Assembly (NCBI GenBank): GCA_947561715.1
Contig: OX387199.1
Span: 9,181,001-9,245,000, forward strand
Length of the DNA: 64,000 nucleotides
Reading direction: 5' to 3'
Source of the DNA: Ascidia mentula
Taxonomy: Eukaryota > Chordata > Ascidiacea > Phlebobranchia > Ascidiidae
Shown piece after piece: positions 1 to 64,000 of this stretch (positions are counted from its first letter, which is position 1; each line of letters begins with the position of its first letter). Both the position numbers and the translations under genes were made by a program. The notes under the pieces are model-generated. The model saw only the letters and a program-made list of their open reading frames with translations, did no database searches and had not been told where the DNA came from.

Positions 1-971
1 ATGTGTCGACGGTTCTGCGAATTCATGGTAAAAGGGTCTTTCCAAGATCGCTACTGCTCCGCATGTTTACGCTGTGGTTTTGTTGTAAATCGAATACAAG
101 GTCAGCATTGTTTTACAGCCTAAAACATTTATGATGTGCCGCACCCGGCTGGTTCGCGGCCGGTGCAACGCTGAAAGTTTGCTTTGTAGGTCTAATGCCA
201 TGTTTGCGTTGACTGGCGGCAATGTGGGGGCTCAAGTCAACAATTTTATCGCGGTATGTTTTGCGTTAAACATTACACGACCTGCGTGCCACAACGGTTA
301 GAAAAAGTTGCCACTGCGGCTCTTGCAAATGCAGGTTTCATTTTGTCATTGTCCCAATTTGTACGACACCAGTATAAACCTCAACGTATGCAGACTATTC
401 CGCATTTATATTGAAATACCAAACATATGCTTACTTGTTGGAATTGTTTTCGAAGCTTCGAAAAGTCATCCTTTGCCAATTCCTTGTATCTGGAATGCAG
501 ACGTTAATTACCATCGTTAACAGTATACGTCTAATAATCAAATGACTCTCTGTTGTACTGATTTGCTTCATATTTTTTGCCCCGAATCCCAAACAAAAAT
601 ACGGCATTCAATTACAAAGAGTGCAAACATAATGGTCAAAACCCTGAAAAGAGCCATATCGAGGCAATTAAATCCAGTACCTTCGTATATGGCAAGTGGC
701 TAATTAAAAACCCGTGTCTCATATAATGGCAAACAACAAACACTTTAAAAGGAACTACAGTACCTTGCAAGGATTTCTGGCAACCGAATCCCATACGATT
801 CATTTTCTGATACTTCTTCGTACACGTTGGATACACCTTGTTTTACAACACAACATGTTAATAGTAACATCAACCATATGCATAATACATCTGCTTTGGG
901 TATTAATTGTTGTATTTTATGTGCTGCCAACAATCGATTCAAAATTTTAAAAGTCCACTATACAATATTTT
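1..971. other. No recognisable gene
   Basis: No exon, RNA gene or repeat could be supported here. The stretch lies downstream of the stop codon of the minus-strand lectin/EGF receptor, so part of it may be that gene's 3' untranslated region. I did not find a convincing minus-strand polyadenylation signal. The short open frames overlap one another on both strands and have no domain character. Confidence 0.5.
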
Positions 972-3900
972 CTAGGTAATTTCCGTAAATCTATCAGATG
1001 TTTCTGTTGTTGTCTTTGCATTACAACACTATTGTAGGCCATGTGGACCATAACAAATCTGAAGCAAACTTACGTTTCAATGGAACCATAGATGGTTTTC
1101 TATCAATATTCTTTTCCTTTTGGCAACAACACCTATACAGGCAAAAATTTACACAAAATTATTTTCTATAAATTTGAGTTCATTTGGATCCACAATTTCG
1201 CAACTATCTTACCTTCTTCTGTACAGTAAAACGGTCGTTATAGTGATTATACACAGGACCAGAAAGGCTCCAATACCAATGATCAACCAAATCCACCAAT
1301 CCAAACCAGATTCGTCAGGGACTTCTTCTGTCATACAATCGTAATACAATTTAATTTTCGCCCACAATGTACCTTGTCAACCCTCTAACGGTTATTTAAA
1401 ATTTTAAACACGTGTTAACTTTGATAATCACCGGTGACCCGTACTTACTGTTTTCACAACTTTCCCCGAAATATCCTTTAATGCAATCACACACATACGC
1501 ACCGTCACTTCCTGGAACACAGGTGCCATTGTTTTGGCAACCAGTGACGAAACAATTTTCTGCACATGAAAATTTTGAAAATAAAAACTTAAACATCCTG
1601 ATGACAACGTTGCGTCACAAACAAAGAATTAATTTTTGTTGTTTACTAACCATTTTGACAGCTACTACCAACATATCCTGGTCGACATTCACATACAAAC
1701 GAACCGTCAGTTGGCACGCATGTTGCATCGTTGAGGCAAGTTCCACCTTCACAGATTTCTGCGAATTGGGGTTAACAGAAAACTGCTAAAGAGTTGATGC
1801 AAACATTTTATGAAATTAACGATCATTTAAAAAATATGAGTTGAATGTTTAAAATTATCGCCAATTTTTCTTTTCCAACATTGTAGAAAAATCTTTAATC
1901 GATCTTAATCAATCTTTTTTAAAACGTGTCGACGCTGCTAGCTCTGTTTCAACATAGGTATGCATATAATTACATACATGCCTAAAAAAATATATCCTTT
2001 TGGTCACTTACTGCCTTCACATCGATCTCCGGTGAATCCTCCCGAACAATCGCAGGTAAATGCCTCACCGTCAAATACGCAGGTGCCGTTGTTTTCACAC
2101 ACGCCGTGGTAACAATGCTCTGCATAGAAGTTAGACGCCTTAGTTTTGTTGCAACAACTGCATCCTCAAATAATAAAACCATTTGCGAAACCACTTACTC
2201 AGCTCACAATTTTTTCCAGCGAAACCATTCCCGCACAAACAAAACGTTTCTTTGCCGTTGTATCGATAACACGTGCCGTTGTTACAATTCGCATCGTCAC
2301 AGAACTCTGGAAACAAGACGATTTTACGGTGTCTATTTAAAAGTTAATTTAAAAAAATGGGGTTTACCCAGTCCGCAAGCGTCACCAAAATAATCATCTC
2401 GGCACTCACAATGGTGTGTGCCGTTCTGGATGTAACACGATCCACCATTCAGGCAGTATTCACCGTCGCAAAGCTCTGCACAGAAAATCATTGCAGGTTT
2501 ATACAAGTAAGTATTTGAGCGACACTGGGCCGAAACCAAACAACCCAGTTGTCAATGCGTTACGAGAAATCAGCATCAATGCTAAATTAGACTTGTTACC
2601 GCGTTCGCACGTATCTCCTTTAAAACCTTCCATGCACTTGCAATCAAAAGTGATTCCTGCTACCAAACAGATGCCGCCGTTTTTGCATGGGTCAGGTGCA
2701 CATGGTTCTGCATAACAAACAGCAAAGTCAGTCACATCGTGTTTTTTTTTGTATTGCCAGCTTTGTACCTAATGAGCAGTTTTTTCCAGCGAACCCATCC
2801 GTGCAGTTGCATATGTAGTCAGTTTCGTTTGCTCTACAGACGCCACCATTTTGGCACGGCTTGTCGATGCAAGGCGCTAATGCAAGATATGTACATCGTA
2901 ACATTTTACACCCGTGTTTCCCAACCTGGGGTTCGCGACACCAAAATATTGCGAATCGTATCAAGCGTTCCGTAAATAATCAAGAGCAGCCTTTTTATTC
3001 AAATTTACGTAGCCTTTATTGCATCGCCGTTTCTTTGTTCATTTACGAATTCTACTCAGTTTGTCACAAAGTCCGTCAGGTAAATTTTACGAGGGGGTCT
3101 ACAGACTTGATGTTTTTTATACCAGAGATCCAAGACTACATAGGTTGGTAACCACTGCGAAAAGGAAAAAAAGTTACCTATTGTGCAGTTTTCTCCTGCG
3201 TACTCCATGTCGCAGTTGCAGACGTAATTTGGACCGATTGCCTCGCAATCCCCATTATCGCCACACGGTTTATCAGAGCAAGGACCTTGAAGATAATATT
3301 TGTCGAACCACAATGCATACTGCACAATATAAATGAAATCATACCTATTTCGCAATAATCTCCTTTGTACCCGTTTTCACAGGAACATGTATAGTTAAAG
3401 CCATTTACCACACATGTTCCGTTATTTTCACATGGATTTGGCTTGCAAATATCTAAAATGTGCAGAATGTATACGATGCATAATTCCTCAAACAAATTAA
3501 TGCAAGCCCACCAGTTTCACAGTGTTTTCCAACGAACCCATCCGCGCAAGAACATGTAAACCCACAATTTGTTGAACTGCAATTAGCTCCATTTTTACAA
3601 ACTGAACGCATGCAGGGGTCTGTGAAAATCAAAATAATGTGTCGGAGATGCAAGAAACCATTAATGCACACGCTAAGACCATCAGTATACAATTAAGCAT
3701 CCGTTATAACATTTAAAGAAGATATGGGTGGAGCATTCTAATGTAGATTGCAGATTTCTGCAAAATCATTTGTCATGAAATAATAATCAGACTTTAGTAT
3801 TTTTCGGGCTTTAAAAATTTTTAGTAAATAAATGAAAAACTTTCCGGCCTTTGAATGTGCTGACCGTAATCATATACTCAGCTGCAGTACCTTTACTTTG

Positions 3901-4710
3901 ACAGCTTTTTGTCTTATTAAAGGCGACGCAGTATTCATTTTCATTGCACGACGGAACGCACGGGTCTGCAGAGTATAAAAAGAATGGTGGCAATTGCTTA
4001 ACATCCAAATAAAAACCTTACTTACCCATCTGACAAATGTACGAACCCCATCCTTCGGTTATATTTTTTCCCTTGGAAAACCATTCGCCCAACGTTGCCT
4101 TTTGGGCACTGACACGAAGGCCACATCCCATGTCGTTCCCAGTGTAGCACTTTGGCTCTTTTGATGTCCAATTTTCAAACCCCGATCCTCCATTATCAGG
4201 TAGCGTCCCCCTTCCATCAATCCATAGCCAATACCACTGACTTCCCTGTGCACCAGACCAGTATCCTGCTTTGTCTCCTAAAGATCCATCCACTTCATCC
4301 GCGCATAATTTCAGTTGTTCTGTGATGTTTGGTTGCAAGTTTTCTTCAATTATGACTAAAGTTCCCCCGGGCTGAGTGCCACCGGATTCAAGGTAATTTC
4401 CACAAAATGCATTTGCTTCATCAAAAGTAAGTGGCAAATTGTCGGACTTGTAAAATGCAATCGACTTTGTGCCTCGCCAGTCATCCTCGGATTTGTATTC
4501 AAACGAGGCAATAAAACCTAAAATATACATTGCCCGTTTTATGCGACAATCAATTGCAACAATCAGTTAGATAATTTTAAACAAGCGCAACGTAGATAAG
4601 AAATTGGTGGTGAGAATTCTTTACATTCTGTACTTACTTCCTTCAGCTTCGGTTTGTGAGAAATGCAAAGCTTGAAAAATGCAGAATGCAGTAATTCCTG
4701 CAAGTCTCAT
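972..4710 (-). CDS. C-type lectin / ten-EGF-repeat type I transmembrane receptor
   Basis: Sixteen-exon model: 4638-4710, 4026-4517, 3891-3965, 3512-3619, 3345-3452, 3178-3285, 2769-2876, 2600-2707, 2368-2475, 2199-2306, 2012-2119, 1651-1758, 1449-1559, 1213-1327, 1074-1099 and 972-1003. It totals 1,896 nt and 631 residues. Exon 1 encodes a start and a hydrophobic signal peptide (MRLAGITAFCIF...). Exon 2 is a C-type lectin-like domain (about residues 25-188) with a WYWLWIDG core and a C-terminal GWGSYIC. It has no EPN or QPD sugar-binding triplet. Exon 3 is a short Cys-rich piece. Exons 4-13 are ten EGF-like repeats, each one phase-1 exon of 108 nt (111 for the last). Exon 14 encodes a membrane helix (WWIWLIIGIGAFLVLC...) followed by Arg residues. 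The last two exons give a short tail with no signalling motif I recognise; they are the least certain, because an upstream acceptor would end the protein earlier. A role as a cell-surface adhesion or recognition receptor is inferred from the domains. Confidence 0.82.
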
Positions 4711-5362
4711 TTTTATACAGAAGTTCATGAAAAATTCTGACCCTTTTAGTTGCAGCGCTGTCTACAACTGCTTCGATCGCAACTTCGGTTTGGATTGTTT
4801 GCCCAACAAATGGTTTTAACGATCACCTCTTTTGTGCCACCACGCGGATGTAGTCAAACATATTTTTTTTTCTGTGTTTTTTAATCATTACATAAAAGGT
4901 TTCAGCATAAATTAAGTAAATATAAGCTGAACGAGTCTTTTGAACATACATCCCTTAGATTTATACTTGTTTGTTTTTGGTTCATAATTTTGTCCAGTTT
5001 GTTTTTCGAGTAAATGTTAAAGGAAAATAATTTATTAATCTAACTGGGAATGTTTTTTGGAATTTTTTGTAACTGTTAAACATCTTTCAACGATTTTATA
5101 CCGATAAAATAGTTTCAGTCTAAAGTTCATTATGGGCCTACATACGGCGCCGGAACCCTTATGAAATTTCTATCTATTGCAGGCGAAATGTCGGTGTAGT
5201 CATTTTACGTTAAGTTTGTCCTATTAGCTTCCTTAATCGCATTGCCTTTTTTGTGCCGTTTTTCATTTTGTTATTTTTGCTATCATCGATTTTTTTACAA
5301 AAGTAACTGTGTCTCACGAAACACAGCTACAGAGTATTTAATTTGGTTACTATAATGCTAAT
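4711..5362. other. Upstream region of lectin/EGF gene, no gene seen
   Basis: This AT-rich stretch precedes the start codon of the minus-strand lectin/EGF gene and must include its promoter and any 5' untranslated region. I could not identify a core promoter element. It ends at the 12-bp direct repeat (5351-5362) that flanks the ribozyme element. Confidence 0.4.
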
Positions 5363-5395
5363 TATATGCGCAAAAGAGCCATAATAATCAATGAG

Positions 5396-5455
5396 AGCTG
5401 CAGACAGGGTGTATACACGCACTGTTTCGACCTGTAAGGTCTCATCAGTGCAGCT
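5396..5455 (-). ncRNA. Hammerhead ribozyme, first direct copy
   Basis: Read on the minus strand: a 7-bp stem I (AGCUGCA with UGCAGCU) encloses the core CUGAUGA. Stem II is GACCU-UAC-AGGUC, then GAAA, then stem III ACAG/CUGU with an apical loop. The predicted cleavage triplet is GUC, with the cut between 5403 and 5402. All invariant core bases of a type I/III hammerhead are present, so self-cleavage is expected. Confidence 0.85.
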
Positions 5456-5688
5456 GTTGATGTGGCACTGTGCTAGCTGGTAGACTAGCAGGCACACAGA
5501 TTTCCACTTTGTGGTACCTTTCGGTCAATCGTCGATATGTTGGGTACCAAACTAGGTACCAATCAACACAGACGAACCACGTGGAGCGCACTATGGCCAA
5601 AACAACTGTTTGGGACCCAATAGCGCTATCGGCTCGGCTTTCACCCAAATCATATTATATGCGCAAAAGAGCCATAATAATCAATGAG

Positions 5689-5748
5689 AGCTGCAGACAG
5701 GGTGTATACACGCACTGTTTCGACCTGTAAGGTCTCATCAGTGCAGCT
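5689..5748 (-). ncRNA. Hammerhead ribozyme, second direct copy
   Basis: Same sequence and fold as the copy 293 bp upstream, with the complete core CUGAUGA, a 5-bp stem II, GAAA and GUC. Two ribozymes in the same orientation at one period would let a transcript be cut into a 293-nt monomer. This is the arrangement expected for rolling-type or circular RNA intermediates. Confidence 0.85.
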
Positions 5749-5982
5749 GTTGATGTGGCACTGTGCTAGCTGGTAGACTAGCAGGCACACAGATTTCCAC
5801 TTTGTGGTACCTTTCGGTCAATCGTCGATATGTTGGGTACCAAACTAGGTACCAATCAACACAGACGAACCTTGATTGGTACCTAGTTTGGTACCCAACA
5901 TATCGACGATTGACCGAAAGGTACCACAAAGTGGAAATCTGTGTGCCTGCTAGTCTACCAGCTAGCACAGTGCCACATCAAC

Positions 5983-6042
5983 AGCTGCACTGATGAGACC
6001 TTACAGGTCGAAACAGTGCGTGTATACACCCTGTCTGCAGCT
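5983..6042 (+). ncRNA. Hammerhead ribozyme, inverted copy
   Basis: Plus-strand copy inside the inverted part of the element. Stem I is 5983-5989 with 6036-6042 and the core CUGAUGA is 5990-5996. A perfect 5-bp stem II, GAAA and the GUC triplet follow, with predicted cleavage between 6035 and 6036. It can pair with either minus-orientation copy, so a read-through transcript would form a long duplex in competition with ribozyme folding. Confidence 0.85.
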
Positions 6043-6289
6043 CTCATTATAATGCTAATGTTGTATAAAATGTATGAGTTGGCCAGATATAACAATATTA
6101 CTTCACATTATATACTGGGACAGACCGACGAAACAACTCAACATCTTTGAAACATCATTTCAGCCATTGCGGAACCAAATCGGTGAAACAACTGAACTAC
6201 CTATTGTTAGAAGTTCTGCCAAGCAAAGAAATATAGTTTCGAAATTAAAACCGGCTTTTTGGGGGCGTTAGAGTGAAGAATTTTCCATG

Positions 6290-7040
6290 ACTGTTCAGCA
6301 GTGTCCCGAAGACCAGTACCCTAGGTCGAAAGCAGTATCCAATATCGGTTCACACGATTCCCAACTTTCAAAATCTGATCTGCCCGGATTTAGTTATCCT
6401 CCGCGTAGAAACAAAGGTTGGTCTGCATGTGATGTTTATTTGCAAGTTTTCTTCAATTATGGCCAAATTACCGGACTCGAGATAATTTTTACAAATCGCG
6501 TTGCGATATTTATTGAACTACTTAAAATGTTTCAAGGCGCCGAAAACACCGAAGAGTACTATTTTAAATAATCCTCTAGCGCCCTTGAAGCGCGTGTTAT
6601 TTATAAGTCCTCTAGCTCCACCACACGGATGTTGTATAAAATAATCCTGTAGCACCATAACATGAATAATATTTAAAACAGTCCTGTAGCTCCACCACAC
6701 GGATGTTATTTAAGATAATCTTCTAGGTCCAACAAGAAGATGTTACTTAAAATAACCCTGTAGCGCTATGAAGCGGATTTTATTTAAAATATTCCTCTGG
6801 GTCCAACATCCGTTTGGTGAAGTTTTTTTTTAAGTTACATCCGCGAGATGGAGGTAAAGGACTATTTTTAATAACATCCGTGTGGTGGAGCTACAACATA
6901 ATTTTATATAACATCCGCATGATGGAGGTAGGGGATTATTTTAAATCACATCCGCGTGTCCACTTCCTTCACGATTACTCAGTGTGAAATGCCAAGAAGA
7001 AAAAATGCAAAAGGCAGTCACTAATGACAGCAAGTCTCAT
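6290..7040 (-). pseudogene. Decayed duplicate of the lectin receptor 5' end
   Basis: Positions 6966-7040 align with exon 1 of the 972-4710 gene. The relic begins MRLAVIS but meets a stop codon after about 21 residues. Positions about 6420-6500 align with part of the lectin exon; the shared word ttgcaagttttcttcaatta is clear. They have no open frame. The order of the two pieces is that of the parent gene. The intron between them has been replaced or expanded by the minisatellite at 6570-6965. This is a dead partial tandem duplicate. The left limit is approximate. Confidence 0.6.
6570..6965. repeat. Degenerate minisatellite with internal inversion
   Basis: About five degenerate units of roughly 45-55 bp contain the words tcctctagctccaccacacggatgtta and variants (about 6570-6810). 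They are followed by about three units in the opposite orientation (acatccgcgagatggaggta and variants, about 6835-6965). The array can fold into an imperfect hairpin. A lone unit-like word, gccaccacgcggatgta, lies upstream of the intact gene near 4838. Confidence 0.7.
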
Positions 7041-7735
7041 TTTGCATCGGTCAACTTAAAACTTAGACGCCTACGAGCTGTGGTGCTGATTTGACACCAA
7101 CGATTACTTTGAAGTTTCCCATACTTCAATGTGTTTTTACTGGAAATTACATTGAAGTTGTCTGTGTTTGTTTCGAGTTAATGTTACTGATCTTTCGCTT
7201 ATTTTGTAGACGATTTATGTTCTGTTTTTGTGTTGATTTTATGGTACCATTTGTTAAGCAGGTGGACAGGGTGCTCTTCTACACAAACAAGCAAACACAT
7301 TTTAAACTGTCAGTATTTAGAGAGTGTTAAGGTCGTGTTGTACTGCGGGAAATTTTCTTGGTTGTTTACAAATTTTTCGTGATTTACGATGTTTTATGAC
7401 TTTCAAAAACAAAAATGCTAGAATTATAAAAATAAAAACAGCAAGATGGAGAAAAGTAACATGGCAAAGAAGACAAGAAATCAATAATGCAAAGTTTGTA
7501 CAATGCAAGTTTAATTGCAAACATTAATAGACGATTGCCAAATTAAATTGCGGTTAAATGGCAAAGAAACGGAGCAGGACAAGAATTAGTTTTTCAGTTT
7601 GCAGAAAATTTCTTGAGACTTGATATGAGGGAAATGTAAAAATGTTTCGAATCCCATGTAGCAATACGATAGTTTTCCATCGTTAAAGTTTATACTTCGC
7701 TGCCACGACCAATTCAAGTTTTTTTTGCATTTCAA

Positions 7736-10700
7736 TCATGTTGTCATCATGTGGTAAAGAAACGAGTATTGTTCCTGTAAAGAGGCATATGGTTGTTGAG
7801 GCTACAAATCGTTTGATCCTCATTATATATTTCGTATTACTCACTTGGGACGCGGCCACCGTCGGTATTTGCTTCCTCGTGTTGTGAACAGTCCTCATCA
7901 CGTTGATCATCCCTTCAGTCCGCTTGCGATGAAGGAGAGTCAGGAGACTGATGAAGTTGCCAGCGCGGTTCATGTCGACACTATAAGATACATTGTGTTT
8001 GGGTGTTTCAACATCTGTTGTAGCTGTTACATAATACAACTGCACAGATTTTGGGCAATTAGAAAACTTGTGTTTTCAATTAAGAAGATTTTCGGAATGT
8101 ATATTGCTATTTTGTGGCACGAAAGCCGCGCGCGTGTGCGCATCTACAAAATAGGTTTAAAGCTAATCACCACCAGAGTTCAGACTTTTTGTATTTTTAT
8201 TCTTACCCCGAGTGGACAAGAAGTGTGTCTTCGTTTGGTTGCGAGTTTTGCTCCAGTTGGCTGATAAGCTCCTTTAGATCGCGGAACTCATCAGGAGCGA
8301 GGTTTGAGGGCCACCCGGTATATTGCCAGTGTGTCACGCTGACCTGCAAAAACACAAGCAATGTTTCACTTCTCATATTCTCGACGTAAAATCTGCTTCT
8401 ATTCAATCTTGTGTAAAAACATATCGATCGGTTAAACGTTACCCGTGATCGTCCGCTGGAAACCGACAAGACTCTCTTTACGATGTAATCTGAGTGCTGT
8501 GTTTCGCTTTCCAGTTTCACTTTGAGACCGCGATGGAACCCCAATTTCCCAACGTCAGGCCAATACTTTATGGATTGCACCTAACAACAGATACAATAAT
8601 CGCCGATTTATGCCTGGCCGTATGGCAGACGAAACGTCGAAGGAATACAGTATGTGTATTTTATGCCAGAAGCTCAGTCTGTTTTCAATCGCCGATTTCT
8701 GTTCCTACGTTTTGTGTAAGTTCACTAAACCATTTTGGCTTTAGCGGTATAACGTTACATTAAGGTAAAAATTAATCAGTTATATATTTTTTTTTGTGTA
8801 TTCATCAGCGTTTATCACCATCACTTACAGAATGCAAAGCTTGCATCCTTGATTATCATTAAAATTTCATATCCATATAGCGTACAGTTTAAGAATACAT
8901 TCACTGCAGTGTAACTGATATTTTGGGGTATTTTGTTTATCTTAATTCTGCTTTCATTACAAATAGTGATTCGACTTGTTAATACGTGGATGGAGAGCTC
9001 CATTTACTCGATCTAATTAACGCATTTACAGAAAAACAACGTTTGCTACTTGATAATTTTGCAATCATACCGTGTCACGTTCCACAAGCTGAGTCAGCAT
9101 GACGATGTTGGTCGCTCGATAAACGAAAACGAACTGCCAGAAATCGGTGAGATTGTCCCATGTTGGAGCGCTAGTTGTCAGCGCTGTGGGGAACTGGGCA
9201 ACATTCTGAAACGCGCAACCTCTGACATAGAAACTTTTCACTTGTCCATCGACTTGAAACTGTATGTACTTGCTCTCTGCGGAAAATCGACAACAGTCGT
9301 TTAATGTAAATGTACGCCCCGAAAAATATCGTTTTGAATATTAATAGAATATTTAAATGACCGATGAAACGCTGTCGGACTCTGCAGTTAGCTTTAGGAC
9401 CATCAGAGACTTTGTAACAGATGTTCTTACAAATTTAGTACAAATTTACAAGTCGTCTATCATACAATATGATCCACTTTGCACATATGGTTTGAAATGT
9501 GCGTGAAAGCTTTGCAAAGTTTTAAATGCAACGTCTCATCACATATATTACACACAATATTGGATACCTTCTTGGAGTTGGTAGTTGGATACGATGTTCA
9601 AACTTTGAAGTTTACTCAGCTTTAACAGCTCAGTGTCGAAACCTGACCGTCCATCGGTTGTTCTTAACCAAATAATATCAATCAAATTATAAACTTGAGT
9701 AAGATTTTAATTAGCGCCTTTACCTTTCCAACACCTTTATCTTGAAAATAAACTGTTTGTCGACTTGATCGCTGTTTTCAAGGGTGTGGTACTCTGCCAA
9801 TAGTTTGTGGAGAAGAATATAATCCTCCTGCAAAATGTGCTGATAATGTTTTTTGCATCATACAATGTTCCTGACCAGGCCAACAAGTCAACACAAAGAT
9901 AAAACCGTGAACACATGGAGTATCGGATGCTGATTCATTACTATGAAAAATTACTAAAACATTTGAAATTAGGAAAACCTTCTTGCGTGGTTGGCATAAT
10001 TATGCAATGATTATAACCAGAAAACTTTACCAGCTTTTCCACAAAAATGTCGCACTGAACTCTGAACTCCATCACAGTGTTAAAAATTTCCAGCGTCTTG
10101 GACACTTTGAGCTGTTGTAGCAAAGCAAAATACGCGATGAAACAGGAGTGCTCAGACATGCCTTCGCTGCAATACAAAGTAAACACGATGTTGTAAGGGG
10201 TAATCCGTCAACCACACAGCCTCATTAGCTTTAATACACTTTTGAAGTTATATTTGTACCAGGATCATAAAAAGGGGGCGTGGTAGTGTTTGTGTGATAA
10301 CGTTGCGTCGCTCATATTGATGCTTTTCATGAAACAAATATTAATCATATTGACTAGAGTAGACGTTTCGAACACTAACTGCGTTCATCATCAGTACTAT
10401 AATGAGCTACATGCAGCAGAACCGAAACTTGATTATTAGCAAAGTAAACCGTGCGTTCGTTTTAGCGACAGGTACAGTGATGTCATTTCAGAAGAAGGCA
10501 TGTGATTTTCCGCTCCGTTTAAATGCTATAGTACGTAGCGACTACTGCGTGAGTTTAATAAACATCACCACAACATGTAATAAAAACTTTATCCTTGTGT
10601 TTCATAATGATGTTAATTTTACGTATATAGCCGAGGTGTTTTCCATTTCGTATCTTTTCTTTGATTGTTGACTTTCAGTGTTGGCAAACAACAAAATCAT

Positions 10701-13700
10701 GCCCGGTCGCAAACAGTGTGTCTGGAGGCAATTGCGCTAGCGCTCTGCTGTTATCGCAGCTCTGTTTGTCTCAAACACTTGGGCAAACATGCACTAGATT
10801 ATGCTGTACCCAATTTGTAACCTCTACTCACTTGCTGTGAACCAACATTGTACAGGGGGGCCTAGATTTGTTCGTTGTGCTTCGTAAGTCTGCCACGAAA
10901 CGGTGGAACCCAGGATGGGTCAAAACCTGGTTAATGTCGCCTGGTTCCGTCCATCGATATTCCGTCAAGTGCTTACAACTCTGAAAACATTTGTACCACT
11001 GTTAGATAAATAAGCGAAGTCCGCAACACAAATGAATGCGTAATTACATCAAAAAGGCTACGATTCGAATCTTTGGATGTAGCCAGTGGTTATGTTCATT
11101 ACTTTTACATTGGTACCTCCGTATCTTATTACGAACCATTCATAAGATTTCTCTTTACAGAAAAAAGCAAAAACGCTTGATATCAGAGGCGCTGACCCCT
11201 AGATGACGAAATTGTGGGTGATACTTTTTCGTCAAAGTCTGATAACATATGACCCAATGGCTCACAAACAATGTTTGCTCAATTCGTGGAAAAGTTCGGT
11301 AAAGCACCTGACGTAAGCGTAACAATGTGAACAACTGGTGTAATTCTGGGCAAGTTCTTACTTGATTTAGTCAAATATTTAAGCAGCAGACAATCGAAAA
11401 TGGTTATATTGCTTTTAGCTTACCGTTGTGTAGGCGGTTCCTGTCTCTTCTATTTCGTAAGTGGTTACAACGTAGTGTTTTTTGTGCTCCTGGCCTGTTG
11501 TCTGTACCCTCATCTTTCCGTACACACAGGCGGCGTCATTTTGAGGTACATACTATAAAGTACAAGCGGTATTTCCATTACAAAATAGTTATCTGTTAAG
11601 CATGACGATACGTTCAAATCCTATCTATAAACAAGATCTACTTTTTGAAAATTAGGGTTACGTTTATTAGCATTCTAGAGCATACTTACTTTACGGACCA
11701 AACCTCAAACTGGTTCATTCGAGCCTAATACTATATTTTTTGGTCATTGCATACTTTGAATCTTCCATGTGTGTAACAACCGTATGACCATCAGAATCTG
11801 CATCTGAATTACCTGAGCATCATTGCCGAGTGAGACCAATATCGGACATCCCTCGCTGTGAAGGGTTTCCCAAAACTTGGACGCCTGATGAGCTTGAGGT
11901 GTTTGCATTGACAAAACCTGTAACGGGAAACCACAGTAACTGACCGCAATAGTGAAACTAAATTTTAAAGACTAAGTCAAATATTTGGACTTTTGGTCAT
12001 AATTATTCTGGTTGCACATACACTACCTGATATACTCCAAATTTAAGAGCCGAGGTCGGATTCGTGTCTGTGTGCAACTGAATTCGTATGAAGGTACCTG
12101 CGCGAATATCATATTTTAGTAAGGTATGTTTTTTTCGTAAGGTTTTATATGGGTTGAAGAAAAAAATAAAATGTCAGAAAAAAGACTACTGTTTCAGCAC
12201 AATGTTGTTGTGTTTTTTGTCTTACATAGTCAGAGTTAAAAGAGCTTAATACGGAAGAAGTTTTATATACTGAAACATAAACTTTGTCCAATTTTCTTAA
12301 AAAACAACACACATCTGCCCGCAACTGCCTTACATAGCTCTCCATGGTGATATGAGGCGTTCACGTAATGTCTTTCTCCTTTTGTCGATGCCACGACGGC
12401 TTTTAGGTTCTGAAACATAAAACACCGCTATTTAAAAATATCGAATACCATCTAATAACCCTATGATGTTGGCAAACATTTCTATTTCCTTGCACTACGA
12501 GCCAGCATCGGATCGTTCAAAAACATCGAGTGGCTTACGAAATGACTTGTACCGAAAAGCTGTTGCCATAACTGCCCGCGAGATACATTTTGTTTCATTA
12601 TTTTACGTTTGCTGATTATAGCCATAAAAGTGGTAGCACATAGTTATTTAGTAGAATTGTTGCAGCAAAATGTTTCTAATTATTTTGCAAGCATCACTTC
12701 ACTTGTGGAAATGACACCAGAATAGTTTTTTACCCTGAACTGAGCTTCGAAGACCGCATTGTTGTTTTGCTGCATTGCGCAGCATTTTTCCAACAAATTG
12801 TCTGCGTTTATAGTCAGTTGTTGTTGAGGGAGATCTGTTTCGTAGTCGTCGTCGTCGTTATCCCACTCTGGAGTTTGCTGTGTTTCGGAATGGCCGTCAG
12901 GGATGTGTCTAGGATCTAAAACATGATATTCCAGTTCAGCCTTGGTAATAAACTGGGACTTTTAACACGAACAGCTTTATACTAAGCATGACGCTACAGC
13001 ACAGAGCACTCATTTCAAAAACTTGTCTATACGCTAATTTTTTACGTTTTCCCTGGTTTTATGCGAGAACTGAAGTTAGAGGTGAAGATTTGTGTTTCAA
13101 TCCAGTCAATTTATTAATCCTTTTTATTTAATTACAAGAAAATGTTTTTAAATCTTTGTTTATGAGTAAAGCGATTCTTACTGGGTACGTATTGGTTTCC
13201 TCCACGAAGAGGAATGTCTTGTGATTTTGGTTGTTGCTGATTTTTGGATTTCCTGTGTTTAGAATTTTGAACAATAACATTACTGTTTTTATGTTACATG
13301 TTAGTGGACCCTTTTCTTAATTATATTTAATTTCCAAAGATGTGTCTGATTATAGGTTACTATTCTGGATATTTGCAATATAGTAAAAACCCAATGAGAT
13401 ACCTGCGGTGTATATACACAAGTAAAGCCGTTACAATCGCAATTAGCGCAACACCTCCGCAGACTGCTATTACGATAATTTTCCAGGTTGCAAACTCCTC
13501 AGATTCTTTCTCTGCGTCGACAAAACATTTAAATTGAAACTATGGCGTACAGTTAGTTAGAACAAGCAAAGGACCTTTGGCTTTACTTACCAGTGCAATT
13601 TTGGCCGGTATAATCTTCAGCACACTCACAGGTGTCGTTTTGGCAAGTTCCGTGTACACATGACTCGTCGTCGCAAATATTCATATCTATAAATATATCT

Positions 13701-15852
13701 ATACCATTGTCACCTCGTTTTGAGTTTAATTAAATACTATATTTTCCCACTAAATCTGCAAGAGCGAAAAAGGTAGTATTTGTATGTATATTCAAAATTC
13801 ATTGTTTTATCAGCACTGTAAGCGTGGCAAACATACACAGAAACATGTTATAACAAGTGTTAAGCGCTGCTTCTGTTGCATAGTGCGGCATTCCACTGCA
13901 AACTTCACACACACTTTGTCACGTATGCGACAAAGCCAAGTATGTGTACACATTTATTGTGTGCCAAACTTTTACGTAGCGAGGTACATGAATTTGTAGG
14001 TTTGACATTTGCCGCTATGCTTGCACAAGATTAAACCTTAGTTTGTAATGTCAAACCAAATTGTCACAATTTCAGAAAAAATTGAAACTTACAGATTTCG
14101 CAGAAGCGACCACTGTAGTTTTTCGGACAAGTGCAGTTAAATTCCTCCCCGTCTTCAAAACACTCTCCACCATTTTTGCAAGGCTTGGACCAACAAACTG
14201 CACAGATCACAACAAGTTTTAAATATTAATGACAACAACCAGTCATATGTAAAAAACATTGTTTTGGGACATTTCAGATCAATAAGGTGAAATGCACTAA
14301 TTGTATGTAAAGTAATATTAATATTATTGCATTCAAACTCACTGTATTCGCATGAGGAGCCACTGTAGTTTTGCGGGCAAACACAGGTAAATCCATCAAC
14401 GGCTTCATTGCAGGTACTGTTATTTTTGCACGGATTTGAGTCGCAAGCTGTAAATTGATTCCAAGTTAATATATTTTTTTGTGTGTAGAATTGCAATCAA
14501 CCACTTAGCTTAATGGGATCACCCCTACCTAAACTGCAGTTTGGAGGCTTGGTACCTTCTGGACATACGCATTCGTACTCAGTGGTATTCGAAACGCATA
14601 CTTTTTTACCGGGACAAACAATTCCACTGCAAATCTCTGAAAAAGTAAAGCATAAAACCGATATGAGGTAAGGCGCGAAATACCTTGTATATTTTAATCG
14701 AGTTTCCTTTGCTTTTCAAATCAACACTCTTAGACCTCATAATGAACTTTAACTCATGAGGTCTCTCTCAAGCAGGTAATTAGTTAAGTCGTGCCATCAA
14801 AATACTAAATTATTCTATCCTCCACTTGATAAAAATGACGTTGTCCCTTTAAAATGGCGCAGCAACAATAATAAAACTTTAAATTGTAAAAAATAAGTCC
14901 ACACAGTATAGTCTTTGAATTCATTGTTGCCAAACAAAAGGGTCCTTCAAAAATTTTTGCTGATAAGTCCTGCTATAAAGGCCTGCCGTGGTTGCATCTC
15001 GCACGTAGTCAAAAAACCTGCCAATTTTACTAATGATACAGCATTTGTCGTCCGCACAAATGTTTAAGTTATTTTGAAAAAAGCGACCAAATGCGGAATT
15101 CCTTGTTGTATTTTATAACTTACCTCGGAAACATATAAAACGATTGCGTTGACTTTTCTCTACATCTACCCAGTCTCCAAAATATAAAGTCTCGCTACTA
15201 ACATTGAGAGCCATTGCCTTGTTGTTTCCTGCCTTCGGTCGGTCAGCGGCCCAGTTAAAATACGTATCGTTACAAGAGTGGACATCCACCGAATCGCTGC
15301 AAGGTACCACAGTCCCGTCAAGCCATTGCCATGTGTTGTTTTTGCTTTCCGCTCCAACCCAGTAGTAAACGTCAGTGGAGGATGAATTATCGCTTGTTTG
15401 CTGCAGCTCAAGTTCGATGAAGCTTTGGGTGCTGTTGTCAAATATATATACAAGTGTCGCGTTGATGTCCTCGCATTTCCATTCAGCTTCAGTAAAGTTG
15501 CTGGTTTGGTTCTCGAAAAAGAACTCATAGCCTTGAAACGTTGGATTGTCTGAACGTAAAAACTATATTGTGAGAAACAAACTATATTTCAAGCAAACAA
15601 TTTTAGAAAATAAATGAATATTGAAGATAGTTAAATCTCTGGCGGTGGCTGTTTGGCCGACGAAGACTTAGTATCTGATTGTTCTACACAGCATTTATGT
15701 ACACCCAAAATTCATTTTCTATTAGCAAGTGTAGGTCGTGTTGAAATTCTGAAATGTAAACGCTACAACTTCCATGTACCTAGTTTATTTCCATAACAGG
15801 ATATAATGGTGCTGAGCAGCAACAGTACGTGAGACTTGTATTGAAGCAACAT
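7736..15852 (-). CDS. Lectin/EGF receptor with two inactive tyrosine-phosphatase domains
   Basis: Twenty-three-exon model: 15780-15852, 15124-15549, 14529-14636, 14343-14447, 14093-14197, 13591-13686, 13403-13511, 13182-13252, 12734-12915, 12334-12409, 12027-12097, 11813-11917, 11424-11552, 10832-10980, 10031-10166, 9724-9827, 9568-9662, 9362-9381, 9071-9274, 8443-8580, 8207-8343, 7845-7980 and 7736-7774. It totals 2,814 nt and 937 residues. It encodes a signal peptide, a C-type lectin domain (YYWVGA, WQWLDG), four EGF-like repeats, a membrane helix (residues about 314-338), an acidic juxtamembrane region and two PTP folds. D1 shows VNASY and FWETL. D2 shows YIQFQ, FWQFV, IVMLT and a C-terminal EQYSFLY. 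The HCX5R signature reads HSNEGMSE in D1 (Ser601, Glu607) and HSGVDMNR in D2 (Ser879). The WPD loops read WTE and WPS. Catalysis is therefore not expected; phosphotyrosine binding or scaffolding is inferred. The 20-nt exon 18 is the weakest. Confidence 0.82.
10354..10400 (-). ncRNA. Intronic hammerhead ribozyme (Penelope-type)
   Basis: It lies in the intron between exons 14 and 15 of the phosphatase-like receptor, sense to the gene. The core reads CUGAUGA. Stem II is about 6 bp (GAACGC with GUGUUC, one G-U pair), followed by GAAAC directly joined to GUC. Stem III is thus only the self-complementary ACGU, as reported for hammerheads of Penelope-like elements, which may work as dimers. Stem I has at least 4 bp (AGUA with UACU). 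The predicted cut is between 10362 and 10361. No element body is obvious around it. Confidence 0.7.
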
Positions 15853-18361
15853 TCCTTGAAGTTGTATTTATGCCATTTGATTGATTACTTTCTAGACCTA
15901 CGTTTGATTTAAACGGTCCAATACACAGCTTTCATTTTCCTGCCAAAAACATCAAATTAATGTAACTCTTTTAAAATACATTGAAAGTTTGCAGGTAGGT
16001 TAAAGATACATCTTGCGCGTATAGGTGACATTCAACGATAGAATTTCCTTAACCAATGCCCTAACCAAAATACCTTAAACCAATGCGGCTGTGAAACATA
16101 CGTTTATCAGAAAATCTCTTCTCAACTAATCCTACAATAGCTGCAACACAATTAAGTATTAAAAAACACTTGTTTCAAACAACAAATAAAATCGAATTTC
16201 GTTCTTTTCTCAACATTGTAAGCAGTATTTGTTGAATGCTGTCGTTTCGATAACATTTGCTCTTTACCCTGAGACTTTCCCACTTGCAGTGGGTGACAAA
16301 TATACAGTTGACACCACGAAATTTAGGACTACGTAATTAAGTTGGCGGGAAGCCGAACAGTTCCAAAACGAAAGTCTTTTGTCTGGTCAACATGCCTCGC
16401 CTTAGCGGACTCGTAAAATTCCCCTTAATAATACATACCACCGATGCGGCTTTTCACTGTTTGCTCTGACGCTGACGCTGTGAGCAGACAGAGTCAACGT
16501 TGTACAGAGTTGCCTGTTTGCGAAAGTGGCAAAGCTAGTCAATGTTGCCCATTTCTGTTATTCATTTCATTGTGTACGCAAATACTCTGTTAATATAGGC
16601 AAAATGTACGAGTCGCAACTATTTTTGTCCGGCTGTACAAAGCACAGCATGAACTGAAATGGTTTCAATTTTATGTAAACATAATGTACTGCTTTTGTCT
16701 TGTTTAAACAAGGCGTGACGTTTTAAAGCTGACATCGATAAGGCTTGCTGTGATATAAGATCTTCCAGTGTATGGCGTCTGACAACTTCTCTTGGTCTTC
16801 GTGTGCATAAGTGTTCGTGCTACAATACACCATTTACATAAGAAAGAGCATTGCTCAACCTTTATCGTAAAATCACGCGGATTTCCTCGGCGAAGCCGCT
16901 TTCACTGCAGAAAAACTGAATTTAATATTACAAACAGGAAACCCTGCATGCTTAACCGTTGTAATTACGTTTGGAACAACTTGCCTTATGTATCAGCACA
17001 TTCTTTCCCACCTAAAACCACGCAAGACTTACGGAACTGTTTCAGGAAATAAAAGAAAAGAAGATCCGTTGGTGAAATAATAGCGAGGTCAATTACAATG
17101 TGTTGATCAAGTACACAAGCTACACAATAGTAGTATGACACATTATAGGGAATTGATGGGGCGTCTTGCAAAATTCCGACGCGCGGTGTACCTGTGGCAA
17201 CGATTCAATGTAAATAAAACGATTATTTGCTCTCAATGGCAAATACTAGGCTCCGGAAAACGAAAATGACTTTCGCTTTCACGTTTGATTACATTATTAG
17301 ACTAAGTATCCTAAGTTAAGTTAAACCATCACTCTTGATATATTTCAGAACTTTTCCATCATATTTTTAAATGTTCAATGTCACAAATACCATAAACGAC
17401 AAATGCAAAAGTTTACTTAGATTAGTAAGAATTTGTTTTAAATTCAATCTTTGTGTCGGTTGTCATCTCGTTTGCAGTTTTCTGTTTGGTGCTGTAAGTT
17501 TAAAGAATCTTGCATTTTTCACCTTGTTATTTGTGTGACCAGGTCGATTTTTATGTTTTTTTCTGGCCACGAACTCATCAAGGCCCAAGTTAACTTTATT
17601 TAGTTTACTTTATTTAGTTAACCCAAGTTAACTCTAACCACCGCACAGGGGTGCGATGGGGGCTTCCCCTGTTCATGTGTGGCATGGTTAAACTGGCGTT
17701 TCGGACATGTTTGTTGGAAATACCATTCTTTCTGAACTAAAATACTCAGAAAGACATTACACAGAGGTATTTTAAAAACAAGAACTACATCTCACGTTTG
17801 TTTCGTTCACCACGTGCTTCTGCAATGCTACACACAGCCCAAAGTGTCAAAATTTACGGTCTTAGAGCAAATCCAGCAAAAAACATTATGCTCTTAGTGT
17901 GTAACAACGTTTTTGCTAAAATAAACTAAACATTAGAGTTATAATATTGGCAAGTCTCTGTGGAAACCTTAGTTAAAGTATAGCCACTCATGAAACAGGG
18001 AAATCCCTTTATCGCCTGTTCGTGAGGTGGTTCGAGCATCTACCGGTTGCTAAGCGCCTGGAATCATTTTCATAGTATTTCACTTGGCGGCGCTAAAGGG
18101 CTTTTATGTCAATATATTTCATTTTTAAATCATATATACGCAGCATTTAAGTACACTTTCTGCATCAACCGACATGGTTTCTTAAATTTATATGAATACG
18201 GTCGCCACTGGAACATCACCACACACTAATTTGTACAGGTTTATACAAACACACAACTAAACTGAATTTTCATGTAAACTACTAGGTAATGATATCACAA
18301 ATACATTGTACAGTTATAAAAGTTTTTACAGACAATATATAAAAAGAGGATTATAGATAAT
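15853..18361. other. Intergenic region between receptor and lipoxygenase array
   Basis: About 2.5 kb separate the 5' end of the phosphatase-like receptor from the stop codon of lipoxygenase A. I see no gene except a possible LINE remnant at 16792-17052. Near 17600-17635 there is a short imperfect repeat of the word agttaact/tttagtt. Confidence 0.5.
16792..17052 (+). mobile_element. Possible LINE reverse-transcriptase C-terminal remnant
   Basis: An 86-residue frame ends in VWNNLPYVSAHSFPPKTTQD followed by a short basic end and a stop. Many non-LTR retrotransposon polymerases end with a WN-x-LP block followed by a short basic tail, so this may be the last part of a 5'-truncated LINE. No upstream polymerase motifs (such as the YxDD block) are visible, and there is no clear poly(A) or tandem-repeat tail. 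Confidence 0.35.
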
Positions 18362-21300
18362 TTATATGGAAGTGCCATTTGGAATACATTCTGGTAGAAG
18401 GTAAGTATACGGGTGATCCAACTTAAGATTTCGTTCCTTGATTCTTTGCGAGAACTGGTCAAGATCAGCTTTAAATCGCCTCTGACATTCCAAAGTTTCC
18501 TTGTCAACAAAAAGCCGTTTAGGAAAGTTTCCAAGAAAAACCTGAAAAATATTGCTCCGTTATCGTTAATTTAATTGTTTTTTTCTTGTCAACATTTTAG
18601 TTGTTTCGTGACTTATAAACACCACATTACTTTAATGAATCGTGTACCACGGTTAATTTTCGTTGAAACATATTTGAACATTGACAAGGTTATTCATTCA
18701 ATTCCGTAACTGCAAAACGCTTGAAGCTTTGTTCTACATTAGGATCTTTATTCACCTCGCTATCCGAGTACGTGGAAAGAACAAACGAAATACCAATGAA
18801 AGTCTGACTAACTCTTACACCAGGAAGACTCGACATGATTCTCTCCATTGATCCCTGCAAGCATAAATCAATTCTCTTCACTGTGAATTCTGTCCAGTGT
18901 TTAAAAAACAATTTACTTTTCGGTACAAGATTAGAAATACTTTTTAAACCGGTTTTATTATGTCTTTGTTGTATACTCACCTCTCCCTTTTTATGAGGAG
19001 GCAACACCATGCAACCTGTGCCGCTTGGGATAAACTTGTATGTGTCTGACCGAAGTTGACGGCGGAGTGTTGTGCTGAGCTCGTGAATATTATTGTTAGG
19101 CAAATGTCATGCTGTTGGAAGGAAATTAGTTGGGTAGAAACCATTCGTAAATGAATTTACATCTTAACGTTGTAAATAAAACAAAACAAATACAAATTTG
19201 TCATTAAATCGTGCCATTGAATAGTCTTTTATATTAAAGCACTTACAAGCTGTTCAAATGTACTTATTCTCTCCGGGACACCCCTTCTGTTTCCATCCTG
19301 CCAGGCTATTCCCTCTATAGCCGCATCATGGATCCAATCCTGCAACTCGTAATCTTCCACGACGTCCTGAAGCAAATGTCGCATATTTGCAATTATAAAA
19401 GCATAATATTCTATATTTCAACTTGCATCTTCGCTTGTTACTTTCACATACTTTATCACTCTTGTAGTAGTTTCTTAACACGCTTTCGACGTATTTCTTC
19501 ATAATATCCCAGAGCTCAAGGGCGTCGTCTCGGTAAAAGTAATTTGGAAGAAGATCCCGATCGTCCAATCCTGACAATAACAAGATAAACTTATCATGTA
19601 ATCAGTACATAGACATGACAAAGGTATTTGTGTGGTACTTGCCCAGTTTCTTGATCAAATTGGGAATTACCAAGTCCTCGAAATGGAACATACTCTTGTA
19701 AAACTTTCTAGCCATCTCTGACGCAGCTATACAAATGAAACGTATTTATTACATGTGGATACTGTTTGTTTTTCTAAACGATTTATACATTTCTATGTTA
19801 TTTTAATAAAATGTCAAATTGTTTACATCGATTAAATGTCTTGTCAAAATGTCCGTATGGTTTTCTTTTCCTGAATATCGGAAAAATGTGACGCAAACCA
19901 ATACTCACACACTGCCAAAGCCTTGTTTGCTTTTCCCTCAGGAGGAATAAGTTTCTCTCTTGCGTCAATGTTGATGGCCACCGCAAACTTAAGGTGGGGA
20001 CGTAAAAGTTTGTGGATGGGATGTGATCTCGGCAAGCAGCGGAACAGAGCTATACTCAGAGTCTCTATCACACCGTGCGTGTTCAAGAAGTGAACGACCC
20101 ACTAAAAATTAAGAGTTTCAATGTGGTGCTTGTTAGCTAACATAACAAACCGTGACATGTTTTTGGAAACCCATGAATTTCGCTAAATGCCTCAAAAATC
20201 ATTACATAAAACTTTTCCATGCAGATGAATTTTAATTGTGTTAACTCAGTGTGTTGACACAGATAGGCCCAAAAACAAGCTGATTTACGTTCAGCATATT
20301 CTTATAGGTGGGTTGCTTTTATCAAATTATTCTTTTTGTATTGCGGGCGCCATTGCAGATTTAATTTAATGTAAGTGCGTTTTGCTTTTTAATTCCGAAA
20401 AAGGACAAAGAAAATACAGTTTAAAAATATAGTAACTTGCGTAATCCTATTAATAATCTCTTTGTTCTTGCCAAACACGTATTACCAAATGATTTATTCA
20501 CTTTAACTTCTATGACCTGATGAAAATTTCCCTCAGCGCATCTGAAATACATCTTGGCCAAAAGCCAGTCGTACTTGTTATCAGACGGTGTAAAGAGATA
20601 TTCGTGGTTGCCTGGAACCAGTTGGATGGCGATTGGCACAAATTTCTTGTCTGGGCGCACATAAAACATCCCCATTGCATCTGCACAATAAAGTTGCCTG
20701 CCTTCGAAATCGTGGTTGCGGGGAACTCCCTCTAAGTACTTTCGGTAGTCAGACACGTAGATCAAACCAGCCTGCAAACCAAAGTGGTCATATCGACGCC
20801 TTTTGTACAACGCCTTTATATTGGTTCGGGTGCAAGGTAAGTCCTTCTTACCTCCATTTCCTCTTGTAAGGTCTTTCCCTCTCTGAGCAACTCATACACA
20901 TCGCTGTTTGTGACGTTAAACCCAGGAGGCAGCTCGTTGCATCGGTAAAAGGAAAGGGGACTGATTCCGTTCAATGTCATTCGTCCCATGTATTCGTCGG
21001 TGTCCCAACTGAAGAAAAATATATGCAAGTTGCTGTTACTTACTGAACTTATTATACTTACTGTAAACTGCTTGTTTATATTACGCAAAGGGAAGAAGGT
21101 AACACCTTAAAGTGATTGCACTAATAAAATAACACAAATAAATTTCCATTACCCGTCTAAAGCATTGATCTTCCCTCTTGCTAGAGAATGATGTTTGTAA
21201 AGTCGGTGGTAGTCTTCCAAAGTTGACAAACCCAGCACAGCACCTGCGAAACATCAAAATGAAAATGAAAACATGCCTATTATCTTTAAGAATGATAATC

Positions 21301-23273
21301 ATGTTTCGCTCTATTGTCCGATGCAGCTTTTAGAGTGCTGAGGGACATGTACATAAGTCAGAAATATTGTTGTTTAAAGTTTAAAAAAATTCCAATATCG
21401 AAAAGCAACCCCAACAGCGACATTTAAACTTATATCTCCGAAAACTTACTGTATGCAATAATAAAACGTAATCCGCATGCAACCTAACAGGCACCATTCC
21501 AATTTTCCTTTTATTCGCAAAAAAATATGTAGTCTTATTCAGGCTCACACAGGAATTGTGATTAAATCATTCTCTGCCATAGGTAAACTTCATACCGATA
21601 CCTCATAGAACGACTCACTTGTAATGCGATGCGCGAATGATTGCAGTAGAGCGCTGATGCGACTTTTCTGCAGGTCGCTTGTGCGAACCTCATCCCTTTT
21701 AAAAAACTTTGGCAGATCCTCGTAGGTTGGAGCTTCCATCACGCGATTCATTCCCCATCCAAGCCGGTCCCTTGTGGGCCTAAGAGACCAAGCGAATAAA
21801 ACCTTCCTTTCGCTGATTTCCTTGCTTCTTAGAGATCGCACATACTCGTTAGTAACGTTTTGCGGAATAAGGGCTGCAAAAAATTATGTTGAAATACCTG
21901 TTTTTGATATTGAATTTCTTACACACATTACTTATCCGGTATATAAGCAACCAAAAGCACCATTACAATGATATGTAGTGTATTCCTTATATGTATTCCT
22001 ATTACAAGCATATTTGCAACGTACGCAAAAAAAAAGGCAAAAATCAAACTAGCACACAGATAATCATTGAACTACTTTGTTATAGGTAGTTCCAAATATA
22101 AAGACAAACCTTCGCCATGGGTAACTTCTATTATGTCTTCCACCCAATCATAAACAGGGAATTCAATTCGCTTCTTTTGAAGTTTCACAACGATCCGATC
22201 ACACAGCCAGTCGTCCTGAACACTGCGATGCCCGAGCTCTTTGGAGTACATTGTTTAAAGATGCCACAATGTAAAGTTTGGATATAAAAGGGTGACAACA
22301 AGTTATAGTGCCTTAAAAATGTTGCGTCACGTAAATAATAACTTCAGGCAATATTAACTTATTTTTCGAAGTTTCTATTGTTATACGACAACCTTTAACA
22401 TGATCTAGGACTAGGTTACATGTAGAAATGTGCAAGGAAGGAAAAATGTGCCAAAGCGCAAAAGTTAAGAAGTTTATTGCTGTGGTTGTTGCAGTGTCAT
22501 GACTGTCACCATAGCAAACAATTTAAACACACCAGGCACTTACTTATTCTGACTATGATGGGAAGACCCACGTTTATGGCTTTTATCTTGAAATGATTCA
22601 CTTGACCCGGCTCAAAATCGTTTGACCAGAAATAGTCCAACTTTTGCCAACCTGTGGATTCACCTTTCTCGCCAACCAATTTAATGTAAAGGCTTGAGTT
22701 TGTTCCCGCTTTGGAATATGCATCGTTGGTCTGAAGACGTTTAATTGCATCAATTTATAGTAAGCGATTTCTAAGACAGCCATAAGGGGAACGCAGGAAA
22801 AAGGAAGGATGCAACATAATCTCTATTGACGCTCATGGAATTAGGAAAGATATGACCAAAGTCGTCCAAGACACCACATTTAGTGCACATCCTGGTAAGT
22901 TCTTTTTTTTTAAATTTTAAAATAAAGACCTCATACAGTGGTCAATGCGGAATGTTCATATATTTTAAAAAGCCACACAGCTTTTCTGCTTTAACATGGT
23001 TAGGTGCCGGAAGAAAATAAATCACAGCAACAATATTTGTTGATTGCAATAAAGGCCGACGAAATTAAATATATTTCTTTACATAGAAGATATGGAACCC
23101 TTGTCCTAAACTGACCATGCGATCATTGTTTAAAAACAATGTAATACCATAGTACGGCGTTACTTATATCCTCGCCGTTTCTATTAAAATACCTGAATGG
23201 AAATGCTGTACGTTACATTATCTTCCAAGATTGAATTATTTCCGCTCACATTCCCCTGATTCGCCGAAAACAT
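18362..23273 (-). pseudogene. Lipoxygenase A (PLAT + lipoxygenase), frameshifted
   Basis: Fourteen exons: 23193-23273, 22544-22730, 22110-22238, 21619-21873, 21153-21243, 20852-21008, 20517-20771, 19909-20101, 19643-19726, 19452-19570, 19247-19366, 18981-19111, 18756-18854 and 18362-18541. Exons 1-3 encode the PLAT/LH2 lipid-binding domain and the rest the lipoxygenase catalytic domain. The first iron-ligand pair is present in WVVHFLNTH. Exon 12 has 131 nt where the three paralogues have 135. Four bases are missing just after SAVNFGQ, so the downstream exons fall out of frame. All other exons match paralogue lengths and have no stops in their proper frames. The total is 2,081 nt and would be 2,085 without the deletion. 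It could be a recent pseudogene, a null allele or an assembly error. The intron after exon 9 uses a GC donor. Confidence 0.8.
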
Positions 23274-25406
23274 AATAGCAACAATTCCTTAACAACGAAT
23301 TTGCTTTCAAAATTGACTTGCTAAAACAAAAATGTTGGAAATGAGACAACGGAAATCTACATCTACCACACGCTTTCTGTCTGTCGTTGATTGCACAGAA
23401 TACAAGCCGCTGAGTCAATCACTGCAACAGTAACGCGAACTAAATACGTGAAGAGGAACTATAGGTTTTTGCTCACTTTATAGCAGGCTAAAAAATTTCA
23501 AAGCTTGAAAAAAATGTCTCTAAATTTTATTAAATATCACAAATCTGCGACATCCCCTTCATGTAACTGAAAGATATATATCCCGATATTTTAGCCAATG
23601 TTTATGGTACTAACCAAAGCATGCATGTGGTATTTCCAATCGTGCTGTTACTGTTCACCATATTGCTCAAACGATGAGACATCCCTTTCGTAGCCTGTAC
23701 GCCAGAAAAGTATCATTCCATGTCGTAGTTTATGGTGGTAGAGCAAATACATCCCGTCACTCAGGAAATCATGCCCTGACTTTTGTGTGCGGTTGTTTCT
23801 TGTTTGTTTTTCTGGTATGATGTTTATGAAACATCGAAATAATGTCCGTTATTTACCAATGTTTCATCTTCCATCTAGCTGGTCTTTATCATGCTTAACC
23901 CATTATCTAAATTTCTAAAACTTACATATTTTTTGTGGCGAAAGGACGATTATTCTGAAGCAATTTTCCTCATATTTTTTGCAAATTTTTGCATAACAAT
24001 AAGTTGCATTTCAATCACTTTTTAGCCAGATAAGTTGCATTTCAATCACTTTTATTGGTTTGTGTAAGTCACTGATTGTGGAGTTGTTATTTTGTTTTTC
24101 GTTTTTGAAACAAAAAAAATGTAAATTATACATCCCGCAGATTTGTAACGCGAACCAATAAAGCGCCAATCATGCTGATCAATACGAATTTATTTGATTT
24201 GTCTATGTTTGTTTATCGTATATCTTATCACGTATTTTTTCTGGTCAGTGATCGTGCCTACGTGCACTCTAACAGGGCCATGCATGTTAGCAGTCTCTGA
24301 GCAAAGCATTGAACACATAGGATGTACCAGAATCCGTGAATTCATCATCGCATGCAAATTATTGCTATATGACGCATTGGTTTGGCGTAGTTCTTTGACT
24401 TAAGTAATTGATTTGGAAATCAACGACAGACAGCTACGTAAATAACGTGCCATCTAAGAACTTTGTGCAAATTAAAGATTACGCATAATGTTAAGAAGCA
24501 TGAACACATCGGATTCGAGCAACCAAGTCGAATGCTCCGAAGTCCTGAGTTCTTAAAACGCAATGTTCTGTGGGTTATCATGCTTTAAGATAACATACAC
24601 ACAAAAAGTTGCATGTTACTTCACACTATACCCTTTGTCAGATTTCGCACTGGGGTGAATAAATTCCATAACGCCCGAGTCTTTGTGATATGAGAAATTA
24701 CAACGGAAAGTTGGAAGTTACACTAACGAGAGTGGACACGTGGGGTTTCACGAAATGCGCAAAAACAGAGATATCAGCAAACATTGAAAAACATTCACTT
24801 TAAATCTGAATAACGTGTTCCCGTAACTACATACGTATCACAACAGCAGCGCGAATATGTGGTTGTACAAGATCAGTTGTATATGAAATGTAAGGAAATG
24901 GGTCAAAAAAGAGGAACCAACTGTATGACTGATAAAATCGGTGACAGTATGTTGCTACTATCAATTTGACTATTATATTAAACTTCTAACCGCACGAATT
25001 GTTAAATTTGCCTCACAACGAGCAATTACATTGCTTTATATGAGAAATCGCCTTGCTAACTGTGGCGCAGTCCTGATGTGAAGTAAAGAAACATCGTAAG
25101 AACGACGGAGCGGGGTTTCCTTGAACATCCCACGCCAACAAACCAAAAACACCAACATCAAGAATTAATCAACGTCCTTTTGTTTATTATCCTTTCCATA
25201 AATAACAAGTTTGATTAAAGTATTTGCAACAAAGCCTAACTGGCGTGAAAATGTACTTGCATAAAATAGATGTGCCACAAAAAATTCTTGTGTAGCATGA
25301 ATAGTGTTCTTGTGTAGCAAGAATAGTAAATGAGTTGTACATATACAACATCCAACATATGGCAAAATGGATTTGATAGTTTTTTGTGAATTGGAATAAA
25401 CACTGT
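23274..25406. other. Intergenic region, homologous to that upstream of lipoxygenase B
   Basis: No gene is seen. Blocks here match blocks at 30,729-32,622, for example the words near 23,760 and 31,245 (cgtcactcaggaaatcatgccctgac and a close variant). Another pair is near 25,055 and 32,015 (gctaactgtggcgc). The duplication that made genes A and B therefore included the spacer. The region must hold the promoter of gene A. Confidence 0.65.
23999..24052. repeat. Short direct repeat, about 24 bp twice
   Basis: The word aagttgcatttcaatcactt occurs twice in a row with only a few bases between (about 24,001 and 24,032). It is a local tandem duplication with no evident function. Confidence 0.8.
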
Positions 25407-28400
25407 TTATATAGAAATGCCGTTTGTAATTCGTTCTGGTAGAAGGTAAGTATACGGGTGATCCAGCTTAAGATTTCGTTCCTTGATTCTTTCCGAGAAC
25501 TGGTCGAGATCAGCTTTAAATCGACTCTGATATTCCAAGGTTTCCTTGTCAGTAAAAAGCCGTTTAGGAAAGTTTCCAAGAAAAACCTGCAAAATATATT
25601 CGGTTTGCAACAAATTATTATTTTTTTTTTATTTCATGCCGACTTCTTCTCGGCATCAAGCTTTGATCTCACCTCGCTTTCTGAGTATATGGAAACAATA
25701 TACGCAATAGCGATGATAGTTCCACTAACTCTTACTCCTGGAAGACTCGACATGATTCTTTCCATCGATCCCTGTAAGCATGAATCAAGTCATGTTAACG
25801 TATTTTTTTCCCTGTATTGAAAAAAGCAGTTAATTTCCCAGTAGAATATAAATGAATTTTTGAACCGGTATTTAATATGTCTTTGTCGTATGCTCACCTC
25901 CCCCTTTCTATGAGGAGGCAATATCATGCATCCTGATGCACTGGGAATAAACTTGTGTGCATCGAACTGACCGTAGTTGATGACAGCATGATGTGCAGTG
26001 GTGGTGAAGATGATTGTAAGGCAAATTTCATGCTGTGGGATCACATGTGGAATGTTTGTGATTATGGGTTTGAAAGATGATTTCACGTAGACTATTTTCA
26101 TGTAGAGCACATTTTAACAGATTTGATTTGATGCAAATTTGATTATTGAGCAAGTTATTTGAGTGAAAATTATTCAATCTTACATGAATCTATATCAGGT
26201 GTCGCTAAATTGGGGGGCGTGGAAGGTTGGCAAGATGAACGCAGAAGTTTTTAGAATACCTACCAGACGACCAATCAGCGATCAACCCATGTTTAGTATT
26301 TCAGTGTGCAAAAACATTACGGTAAATTTCAGCAAAGATTTGGCCTTTTGTCGATAAAATGCGACTACAAGTGGTCAATTAAATGTCAATTTGGTCGCAA
26401 TGGTAACTGTTACGCGATAATGGTTGTTAAGTGGTAGAGTTAGTTTTAGCTTACTGGCTACTATTAAAGACTTGATTGAAAAAAGAAAAGACCAATCCCT
26501 TCCATTGATACGTGATATTAATATTATATAAAAGTCAATTTCAAAAAATACGGAATCGAACAAAACAGATTAAGAAGCACTGTACTATACCTTAAAGTTC
26601 TTAATAAAGCAAAAGCTTACTAATAGTGTTTCATATTACAGCACTTACAAGCTGTTCAAATGTATTTATTCTCTCCGGAACACCCCTTCTGTTTCCATCC
26701 TGCCAGGCTATTCCTTCTGTAGCCGCATCATGGATCCAATCCTGCAACTCGCAATCTTCCACGACGTCCTGGAGGGGAATGTCACATATTAATCGCAATT
26801 ATCAAAGCATAAAACTATCCATGGGGGTTATTACTTGCAAAATTAAACGCATCTTCGCTTGTTACTTTCACATACCTTATCGCTCTTGTAGTAGTTTCTT
26901 AACACGCCTTCGACGTATTTCTTCATGATATCCCAGAGCTCAAGGGCGTCGTCTCGGTAAAAGTAATTTGGAAGAAGATCCCGATCGTCCAATCCTGACA
27001 ATAAATCATGTAATCAGCATGAGACATGACAAAGCTACTGATGTGGTACTTGCCTAATTTCTTGATTAACTTGGGAATTACCAAGTCCTCGAAGTGGAAC
27101 ATACTCTTGTAAAACTTTTTAGCCATCTCTGACGCAGCTGCACAAAAAATCATTGTTGTGTACAGTTTGCTTATTCTAGCGATTTACCTACTTCTATGGT
27201 TTCCTAAGTTGCCCTTTTAGTTACATCATTTAATTATCGTGAAGAAATTCCCTATGGCCTCCTTTTCAGAATATTTTCAAAAATGCAATGAAAACCAATA
27301 CTCACACACTGCCAGCGCCTTATTCGTTGTTGCCTCAGGTGGAATAAGATACTGTCTAGCGTCAACGTTGGCGGCTGCCACAAACTTAAGGTGGGGACGA
27401 AGAAGTTTGTGGATAGGATGTGATCTCGCCAAGCAGCGGAACAGAGCTATGCTGAAAGTCTCTATCACACTGTGGGTGTTTAAAAAGTGAACGACCCACT
27501 GAAAAAAAATCAGAGAGATCCTGTTTGGTTCTTATTTCCACGATTCGTGCTCTTTTTCAAAAGTAAGTGTATTCATTTTGAGTGTTAACTTACTACGTCA
27601 TTGCAAATCATTGGTGTTTGTTTTGTGTTTTTTGTATATGGTAGGCTATGTTTAAAAAGCCAGGCTGGCACAAAAAACAATCGACGGCCAAGTTCTTGAT
27701 TGATTTACAGAGTACTCCTGCACTTCATGTAGTATATTTTATGCTTTCAAAAAGTATTAGTTTATTAATTTAGAGTAAGTAATATCAAATGCTTTGTTCA
27801 CTAAGGCTTAGATCACCTGTTCAAAGTTTGCCTCAGCGCATCTGAAATACATCTTGGCCAAAAGCCAGTCGTGCTTGTTATCAGACGGTGTAAAGAGATA
27901 TTCGTGGTTGCCTGGAACCAGTTGGATGGCGATCGGCACAAATTTCTTGTCTGGGCGCACATAAAACATCCCCATTGCATCCGCACAATAAAGTTGCCTG
28001 CCTTCGAAATCGTGGTTGCGGGGAACTCCCTCTAGATGCTTTCGGTAGTCAGACACGTAGATCAAACCAGCCTGCAAAGCAAACTGGTGGTATCCAATCG
28101 ATGCAGGTATAGTATGAATATGCACAACAAATTGGTGGCCGGTTGAAGTGGATATAACGGTCAAGGTATAACTGGCACATTGGAGCAGAACATGTCTAGG
28201 CCGTATGTGATGGTCATCAGTGTAGTATCGAAATCACCATTTATTCTCACTAAAGTGATGATCAATGCTCAATGTTTGTGCAAGTTGCGATGAAATAAGA
28301 AATTTGCGAAGTTGCGAAGTTTAAGAAATGCTAAAAATATGACATCACAGTAAAATAAGTTTTGTTTTTTCACACCTCCATCTCCTCTTGTAAGGTCTTT

Positions 28401-30728
28401 CCCTTTCTGAGCAACTCACACACATCGCTGTTTGTGACGTCAAACCCAGGGGGCAGCTCGTTGCATCGGTAAAAGGAAAGGGGACTTGTCCCGTTTAATT
28501 TTTCTCGTCCCATGAATTCGTCTGTGTCCCAACTGAAGAAAAGTTATCACTATATATGCATGTTGGTACTGCCAGCATATTTCTTGCTAAAATAAACTTG
28601 AACGTTCTGTAAACTGATTATACATTGCACAGAAGGAACAATGAAACACTTAATGAATGCACATGAAATATCATAATTAAATGTGCATGAATGGTTTTGC
28701 AAAAGCATACGAATAGATTCACCAACAACCAAAACAAATGAGTTGAACTAGTTTATGGAAAGCTACCGTTGTATTGTCCTAAACATTTACCCGTCTAGAG
28801 CATTGGGCTTCCCACTTTCCAGAGAGTGATTTTTGTAAAGTCGGTGGTAGTCTTCCAAAGTTGGTAAACCCAGCACAGTACCTGCGAACCATCAAAATGA
28901 GAAAATATATCAACGCTCTCTTGACCATTATATGTCGGTCTATTGCCCGATTGGGCTTTATTAAAGTGCTGGGTGACATATACATTAGTCGGAAGTGTTG
29001 ATGTTTAATGTTTGATGATAACTTCACTATCGGAAAGCGACGATATTATTAAATCTTAACTTCAATAACGTTATTTAAACTTGTGGTATATCACAACATC
29101 TCGTTAAGTATAATTTTTAAAAATTTTTTTTAATAGCACATTCGACATAAAATAGCAACGAGAAGAATTGAGCAATATTAAATCTTAACCACAGTAACGT
29201 TATTTAAACGTTTATTTTGTGGTGTAACTGCTAAAATTTGCTGTTATAAAACATAATGAGCATGCAATCAACTCACATCATCATCTTTTCTGTAAACAAT
29301 TAAAAAGATAAGATTTTATCATGACCATGTGGGAATTGTTTGATTAAATCATTCTCTGCCACAAGTAAACCTCATTCCGAAACCCCAGTACCACGACTCA
29401 CCTGTGATGCGATGCGCAACTGATTGCAGTAAAGCGCTGATGCGACTTTTCTGCAGGTCGCTTGTGCGAACCTCATCCCTTTTAAAAAACTTTGGCAGAT
29501 CCTCGTAGGTTGAAGCTTCCATCGCGCGATTCATTCCCCATCCAAGCTGATCTCTTGTTGGCCTTCGGGACCAAGCAAATAACACCTTCCTTTCGTTGAT
29601 TTCCTGGCTTCGTAAAGATCGTACATACTCGTTGGTAACGTTTTGCGGAAGAAGGGCTGCAATAAAAACCGCATTCGGACATGGAACTGTCTTGTATTGG
29701 AAATTATTTTGATACTCTTGATGAACTAAATCGTTATAGGCAGTCTTTATGTGCAGACAAACCTTCGCCACGCGTTACTTCTATGCTGTCTTCCACCCAA
29801 TCGTAAACAGGAAATTCAATTCGTTTGTTTTTAAGTTTTACAACGATCCGATCACACAGCCAATCGTCACGACCCATACATCTCTCTAGCTCTGTGGAGT
29901 AAAGAGGGTTTAAACTTGTACAAAGTTTTCTCTTTGAAAGAGCGACAACATGTACGTTTCGGCAATAACTTATGCCATCATCAGTTTGAAAAAAAAACTG
30001 ATGATGGAATAAGTTATTGCCGAAACGTCTTAAACATGACAACCTTCAACATGATATACATATACAAGTATAAAATGTGCACAACATTGGGCGGTAAAAT
30101 GCCAAGGGCATAAGCTGTGAAAAGATTACTATTTATTTCTGTGGTAATTGGCAGCGTCATAAATCATAGGGTATTGCTATGATGAAAAACGATTGTTTTT
30201 GAACTGCTTATTTACAATCAATGTTTACCGTGTTTGTATCAGGCGCACACCTCCTTTATTTTAGATCCAACAAAAGGGTGTCACCATAGCAAACAATATA
30301 AATACAGACCAAGCTACTCACTTATTCTGACTATGATGGGAAGACCGACGTCCATTGCGTTTATTTTGAAATGATTCACTTGTCCGCGTTTGAAATCGTT
30401 TGACCAGAAATGGTCTAATGTTTTCCAACCTGTGGATTCACCTTTTTCTCCAACAAGTTCAATGTAAAGGCTTGAGTTTGTTCCCGCTTCTGAATATGCA
30501 TCGTCGGTCTGAAATCGTTTAATTTACATGATTTTAATGTAAACGATTTCTGGGACTAGACTGCGTGAATCCTTGCCCTAAACTGACATGCGACCATTTT
30601 GAAAAAGGTAATACGTTATTATGTTCTCGCCGTATCGATTAAAATACCTTAATGGAAATGCTGTACGTTACATTATCTTCAACGATTGAACTTTTTTCGG
30701 TCATATTCCTCTTATTCGCCAAATACAT
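25407..30728 (-). CDS. Lipoxygenase B (PLAT + lipoxygenase)
   Basis: Fourteen exons: 30648-30728, 30322-30508, 29763-29891, 29402-29656, 28791-28881, 28376-28532, 27817-28071, 27306-27498, 27054-27137, 26876-26994, 26649-26768, 25898-26032, 25673-25771 and 25407-25586. They total 2,085 nt and 694 residues, close to animal lipoxygenases. Exons 1-3 form the PLAT domain, which binds membrane lipid. The catalytic domain has all expected iron ligands: His389 and His394 (HFLNTH), His572 and Asn576 (HAVIN) and the C-terminal Ile694. The enzyme should add O2 to a polyunsaturated fatty acid to give a hydroperoxide. Positional and stereo specificity cannot be read safely; the residue aligned by eye with the Ala/Gly 'Coffa' position appears to be Glu. 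The intron after exon 9 has a GC donor. I chose the upstream ATG because it aligns with the start in gene A; a second ATG lies nine codons in. Confidence 0.88.
29952..30033. mobile_element. Foldback element of two head-to-head hammerhead motifs
   Basis: It lies in intron 2 of lipoxygenase B. A minus-strand motif (about 29954-29992) has CUGAUGA, a stem II closed by GGCA/UGCC, GAAAC and GUA. A plus-strand motif (about 30000-30034) has CUGAUGA, a weaker stem II, GAAAC and GUC. They are separated only by a short A-run, so the whole is a near-perfect palindrome. The sequence to its right (acaacctttaacatgat-like) is found in the same intron of gene A near 22,390 without the palindrome, which marks this as an insertion after the A/B duplication. 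Stem III is the minimal ACGU kind. Confidence 0.65.
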
Positions 30729-32622
30729 TACGGCTGCAACAGTGAATTTGTTTTCAATATATCGACTTGCTAAAACAAAAATGTTGAAAATAAGATATAG
30801 GAAATCAACATCTGCCACATACTTCCTATCTGTCTTTAATTGCACGGATTAAAAACATAACACAATCATTGCAACAGTAACATGAACATAAAGGTGCAAA
30901 GGAACTGAAAGGTTTTTGCTTATCATATAGGCACAACAAAAACTTTTTTGAATGCTGATCAAAACTTGCAAGCTCTTAGGTTTTGTCATGGATTATTAAA
31001 TTGTTTGTCCTCAGATTATTAAAGTAACATTGTACTGCGGTATTGCCTTTATTACCAAAATACAGCTTTTCCGATATTTCAGGCAGTGTTGATGGTTATT
31101 GCATATGGTAATGCAAATCGTGCTGTTGCTGTTCATAACATTGCTCATTCGATGAAGCGCTCTTATATCCCGTTGGTATAGCTCGTAGGCGCAACCGGTG
31201 GTACTTTTTGTCTTGTATTGCGCATGGTGGTGGCGCAAACAAACCGCGTCACTCCGGAAATCATGCCCTGACTTTTAGTGGTTGTTGCTTGTATAGTTTC
31301 CCGCTTATCAATCAGACAGCATCACTTTCAAAACAAAGTTGTCATAAAGTAACGTAGATTGTGTTTTTCCTTCTGTCATTCGGCGTGACTTCATCAGGGT
31401 TAACCCGTTATTAAAAAAATGGATAATTTTATTTTGCTAACAGCACAATAAGTGTGTTTTCTTCAATCATTTTCAGTGTAAAATGAAGGCGAACCGGCAA
31501 AATGGTACGGTGAAGTTGTGATAAGTAAAAAAAGGCGGGGAGTTAAATAAGCGCAATTGTTGAGATTAAAAGCCGAACAATCTCAACAATTGCTCTTGTT
31601 CAACTCCTCTACCATTGTTTTGACTATCTTGTTCGTATTAAAGAGGGAACATTTACACTTCGGATTCAAACAGCAATGTCAAGTTTTAAAGCCAATGTTC
31701 TGCGGATTATTAATGCTAAAAGCTAGGAGAGGGAATCTTTAAAAGTGTCTTTGTCATTGGAAGAATCACGCCGAATAGAAAAGCACATTAAAGTGAAAGC
31801 GATGGACGTGGGGTTTCACGAATTCCATGAGTACATACGGATTGTAATTGTAGTATGATAGCAGTAGGGCGAATATGCGGATCACTTGTATGTATTGTAA
31901 CAACGATAGGCAAACAAAGAATCGCCAAATGAATGACCAAAGAAATAAGTCACAGATTGTTACCACCTTGAATTTAAATTACCTCTCAACTATTTTGCCC
32001 AAACTGAGTTCGCTTTGCTAACTGTGGCGCGGCCCTTATGTGCAGTAATGAAACATTGAAAGGACGACGCAGCGGGGATTCTTAAACATCCCACGCTATT
32101 AACTAAAAAAGCAAACATCAAGAATTATTAAGGAAACTTTCGTTTATTATACACCTTCCTATAAATCAAAGGTTTGATTACAGTTTTTGCGACAAGGCCT
32201 AATGAGCGTGCAAATGTACTTACATGACCCAGTGAAGCAACAAAAAACACTCTGGATAAGAAAATCTATAAATGGAAGGTTAGTATTTGCTGAAGCGCAC
32301 TTTGGGATTTTAATAACAACTTGTTAAACATTGTTCCAAGAAGCCTGTCAGTGCACATTTTTCATATGATACAGTTTATTACCTAAAGCATTTGTAGCAA
32401 TTATGTACAAGTTATGTAGCCTATACATGTATATACTTAAACAAACCAATCTTACAAAAACCAGCATTAAAGCATAAGGCAGTGACACGTACCAAGCACG
32501 AGGCAGACGTGGTTGCGAAAATTGTGTTCTTGACACAGTGTAGCAAATATGTACGTAAATTAATTCACAGGCAATATCCAACATTTTCCGAAATGGTTTT
32601 GATAGTTTGGGATAAATACTGT
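30729..32622. other. Intergenic region upstream of lipoxygenase B
   Basis: No gene was found. It is the paralogue of the spacer 23,274-25,406. It contains a perfect 15-bp hairpin at 31553-31593 and a word near 31,372-31,400 that resembles a heavily decayed hammerhead repeat of the kind seen at 33.4 kb. Confidence 0.55.
31553..31593. repeat. Perfect 15-bp hairpin
   Basis: The word gcaattgttgagatt at 31553-31567 is exactly inverted at 31579-31593, leaving an 11-nt loop. It could be a MITE remnant or simply a structured element. Its function is unknown. Confidence 0.85.
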
Positions 32623-35600
32623 TTATATGGAAGTGCCATTTGGAATGCGTTCTGGTAGAAGGTAAGTATACGGGTGATCCAACTTAAGATTTCGTTCCTT
32701 GATTCTTTCCGAGAACTGGTCGAGATCAGCTTTGAATCGCCTCTGACATTCCAAAGTTTCCTCGTCAGTAAAAAGCCGTTTAGGAAAGTTTCCAAGAAAA
32801 ACCTGAAAAAAATGTTCGGTGGATGTTAGGTTATTACTTTTATGATATGTACAAGAACACTGATTATTTCCTATAACATGTGGAAGTGTTAATTACTTAA
32901 AATTCGGAGTGATTGAAGGGGTAAATTGTTTTGGTTACCAAGTATATATAATGCTCTTACACTCACCTCGCTTTCTGAGTACGTGGAAAGAATAAACGCA
33001 AAAGCGATGAAAGTTCCACTAACTCTTACTCCGGGAAGAGTCGACATAATCCTCTCCATTGATCCCTGCAAGCATAAATCAATTCACATGAAATTGCCCA
33101 CTTTACGTAGATTGCAATTTCTGTCCAGAATCTCAAGAAAACTAATTTTTTGTGTACCTACCTCCCCCTTTTTGTGAGGAGGCAACCTCATAGACCCTGT
33201 GGCGCTGGGAATGAACTTGTATGTATCAAACTGACCGAAGTTGACGGCAGCATGTTGTGCAGAGGTCGTGAACATGATAGTCAGGCAAATTTCAAGCTGA
33301 GTTGGGATAGAAAGTATGCATCCATTTTATTTCTCAAGATTAGGCAGCATTTACCAACAATTCTTTAATTAATCAGAATTGCTTTTCTGGCACTTAAGTT
33401 TCTAAGTTTTATTTGGAAACGACGTTTCGTCTGCCATCCGGCGAGACCTCCTCGGGTTATGTCAATAAGAATGCAACAAGCGCATAAACACTAAAATCGC
33501 AAGAAAAACGTAAGAAAAACACAAGAAAAAAGTGTAATGGATAAAATTGGCACCGCTTGTGTCGTCACGTGACCACGAGTGTAGCGGGGCGTAACACTTA
33601 CAACAAGTTGTTGTAAACCGCTGGAAAGCGGTGCCAATGTTATCCATCGCTGGATGTCTCGCCGGATGGCAGACGAAACGTCGGTTTCAAATAAAACTTT
33701 AGAAACTTAAGAGCTAGAAGAGCAATTCTGATTAATTATTAGGCCTGGCAGCTAAAATTATTTAATTTTTTTACATCTTTTGCGTTGTCCTGAGGAAGGA
33801 GACCTGTACAGAGCACTAAATTTAAACGTATACGGAGCCGCAAAACGTAACTTGACGTGGATTATTAAAACCTTTCACGCACAGGAATAAAAAAATTCAC
33901 GTTAGAACTTTTGCAAAACAGATTGTTAATTGCTAATCATGTCGTATTATCATTTGTTTTTTAAATGAGTCGCAGTATGCCGGCCATACGGACAGGATAA
34001 CAACAACATTTGTGTACGGCAGATGTCGCAGAAACTCAGTCGGAACTCAAATTTGGCTTCTGCGCTGCATCAGCACTCGGTACTTACAAGCAGTTCAAAT
34101 GTGCCTATCTTCTCTGGAACACCCCTTGTGTTTCCATCCTGCCAGGCTATTCCTTCTATAGCCGCATCATGGATCCAATTCTGCAACTCGTGATCTTCCT
34201 CGACGTCCTAAAACGTATGAAAAATGTTCAAGTGAACAGATACGCTATATATGAGTGCGTGCTCACAAAATTTCGGTTACTTTTACATACCTTATCGCAC
34301 TTGTAATAGTTTCTTAACACGTTTTCGACGTACTTCTTCATAATATCCCAGAGCTCTAGGGCGTCGTCTCGGTAAAAGTAATTTGGAAGAAGATCCCGAT
34401 CGTCCAATCCTGACAATAACAAAATAAACTTATCATGTAATCAGTATATAGACATGACAAAGGTATTTGTGTGGTACTTGCCCAGTTTCTTGATTAACTT
34501 GGGAATTACCAAGTCCTCGAAGTTAAACATACTTTTGTAAATCTTTCTAGCCATTTCTGACGCAGCTGCACAAAAGTAAAATTTTTTGTTTGTAAGTAAA
34601 CGCGCATCTGTATATATGGGCTAGTTATAATTTTAAATTTGCTTTGCTCTAATGCTTTTGCTTGTACTTTTTTATCGGTGACCAAGGAGCACGTTTTACT
34701 TTGATTAACATTAATGTAAGCTTTCTGTGTAAATGCTCTGTATATCTATTGTACTGTTATGGACGTGGGCTGCAATAACACCTTGCAATGCAAGCGGGTT
34801 GAATCGTAACCTAACGCAAATGAATGCTTACAAACTGCAAGAGCCTTGTTTGCTTTTCCTTCAGGAGGAATAAGATTCTGTCTTGCGTCAACGTTGATGG
34901 CCGCCACGAATTTAAGGTGGGGACGAAGAAGTTTGTGGACAGGATGGGATCTCGGCAAGCAGCGGAACAGAGCTATGCTGAAAGTCTCTATGGAACCGTG
35001 TGTGTACAAGAAGTGAACAATCCACTAAAACAGTTTTTTTAAGATTGAAGTGTCTATTCTGAGTAACCATGTGCATATTTCTGAGGATTGTGCTGATTTC
35101 ATATACAATAAAATTAACGTATAATTCAGTTGTGGTATTGTCTGGTAGTTTTCCAATATACAAATTAACGTCTGCGCAAAAACGAAACTCCCCATATTGC
35201 TTTGCAATCACACAGAAATTTAACAAATATTGAACATAAATAATATTTGTGGTAACCCTTTGTAAAGTATATAATAAATAAAGCAATTGCAATAATAGTA
35301 GTATGATAAAAAAAATTTATAACTGAAAAAATCCTCAAAAAACAGTTAAAGAATGGCATCGATTTAGCGCAGCAAATATTATCACGATTTTTTTTTTGTT
35401 GTTTCGTAGAAATTGGTGCTTAGAAATTGAAGTTCGCATGGACAAACATACACCCTAGTTTTAAACCGCAATTATTAATTTTACTAAATTAATTTCACCT
35501 GATGAAAATTTCCCTCAGCGCATCTGAGAAACATTTTCGCCAGAAGCCAGTCGTACTTGTTATCAGACGGTGTAAAGAGATATTCGCGGTTGCCTGGAAC

Positions 35601-38283
35601 CAGTTGGATAGCAATCGGGACAAATTTCTTGTCTGGACGCACATAGAACATCCCCATTGCGTTTGCACAATAAAGTGGCCTGCCTTCGAAGTCGTGATTG
35701 CGGGGAATTCCCTCTAGGTATCTTTTGTAGTCGGAAACGTAGATAAGACCAGCCTACAAGGTAAAATAGTTATGATGTTGTGTTACAAACGTGAAAGTAA
35801 CAGTTATTATATGGCGGCTTCCACTGGGGGAAAATCAATTGAGGAATATAGGAAATTACCTAAGGAACCAAATTATTCTGTTTAATACAGTGTTTAATTT
35901 TGATATAAAAGGTCTTAGAAATACCCAGTTTTCAAAAAAATAGCACCATTTGATTTATCATTCCACAACACATCTTTGGGCTAATTCCAGTACATGGGAT
36001 TCAGAGCGCAAAAACTTTCACACCTCCATTTCCTCTTGTAGGGTCTTTCCCTTTCTGAGCAACCCACACAAATCACTGTTTGTGACGTCAAACCCAGTAG
36101 GCAGCTCGTTGCATCGGTAAAAGGAAAGGGGACTGATTCCGTTCAATGTCACTCGACCCATGTATTCGTCGGTGTCCCAACTGAACACATAACAGTAAAG
36201 CATATGTTTTATTTCATATTGGTGTGATTCAGAATGAAAACAAACGACCAAATTTTAATGTTATGAGAATAGACGACACAATTTGTAAAATGCCAAAGCA
36301 TGCGACGCAAATGTTTGCGAACTGCCTCATGCATTTACCCGTCCATGGCATTAGGCTTCGCTCGTTCTAGAGAATGATGTTTATAAAGTCGGTGGTAGTC
36401 TTCCAACGTCGACAAACCCAGCACAGTAGCTGCGAAACAATCGTGATTGAAAACACTTATTTGTGGGCACGAACTAATTATTTTGTCTGACGCCAATAAA
36501 TTCACTGCCAAGCCGCCGTCGCAAAGTGCTGTGTACATACGGCCCTTCGTGCTTAAATTTTTCGAGAAATTATCGTCGTTCCATGCCGAACAAAAGCAAT
36601 TATTACCATCATTTGTAATAGTGGCCTGTAAACAATGTTGTTTGGTGAGTTACTGCCAGGGCCAAACCTAATAGGTCTCATTAGTAAGCTGCACTGTTAA
36701 AATCCATTAGGTCAAAGCAGTGACCTTGTCTTATTAAAAACAGAAATAGCTATATTTTGCAAAAACGATTTTAACTTCGTTATGTATTGTTATTTTAATC
36801 AATATCACATCTTACAGGATATGCGGTGTGCGTATGATTGCAGTAAAGCGTTCATGCGATATTTTTGTAGATCGCTATATCGCGCTTCATCCCTTTTGAA
36901 AAACTTCGGCAGATCCTCGTAGGTTGGAGCTTCCATCACGCGATTCATGCCCCATCCAAGCTGATCCCTTGTTGGTCTCGCAGACCAAGCGAATAACACT
37001 TTTCGTTCGTTGATCTCCTGGCTTCTCAGAGATCGCACATACTCGTTAGTAACGTTTTGTGGAAGTAAGGCTGAAAAAAGTCGAAAACAAAGGTCGACCC
37101 TCTCATGTCTGCTCAGTCTGTTAACAGTTTCGTTTGAAACCTGTGTTAGCATTTCAAATTACATTCAGTCTTATGCAGTTTGTATTGATGTCTTGTACTC
37201 GTATACGTATATTTGTGCTCATATTTCGCCGAGAAAAACAGGTCCCACATATGTTCATTCAAAAAATTACACTTTTTAAAGGATGCTGGTTGATAACAAA
37301 AATTGAAATATGTAATTTACAACATTATTTGTCATCGTTTTAGCAATTAGGACCGACCTTCTCCACGCGTCACTGCTATACAGTCTTCCACCCAATCATA
37401 AACAGGAAACTCAACTCGCTTGTTGCCAAGTTTCACAACGATCCGATCACACAGCCAATCGTCGTGACCACTACCATGCTCAAGTTCTGTGAAGTAAAGA
37501 AATTTGCAACAGCACGAAAAATCAGGGTCTTTTTGATGACAGATTTCCTCAACAAATATCTTAGTGTGTTTTGTCATATCACTCGCTTCATACAATGTTT
37601 CTGTTGCTTACGTTTTGTTTTGATGATGTTTATTCTTTTAAATATAGATAAGTGTAAGGTAAACCTTATTAGTTAGGGAAACAAGTTTATCACTTGTTGG
37701 AAAACTATAATTAATTATCACTGAAAATCGCCACAGGTTAATCTTGTATGCTTTTGACATAACCTGTAATTTAATTAATGAAGTTGTGCCGCAGTACAAT
37801 AATGTTAACAATTGCACGTAAAAGTTTACTCACTTATTTTGACTATGATTGGAAGACCCACGTTTATTGTTTTTATCTTGAAATGATTCACTTGTCCCGG
37901 CTCGAAATCGTTTGACCAGAAATGGTCTAACTTTTGCCAACCTGTGGATTCACCTTTCTCACCAACCAGGTTTAAGAAGAGGCTTGAGTTTGTTCCCGCT
38001 TCCGAATATGCATCGTCAGTCTAAAAATGTGAGTAAAGTTGCGTTTATTCATGCGTTATCTTGGCAGTACAGAGTATACGTTATGTGTATGACAACTATA
38101 GTTTATATTGCGACTGACGTAATATTTTAGTGAAGTATGGTAATATTTTAGTGAAGTATAGGCGATGGGTTGCTTTGAAATATGATTAAAGTAAGAGTTA
38201 CTTTTTCACTATATAACCTGGTACGATACCTTGATAGAAACACTGTACGTCACATTTCTTTCACTGAGCGTAGATTCTTCCAT
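32623..38283 (-). CDS. Lipoxygenase C (PLAT + lipoxygenase)
   Basis: Fourteen exons: 38230-38283, 37834-38020, 37358-37486, 36816-37070, 36339-36429, 36024-36180, 35499-35753, 34832-35024, 34482-34565, 34291-34409, 34088-34207, 33162-33296, 32967-33065 and 32623-32802. They total 2,058 nt and 685 residues. Exons 2-14 have exactly the lengths of gene B; only the first exon is shorter (18 codons). The iron-ligand motifs HFLYTH and HAAVN and the final Ile are intact, so an active fatty-acid dioxygenase is expected. The intron after exon 9 again starts with GC. Intron 11 carries a foldback element (33,366-33,738). The protein is closer to A and B than to D by eye. Confidence 0.88.
33366..33738. 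mobile_element. Foldback element with degenerate Penelope-type hammerhead ends
   Basis: Inverted arms of about 83 bp (33,366-33,449 and 33,653-33,738) flank about 200 bp in intron 11 of lipoxygenase C. Each arm contains the block GACGAAACGUC after a long stem-II-like hairpin (GUCU...GCC-GGAU-GGC...AGAC). The upstream core is CCGAGGA in one arm and lost in the other, so both motifs should be inactive. The same block occurs in a relic near 8,620. A link to Penelope-like terminal repeats is inferred from the minimal ACGU stem III. Confidence 0.55.
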
Positions 38284-38562
38284 CGTTTTTGTTCTTATCG
38301 CTAAAACAATACGGAAGCAAGTCCCAATAGTTCTTTAACTTTTTACTGGTCGGCCTAAAAGTGTGCAGATAAACAAATCATCAACAAATAACAAGTGCAA
38401 TTGTACATATCACTGCATCAGTTGCAACTTTGACAAAGGCGCAATACCAGCATGCGACAATTATTGCTTGCGGGCCGAACTTCATTTCTCTGTACATGAG
38501 GCTTAAGGCTACCTGAAATGTTTGTCAATAATTTGTTTTGCTAATATGCGGACCATTTATAA

Positions 38563-38868
38563 ATGCCCCACGGGCTAGTACGAGGCCCAGTAGTTGTGTC
38601 TGCTCTGTCTTATTTTTATATGGCCTTGCGGTCAACTCAACTCTATGACATATACTCGTTGAAAAACACTGTGGGTCTCACATGTTTTAAAAGCGGACAT
38701 GTCACAGAAAGAATCACACTTAACGACGGTACAAACACTGTAAAATTACAAGAATTACCAAGTTGTTTTTGGAATACTTCCGTTTGTACCTGTGAAAAGT
38801 ACGCATTTATTAACTGCGAATTTTATCATAAATCAGTGGTGCTGCACTTGTTATCTGGTAGTATGTAA
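38563..38868 (+). CDS. Unassigned open frame of 101 codons
   Basis: An ATG-initiated frame with several Cys residues (CFKSGHV, SCFWNTSVCTCEKY). I recognise no family. It may be a chance frame or one exon of an unknown plus-strand gene; no matching partner exons or splice sites were found. It is listed because it is the longest frame in this spacer that is not explained by something else. Confidence 0.15.
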   Translation: MPHGLVRGPVVVSALSYFYMALRSTQLYDIYSLKNTVGLTCFKSGHVTERITLNDGTNTVKLQELPSCFWNTSVCTCEKYAFINCEFYHKSVVLHLLSGSM

Positions 38869-39861
38869 ACTTTCATGATTTGTTGCTACCTGCTGACCTC
38901 ATACACGTACAGTTCTGTGGTATTACTAATCGTCAAATTACATGCTATCGCGTGGGTCATCCGGCGTGACTAACGTTTCTGAGCGGATTCGTAAACCAAA
39001 ACATATCGTTGTTTCAAGTCGTGCCGCAGAGCGTCACTACGGCGTAAACAATTGTGTTTCCGCTTTACCACGTTAAGAAGTAAGACATTTCTTGTCCTTC
39101 GTTGGCGTATTTGTTTACTGTTGAAAGCGATATCATTTGTTAGTGGTTGGTTGGTGTCCTCAATGCAGTAAAAATATCCAAAACTAGTTTTTGGGCTCAA
39201 TATTTTAGTAATTTTTTATATGATAGCTGTGTCGCTATAAATAACGCACACTAATTGCATAATTATAACACACGGGTTACTGTTATACGACGTATACTTA
39301 AATTGACCACAACAAAAGTAGAAGTCACGGCCGGTAGAAAAACGTGAAGTGCATTGATGTTGCCTTACAGCACAAAAACAAGTCACAGTTTCATATTCCT
39401 TAGGTTACAATCAGAGTTAGTATTTCTATAGTTTAAGTTGGTATTCTTGAGACAGTAACGCAAACGATCGACAGAGGTTCAATCGAGTCAAAACCTCGCC
39501 CAAGCGAAAGATATGTCGCAAATCGAGAATCATACAGGGAGCAAAATAATGTTACGGTACATTGACGGCAATAAAAGACCTAAATCCCATGTCTTACATA
39601 CGTGGCCGAAGATTGTGCCTACGTGCCGATGGACATGGAAAATCGTAGCCATTTTTCTGGTCCATTTCTTATGTCTGCACGCTGAATCACGGGCCGAGTG
39701 AAGATGAGTGATTGCGGTCGTGACACGAAAAATCGTGTGCACAAATATGTCAGCAGGACATGCAGTACGTTAAGCAGAATATATGCACATCTGGCACACT
39801 TGCAACGGAAACACTCTTTGAGCAATTTATATTTAGCTGGCCGGCAAGATTGTATGTAGTC

Positions 39862-39912
39862 ACACCAGGCTGCTGATGAGACCTTACAGGTCGAAACATT
39901 GGGCATCTGTGC
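39862..39912 (+). ncRNA. Decayed hammerhead ribozyme remnant
   Basis: It retains CUGAUGA, the full 5-bp stem II GACCU-UAC-AGGUC and GAAAC, identical to the 5.4-6.0 kb copies. The stem III and stem I partners are altered: the nucleotide expected at the cleavage site is G and stem I no longer pairs. It should therefore be inactive. Flanking words (gtcacaccagg) resemble the 55-kb copy. Confidence 0.6.
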
Positions 39913-41965
39913 GCAACTCACTGTATTTGATGCAAATGTTGCACTTGCAAAGTCCAGCGCGTATACAGATTTAAATTCATCACAAACCACATGCAAAGTA
40001 AACCATGTATGTCTCCGATTTTGAGAAGGGTGTTTGTTGCAACAAAAAATGTTTTAACCAGCATAATACCTACACAAGCAAATGGCCCAAGTTGACAAAA
40101 GCACAAAAATTTCGCTGATACAAGAACAAAAACGCTTATATGGCAAAAGTATTTGAAACAGTGCAACTAATATTGGGTTCCTTTATTTTTCACTATAACC
40201 CTCATTACAAAAACACCCAGCAGGAAGATAAACGATTTGTAACTAAGCCGACACTCTGCCATTAGTAAGTCAAACGTCTGTGACCAGTAAAGCCGACAAA
40301 TCCCATATAAAGCTGCCTTTCACGAGGCGGTCCATAATTGATGGCAATACAACGTTTCTTTTTTCGAGACCATATCGTACAGTTATATTTTGTTTATATT
40401 GTGCTCATTCATACCCTACAAAGCGCACGAATACTTCTCCCATTATTGTTCACTCGCAGATCATTGCCGTGGAAGTCGTAATCCAGTCACGGTTGATTAC
40501 TGGTTTTCGCCCAGATATGAGAACCTGGTCTCCCGTAATTAATGCCTGGCTTAATAAAGCGAAGCAAACATGGTTGATCATTTGAGTTAAGTACTCTTTT
40601 TGCTCGAAACTGACATAAGTCGTATGGTGCTATATTTTGATCCATAAATTTTAAAACAACATCATACAACACCACAGAATAAAAACAAGCATGTTGGGAC
40701 CATGTCTTAAAACTTGCAATATGTACAAAATATAGCATGTTGTAGGAAGATTGCAGCGTTAAAACAAGACCTCTTGTGTCATAATGCAATTGAACTATTA
40801 TCATCATTTGTCTGCCATGCGAAAATTGTACTGTGATGTACCTTCTCTCAACACTTTTATACAGTTGCCGAGCAATCAGTTGGTTCACAGCACCGATAAT
40901 GAGCACAGTAGTGTTCGAATCGTTTGCTTAACAAGGGTGAGCATTAGCTTTGACTTTCCTATTCATAGCAACACGTTTGTACCCAAAAAACACATGATTT
41001 TGGTTTGCAAGTAACTCTGTCGTCTCAGGAATGTAATTTAGCAAGAACCAGAAAAAAACACGAAACAAACACACTAAAGTAAAATCAAGTTTGTAGAAAT
41101 ACTGAATTTCAACACGACAATGACAAAGATACGCAAGCATTTAATCAGTCACTATAGTCAAAACAAGCATGAGGCTGCGCTGCGCTGGCTGATTGATTGC
41201 TACCAATCACCGTTCCTTCCGGTATTATTCATTGTAAGTAAGTTCAATAGTGTGCTTACAAGGCGCTCAACGCTCGCTAACATCGCAACAACGAGGGCCG
41301 TTTTACAACTGTTCATCAAACCATGCTGTTGAAGATTTAGGTTCATAATACAGCCGCGGCGCTTGGGTCGATTTCCTGTTTGTGGATTTTCTTCAACACT
41401 TGCGTTTAGCTAAAGTGTTTAATTTAAAGGATCTACACGTAAAAATAACTGTATTTTGTGCCCAGGACTGAAGCAGCATTAAAAAGCATCTATTTACTGA
41501 CTTAAACATTGGCTACGTGGTAATACAGCCATTTGATCACGTCGGTGTTTAATACGTACTATATTTATAGTGAATACTCCTGATCATCACGTAACACAGA
41601 AGTTTACTCTTTAACCACAAAACGCAACACGACGTGTGTATCACCCACTAACATTAACAACCTTCACCAGCCAGACAACAGAACCCACACACTTCTTCAG
41701 ACATATAATGTGCTCGGTTCATAACGTCCAATTGACGGTTGTGCAAAATATCAAAATTCAGTTACGATGAAGCGGAAATATTATTCGCAAAAACGAATCT
41801 GCGTTTACATGAATAACTAACAAAATACTTCTTTGGGTATATTAAAAATTACGCCCAAGCAAAATGGAATTCTGCATATAGGTCTACTAATTCCACACAC
41901 AAAATGCAACTGATAAAACAATAATTGTAACTTTTAAAAGTGCGTGCAATAAAGTTGGAGGTATG

Positions 41966-44900
41966 TCATATGGTGATGCCAAAGGGAATTCTTTCTGGCA
42001 GGAGGTAAGTATAAGGGTGATCTAGTTTGGAATTACGCTCCTTGATCTTTTCCGAGAACTTTTCAAGGTCGGCTTTGAATTCACTCTGATGCCGAAGAGT
42101 TTCATTATCAATAAACTGACGCTGAGGAAATTCACCGAGGTATACCTGCACAAATTCGCTATATTTCAACAAGTTTATCAGAATAAACGTAAATAATTCA
42201 AATACAGGCGCGCTGAGTAAAGAAGCAACACGTTTTAAATGCTTTCGACTTATTAGGTCTCTGAATGCAGCTCACTCAAGACATATTATCACCATTGCTT
42301 ACAGGAGAAACGACATGATTGTAACATTTCCTGTACTTTTTTTGCCATGTAATTGTTTGTGTTCTAAACAAATTTGTCGACTGAAGAAGTTTGTCTTACA
42401 TTGACGCCTTTTTTAACGAACTAATAAAATGTTTAATTTTTGTGAAAGGTAACTCACCTCATTAGCGGGATATGTGGAAAGAACGTAAGCAAAGGCAATC
42501 AGTACCCCGCTTACTCTTACTCCTGGAAGGGCCAGCATGATCCTTTGCAACGAACCCTAATCGAAAGGAAATTGAACATATTATTACCCTTTTGGTCTGC
42601 GACAGTTGTATTCATCGTTACAACATAAAGTTCGTTAAAATTTTCCATTGTATACTTTCTGCATTAAAATTCAAGCGAAACTGAACGTGAAAATAGTAAC
42701 GTAGGTGTTGTTTGTGTGCACGTATGAATTCATGTTACCTCGCCTTTTTTGGGCGGTGGTAGCATCATGCCTCCTGTTGCGTTGGGAATGAATTTGTAAG
42801 TGTCGAACTGGCCGAAGTTGACTGCAGCGTGTTGTGCCGTGCTTGTATACATTAGGGTAAGACAGACATCAAGCTTCGAAAACAGAATTTTTAGTTGAAA
42901 ATCTTTAAAACGTCTTTTCAAAAAATGTTAACTCACAAAAGATGTAAGTTATACTTGGTTGTGACGCCAACATTTACACATTTATTTGTTAAATTGATAC
43001 AGCTTGTTAGTGTACGGAATATCATTTGAAACAAACACTCTTTTCCATTACCAACTCGTTATACGTCCCAATTCGCTCCGGAAATCCTCTCCTGTTACCA
43101 TCTTGCCAAGCAATACCCTCATCAACAACATCCCTCCACCAGTCCTGCAATTCATAGTCTTCTTCCACATCCTTAAAGCATTGGTTTGTTTAGACCACGT
43201 CTTTGACATAGCCGTATAACGTAATATCTAATGTTTCTTTTGCCTACCTTGTCGCACTTGTAATAAATACTCAGAACACCATTGACGAACTTTCTCGTGA
43301 TTTCCCACAGTTCCAATGTGTCATCGCGGTAATGATAGTTTGGAAGAAGTTCTGGATCGTCCAAACCTAAGTTTTGTCCCAGTTGAAGAATAAATCAAGT
43401 TTTCGTAGTTGTTACGCTGTTTTAAGTCTTACCCAATTTCTTCAACAACTTGGGAATAACCAAATCCTCGAAGTTAAAAAACTCTTTGTAAATCTTTCGC
43501 ACCATTTCCGACGCCGCTGTTTGATGCACACAATTAAGTTAATTTCTCAACCCTTTTTCATAAATTTGCTTTTCAAAAACTTGACCCAAATTAAATACAC
43601 TACTTAGGCTAAATACATGTGTTTAGAAATAAAGGAAAGTTTTTGAAAACCATGCAGAATTGTTTATAGAGCCAGAACTATTCTCCAATAGTCAACCTTA
43701 TATCTTATACCTTTTGTCAACAATGCCTTTTTAATTCATTGCAGCATTTAACTTTGAAAGTGGCCTACATTAACCTCGTACTTACAGATTCCAGAAGCTT
43801 TTTGTGCCCTGCCTGACGGTGGAATTAGATTCTGCCGAGCTTCCAGATTGATTACGGCTGTGTTGGTAACAAGGTTTCTCAGCAATTTGTAGACAGGGTG
43901 GGCTTTTGGCAGGCAACGAAACAGGGCGATGCCCACAGTCTCCATGACGCCGTGTGTTTTCAAAAAGTGCACTATCCACTGCAAACATAGGACACGTTAT
44001 TGGAATCTCGTCGCATAAACATGTTTTACTTGTGTCTCGATAAAAAATTATGTCGTTATGCATATTTAGAATATTTTGTCACCGTAACAAGGAATCCTAA
44101 ATGTCAACATAAATGGAAGATCTAGCCAAAAATTAATTTTTGATGCAATAAAATGAAATTATACTGAACACAGCCAGGAAAACATTTTTAAAAGCATACA
44201 TTAACTGTCTCCTTTGGCGCCAAGGAAACAAAATTTATTATTAGCATTACCTTTGTTTGTTTGTTTTTTTAAATCACGTTATAGTGACAAGTCTATGCAT
44301 TGTACCTGATGATACGTGGTTTCGGCGCATTTGAAATACATCTTCGCCGAAAGCCAGTCCCATTTGCTGTCAGATGCGGTAAAAAGATGGCTGCGGTCAT
44401 TTGGCACCAACTGAATAGCAATTGGAACGAAGTGCTTGTCCGCACGCACGTAGAACAGACACTGGGCATCAGCACAGTATATGGGACGCCCTTCGAAATC
44501 GTGATTGCGGGAAATTCCCTCGAGGTACTTCCGATAGTCGGCAACATAAACGCGACCGGCCTGATTGGAATTAATTTTAAATCCAAGCATTAGAAACTTT
44601 CAGGTTTTATGTTTTGCTATTTGAGGTTATTTGTGACTTATGCAATCTACCAAGGTCATGTTTAACGACTTCGAGTCACACCTTCATTTCGTCTTCTAAA
44701 GTCCTTCCGTTTCTAAGCAATCCGCACAAATCGTCATTAGTGACACTGAAACCAAAGGGTAACTCCCTGCATCGATAAAAGGAAGAAGGACTGATCCCGT
44801 TCAAAGTGTTGCGCCCCATAAATTCATCCGTATCCCACCTGGAAGGAAAGATATTTTGACTCTCTTGTATCTTCGTTATTATTTTACTTGAACACCTAAA

Positions 44901-46482
44901 AAAGAATGAGAAATGCATACCCTTCTAATGCGTCGTGATCAGACTGTTCAACGAAGTGACATTTGTAAAGTCTGTGGTAATCTTCCAGCTTGTTCAATCC
45001 TAGGCCAACAGCTACAAAAACAATTTCTAGTTAAAAAGTTTATAAATTGCCTCAACCTTGATCTGTTTCGGAACTTCACGTTGTTAAAACATTTAAGTTA
45101 ATGTCTGGAAGACTATGGTTTGGAACAATGTTTAATGTTGTGTATTCTTTTTTTTATGAAACTTTTGCTCTGGAAGAAAATTGTCAATTGGAAAAACAAC
45201 AAATTAAATTGAATAAAAGTTACTGCAAGGGTTACTCACAGGAAATTCTATGTGCGTATGCCTGGATTAGTGCGTTTAAGCGTATTTTCTTCAACCCGCT
45301 CTCCCGTATCTCTTCCCTCTTGAATAACTTTGGAAGATCGTCATATGTAGTCGCCTCAAGCACTCTATTCATCCCCCAAGCGAGGTTATTCTTTGTGGGT
45401 CGCAGTGACCACGCAAAGGTCACCTTATTTTGGTTTACTTCGTTTCGTCGAAGGGATTTAACATAGGCGTTTGTGACCTTCTGGGGTAGTTGAGCTGTTG
45501 AAAACCGTTAAGACGGTAAGCAGTATAGGTGTCTTTGTCTTTGTGACACCACAGTATGAAACATTTTTGTGCAAATGTTTTATACCTTTTCAGTTTACGA
45601 AACCTCACAGTATGCGTGAAAAAGCGAAATGGAATTTAGTTTTGAAACTCGAACCCTACACCATAACAAAAAAAATTAGTTGAGTCTGGTTTCGAGACAA
45701 ACATTAAACCACTCCGCTTTTTTGGTAATTGGTAAGTTTTTTTGTAGTTTATACGAAATTGGTGCAAAATACTGGTTGGGCTAAAACCAAACCAATACTG
45801 ACACACGACTTGAATAGGAAAAATAATTGCTTATCACAACCAACCTTCGCCCCTCGTTACTTCCACTAAATCCTCGATCCAATCGTAAACGGGAAACTCG
45901 ACGCGACTACTTTTAGTCTTAACAACGATTCGGTCGCACAACCATTGGTCTAAACCCCTCCTGTGGTCGAGCTCTGTCACACAAATGGTATTTATATATA
46001 TGTATAACTTTTTGCAGGTATCAAAAAACAACAAAGCTCTTTTTCCAACCCTTCCTTACTGAGTCGCACTATTATGGGAGGGCCAATGTCGGAAGAGGTG
46101 ATTTTGAAGTGTTCTACTTGACCGCGCTCGAAATTTTGTGTCCAAAAATTGTCAAGGTTGTGCCAATCGGTTGACGAACCGTCCTCGCCAATCAGTTCAA
46201 TCGCGACGGTGGACTGGGTACCTGCTTCTGCAGACGCGTCGCTGGTCTAAACGAAAGCGGTAGTTATGCAAATAAATAATTCTATGTTTGATGCAAATTG
46301 GAGCGTATATTTCAGAAAGGTAAACCAAAGCTAGAAGTCGGCTGACAAACATATATAATTGTAAACGATTACCAAATGCATGGGTTTCTCTTCATTACCA
46401 CTTTTTTAGTGAACGTTACCTGTATGGAAACGTTGTATGTCACGGAATCGAATGAATGACGTCGTTTATTGCCTTCGTTCAT
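41966..46482 (-). CDS. Lipoxygenase D (PLAT + lipoxygenase), divergent member
   Basis: Fourteen exons: 46420-46482, 46060-46246, 45845-45973, 45240-45494, 44921-45011, 44682-44838, 44306-44560, 43786-43978, 43433-43516, 43248-43366, 43052-43171, 42739-42873, 42458-42556 and 41966-42145. They total 2,067 nt and 688 residues. Exons 2-14 have the same lengths as in gene B. The ligand motifs are HFLKTH and HAAVN, and the protein ends in Ile. Unlike genes A-C the intron after exon 9 has a normal GT donor, and the sequence is the most divergent of the four. Its first four exons and upstream DNA are repeated in inverted orientation at 60,930-62,136. Expected role: fatty-acid dioxygenase. Confidence 0.88.
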
Positions 46483-47639
46483 TTCTGGACAATTGTTCAG
46501 ATTTCACATCAGCAATTTTCTTGCAAATCAATAATCAAGTAAAAAATATTAAAATTGTAAAAATTATTGGAAGTTGTATTTAAACTACTTAAAATGGTAA
46601 ACCTCAAAACACAGTACAACTTTCTAAATATGCTCACAAGCATAACGTCCAATGCGCTAATTCTAGTGGCAACTAGTGGAATAAAAATAGTTGTCACATT
46701 TATTCGATTAAAACAATGCATACTAAAGGTCCTCACTGGTCGTTGTTTTGTCTCAAACCAAAGGATGCTTTCATTAGACTTTTACCGGATGTAATCTTAC
46801 ACCATGCAGTGAATCAGTTCTTGCCCAAACAGATGCTTCTATTTTCTGTTGACATGCGGCAGTAACTCCACGTTTACTCAAACGTTTTACAAAGTAACGG
46901 AGCCAGTCTGTTTTGCCATTGCATAATGAAATGTTATTGCTGGTTTATTCAAGCAGCCTTTAAAAACCGTAATTCTGACGTTGCATATAATGACGACTAT
47001 TGGAGTTTTTTCTTCAAATTACTGATTTTAGGCAAAAATCTCAAAAAAATACATTGTGGAAATGAGTCTTGCGTCAAATATCTTCTGATTTACATTCACG
47101 AAACTTGTTTACATTGAACCAAAGTGCATTTGAATTTCCTGAAGTAAAAGTGTTTGCTGATGTGGAGTTGCGACACATACGCATGGGAATTCATTCAGAC
47201 TCTGCTTTAACAGTTGCATATGACCATGCTAAGACGACCGTTGATTTTTTTTTGCACACTAACTGACTTTGGACAAAAAATAGCAAAAAAACAAACAATT
47301 TACTCGTGTGTAAAAGACAAAACCGATAATTTTGTCCTGGCAGGTGTTAAGGAATTATCTCTGCATGTTAAGATGATTTTCAACAAACAATCTTATCAAT
47401 CGCAACAATGTTCCCGGAAAAAAGGTTACTACATTGTATATGTAAAAATCCAGTTCCTCATCAATGGACAGCGCAAGGACATTTTAACGTTCTTGTGCGT
47501 TTTTTTAATCAGTAATCAAATGTTACAGCGGAGTTGGGAAGACATTTGCTGAAAGATACAACATTTAAACATATTTTTCAATGAATGTCGATGCAAACAT
47601 CCCAACGCGCTGAAAGCATGTTGTTAATAACATATGCAT

Positions 47640-47850
47640 ACTTCCTGTATATGTTTTACCAATAAGGTTCACAGGCTTGGCAGCCCAGGCACTGCAGCCA
47701 AGCTTGTTCAGTCACTTTTTTTTCGATAAGCCGGAGCAAGATCTGAAAAACCAGTCTACCGTTGAGATTTGAACTCACGACCCTGTGCTAATTAGGCCCA
47801 AATTTCTACCGATTAAGCACATTGCGATTTCAGGCGGGTAATTATGTGAC
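47640..47850 (-). repeat. tRNA-like SINE remnant
   Basis: Read on the minus strand, the sequence has a B-box-like word GAGTTCAAATCTC and an A-box-like word TTAATCGGTAGA at tRNA-like spacing. An unrelated tail rich in gcttggctgcagtgc follows. The matching copy in the other arm is at about 59,715-59,900 on the plus strand. It does not fold as an intact tRNA, so a tRNA-derived SINE or tRNA pseudogene is the likely reading. Confidence 0.4.
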
Positions 47851-49174
47851 CAAACACGTTTGTGACTGCATGGCCGAGCGAGTAAACGAGACACCAAACT
47901 ACTAACTGGAAGAGCGAGGAACAAGCAACTAGTTACTGTAGTAATTGGGGTGGAAGGATTACAAAGCGTTTTCATAATGGAGTTTCAGTTACGCAGGAGA
48001 GCTCAAACTCAGTGTAATCCTTCGTTCCGTCTGTGTTTTTGGGGTTGTGTGGAGAAACAGTCAGGAAACATTAATAGATATTTCCTGCCGCAAGTGTTGT
48101 TTACAAATCCTCACCCGACCAAGTATTCGTCTCACGTGATCGATTCAGCGTGACTGCAGTTGTTGTATGATGTAATCAAACGTGATATTACCACAGCAGT
48201 GAGAAGATGAGCTTTGCACTGAATCTTATATTGCAAATAATGATCTGTTGTGGTGATTTTGTCCAATACGTCTTCTGAAAACTGTGTCTTTAAAAGGTAT
48301 AGCAGCATTGTTATACATCTGTAACGGATATCCTTGATAGCCTCGGTTGCACAACACAATCTTGCATTTTCCGCGTTTTCCACATTTTCATCATTTCATG
48401 GTATGTTGCCACTTTTGTGAAGCGTTTCGTTTAAAGTCGGTTCTCCAAATTTTCATTCTTTTACTTGCTAGTGTTGTTGTTGTGACAAGTTTTATTTATT
48501 AATTTAGCAGTTTCGAACGCACTAACCACCACACGTTGATTGTTACATTGCAGAGTCTTCTTATTTCAGGTGATTGCGATTTGAAATAGCGTGTGTCTAC
48601 ATTTTTTCATTCTTGGTCGCGTCAGGGCGAGACTACATAATTCCGCGGGTGATAAGGAAAGGCGGTAAGGAAAGGAGGAAAGGTTTCCCTGCTGTTAGTT
48701 GAACGGTTATGCATATCGGTGTTTGGCAGTTGAAGTCTCATTGCAAGTATATCGAAGTAAAGGAGAGTGAGCAAACAGCCGTGCTGCAACGAGCCAGACT
48801 CCACATCTGCAGTGTAAACAAAAATGAAGCACTGAGACATAAATGTTTGCGGACAAGAAGTTAACCATTAACCAAGCTCTGTTGTCCAACATAATGGCGA
48901 TATACCAGGTGGATACTTGGACTGAGGCAAACCGGTCGTGTGACCAGCTTTGGGGCAATCCAACAATGCGATTTTGTTGTGCTGTGTCAGTTATCGACCA
49001 AGTTTGTATTGGGCGGCTATAGTGAAGGCACGATTAATATGCTGTAAGTATGTAATTTATTGTAAAATTCTGCCTTGAATGATTTAGCAATACAAGGAAG
49101 ACTATATCTTTATTTTAATAGTTTTGTTATTTAGGTCACATACCAAAGTAAGCGGATAAATTTTTTGCCTAAAA

Positions 49175-49914
49175 ATGAATGTTACAAAATCGCTAAGAAA
49201 AGCTGACTTTGACGCCAGGCTAAGGCTGCGAAGGAAATTGAATGCAGGCTTCTAACTAAGAACGATCTTCCACAAGTTGTCGAATTTTTGGAAAAGTTTT
49301 ACACCATGCGTAATCCGATGAGGAATATCTTTAAAATAACAAGGGAAGACGTCGGCGATCGTGACAAAGTGCGAGCTGCAATTAAAATCAAAGACAACGC
49401 ATCGTTCGGACTTTTTCACAAAGGAACCAAGCAATTAGTAAGCATGTCATTGAACAGTATTCATGAAAAAAACTCGCTTAATCCAAAACCAACTGACAGC
49501 GAAATTGCGGCCGGGATGAAGGGTTACGAGCCAGTGATGAGGTTTGCCCGCTATCTGGAAAGAGACCTTTTTGAGGCTCTGGACGCTAATAAGTTTATGA
49601 TGCAAGGCTTGGGAGCGACCGATCCAGAATACTCCGGTTTGTGGCTAACGAAGTACTTTAAGATCGCTGATTTAGAAGACGAGATAGCCCGAAAAGCTGG
49701 TTGTGAGTACATAGTGGGAATGACAGTTTCGCGGTTTTCGCAAAGACGCATGGAGGAAAATCCCGACTTTGTGATGCTTAGAGAAGTGAAATACGCCGAA
49801 TACGTTGATCCTTTAACCGGGCAGAAACCTGATTTGTCTTTGTCACCAATCCACACTGCTGCTCGAGTTTACTACAAACGCTTAAAGCCGATCTCCAAAC
49901 GGGCCAACTTGTAA
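49175..49914 (+). pseudogene. GNAT-type acetyltransferase copy 1, N-terminal frameshift
   Basis: It aligns along its length with the intact copy at 51,757-52,491, including the EYSGL and SRFSQRRMEENP motifs. Compared with that copy, 4 nt are missing in the segment encoding FKARQAKAAKE, so the natural ATG at 49,175 is out of frame with the rest. The remainder, from about 49,250 to the stop at 49,914, is open and could start at the ATG at 49,306, giving a shortened protein of about 202 residues. Whether that form is used is unknown. Confidence 0.6.
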
Positions 49915-50049
49915 TTCCATATGTTGGCAGTGGTTGACTTATTTCCTGTACCTGTAACGAATATTTACTTTTGCGTAACTTTTAATTATAATCATTCCGT
50001 AATTTACTGAGTTCATTGAAAAGTTTTGCGCAAATTCCAACTTGTGACA

Positions 50050-50572
50050 TTTTCACACTCAGGAGTTCGCGGGGAGATTAGGGTGAAAGGCAACGCTTCG
50101 TTTGGTCATTTTTAAAACAGAAACCATACACCATGCTGATGCATAGTGTGCATGAATAAAACTCGCTTGAGGTTACACCGTCGGATGGCGAAGTGGTTTG
50201 TGGCTCTTCACAAGTGGAGCCTCTACGAAGATCTTTAAACCACGTGGAGGGCGACACCAACAAATTCCTAATGCAGGGAATGGGAACCACTGATCCACAA
50301 TATGGCGCTCTTAGACTTTGGGATGCTTTCGATATTTGTGGTCGGCGACCAGAAAAGCAGGCTGCCAATACATGGTTGTGATTGCTTTTTTAGCGTTTTC
50401 GAGGCGGTACGTTGAAAGGAATGAAACATTTTCTGTTCTGAGAGAAGTGAAGTATGTGGACTATGTGGACCCATTAACTAGAAAAAGGCCTGATTTGGCG
50501 CACTCGCCTATTCACTCCAGTGCAACTCTATTTCACAAGAGGACACCGTTGGTCAAGCGGTCCAATATTTAG
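50050..50572 (+). pseudogene. GNAT-type acetyltransferase copy 2, decayed
   Basis: Fragments of the same family are recognisable: KGNASFGHF, MGTTDPQYGALRL, REVKYVDYVDPLTRKRPDLA and HSPIHSSATLFHKR. They lie in different frames and are separated by stops. The end matches the tail fragment at 52,665-52,801, so this is a separate, older copy. Confidence 0.6.
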
Positions 50573-51756
50573 ACAAGGGACTAAGGCACGATCAATAATA
50601 ATGAACTTGGAAAATTCGGGTTACCTGTTTGTGTTTATTTCGAAAAAGCCAGGTTTTAATTTGTTTTGCCGGACATGTAAACTGTATGCGTGGTTCCACT
50701 TTGCTAATAGTAAGTTTGTTACGCTTGAGTGATTTTGATCATGTAACTTCAGCCATGGCCAATTTATCGCATGGTTTCACATTTTGGGATATCTTATTTG
50801 TGACATGAGCATCACTAAAAACAAATTACGACTTTTAACACGTATTCTGCATGTATGACCTTTCCTTTATTATATGTGTTTTTCTTCGTTCCCATTTGTA
50901 ATTATGTTGTGATTTCATACGCTTCATAGTGCTTTGCAAATGGCACATCTCTTATAATAAAATGTGTCCAGACATCTTGGGGCGATTTCACTGCAGAGAG
51001 ACAGTTGGAAGGGACATTTAGCCAAATTTAAGCCAACAGGCCTAAGTATAATCTCTGTAAATTTGGTTCCTAAAAGTAACCATCCCCATTTGTGCTTCAA
51101 ATATCTGTTTTTTACATTTATTAGAGGTATTAAGACCAAGAAACGATCTTCGCAATCAGAATCAACTTGGAAACGCGGTCGATTCTGTGTTAAGGGTTAT
51201 GTCGTTACATTGCATCTGAACGTCGGTATTGTCGCTGAACTTGTTTAATCCGAACCTAAGCACACTTGAGTTTGCTGGCGTAAAATGTTTGCTGAAGTGA
51301 AGTTAAATATTGACTACGGCTTGAAGCACATGCACAAAGCTATCCGGCCCAGGAATACTGGCTCTGCTTCAACAGATGAGAAATTTGACCAGATTGCTTG
51401 TATTTGAAAGTTGATACAGAAACTCTGCAAATACGGTTGATACAAAAACTTTGCGCATAACTTAAGATGGGTAGGCAAAGTTATTTACAGTAGATATTTT
51501 GTGGAGTTTGTTCGAGTCTTTATTAGTCCGAGTACTGTTGATCCCAAGTAGAAGTTATTTTTGCGCCACATACAAATTATTTGATTTGATTTATAAGATT
51601 TATGTCAATTAGTGTGTCGCGAAATAAGATACGATTTTGCTGCAATGGCTTAGACATTTAACTGAATTGCATTTTTCTTATGTTTATCAAGATACCACAT
51701 TATTAAAACTAGTGAGTGGCTGCAAATTTAGACAAAGAGGAAACTTTTGTCCTAAA

Positions 51757-52491
51757 ATGAATGCTACAAAACGAACAAAGAAAAACGACTTTAAAGCCAG
51801 ACAGGCGAAGGCAGCGAAGGAAATTGAATGCAAGCTTCTAACTGAGAAAGACCTTCCACAAGTTATCGAGTTTCTAGAAAGGTTTTTCACGACACGTAAT
51901 CCGGTAAGGGATATCTTCAAAGTTCAAAGGAAAGACGTTGGCAATTACGACAAAGTGCGAGCCGCGATGTGTATCAAAGACAACGTATCGTTCGGCCTTT
52001 TCCACAAACGCACCAAGAATTTGATCTATGTGTCGATATGTTGCTTTTATGAAAAAAACTCGCCCAAACTAACTAACATAGATATTAACGGGACGAAAAG
52101 ATTTGAGCCAGTAATAAGGTTTACCCGGTATGTCGAAAGAGGCCTCTTTGAAGCTTTGAAAACGGGTAAGTTCATGAAGCTGGAATTAAGGGCCACCGAT
52201 GCAGAATACTCCGGACTGAGGCTAAGGAAGTACTTTAAGATTCCTGATTTAGAAGACGAGATAGCCCGAGAAGCTGGTTGTGAGTACGTAGTGGGAATGC
52301 CAGTTTCGCGGTTTTCGCAAAGACGCATGGAGGAAAATCCCGACTTTGTGATGCTCAGAGAAGTGAAATACACAGAATACGTTGATCCTTTAACTGGGCA
52401 GAAACCTGATTTGTCTTTGTCACCAATTCACACTGCTGCTCGAGTTTACTACAAACGCTTGAAGCCGATCACAAAACGGGCCAACCTGTAA
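51757..52491 (+). CDS. GNAT-family N-acetyltransferase-like protein
   Basis: An intronless frame of 244 residues starting MNATKRTKKNDF. The order of blocks fits the GNAT fold: an N-terminal region LLTEKDLPQVIEFLERFF, a central strand region, a motif-A-like segment ATDAEYSGLRLRKYF (matching the acetyl-CoA loop region, but without a full R/QxxGxG/A), and a motif-B-like segment AREAGCEYVVGMPVSRFSQ followed by the F-x-x-L-REVKY end. An acetyl-CoA-dependent transferase is inferred; the substrate is unknown. It is the only copy of this local family without a frameshift. The single exon could reflect retroposition. The tighter start at 51,757 is preferred because it aligns with the ATG of the other copies. 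Confidence 0.6.
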   Translation: MNATKRTKKNDFKARQAKAAKEIECKLLTEKDLPQVIEFLERFFTTRNPVRDIFKVQRKDVGNYDKVRAAMCIKDNVSFGLFHKRTKNLIYVSICCFYEKNSPKLTNIDINGTKRFEPVIRFTRYVERGLFEALKTGKFMKLELRATDAEYSGLRLRKYFKIPDLEDEIAREAGCEYVVGMPVSRFSQRRMEENPDFVMLREVKYTEYVDPLTGQKPDLSLSPIHTAARVYYKRLKPITKRANL

Positions 52492-52664
52492 TATACACAG
52501 AAAATAATCTTTGGTTTATTCTCATTTTTCCCCTTGATTTCACTTTGATTGATATTTCTTGTATGCATTGGTCTGTTGCTAATTGACTTTCAGTAACAGT
52601 TACAGTTTTTGTGATTCAATTATTTGGGATATTGTGGATCAAATTCTGAAACACACTATTCTCT

Positions 52665-52801
52665 TCCACCTCATATACCAACATTCTGCGAATACGTGGT
52701 TGCGATTGGAAAAGAAATGTAATTGGGTGCTTTCGCCAATTCATTCGAGTGCAACTGTGTTTCACAAGAAGACACCTTTGGTCAAACAGTTCAATATTTA
52801 G
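52665..52801 (+). pseudogene. Acetyltransferase tail fragment
   Basis: The last segment (LSPIHSSATVFHKKTPLVKQ and stop) matches the end of the decayed copy at 50,050-50,572. The upstream part is largely deleted. The inverted counterpart is near 56,867-56,980. Confidence 0.55.
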
Positions 52802-54138
52802 ACAAGCGACTAAGGCACGATCAATAATTTTGGGTTCACCTGCTTCCGTTTATCTCGAAAAAGCCATGTTTGACTTTGTTTGCAGGAAGTTTATGTCAAC
52901 AGTTTGCGTGGTTTCAATTTGAGTAATTTTCCGAACGCTTGAGTGATTTTCCGAAGCCGCACGTTGGGTTTTGTTGGATCCGTGTTTGACAGCTAATTTA
53001 TTGCGGTTATTTTTGTTAATTCAGAAGACAAATGGTTAAATTCCATCACAGATCTGCTTTTGATTTAAATAAAAAATGCCTAAAATTAATCTAGCTGTCA
53101 GATGGTAATTTTAATTGGTCAAGAACATAAAATTAAAAAACCTTGTGATTTTTTGTATGCCCTGATCGATGTGTGTGAAGCAAGCAGTAGGGATTCAATT
53201 TTATTTATCACGCGTTATTACCTTCATTTGACAGCCTTTGCACGAAAATCATTAGTTTATGCCTGTGTAAACGGCTATGTCTGCATTGTAGCTTCGCTAA
53301 TACATGCGTAAATGGACGTTTAGCAACAAACCGACTAAGGTTATTAAGGTGCGCGATTCCAGCAAAGAACCGACCTGTTACTGACAATGACTTTTCTTTG
53401 CTGAATTCGTGCATCTTCGAAGTAAAATTAGAAAATATTAGTGGCCACGACAAACAAAACAACATTAATAGTTGCAAAGATGACATACAACGTCTAGTTC
53501 ACAGAGACAAATAATTGGTGAGCTAAATGGCCTGCAATGAAGACAAACGTCAACTGCAGCTCGTCGAAATGATGCATGAGATTCCGGAAAGTCGTACAAT
53601 AGTTGGAAGATTAAAAAGCTTTTGAGATTGTAAATGAATGCTCGAGATAATCTTGTTACGCTTTACTCCATGCGTCATAGGTCGTATGTAATTTTCTTTG
53701 CTCGCAGCTTCGACGACGGTTGATACCACTTCAACGTTTTACACAAATTAATGACGTTTACACAAATAAATGTCGGCATGAGCCTGTGGGAGTATTTCAA
53801 AAAGTTCGAAATGCAAGAAGAAATTGCCAGAAATATTTGTTGTACAAAGTGCTAAAAGAAGTTAAAGTGCATGTGACACGGAAAAATCAAAATGTTAATA
53901 ATTAAACTAAGAGATGTTCATAACTTTAGAACATTTTTTGCGAAAAAGTAGTTTTATACGGCGACTGGTTTCTGAGATACAGCTGATCAAAGTCGCACTT
54001 TTACCGCTGCGAACGAAAATCGTGCAAAAATGAGGTTATTGTTACGTGACGTCATAGAAGGCGCTACAGTCGTGCGAGTGCTGGTAGCAAACCTTATGCG
54101 TAGAAACGAAAAACATTGTAAAATTAATTTAGTATAAG

Positions 54139-54193
54139 ACCTGCAGACAGGTGTACACACTGTTTCGACGTGTAAGGTCTCATCAGTGCAGCT
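54139..54193 (-). ncRNA. Hammerhead ribozyme, diverged copy in the spacer
   Basis: Minus strand: CUGAUGA, GAAA and the GUC triplet are kept. Stem I has 5 bp plus a mismatch, stem III is ACAG/CUGU, and stem II is reduced to GAC/GUC by a change. Probably weak. It is followed by the element-specific hairpin word gctagctggtagactagc up to about 54,250. Confidence 0.7.
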
Positions 54194-54959
54194 GGTGACT
54201 GTGGCACATGCTAGCTGGTAGACTAGCAGGCACATAGATTTCCACTTCGATTTTTTAGATTTTTTTTGATGTTTTGTCCACTCACAGCAAAAGATAGAAG
54301 TAGGTTAATTGAATTTTGACCGTCGAGAAAGGCCGACCAAATTAGCTGATTATGCAACACAGTTATTCTGTCATAGTAGCACTTTTTGCCAGGCAGATCA
54401 GTAGCGTTGTCTACGAGTTTTCGTCATAAATGATTTATTTAATTCGCCACAATCAACCACTATGTATTTTTCGCTATATAGTTGTAACTAGAAATGTTGG
54501 AATCATCAAATTAAAATCAACACAAAAGTGAGGTTAAAGTTATGACATCACACCCAAAATGACGTCATGTAATGTCACTGAGCAAAGAAACGCACCATTC
54601 CCGTCTTATCGAAGTACAGAGTAATGTCGTTTCAGCTACACCCTACTGTCTTCCGATAATTAGGGAAAAATAATCCTTGTTTGTGACGTCACAGTGACAA
54701 ATTTTTGTGGGATGTAAAACCCTGTCCTGACCTTTGAGGTAAAGTAATCTGTGGATTCTCCTATGTTTAAAACAATATAAGGCGCCTTCTCCTATCTAAA
54801 CAATGCATTTTTTTTTGGTCGCCGCTACTTTTCGTGCAGTTTTCTACATTTTTTAGTTGACGTCGAACCGAAAAACTTCGGATATATGTTTGTTGTAGAT
54901 GTACCTTTAGTTGTACGCAAAGTTTCTCACATACTAAACTAATTTTACAATTGTGTATA

Positions 54960-55012
54960 AGCTGCAGATAGATGGCCACTGTTTCGACTTAAAAGGTCTC
55001 ATCAGTGCAGCT
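54960..55012 (-). ncRNA. Hammerhead ribozyme remnant, second copy in the spacer
   Basis: CUGAUGA and GAAA are kept, and stem I is intact (AGCUGCA/UGCAGCU). Stem II is partly mispaired and stem III has a C-A mismatch next to the cleavage site (AUC triplet). The element continues to about 55,160 with words related to the body of the 5.4-6.0 kb units. Likely inactive. Confidence 0.6.
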
Positions 55013-56866
55013 GGTGTGACTATAAGACGACTTTGCTGACCAAACGGCCAAGCAAAGACTTCCACTTTGTGGTGACTATACAATCACCGTCATCCGTTGG
55101 GCACCAAACTATAGGTGCAACCTTACGGAGAAAACAATGTGGAAACACTACGGCCAAGTTATAAGATTGTATGGTACAAAGTATTTGCTGGGTCACCTAT
55201 TATGTTCTGAGTTATAAGAAAGTATTAATTTCATTATTCTTGTTTTTTTGTTTTGTATTTTTTGTTTTTTAAGATGTAAATTCAAATTGACCATGGGGAG
55301 CGCTTGATTTCGAAAACTCTCGGGTTATTTCAGCATCTCCCAGCCCACACCTTCACAGCCTTATTATTTGCTCAAACATTATGTGTGAATATGTGTTTGG
55401 GTGGCAAAACAAACGAATGAATGTAAACACTTTCTTTCCAGTAGAGCGTGAAAATTTCATACTAGATTCAAATATACTGGAATCTTCCTAGAACACGTAT
55501 TATAACGCAGTTAATTGAGTGAAAGAATATGTTAACTGTTGTCTTCTTTGCGGTGCAGCTGTACAGTTTTTTCCTGATGCATTAAAACCCACATGTGGTC
55601 AGAGTACAAATTTTAAGTGGAGATATTATTTAGTAGCACTCAAGCCATTAAATAATTAATTTCCTCTTACCAACAGCTTTACGCTTTTCACAGTCAACCC
55701 AAACTGTGTACGTAGCCGAATGCAGTGACTTGGCCTTTATCGGTTCATTTTGTTTGTCAACTGTGGCAACTCTTATTTATTTGCAATAGTGCTTAAAATT
55801 AACGAAACACTATCAAACAATGGTGTTTAGGCCTATTTCATTATATATCTTTGCTTGAGTTTTGTGTGACGTCATTAATTTGTTCAAAAAGTTGCAGTGG
55901 TATCAACCGTCGTCGAAGCTGCGAGCAAAGAAAATTACATACAACCTATGACGCATGGAGTAAAGCGTACCAAGATTATCCCGAGCATGCATTTACAATC
56001 TCAATAGCTTTTTAATCTTCCAACTATTGTACGACTTTCCGGAATCTCATGCATCAGTTCGACGAGCTGCAGTTGACGTTTGTCTTCATTGCAGGCCGTT
56101 TAGCTCACCAATTGTTTGTCTTTGTGAACTAAACATTTGATGTCATCTTTGCAACTATTGATGTTGTTTGGTTTGTCGTGATGGCCACTAATACTTTCTT
56201 ATATTTTACTTCGAAGATTCACGAATTCAGCAAATAAAACGCATTGTGCAAGTCATTGTCAGTAACAGGCCGGTTCTTTGCTGGAAACGCGCATCTTAAT
56301 ATTGAAAGCAACCTTAGTCGGTTTGTTGCTAAACGTCCATTTACACATGTATTAGCGAAGCTATACAATGCAGACATAGCCGTTTACACAGGCATAAACT
56401 AATGATTTTCGTGCAAAGGCTGTCAAATGAAGGTAATATCGTGTGATAAATAAATTTGAAACCCTACTGCTTGCTTCGCACACATCGTTCAAGGCATATA
56501 AAAAATCACAAGGTTGTTTAATTTTATGTTCTTGACCAATTAAAATTAACATCTGACAGCTAGATTGATTTTTGACATTTTTTATTTAAATCAAAAGCAG
56601 ATCTGTGATGGAATTTAACCATTTGTTTTCTGAATTAACAAAAATAACCGAAAGAAAGTAGCTGTCAAACACGGATCCAACAAAACCTAACGTGCGGCTT
56701 CGGAAAATCACTCAAGCCTTCGGAAAATCAAGTGGAACCACGCAAACTGTTGACATAAACATCCTGCAAAACAAATTGAAACATGGCTTTTATCGAAATA
56801 AACAGAAGCAGGTGAACCCAACTTTCCAAGTTCATTATGATTGACCGTGCCTTAGTCGCTTGTCTA

Positions 56867-56980
56867 AATACTGGACTGCTTGAACAAAGGTGTCTTCTTG
56901 TAAAACACAGTTGCACTGGAATGAATAGGTAAAAGTACCAAATTAGACTTCTTTTCCAATCGCAACCATGTATTGGCAGA
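56867..56980 (-). pseudogene. Acetyltransferase tail fragment, inverted copy
   Basis: Counterpart of 52,665-52,801. The block encoding HSSATVFHKKT is still recognisable on the minus strand but has been changed by substitutions and small indels, and the frame is broken. Confidence 0.5.
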
Positions 56981-57082
56981 CTGTTTGTATAAAAGGTGGA
57001 ATAGAATAGTGTGTTTCAGAATTTGATCCGCAATATCCCAAATAATTAAATCACAAAAATTTTAACTATTATTGAAAGTCAA

Positions 57083-57876
57083 TTAGCAACAGAACCAATG
57101 CATGCAAGAATAGAAGAAACCAAAGATTATTTTCTGTGTACAATACAAGTTGGCTCGTTTTATGATCGCATTCAAGCGTTTGTAGTAACCTCGAGCGGCA
57201 GTGTGAATTGGTGACAAAGACAAATCAGGTTTCTGTCCAGTTAAAGGATCAACGTATTCTGCGTATTTCACTTCTCTGAGCATCACAAAGTCGGGATTTT
57301 CCTCCATGCGTCTTTGCGAAAACCGCGAAACTGGCATTCCCACTACGTACTCACAACCAGCTTCTCTGGCTATCTCGTCTTCTAAATCAGGAATGTTAAA
57401 GTACTTCCTTAGCCTCAATCCGGAATATTCTGGATCGGTGGCCCTTAATTCCAGCATCATGAACTTACCCGTTTTCGAAGCTTCAAACAGGCCTCTTTCG
57501 ACATACCGGTGGAACATTATTACTGGCCCTAATCTTTCCGTCCCGTCAATATCTCTGTTAGATAGTTTGGGCTAGTTTTTTTTATAAAAACAACATAACG
57601 ACACATAGATCAAATTCTTGGTGCGTTTGTGGAAAAGGCCGAATGAGACGTTGTCTTGATACATATCGCGGCTCGCACTTTGTCGTAATTGCCGACGTCT
57701 TTCCTTTGAACTTTGAAGATATTCCTTACCGGATTACTTGTCGTGAAAAACCTTTCTAGAAACTCGATAACTTGTGGAAAGTCTCTCTCAGTTAGAAGTC
57801 TGCATACAATTTCCATCGCAGCCTTCGCCTGTCTGGCGTCAAAGTAATTTTTCCTTGTTCGTTTTGTAGCATTCAT
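57083..57876 (-). pseudogene. Acetyltransferase copy, inverted, frameshifted
   Basis: Counterpart of the intact gene at 51,757-52,491. A one-base deletion in the segment encoding AAMCIKDNVSFG breaks the frame near 57,655. The original stop TAA has become TAT, so the second open part runs on for about 20 residues. Motif regions EYSGLRLRKYF and SRFSQRRMEENP remain readable. Confidence 0.7.
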
Positions 57877-57974
57877 TTTAGGATAAAAGTTTCCGCTTTG
57901 GTTAAATTTGTAGCCACTCACTAGTTTTAATAATGTGGTATCTTGATAAACATAACAACAATACAATTCAGTTA

Positions 57975-58201
57975 GAGCTGCAGACAGGGTGTATACACGC
58001 ACTGTTTCGACCTGTAAGGTCCCAACATATCGACGATTGACCGAAAGGTACCACAAAGTGGAAATCTGTGTGCCTGCTAGTCTACCAGCTAGCACAGTGC
58101 CACATCAACAGCTGCACTGATGAGAACTTACAGGTCGAAACAGTGCATGTATACACCCTGTCTGCAGCTCTCATTGATTATTATGGCTCTTTTGCGCATA
58201 T
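57975..58201. mobile_element. Retrozyme-like element with 15-bp target duplication
   Basis: A 227-bp insertion of the 5.4-6.0 kb family, rearranged so that a partial minus-orientation end is joined to a plus-orientation copy. It is flanked by a perfect 15-bp duplication, aatacaattcagtta, at 57,960-57,974 and 58,202-58,216. The empty site is present in the left arm at 51,659-51,673 as a single copy with one base different. Confidence 0.85.
58110..58169 (+). ncRNA. Hammerhead ribozyme in the 58-kb element
   Basis: It has CUGAUGA, GAAA, stem III ACAG/CUGU, the GUC triplet and a 7-bp stem I. One change in stem II (GAACU for GACCU) gives an internal A-G mismatch. Cleavage may be slowed but is plausible. 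Predicted cut between 58,162 and 58,163. Confidence 0.75.
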
Positions 58202-59006
58202 AATACAATTCAGTTAATTGCCTACGCCATTGCAGCAAAATCGTATGTTATTTCGCGACACACTAATTGACTTGAATCTTTTAAATCAAATCTTTGCATG
58301 TCGCGCAAAAATAACTTCTACTTGAGATCAACAGTACACTAAAAAATTGAAATGACGTTGAAACAATCAAGGTGACCGAGTCATGCGTCCACGTGAAAGT
58401 GATTTCCTTATGAAGAATCATGGTTTGCTAGAAAATCAGACCCTCTGGGAGTCCTTTTGCTAATTTTTAGATTAATGCTTATAGACATTTCCCCAACGAA
58501 ATAACACAGTGTCGGACTAATAAAGACTCGAACAAACTCCACAAATATTTACTGTAAACAACATTGCTTACAAATCGAAAGTTATGTGCAAAGTCTCTGT
58601 ATCAACCTTATTTGCAGAGTTTCTGTATTAGCCTTCAAATACAAGCAAGCTGGTCAAATTTCTCGTCTGTTGAAGCAGAGCCAGTATTCCTGGGCCGGAT
58701 AAATAGCAATGTGAATTTGCCGCAAGCCGTATACTCAGTATTTAACTTCACTTCTGCAAACATTTTACGCCAGCAAGTTTTGTCATGCACACTGTGCATC
58801 AGCATGGTGTATGTTTTCCGGTTTCTTTTTTGAAAAAGACCAAACGAAGCGTTGCCCTTCACGTTAATCTCTGCGCGAACTCTTTCGCCATCGCCGATAT
58901 CATCCCTTCTCAGTAAATTGCAGTACGATTATAATCAATAGAAACGCCAAACTAAATAGTCGTTACAGGTAGGAAATAATTTAAGTACTGCCAACATATG
59001 GAATTG

Positions 59007-59375
59007 CAAGTTGGCCTGTTTTGTGATCGGCTTCAAGCATTTGTAGTAAACTCGAGCGGCAGTGTGAATTGGTGACAAAGACAAATCTGGTTTCTGCCCA
59101 GTTGAAGGATCGACGTATTCTTCGTATTTCACTTCTCTAAGCATCACCAAGTCGGGATTTTCTTCCATGCGTTTGGCGAAAACCGCGAAACTGTCATCCC
59201 CACTACGTACTCACAAACAGCTTCTGGGGCTATATCGTCTTCTAAATCAGAATCTTAAAGTACTTTCTCAGCCACAAACCGGAGTATTTGGGATCGGTGG
59301 CTCCAAAGCCTTGCGTCATCAACTTATTAGCGTCCAGAGCCTCAGACAGGTCTCTTTCTAGATAGCGTTCGACTA
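59007..59375 (-). pseudogene. Acetyltransferase copy 1, inverted, truncated
   Basis: Counterpart of the 3' part of the copy at 49,175-49,914. It encodes MEENPDLVMLREVKYEEYVD and on to the stop. The upstream part is broken by small indels near 59,250. The copy stops near 59,375, where sequence matching 48,615-48,700 begins, so the 5' half was deleted. Confidence 0.65.
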
Positions 59376-59714
59376 ACAGCCGGGAGACCTTTCCTCCTTT
59401 CCTTATCACCCGAGGAATTATGTAGTCTCGCCCTAACGCGTTTGGTTACATCATACAACAACTGCAGTCACGCTGAATCGATCACATGAGACGAATACTT
59501 GGTCGGGTGAAGATTTGTAAACAACACCTGCGGCAGTAAATATCTATTAATGTTTCCTGACTGTTTCTCCACACAACCAAACAAAACGCTTTGTAATCCT
59601 TTTGCCCCAATTACTACAGTGACTAGTTGCTTGTTCCTCTTTCAGTTAGTAGTTTGGTTTCTCGTTTATTCGCTCGCCCATGCAGTCACAGACGTGTTTG
59701 GTCAGATAATTACC

Positions 59715-59900
59715 CGCCTGAAATCGCAACGTGCTTAATCAGACTTTGGGCCTGGTTAGCACAGAGTGAGTTTAAATCTCAACGGTAGATTGATTTTTCA
59801 GATCTTGCTCCGGCTTGTCGAAAAAAAAGTGACTGAACAAGCTTGGCTGCAGTGCATGGGCTGCGAAGCCTGTGAACCTTATTGGTAACACGTACTCAGG
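59715..59900 (+). repeat. tRNA-like SINE remnant, inverted-arm copy
   Basis: Partner of 47,640-47,850, with the same B-box-like region (gagtttaaatctcaacgg) and the tail word gcttggctgcagtgca. Its divergence from the left copy is similar to that of neighbouring arm sequence, so it was present before the inverted duplication. Confidence 0.4.
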
Positions 59901-60929
59901 AAGGGTGTACATGCTAATAACAACATGGTTTCAGCGCGTTGGGATGTTTGCATCGACATTCATTGAAAAATGTGTTTAAATGTTGTTTCATTCAGCAAAT
60001 GTCTTTCCAACTCCGCTGTAACGTTTGATTACTGATTAGAAAAACGCACAGGAACGTTAAAATGTCCTTGCGCTGTCCATTGATTAGGAACCGGATTTTT
60101 ACATATACAATGTAGTAACCTTTTTTCCGTGGACATTGTTGAGATTGATAAGGACGTTTGTTGAAAATCATCTTAACATGCAGAGATAATTCCTTGACAC
60201 CTGCTAGGACAAAATTGTCGGTTTTGTCGTTTACACACGAGTAAATTGTTTTTTTTGGCTATTTTTTTGACCAAAGTCATTGGTGTACAGAAAAAAACAA
60301 CGGTCGTCTTAGCATGGTCATATGCAACTGTTAAAGCAGAGTCTGAATGAATTCCCATGCGTATGTGTCGCAACTTCACATCAGCAAACACGTTTACTTC
60401 AGGAAACTCCAATGTACTTTGGTTCATTGTAAACAAGTTTCACAATTTTTTTTTAAGGGTTGCTTGAAATAAACCAGTAATAACATTTCATCATGCAATG
60501 ACGAAACAGACTAGCTCCGTTACTTTGTGAAACGTTGAGTAAACGTGGAGTTACTGCCGTATGTCAACAGAAAATAGAAGCGTCTGTTTGGGCAAGAACT
60601 GATTCACTGCATGGCATAAGATTACATCCGGTAAAAGTCTAATGAAAGCATCCTTTAGTTTAAGAGAAAACAAAGACCAGTGAAGACCTTTAGTATGTAT
60701 TGTTTTAATCAAATAAACGTAACAACTAATCTTATTCCGCGTTGCCACTAGAATTAGCGCATAGCACGTTATGTTTGTGAGCATATTTAGAAAGTTGTAC
60801 TGCGTTTCGAGGTTTACCATGATGAGTAGTTTAAACACAACTTCCAATAATATTTAAATTTTAATATTTTTACTTGATGATTGATTTGCAAGAAACTTGC
60901 TGATGTGAAATATGAACATTTGTACAAAA

Positions 60930-62136
60930 ATAAACGAAGGCAATAAACGACGTCCTTCGTTAGATTCCGTGACATACAACGTTTGTATACAGGTAACGTT
61001 CTCTAAATAAAGTGTAAGGAAGAGAAACCCTTGCATTTCGTAATCGTTTACAATTATTTCATGCCTGTCAGCCGATGTCCATCTTTGGTTAAGCTTTCTG
61101 AAATACACGCTCCAATTTGCATCTAATATAGAATTATTTATTTGCATAACTACCGCTTTCGTTTAGACCAGCGACGCGTCTGCAGAAGCAGGTACCCAGT
61201 CCACCGTCGCGATTGAACTGATCGGCGAGGACGGTTCGTCAACCGATTGGCACAACCTTGACAATTGTTGTACACAAAACTTCGAGCGCGGTCAGGAAGA
61301 CAACTTCAAAATCACCTCTTCCGACATCGGCCTTCCCATAATAGTTCGACTCAGTAAGGAAGGGTTGGAAAAAATAACTGTGATTTGTTTTGATACCCGC
61401 AAAAAGTTATACATATACAAATACCATTTGTGTGACAGAGCTCGACCACAGGAGGGGTTTAGACCAATGGTTGTGCGACCGAATCGTTGTTGAGACTAAA
61501 AGTAGTCGCGTCGAGTTTCCCGTTTACGATTGGATCGAGGATTTAGTGGAAGTAACGAGGGGCGAAGGTTAGTTGTGATAAGCAATTATTTTTCCTATTC
61601 AAGTCGTGTGTCAGTATTGGTTTGGTTTTTGCCCAACCAGTATTTTGCACCAATTTCGTATAAACTACAGGTTTAATGTTTGTCTCGAAACCATACTGAA
61701 CTATTTTTTTTGTTATGAAGTAGGGTTTGAGTTTCAAAAGTAAATTCTATTTCGCTTTTTTCACACATACTGTGAGGTTTCGTATACTGAAAAGGTATAA
61801 AACATTTGCGCAAAAGTGTTCCATACTGTAGTGTCACAAAGACAAAGTCACCTATACTGCTTACCGTCTTAACGGTTTTCAACAGCTCAACTACCCCAGA
61901 AGGTAACAAACGCCTACGTTAAGTCCCTTCGGCGAAACGAAGTTAACCAAAATAAGGCGACCTTTGCGTGGTCACTGCGACCCACAAAGAATAACCTCGC
62001 TTGGGGGATGAATAGAGTGCTTGAGGCGACTACATATGACGATCTTCCAAAGTTATTCAAGAGGGAAGAGATACGGGAGAGCGGGTTGAAGAAAATACGC
62101 GTGAATGCACTTATTCATACGCACACAGAATTTCTT
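60930..62136 (+). pseudogene. Lipoxygenase D fragment, exons 1-4 only
   Basis: Exon counterparts: 60930-60992, 61167-61353, 61439-61567 and 61886-62136, with splice sites kept. The start codon ATG has become ATA. Exon 2 has lost a conserved Trp (to Cys). Exon 4 is 251 nt where the parent has 255, with a 4-nt deletion near its 3' end. The copy ends in the following intron, at the edge of the inverted repeat, so the catalytic domain is absent. It cannot make a lipoxygenase. Confidence 0.85.
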
Positions 62137-62247
62137 GTGAGTAACCCTTGCAGTAACCTTTAGTCCACTTTATTTGTTTTTTTTTTCAATAATAATGTAT
62201 TAAAATCCAAACACAGCGATCTTCAAACAGCTCAGATCGATTTATTT

Positions 62248-62291
62248 AGAGAAAAATATATTTCGCCTAAAACGGCATCATCAGTTTCTCC
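62248..62291 (-). ncRNA. Hammerhead ribozyme of the Penelope-like element
   Basis: Minus strand: stem I is GGAGAAA with UUUCUCU (7 bp, one G-U pair), the core is CUGAUGA and stem II is GCC-GUUUUA-GGC. GAAA follows, then a minimal stem III of two base pairs with a two-base loop (A-U-AU-A-U), then U at the cleavage position. The predicted cut is between 62,255 and 62,254. Very short stem III is the known hallmark of hammerheads in Penelope-like elements, which are thought to act as dimers or in tandem context. Confidence 0.75.
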
Positions 62292-62744
62292 ATTTACCAA
62301 AACTGCCAAAAAGGAAAAACAGAAAGAAAAAAGTCAAGAATCTAACGCAAAAAGGTTACGCAAGCTAAAAATAAATAAAAATTAATAAAAACTATAAAAA
62401 TATTCAGGTTTCAAGCATTAACTAAAAAATAATAAAAGTATGAATTAACTGCATGTGGTCAGACCTGTCTGTACTACTTTGCTTTCAAAAAACCACTGGC
62501 GCTGACACCGAGTGAGCACACAAACATACAGAAGCAACTGAATGTAAAAACAGAACAAAAGTGGAAGGGACGTCACGAACTGCAGACAGGTAGGCCTGTG
62601 GGCGAACAGGTGTGACCGATAAGACTCGGTGAATGATAAGACGATAAAAACAGGTTAACAACACAGGAAAAGTCATCAACCCGTTACAGCGAAAACAAGC
62701 GCAAACAAAAACATAGTCCTACGGGCGGGGAATAGCAAAACAAA

Positions 62745-64000
62745 CTATTTGCATGATGGTGTTACCATGGTTTGCACATTTATTTGTGCCCGTATTCTGT
62801 GCAACCATAAGTCCTCATATAGATCCAAACTCCCTGCAGGTGGTTTTTGCACGAACGTCACGTCATAGCAACTTGGCAATATGGGTCTTTGCTGGAATGT
62901 CTCGCTATGCTTCTTCAGGTAGTGGTTACCCAGCGCCGTAGCATCGCTATCTAGCGAGCACTCGAAGTGGTACCAAGTAGACCTGTGAGCATTCCAGCGA
63001 GTGGAGAACTTGTTTTTCGTCTGCCCAACATACTGGGCTCCGCAGGTTTTGCACGAGGCCACATATATCCCATAGTCGCGACATGTTAGTCGCTGACGCA
63101 ACATTATTCTGCCTTTGGGGGTACACAGGAAGGTAGTTGTGGGCACCATGGGCTCGTGGTTACCATGGTGCCCGCACAGCGCACAGTGGCCGCAAGGGGC
63201 CGATTGGCCAGTGTCCCGAGGCTCGGTGTGATGGGCAAGCTGCTTGTAGTGGCATAGTTTGTTAAACATCGTTGGTCCTCTCCGATAAACGATGGAAGCA
63301 TTTGCCTGGAGGCTCAATTCCTTGGGCGAAAGACGCAGTATATGAGGGAATGCTGTTGCCCAGATAAGTTTGTGCAGGCTTGGAAGCGAGTCTACCGACT
63401 TGTTGTGGAAGAATCTAGACTTCCAAGCGCTGGCTGTTGCTAACACATCGCATGTCATCCTCACCGGGAAATTGGATTTCACAGCTTTATCTTTGAGCCA
63501 CAATAGGGCCTTTTTGTAGTCGCTTTCATTCTCGTTTAAGCGCCGCATCCGTATGGCTTCGGAAAACACAATTGATTTAAACACATGGATTGGGTGGTGG
63601 GAACGCCCATTAAGAAAACAACGGTCAAGTGCTGTGGGCTTAGTGTGATTGGTGGTTTTGAAGCCCGCCAGTGACATGGGGTCGATAATGTGGCACACAT
63701 CAAGAAATTCAACTCCAGTGCATGGCTTTGCCGTTGTGGCTTGGCGGAAAGTTAGTTCCAAGCCTGCGTTACGAAAGCATTCCACCAACTTCTGTTGTAT
63801 GACATTGGTTGTTTTAACCCCAAGCGACACCCATATAATGTCATCAATGAACCTCTTAAATATGTACGCCTTGTTTATTGCTGTGGCAGCTTTGCAAACA
63901 ATGAAGTGAACAGCAATGTTAGCCACCGATACTGAGTTATTGTCACCTGTGACAATGCCTTCTTTTTGGCAATAAAAAGAATCTGCATTCCTCAATATGG
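62745..64000 (-). CDS. Penelope-like reverse transcriptase/GIY-YIG endonuclease, 5' truncated by window
   Basis: The frame stays open to the window edge (at least 417 codons), so the true start is outside. The visible protein has the C-terminal half of the polymerase: a Gly-containing block before DNNSVSVANIAVHFI and the catalytic FIDDI motif. It then has a thumb-like region, a Cys/His cluster (CGHCALCGHH) and the GIY-YIG nuclease (YGIYVASCKTC, QYVGQT, R and H further on). It ends at TAG 62,745-62,747. The protein would nick target DNA and prime reverse transcription. No internal stop or frameshift is seen, so the copy may be recent. The upstream N-terminal part cannot be judged. Confidence 0.88.
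   Translation of the reverse strand, partial: ILRNADSFYCQKEGIVTGDNNSVSVANIAVHFIVCKAATAINKAYIFKRFIDDIIWVSLGVKTTNVIQQKLVECFRNAGLELTFRQATTAKPCTGVEFLDVCHIIDPMSLAGFKTTNHTKPTALDRCFLNGRSHHPIHVFKSIVFSEAIRMRRLNENESDYKKALLWLKDKAVKSNFPVRMTCDVLATASAWKSRFFHNKSVDSLPSLHKLIWATAFPHILRLSPKELSLQANASIVYRRGPTMFNKLCHYKQLAHHTEPRDTGQSAPCGHCALCGHHGNHEPMVPTTTFLCTPKGRIMLRQRLTCRDYGIYVASCKTCGAQYVGQTKNKFSTRWNAHRSTWYHFECSLDSDATALGNHYLKKHSETFQQRPILPSCYDVTFVQKPPAGSLDLYEDLWLHRIRAQINVQTMVTPSCK

Follow-up and report, generated by a model that had tools for sequence, protein, structure and literature searches.

Can a receptor-type phosphatase (PTP) whose two catalytic domains have both lost the cysteine nucleophile still be a maintained gene, and what might such a receptor do? 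This question is raised by a gene, designated gene A, within a 64,000-nucleotide stretch of Ascidia mentula DNA (the window), which a sequence-only reading had described as a lectin/EGF receptor phosphatase with serine in place of both nucleophiles and had interpreted as a phosphotyrosine-binding or decoy receptor.

Gene model and ectodomain of gene A

The spliced model of gene A comprises 23 exons on the minus strand (7736..15852), as are all features of genes A and B given below, and encodes 947 amino acids. The 2844-nt coding sequence runs from an ATG at 15852 to a TGA ending at 7736; all 22 introns have GT-AG ends, and the 947 codons, with some exon ends selected to keep the frame open, contain no internal stop. 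This span is identical to the one proposed in the sequence-only reading, and the exon numbers given there for the catalytic loops (14/15 and 21/22) agree with the 23-exon model. Exons 11 and 18, which are short and lack clear homology, were accepted because their phases fit, and the acceptor of exon 17 was chosen partly because the alternative acceptor yields a stop; none of these three doubtful exons affects the catalytic exons. The encoded protein consists of a leader, a C-type lectin domain, four EGF-like exons, a transmembrane helix, and two PTP domains (D1 and D2). With an extracellular part, one transmembrane helix, and two PTP folds, gene A is a receptor-type PTP with tandem domains.

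Exon 1 (15780..15852), placed by the splice model, carries the start codon and a leader that resembles a signal peptide, its hydrophobic character being judged by eye. Exon 2 (15124..15549) encodes the C-type lectin domain, which matches Pfam Lectin_C at 1e-10 and 42.7 bits, above the curated cut-off of 22.6, and the DC-SIGN family in the PDB at 2.6e-6. The Lectin_C match is also found when exons 1 and 2 are joined (1.5e-10, 42.2 bits); it is unlisted, even at an E-value of 10, when the whole 364-amino acid N-terminal part is scanned, which we take as an effect of HMMER's filters. Calcium-dependent sugar-binding C-type lectins carry EPN or QPD and WND motifs. By eye, the corresponding places in the gene A exon read DRP and WVD, in a region that two PDB alignments stop short of. 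Exons 3-6 (13591..14636), all of phase 1, are EGF-like (Pfam EGF, 2e-12), four being recognized by their cysteine pattern and only two stretches passing Pfam EGF alone. The transmembrane helix is encoded by exon 7 (13403..13511) and lies within residues 310-340 of the protein (Kyte-Doolittle maximum of 2.9). No MAM, Ig, or FN3 family was found by Pfam in the ectodomain, which has lectin and EGF families instead.

Catalytic residues of D1 and D2

Exons 9-16 (9724..12915) encode the juxtamembrane part and D1, and exons 17-23 (7736..9662) encode a linker and D2. In the profile comparison suggested by the sequence-only reading, both domains match Pfam PF00102: D1 at 8.6e-22 and 78.3 bits, beginning at profile position 19, and D2 at 2e-34 and 119.7 bits. 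In the PDB, the PTP part best matches the tandem domains of PTPRS and PTPRA, whose His-Cys stands opposite the His-Ser of gene A. Given these E-values and matches, the PTP identity of D1 and D2 is not due to chance.

In D1, WTE replaces WPD (10945..10953), and the P-loop His-Cys is replaced by His-Ser (CAC AGC, 10834..10839), followed by a phase-2 intron that is also found in genes B and C, the tandem neighbours. Beyond the intron, GAA GGC ATG TCT GAG completes the loop as HSNEGMSE, which places a Glu (GAG, 10151..10153) at the position of the P-loop Arg; four of the five residues between the Cys and Arg positions differ from the HCSAGVGR of gene C. In D2, WPS replaces WPD (8305..8313), and His-Ser (CAC TCG, 8209..8214), again before a phase-2 intron, is continued by GTC GAC ATG AAC CGC to give HSGVDMNR. 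Here the Arg is retained (CGC, 7965..7967) and an Asp lies inside the loop. Both P-loops lack several conserved residues. Thus, the four loop sequences reported earlier, and with them the loss of both nucleophiles in a lectin/EGF receptor phosphatase, are borne out by the spliced sequence. Neither domain has the HCX5R and WPD motifs of an active classical PTP; judged by sequence profile and residues, both would be pseudophosphatases as the term is defined (PTP fold, catalytic residues lost), and catalysis by either is not expected.

Gene A is known from one assembly, which favours an artefact of the gene model or assembly in which HCX5R would come from a hidden exon or be masked by a base error. 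However, the Ser codons sit in homology-anchored exons in both domains, and the D1 Arg is missing too, in a separate exon. Moreover, the Ser codons precede a phase-2 intron common to the neighbouring paralogs, and the model is therefore sound at both sites. The coding strand of gene A (15900-7600) was scanned for HC, for HC with a phase-2 donor, and for contiguous HCX5R. An alternative HCX5R exon, the outcome that the sequence-only reading had named beforehand as decisive against it, was not found within gene A: the coding strand holds no contiguous HCX5R in this interval, and neither of two HC+NN+GT sites (11273 and 8363) appears usable, the one at 11273, in intron 13, having no PTP likeness by eye and joining the Glu in any case. 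We consider an artefact extremely improbable. A single contiguous HCX5R is present on the opposite strand of the gene A region.

Cys to Ser is the classical substrate-trapping change in PTPs. D1 and D2 could accordingly be phosphotyrosine-binding traps, as the sequence-only reading had suggested, in which this change ended catalysis but spared binding; the trapping change itself, the P-loop Arg of D2, and the extent of its fold (119.7 bits) are consistent with this. However, because a phosphotyrosine trap should keep the Arg, the loop glycines, and the phosphotyrosine loop, binding is unsupported. D1 has Glu for Arg, a P-loop that differs from that of gene C at four of five residues, and no counterpart of the phosphotyrosine (KNRY) loop that is recognizable by eye. 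Several conserved residues are missing from both P-loops, that of D2 contains an Asp, and WPD is altered in both domains. Thus, the claim is unsupported for D1 and doubtful for D2, and substrate trapping is improbable.

Tandem neighbours and constraint on gene A

Genes A, B, and C form a tandem array of three receptor-type PTPs on the same strand, with the position and phase of the P-loop intron common to all three. The mitochondrial code of the host, with AGR read as Gly, is that of a tunicate. The 5' part of gene B (1..4566) contains a lectin-like exon in an open reading frame (ORF) at 4566-4021, about ten EGF-like exons (3614-1453), and a transmembrane segment in an ORF at 1376-1212; its D1 and D2, positioned beyond the window start, both have the Cys and Arg. 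The gene B lectin exon scores under the Pfam cut-off (16.1 versus 22.6 bits) and is matched at 7e-6 by the gene A lectin domain as query within 214 kb. D1 of gene C is canonical (WPD, HCSAGVGR), and its D2 also keeps the Cys; in the gene C ectodomain a single EGF-like exon was found, and no lectin domain. In a PTP cluster elsewhere in the genome (C72), HC is kept in 20 of 20 sampled members, which were picked by their first PTP exon regardless of cysteine. These genes share with gene A the intron in the P-loop, EGF ectodomains (B and C), and lectin-like exons (B and one C72 member), but unlike gene A they have the catalytic Cys in every D1 examined and in the D2 of B and C. Two ORFs (L028) in a further array (C2) were read by eye as lectin exons and were unconfirmed by Pfam. 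A genome search that scored 48 of 487 candidates listed no close paralog of gene A; the matches that it listed outside gene A were weaker ones to EGF, lectin, and PTP sequences, and genes B and C were unlisted too.

In a tree built on exon composites, the D2 of gene A clusters with those of B and C (support 93/93, just below the tool's firm-support mark), and both gene A domains lie on very long branches (3.62 and 2.62 changes per column) whose placement is unsure. Gene A is the most divergent and fastest-evolving member of the array. Catalytic positions are kept at 3 of 10 sites in D1, compared with 16 of 43 other family-conserved positions (p = 1.0), and at 4 of 10 in D2, compared with 23 of 47 (p = 0.73). 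A selective loss of catalysis was therefore not found, catalytic positions being lost no more than other family-conserved ones, and this even loss is as compatible with general relaxation as with repurposing.

Because the whole intracellular part has drifted, rather than the catalytic residues alone, the strongest competitor to a maintained gene is late decay into a pseudogene: function would have been lost recently, with the PTP part relaxing first and the gene now free of constraint, a stop being yet to arise. The long branches of both domains, the even loss of conserved positions, and the doubtful exons 11 and 18 point this way, whereas the stop-free frame and the canonical ends of all 22 introns argue against it. 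When unconstrained mutation of the coding sequence was simulated, ignoring indels, 2.8% of 1000 runs were stop-free at 3% divergence and 0.1% of 1000 at 5%, where the mean was 6.2 stops. Stop-free runs being so rare, loss of constraint can hardly have preceded all of the numerous catalytic changes on the long branches of the two domains. Early pseudogenization is thus unlikely, albeit a serious alternative. A passive intracellular part beneath an accessory, catalysis-free surface function, such as lectin/EGF adhesion, would also accommodate a recognizable ectodomain and an evenly drifted PTP part, but dispensable D1 and D2 should tolerate a stop within 583 codons, and none interrupts the frame up to the C-terminal EQYSFLY; we regard this as quite improbable.

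A candidate decoy or scaffold receptor

The best-fitting reading is that gene A is a maintained double pseudophosphatase acting as a decoy or scaffold, to which we assign a probability of roughly 60%. The 947 open codons across 23 GT-AG-joined exons and the PTP folds at 78 and 120 bits argue for it, as do the rarity of stop-free simulated runs, the cysteines kept by genes B and C and by the sampled C72 members, the P-loop intron and D2 grouping common to the array, the lack of a contiguous HCX5R on the coding strand, and the precedent of PTPRU; the lack of preferential loss at catalytic positions argues against it. The C-type lectin and EGF ectodomain of gene A is kept, and D1 and D2 retain a recognizable PTP fold but, lacking the cysteine, can form no phosphocysteine intermediate. 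We infer that gene A is expressed and that its product reaches the cell surface and binds ligands. As a decoy, it would bind what other family members bind, whether ligands or partners, but contribute no phosphatase activity. Alternatively, D1 and D2 may act as scaffolds to which other proteins bind, perhaps within heteromers that include B and C. A more speculative and rather unlikely extension is that tunicates employ lectin-bearing receptor phosphatases, as a large family arranged in clusters, for immune-type or self-recognition, with phosphatase activity as the signal, gene A being a germline-encoded decoy with the same kind of ectodomain that opposes its active tandem sisters. Gene A has lost both nucleophiles beside sisters that keep the Cys, in a genome rich in receptor phosphatases. 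The array thus runs from an active-looking C through a partly altered B to a dead A, a natural series for testing catalysis-free functions of receptor phosphatases, and lectin-type receptor phosphatases are a possible recognition system of tunicates.

The cited passages on human PTPRU, an R2B receptor phosphatase, describe two pseudophosphatase domains, as in gene A, and a protein that binds and protects substrates (PMC7320164). Its altered WPD and phosphotyrosine loops, with substrates bound without catalysis, are counted among the likenesses (PMC7320164). Unlike gene A, PTPRU is a vertebrate gene and, in the same passages, retains a redox-sensitive D1 cysteine (PMC7320164). The earlier statement that it is unusual to lose both nucleophiles is correct in kind, although PTPRU has already been described as a double pseudophosphatase, with its D1 Cys kept; receptors of this type are therefore on record, and gene A adds nucleophile loss in both domains. 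Ectodomains of the R2B group are of the MAM/Ig/FN3 type, as generally described and in part given in PMC10815196, whereas the lectin/EGF ectodomain of gene A places it outside that group. Among the matches listed from open-licence literature, there was neither a lectin-EGF receptor phosphatase from a tunicate nor a receptor PTP in which serine replaces the cysteine of both domains.

In the snail Biomphalaria sudanica, the SudRes1 receptor phosphatases lie in a genomic region associated with resistance to schistosomes (PMC12297450). As far as the cited passages describe them, these resemble gene A in being receptor PTPs from an invertebrate, with PTP domains in tandem and an ectodomain that is rich in EGF units and binds carbohydrate, but they are molluscan, have galactose-binding rather than C-type lectin domains, and are not described there as catalytically dead (PMC12297450). 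Fugu PTP-GMC1, a vertebrate PTP, resembles gene A in being listed, in a table entry that gives neither its architecture nor its catalytic state, with a C-type lectin-like domain (PMC514892).

Gene A and its catalytic loops

We read the minus strand in three frames and joined exons at canonical sites, which gave a 23-exon model of gene A, the lectin/EGF receptor-type PTP under study, running from 15852 to 7736 with a spliced coding sequence of 2844 nt (947 residues) and no internal stop. The start and stop of this coding sequence coincide with the limits proposed in the sequence-only reading. The protein opens with a hydrophobic leader (exon 1), followed in exon 2 by a C-type lectin domain (Pfam Lectin_C, 1e-10) whose nearest solved structures are DC-SIGN-type lectins (2.6e-6). 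Each of exons 3-6 carries an EGF-like domain, as judged from the cysteine spacing (Pfam EGF, 2e-12; two stretches pass alone), and exon 7 codes for a transmembrane helix. The PTP domains D1 (78.3 bits) and D2 (119.7 bits) occupy exons 9-16 and 17-23, respectively. Scanned by itself, exon 2 matches Lectin_C, as do exons 1 and 2 joined (1.5e-10); the match was not listed for the 364-aa N-terminal part as a whole, even at an E value of 10, which we take for an effect of HMMER's filters.

With positions checked, the catalytic loops of gene A read WTE and HSNEGMSE in D1, and WPS and HSGVDMNR in D2. In PDB, the domains match the tandem PTP domains of PTPRS and PTPRA best, and the His-Ser of gene A aligns under their His-Cys. 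In both domains the His-Ser lies near the end of an exon and is followed by a phase-2 intron, with the remaining loop in the next exon. The position and phase of this intron are identical in both domains of genes A, B and C, the latter two being its tandem PTP neighbours; homology thus supports the splice joins right at the catalytic site. The weak points of the model are exons 11 and 18, together with the acceptor of exon 17, picked in part because the alternative introduces a stop; all three lie outside the catalytic loops.

The P-loop arginine is kept in D2 and replaced by glutamate in D1. By eye, a KNRY loop was not recognisable in the D1 model, in which a short exon may have been missed; the Pfam match of D1 begins at profile position 19. 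The proposal that the domains bind phosphotyrosine is not supported for D1, since binding needs both the P-loop arginine and the pTyr loop and this domain shows neither.

Tandem neighbours and PTP arrays

Genes B and C follow gene A on the same strand of the same contig, and tblastn (E 0.5) gave no PTP match outside the three genes from 9,091,001 to 9,305,000. Gene B starts in the window with a lectin-like exon that scores under Pfam's cut-off (in the ORF 4566-4021), some 10 EGF-like exons and a transmembrane segment, and runs past the window start; its loops read WRK and HCSTGAGR in D1, and WSD and HCTDGAGR in D2. Gene C (about 9,172,300-9,163,000) has a transmembrane segment and one EGF-like exon found in its ectodomain. 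Its D1 is canonical (WPD, HCSAGVGR; 224 bits), its D2 degenerate (WED, MCSDGRGK). The three genes form a graded series, in which C looks active, B has an altered D1 WPD loop and A would be dead in both domains. Between A and B, the minus strand carries a fragment (6371-6517) that resembles the lectin exon of gene B, with 87% identity over 45 nt (6428-6472), and is probably a relic duplicate.

A profile search gave at least 211 PTP exon matches in the genome, many in tight clusters, on the contig of gene A (C52), C1, C2, C67, C70, C72, C73 and others, which points to a very large receptor-PTP expansion. We inspected the catalytic exon in 20 members of the C72 cluster at 16.9-17.4 Mb (L052-L071); they were selected, among the members listed, by the first PTP exon, which was taken to be D1. 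All 20 have the His-Cys, with WPG in 15 and WPD in 5. The His-Cys is also present in another 18 of 18 members of the C2, C70 and C72 clusters, a sample biased by being chosen because the profile match reached the cysteine. Among the D1 domains examined, only that of gene A is without the cysteine. Loss of the WPD aspartate is a classical substrate-trapping change; because most sampled members carry WPG and retain the cysteine, a whole sub-array of C72 may be natural substrate traps. One C72 member (L030:525-3593) carries, upstream of its PTP exons, half a lectin domain that passes Pfam's cut-off (30.3 vs 22.6 bits) and several Ig-like exons that stay below theirs.

Divergence and constraint of gene A

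Twelve PTP domains, among them both of gene A, were placed in a tree that uses, like the conserved-position counts below, exon composites assembled by eye; those of B and C are in part incomplete, and one row combines two array members. Gene A D2 groups with the D2 domains of B and C (93/93, slightly below the tool's mark for firm support), and the D1 forks are open. The end branches are 3.62 for D1 and 2.62 for D2 of gene A, rows so long that the tool warns of unsure placement, against 0.51-1.02 for the others. D1 identity is 24-26% between gene A and C and B, compared with 46% between B and C. Gene A D1 keeps 3 of 10 family-conserved catalytic positions versus 16 of 43 other conserved ones (p = 1.0), and D2 keeps 4 of 10 versus 23 of 47 (p = 0.73). 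The loss is thus not focused on catalysis, and the entire intracellular part has drifted fast.

When the coding sequence was randomly mutated in simulation, with indels ignored, 3% divergence gave a mean of 3.7 stops (zero stops in 2.8% of 1000 runs), and 5% divergence a mean of 6.2 (zero in 0.1%). The changes at catalytic positions seem to exceed by far what so short a neutral time could produce, and the frame was thus probably maintained once catalysis had gone. A function free of catalysis is argued for mainly by this retention of an open frame, although constraint on gene A may still have ended recently. The best-supported reading is a maintained double pseudophosphatase, which would serve as a decoy or scaffold.

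Receptor PTPs, pseudophosphatases and the lectin-PTP combination are each already known singly; a lectin/EGF ectodomain combined with two lost nucleophiles was not found in the literature among the matches listed. By analogy, a recognition role for such genes would be reasonable, since in a snail a genomic region holding receptor PTPs that are EGF-rich and bear galactose-binding domains has been linked to resistance against schistosomes (PMC12297450).

Other features of the window and the mitochondrial code

A young palindromic repeat element at 5361-6048 combines a direct repeat of 218 nt with inverted repeats of 177 nt, all of them perfect; in translation, a similar stretch is met again within the ORF at 57613-58104. 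The 417-aa ORF at 62748-63998 (minus strand), with reverse transcriptase and GIY-YIG matches both below cut-offs, resembles a Penelope-like element. Repeated lipoxygenase-like exons, apparently several tandem copies, occur at 20424-44600 (minus) and 61873-62160 (plus); they carry PIAIQL...W.LAK, which we take to be a lipoxygenase motif, and the four ORFs scanned had no Pfam match at 0.01. Three related ORFs, at 49213-49911 (plus), 51628-52488 (plus) and 57086-57571 (minus), form a duplicated family, and the one scanned (49213-49911) had no Pfam match at 0.01.

The mitochondrial code places the host among the tunicates: AGR codons occur in the open frames of COX1 (18), ATP6 (7) and COX2 (7) on the mitochondrial contig. 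Many of those in COX1 fall at conserved glycines of the protein, such as in GGFGNW and DPGGGGDP. Thus, the mitochondrial code is the ascidian one (table 13).
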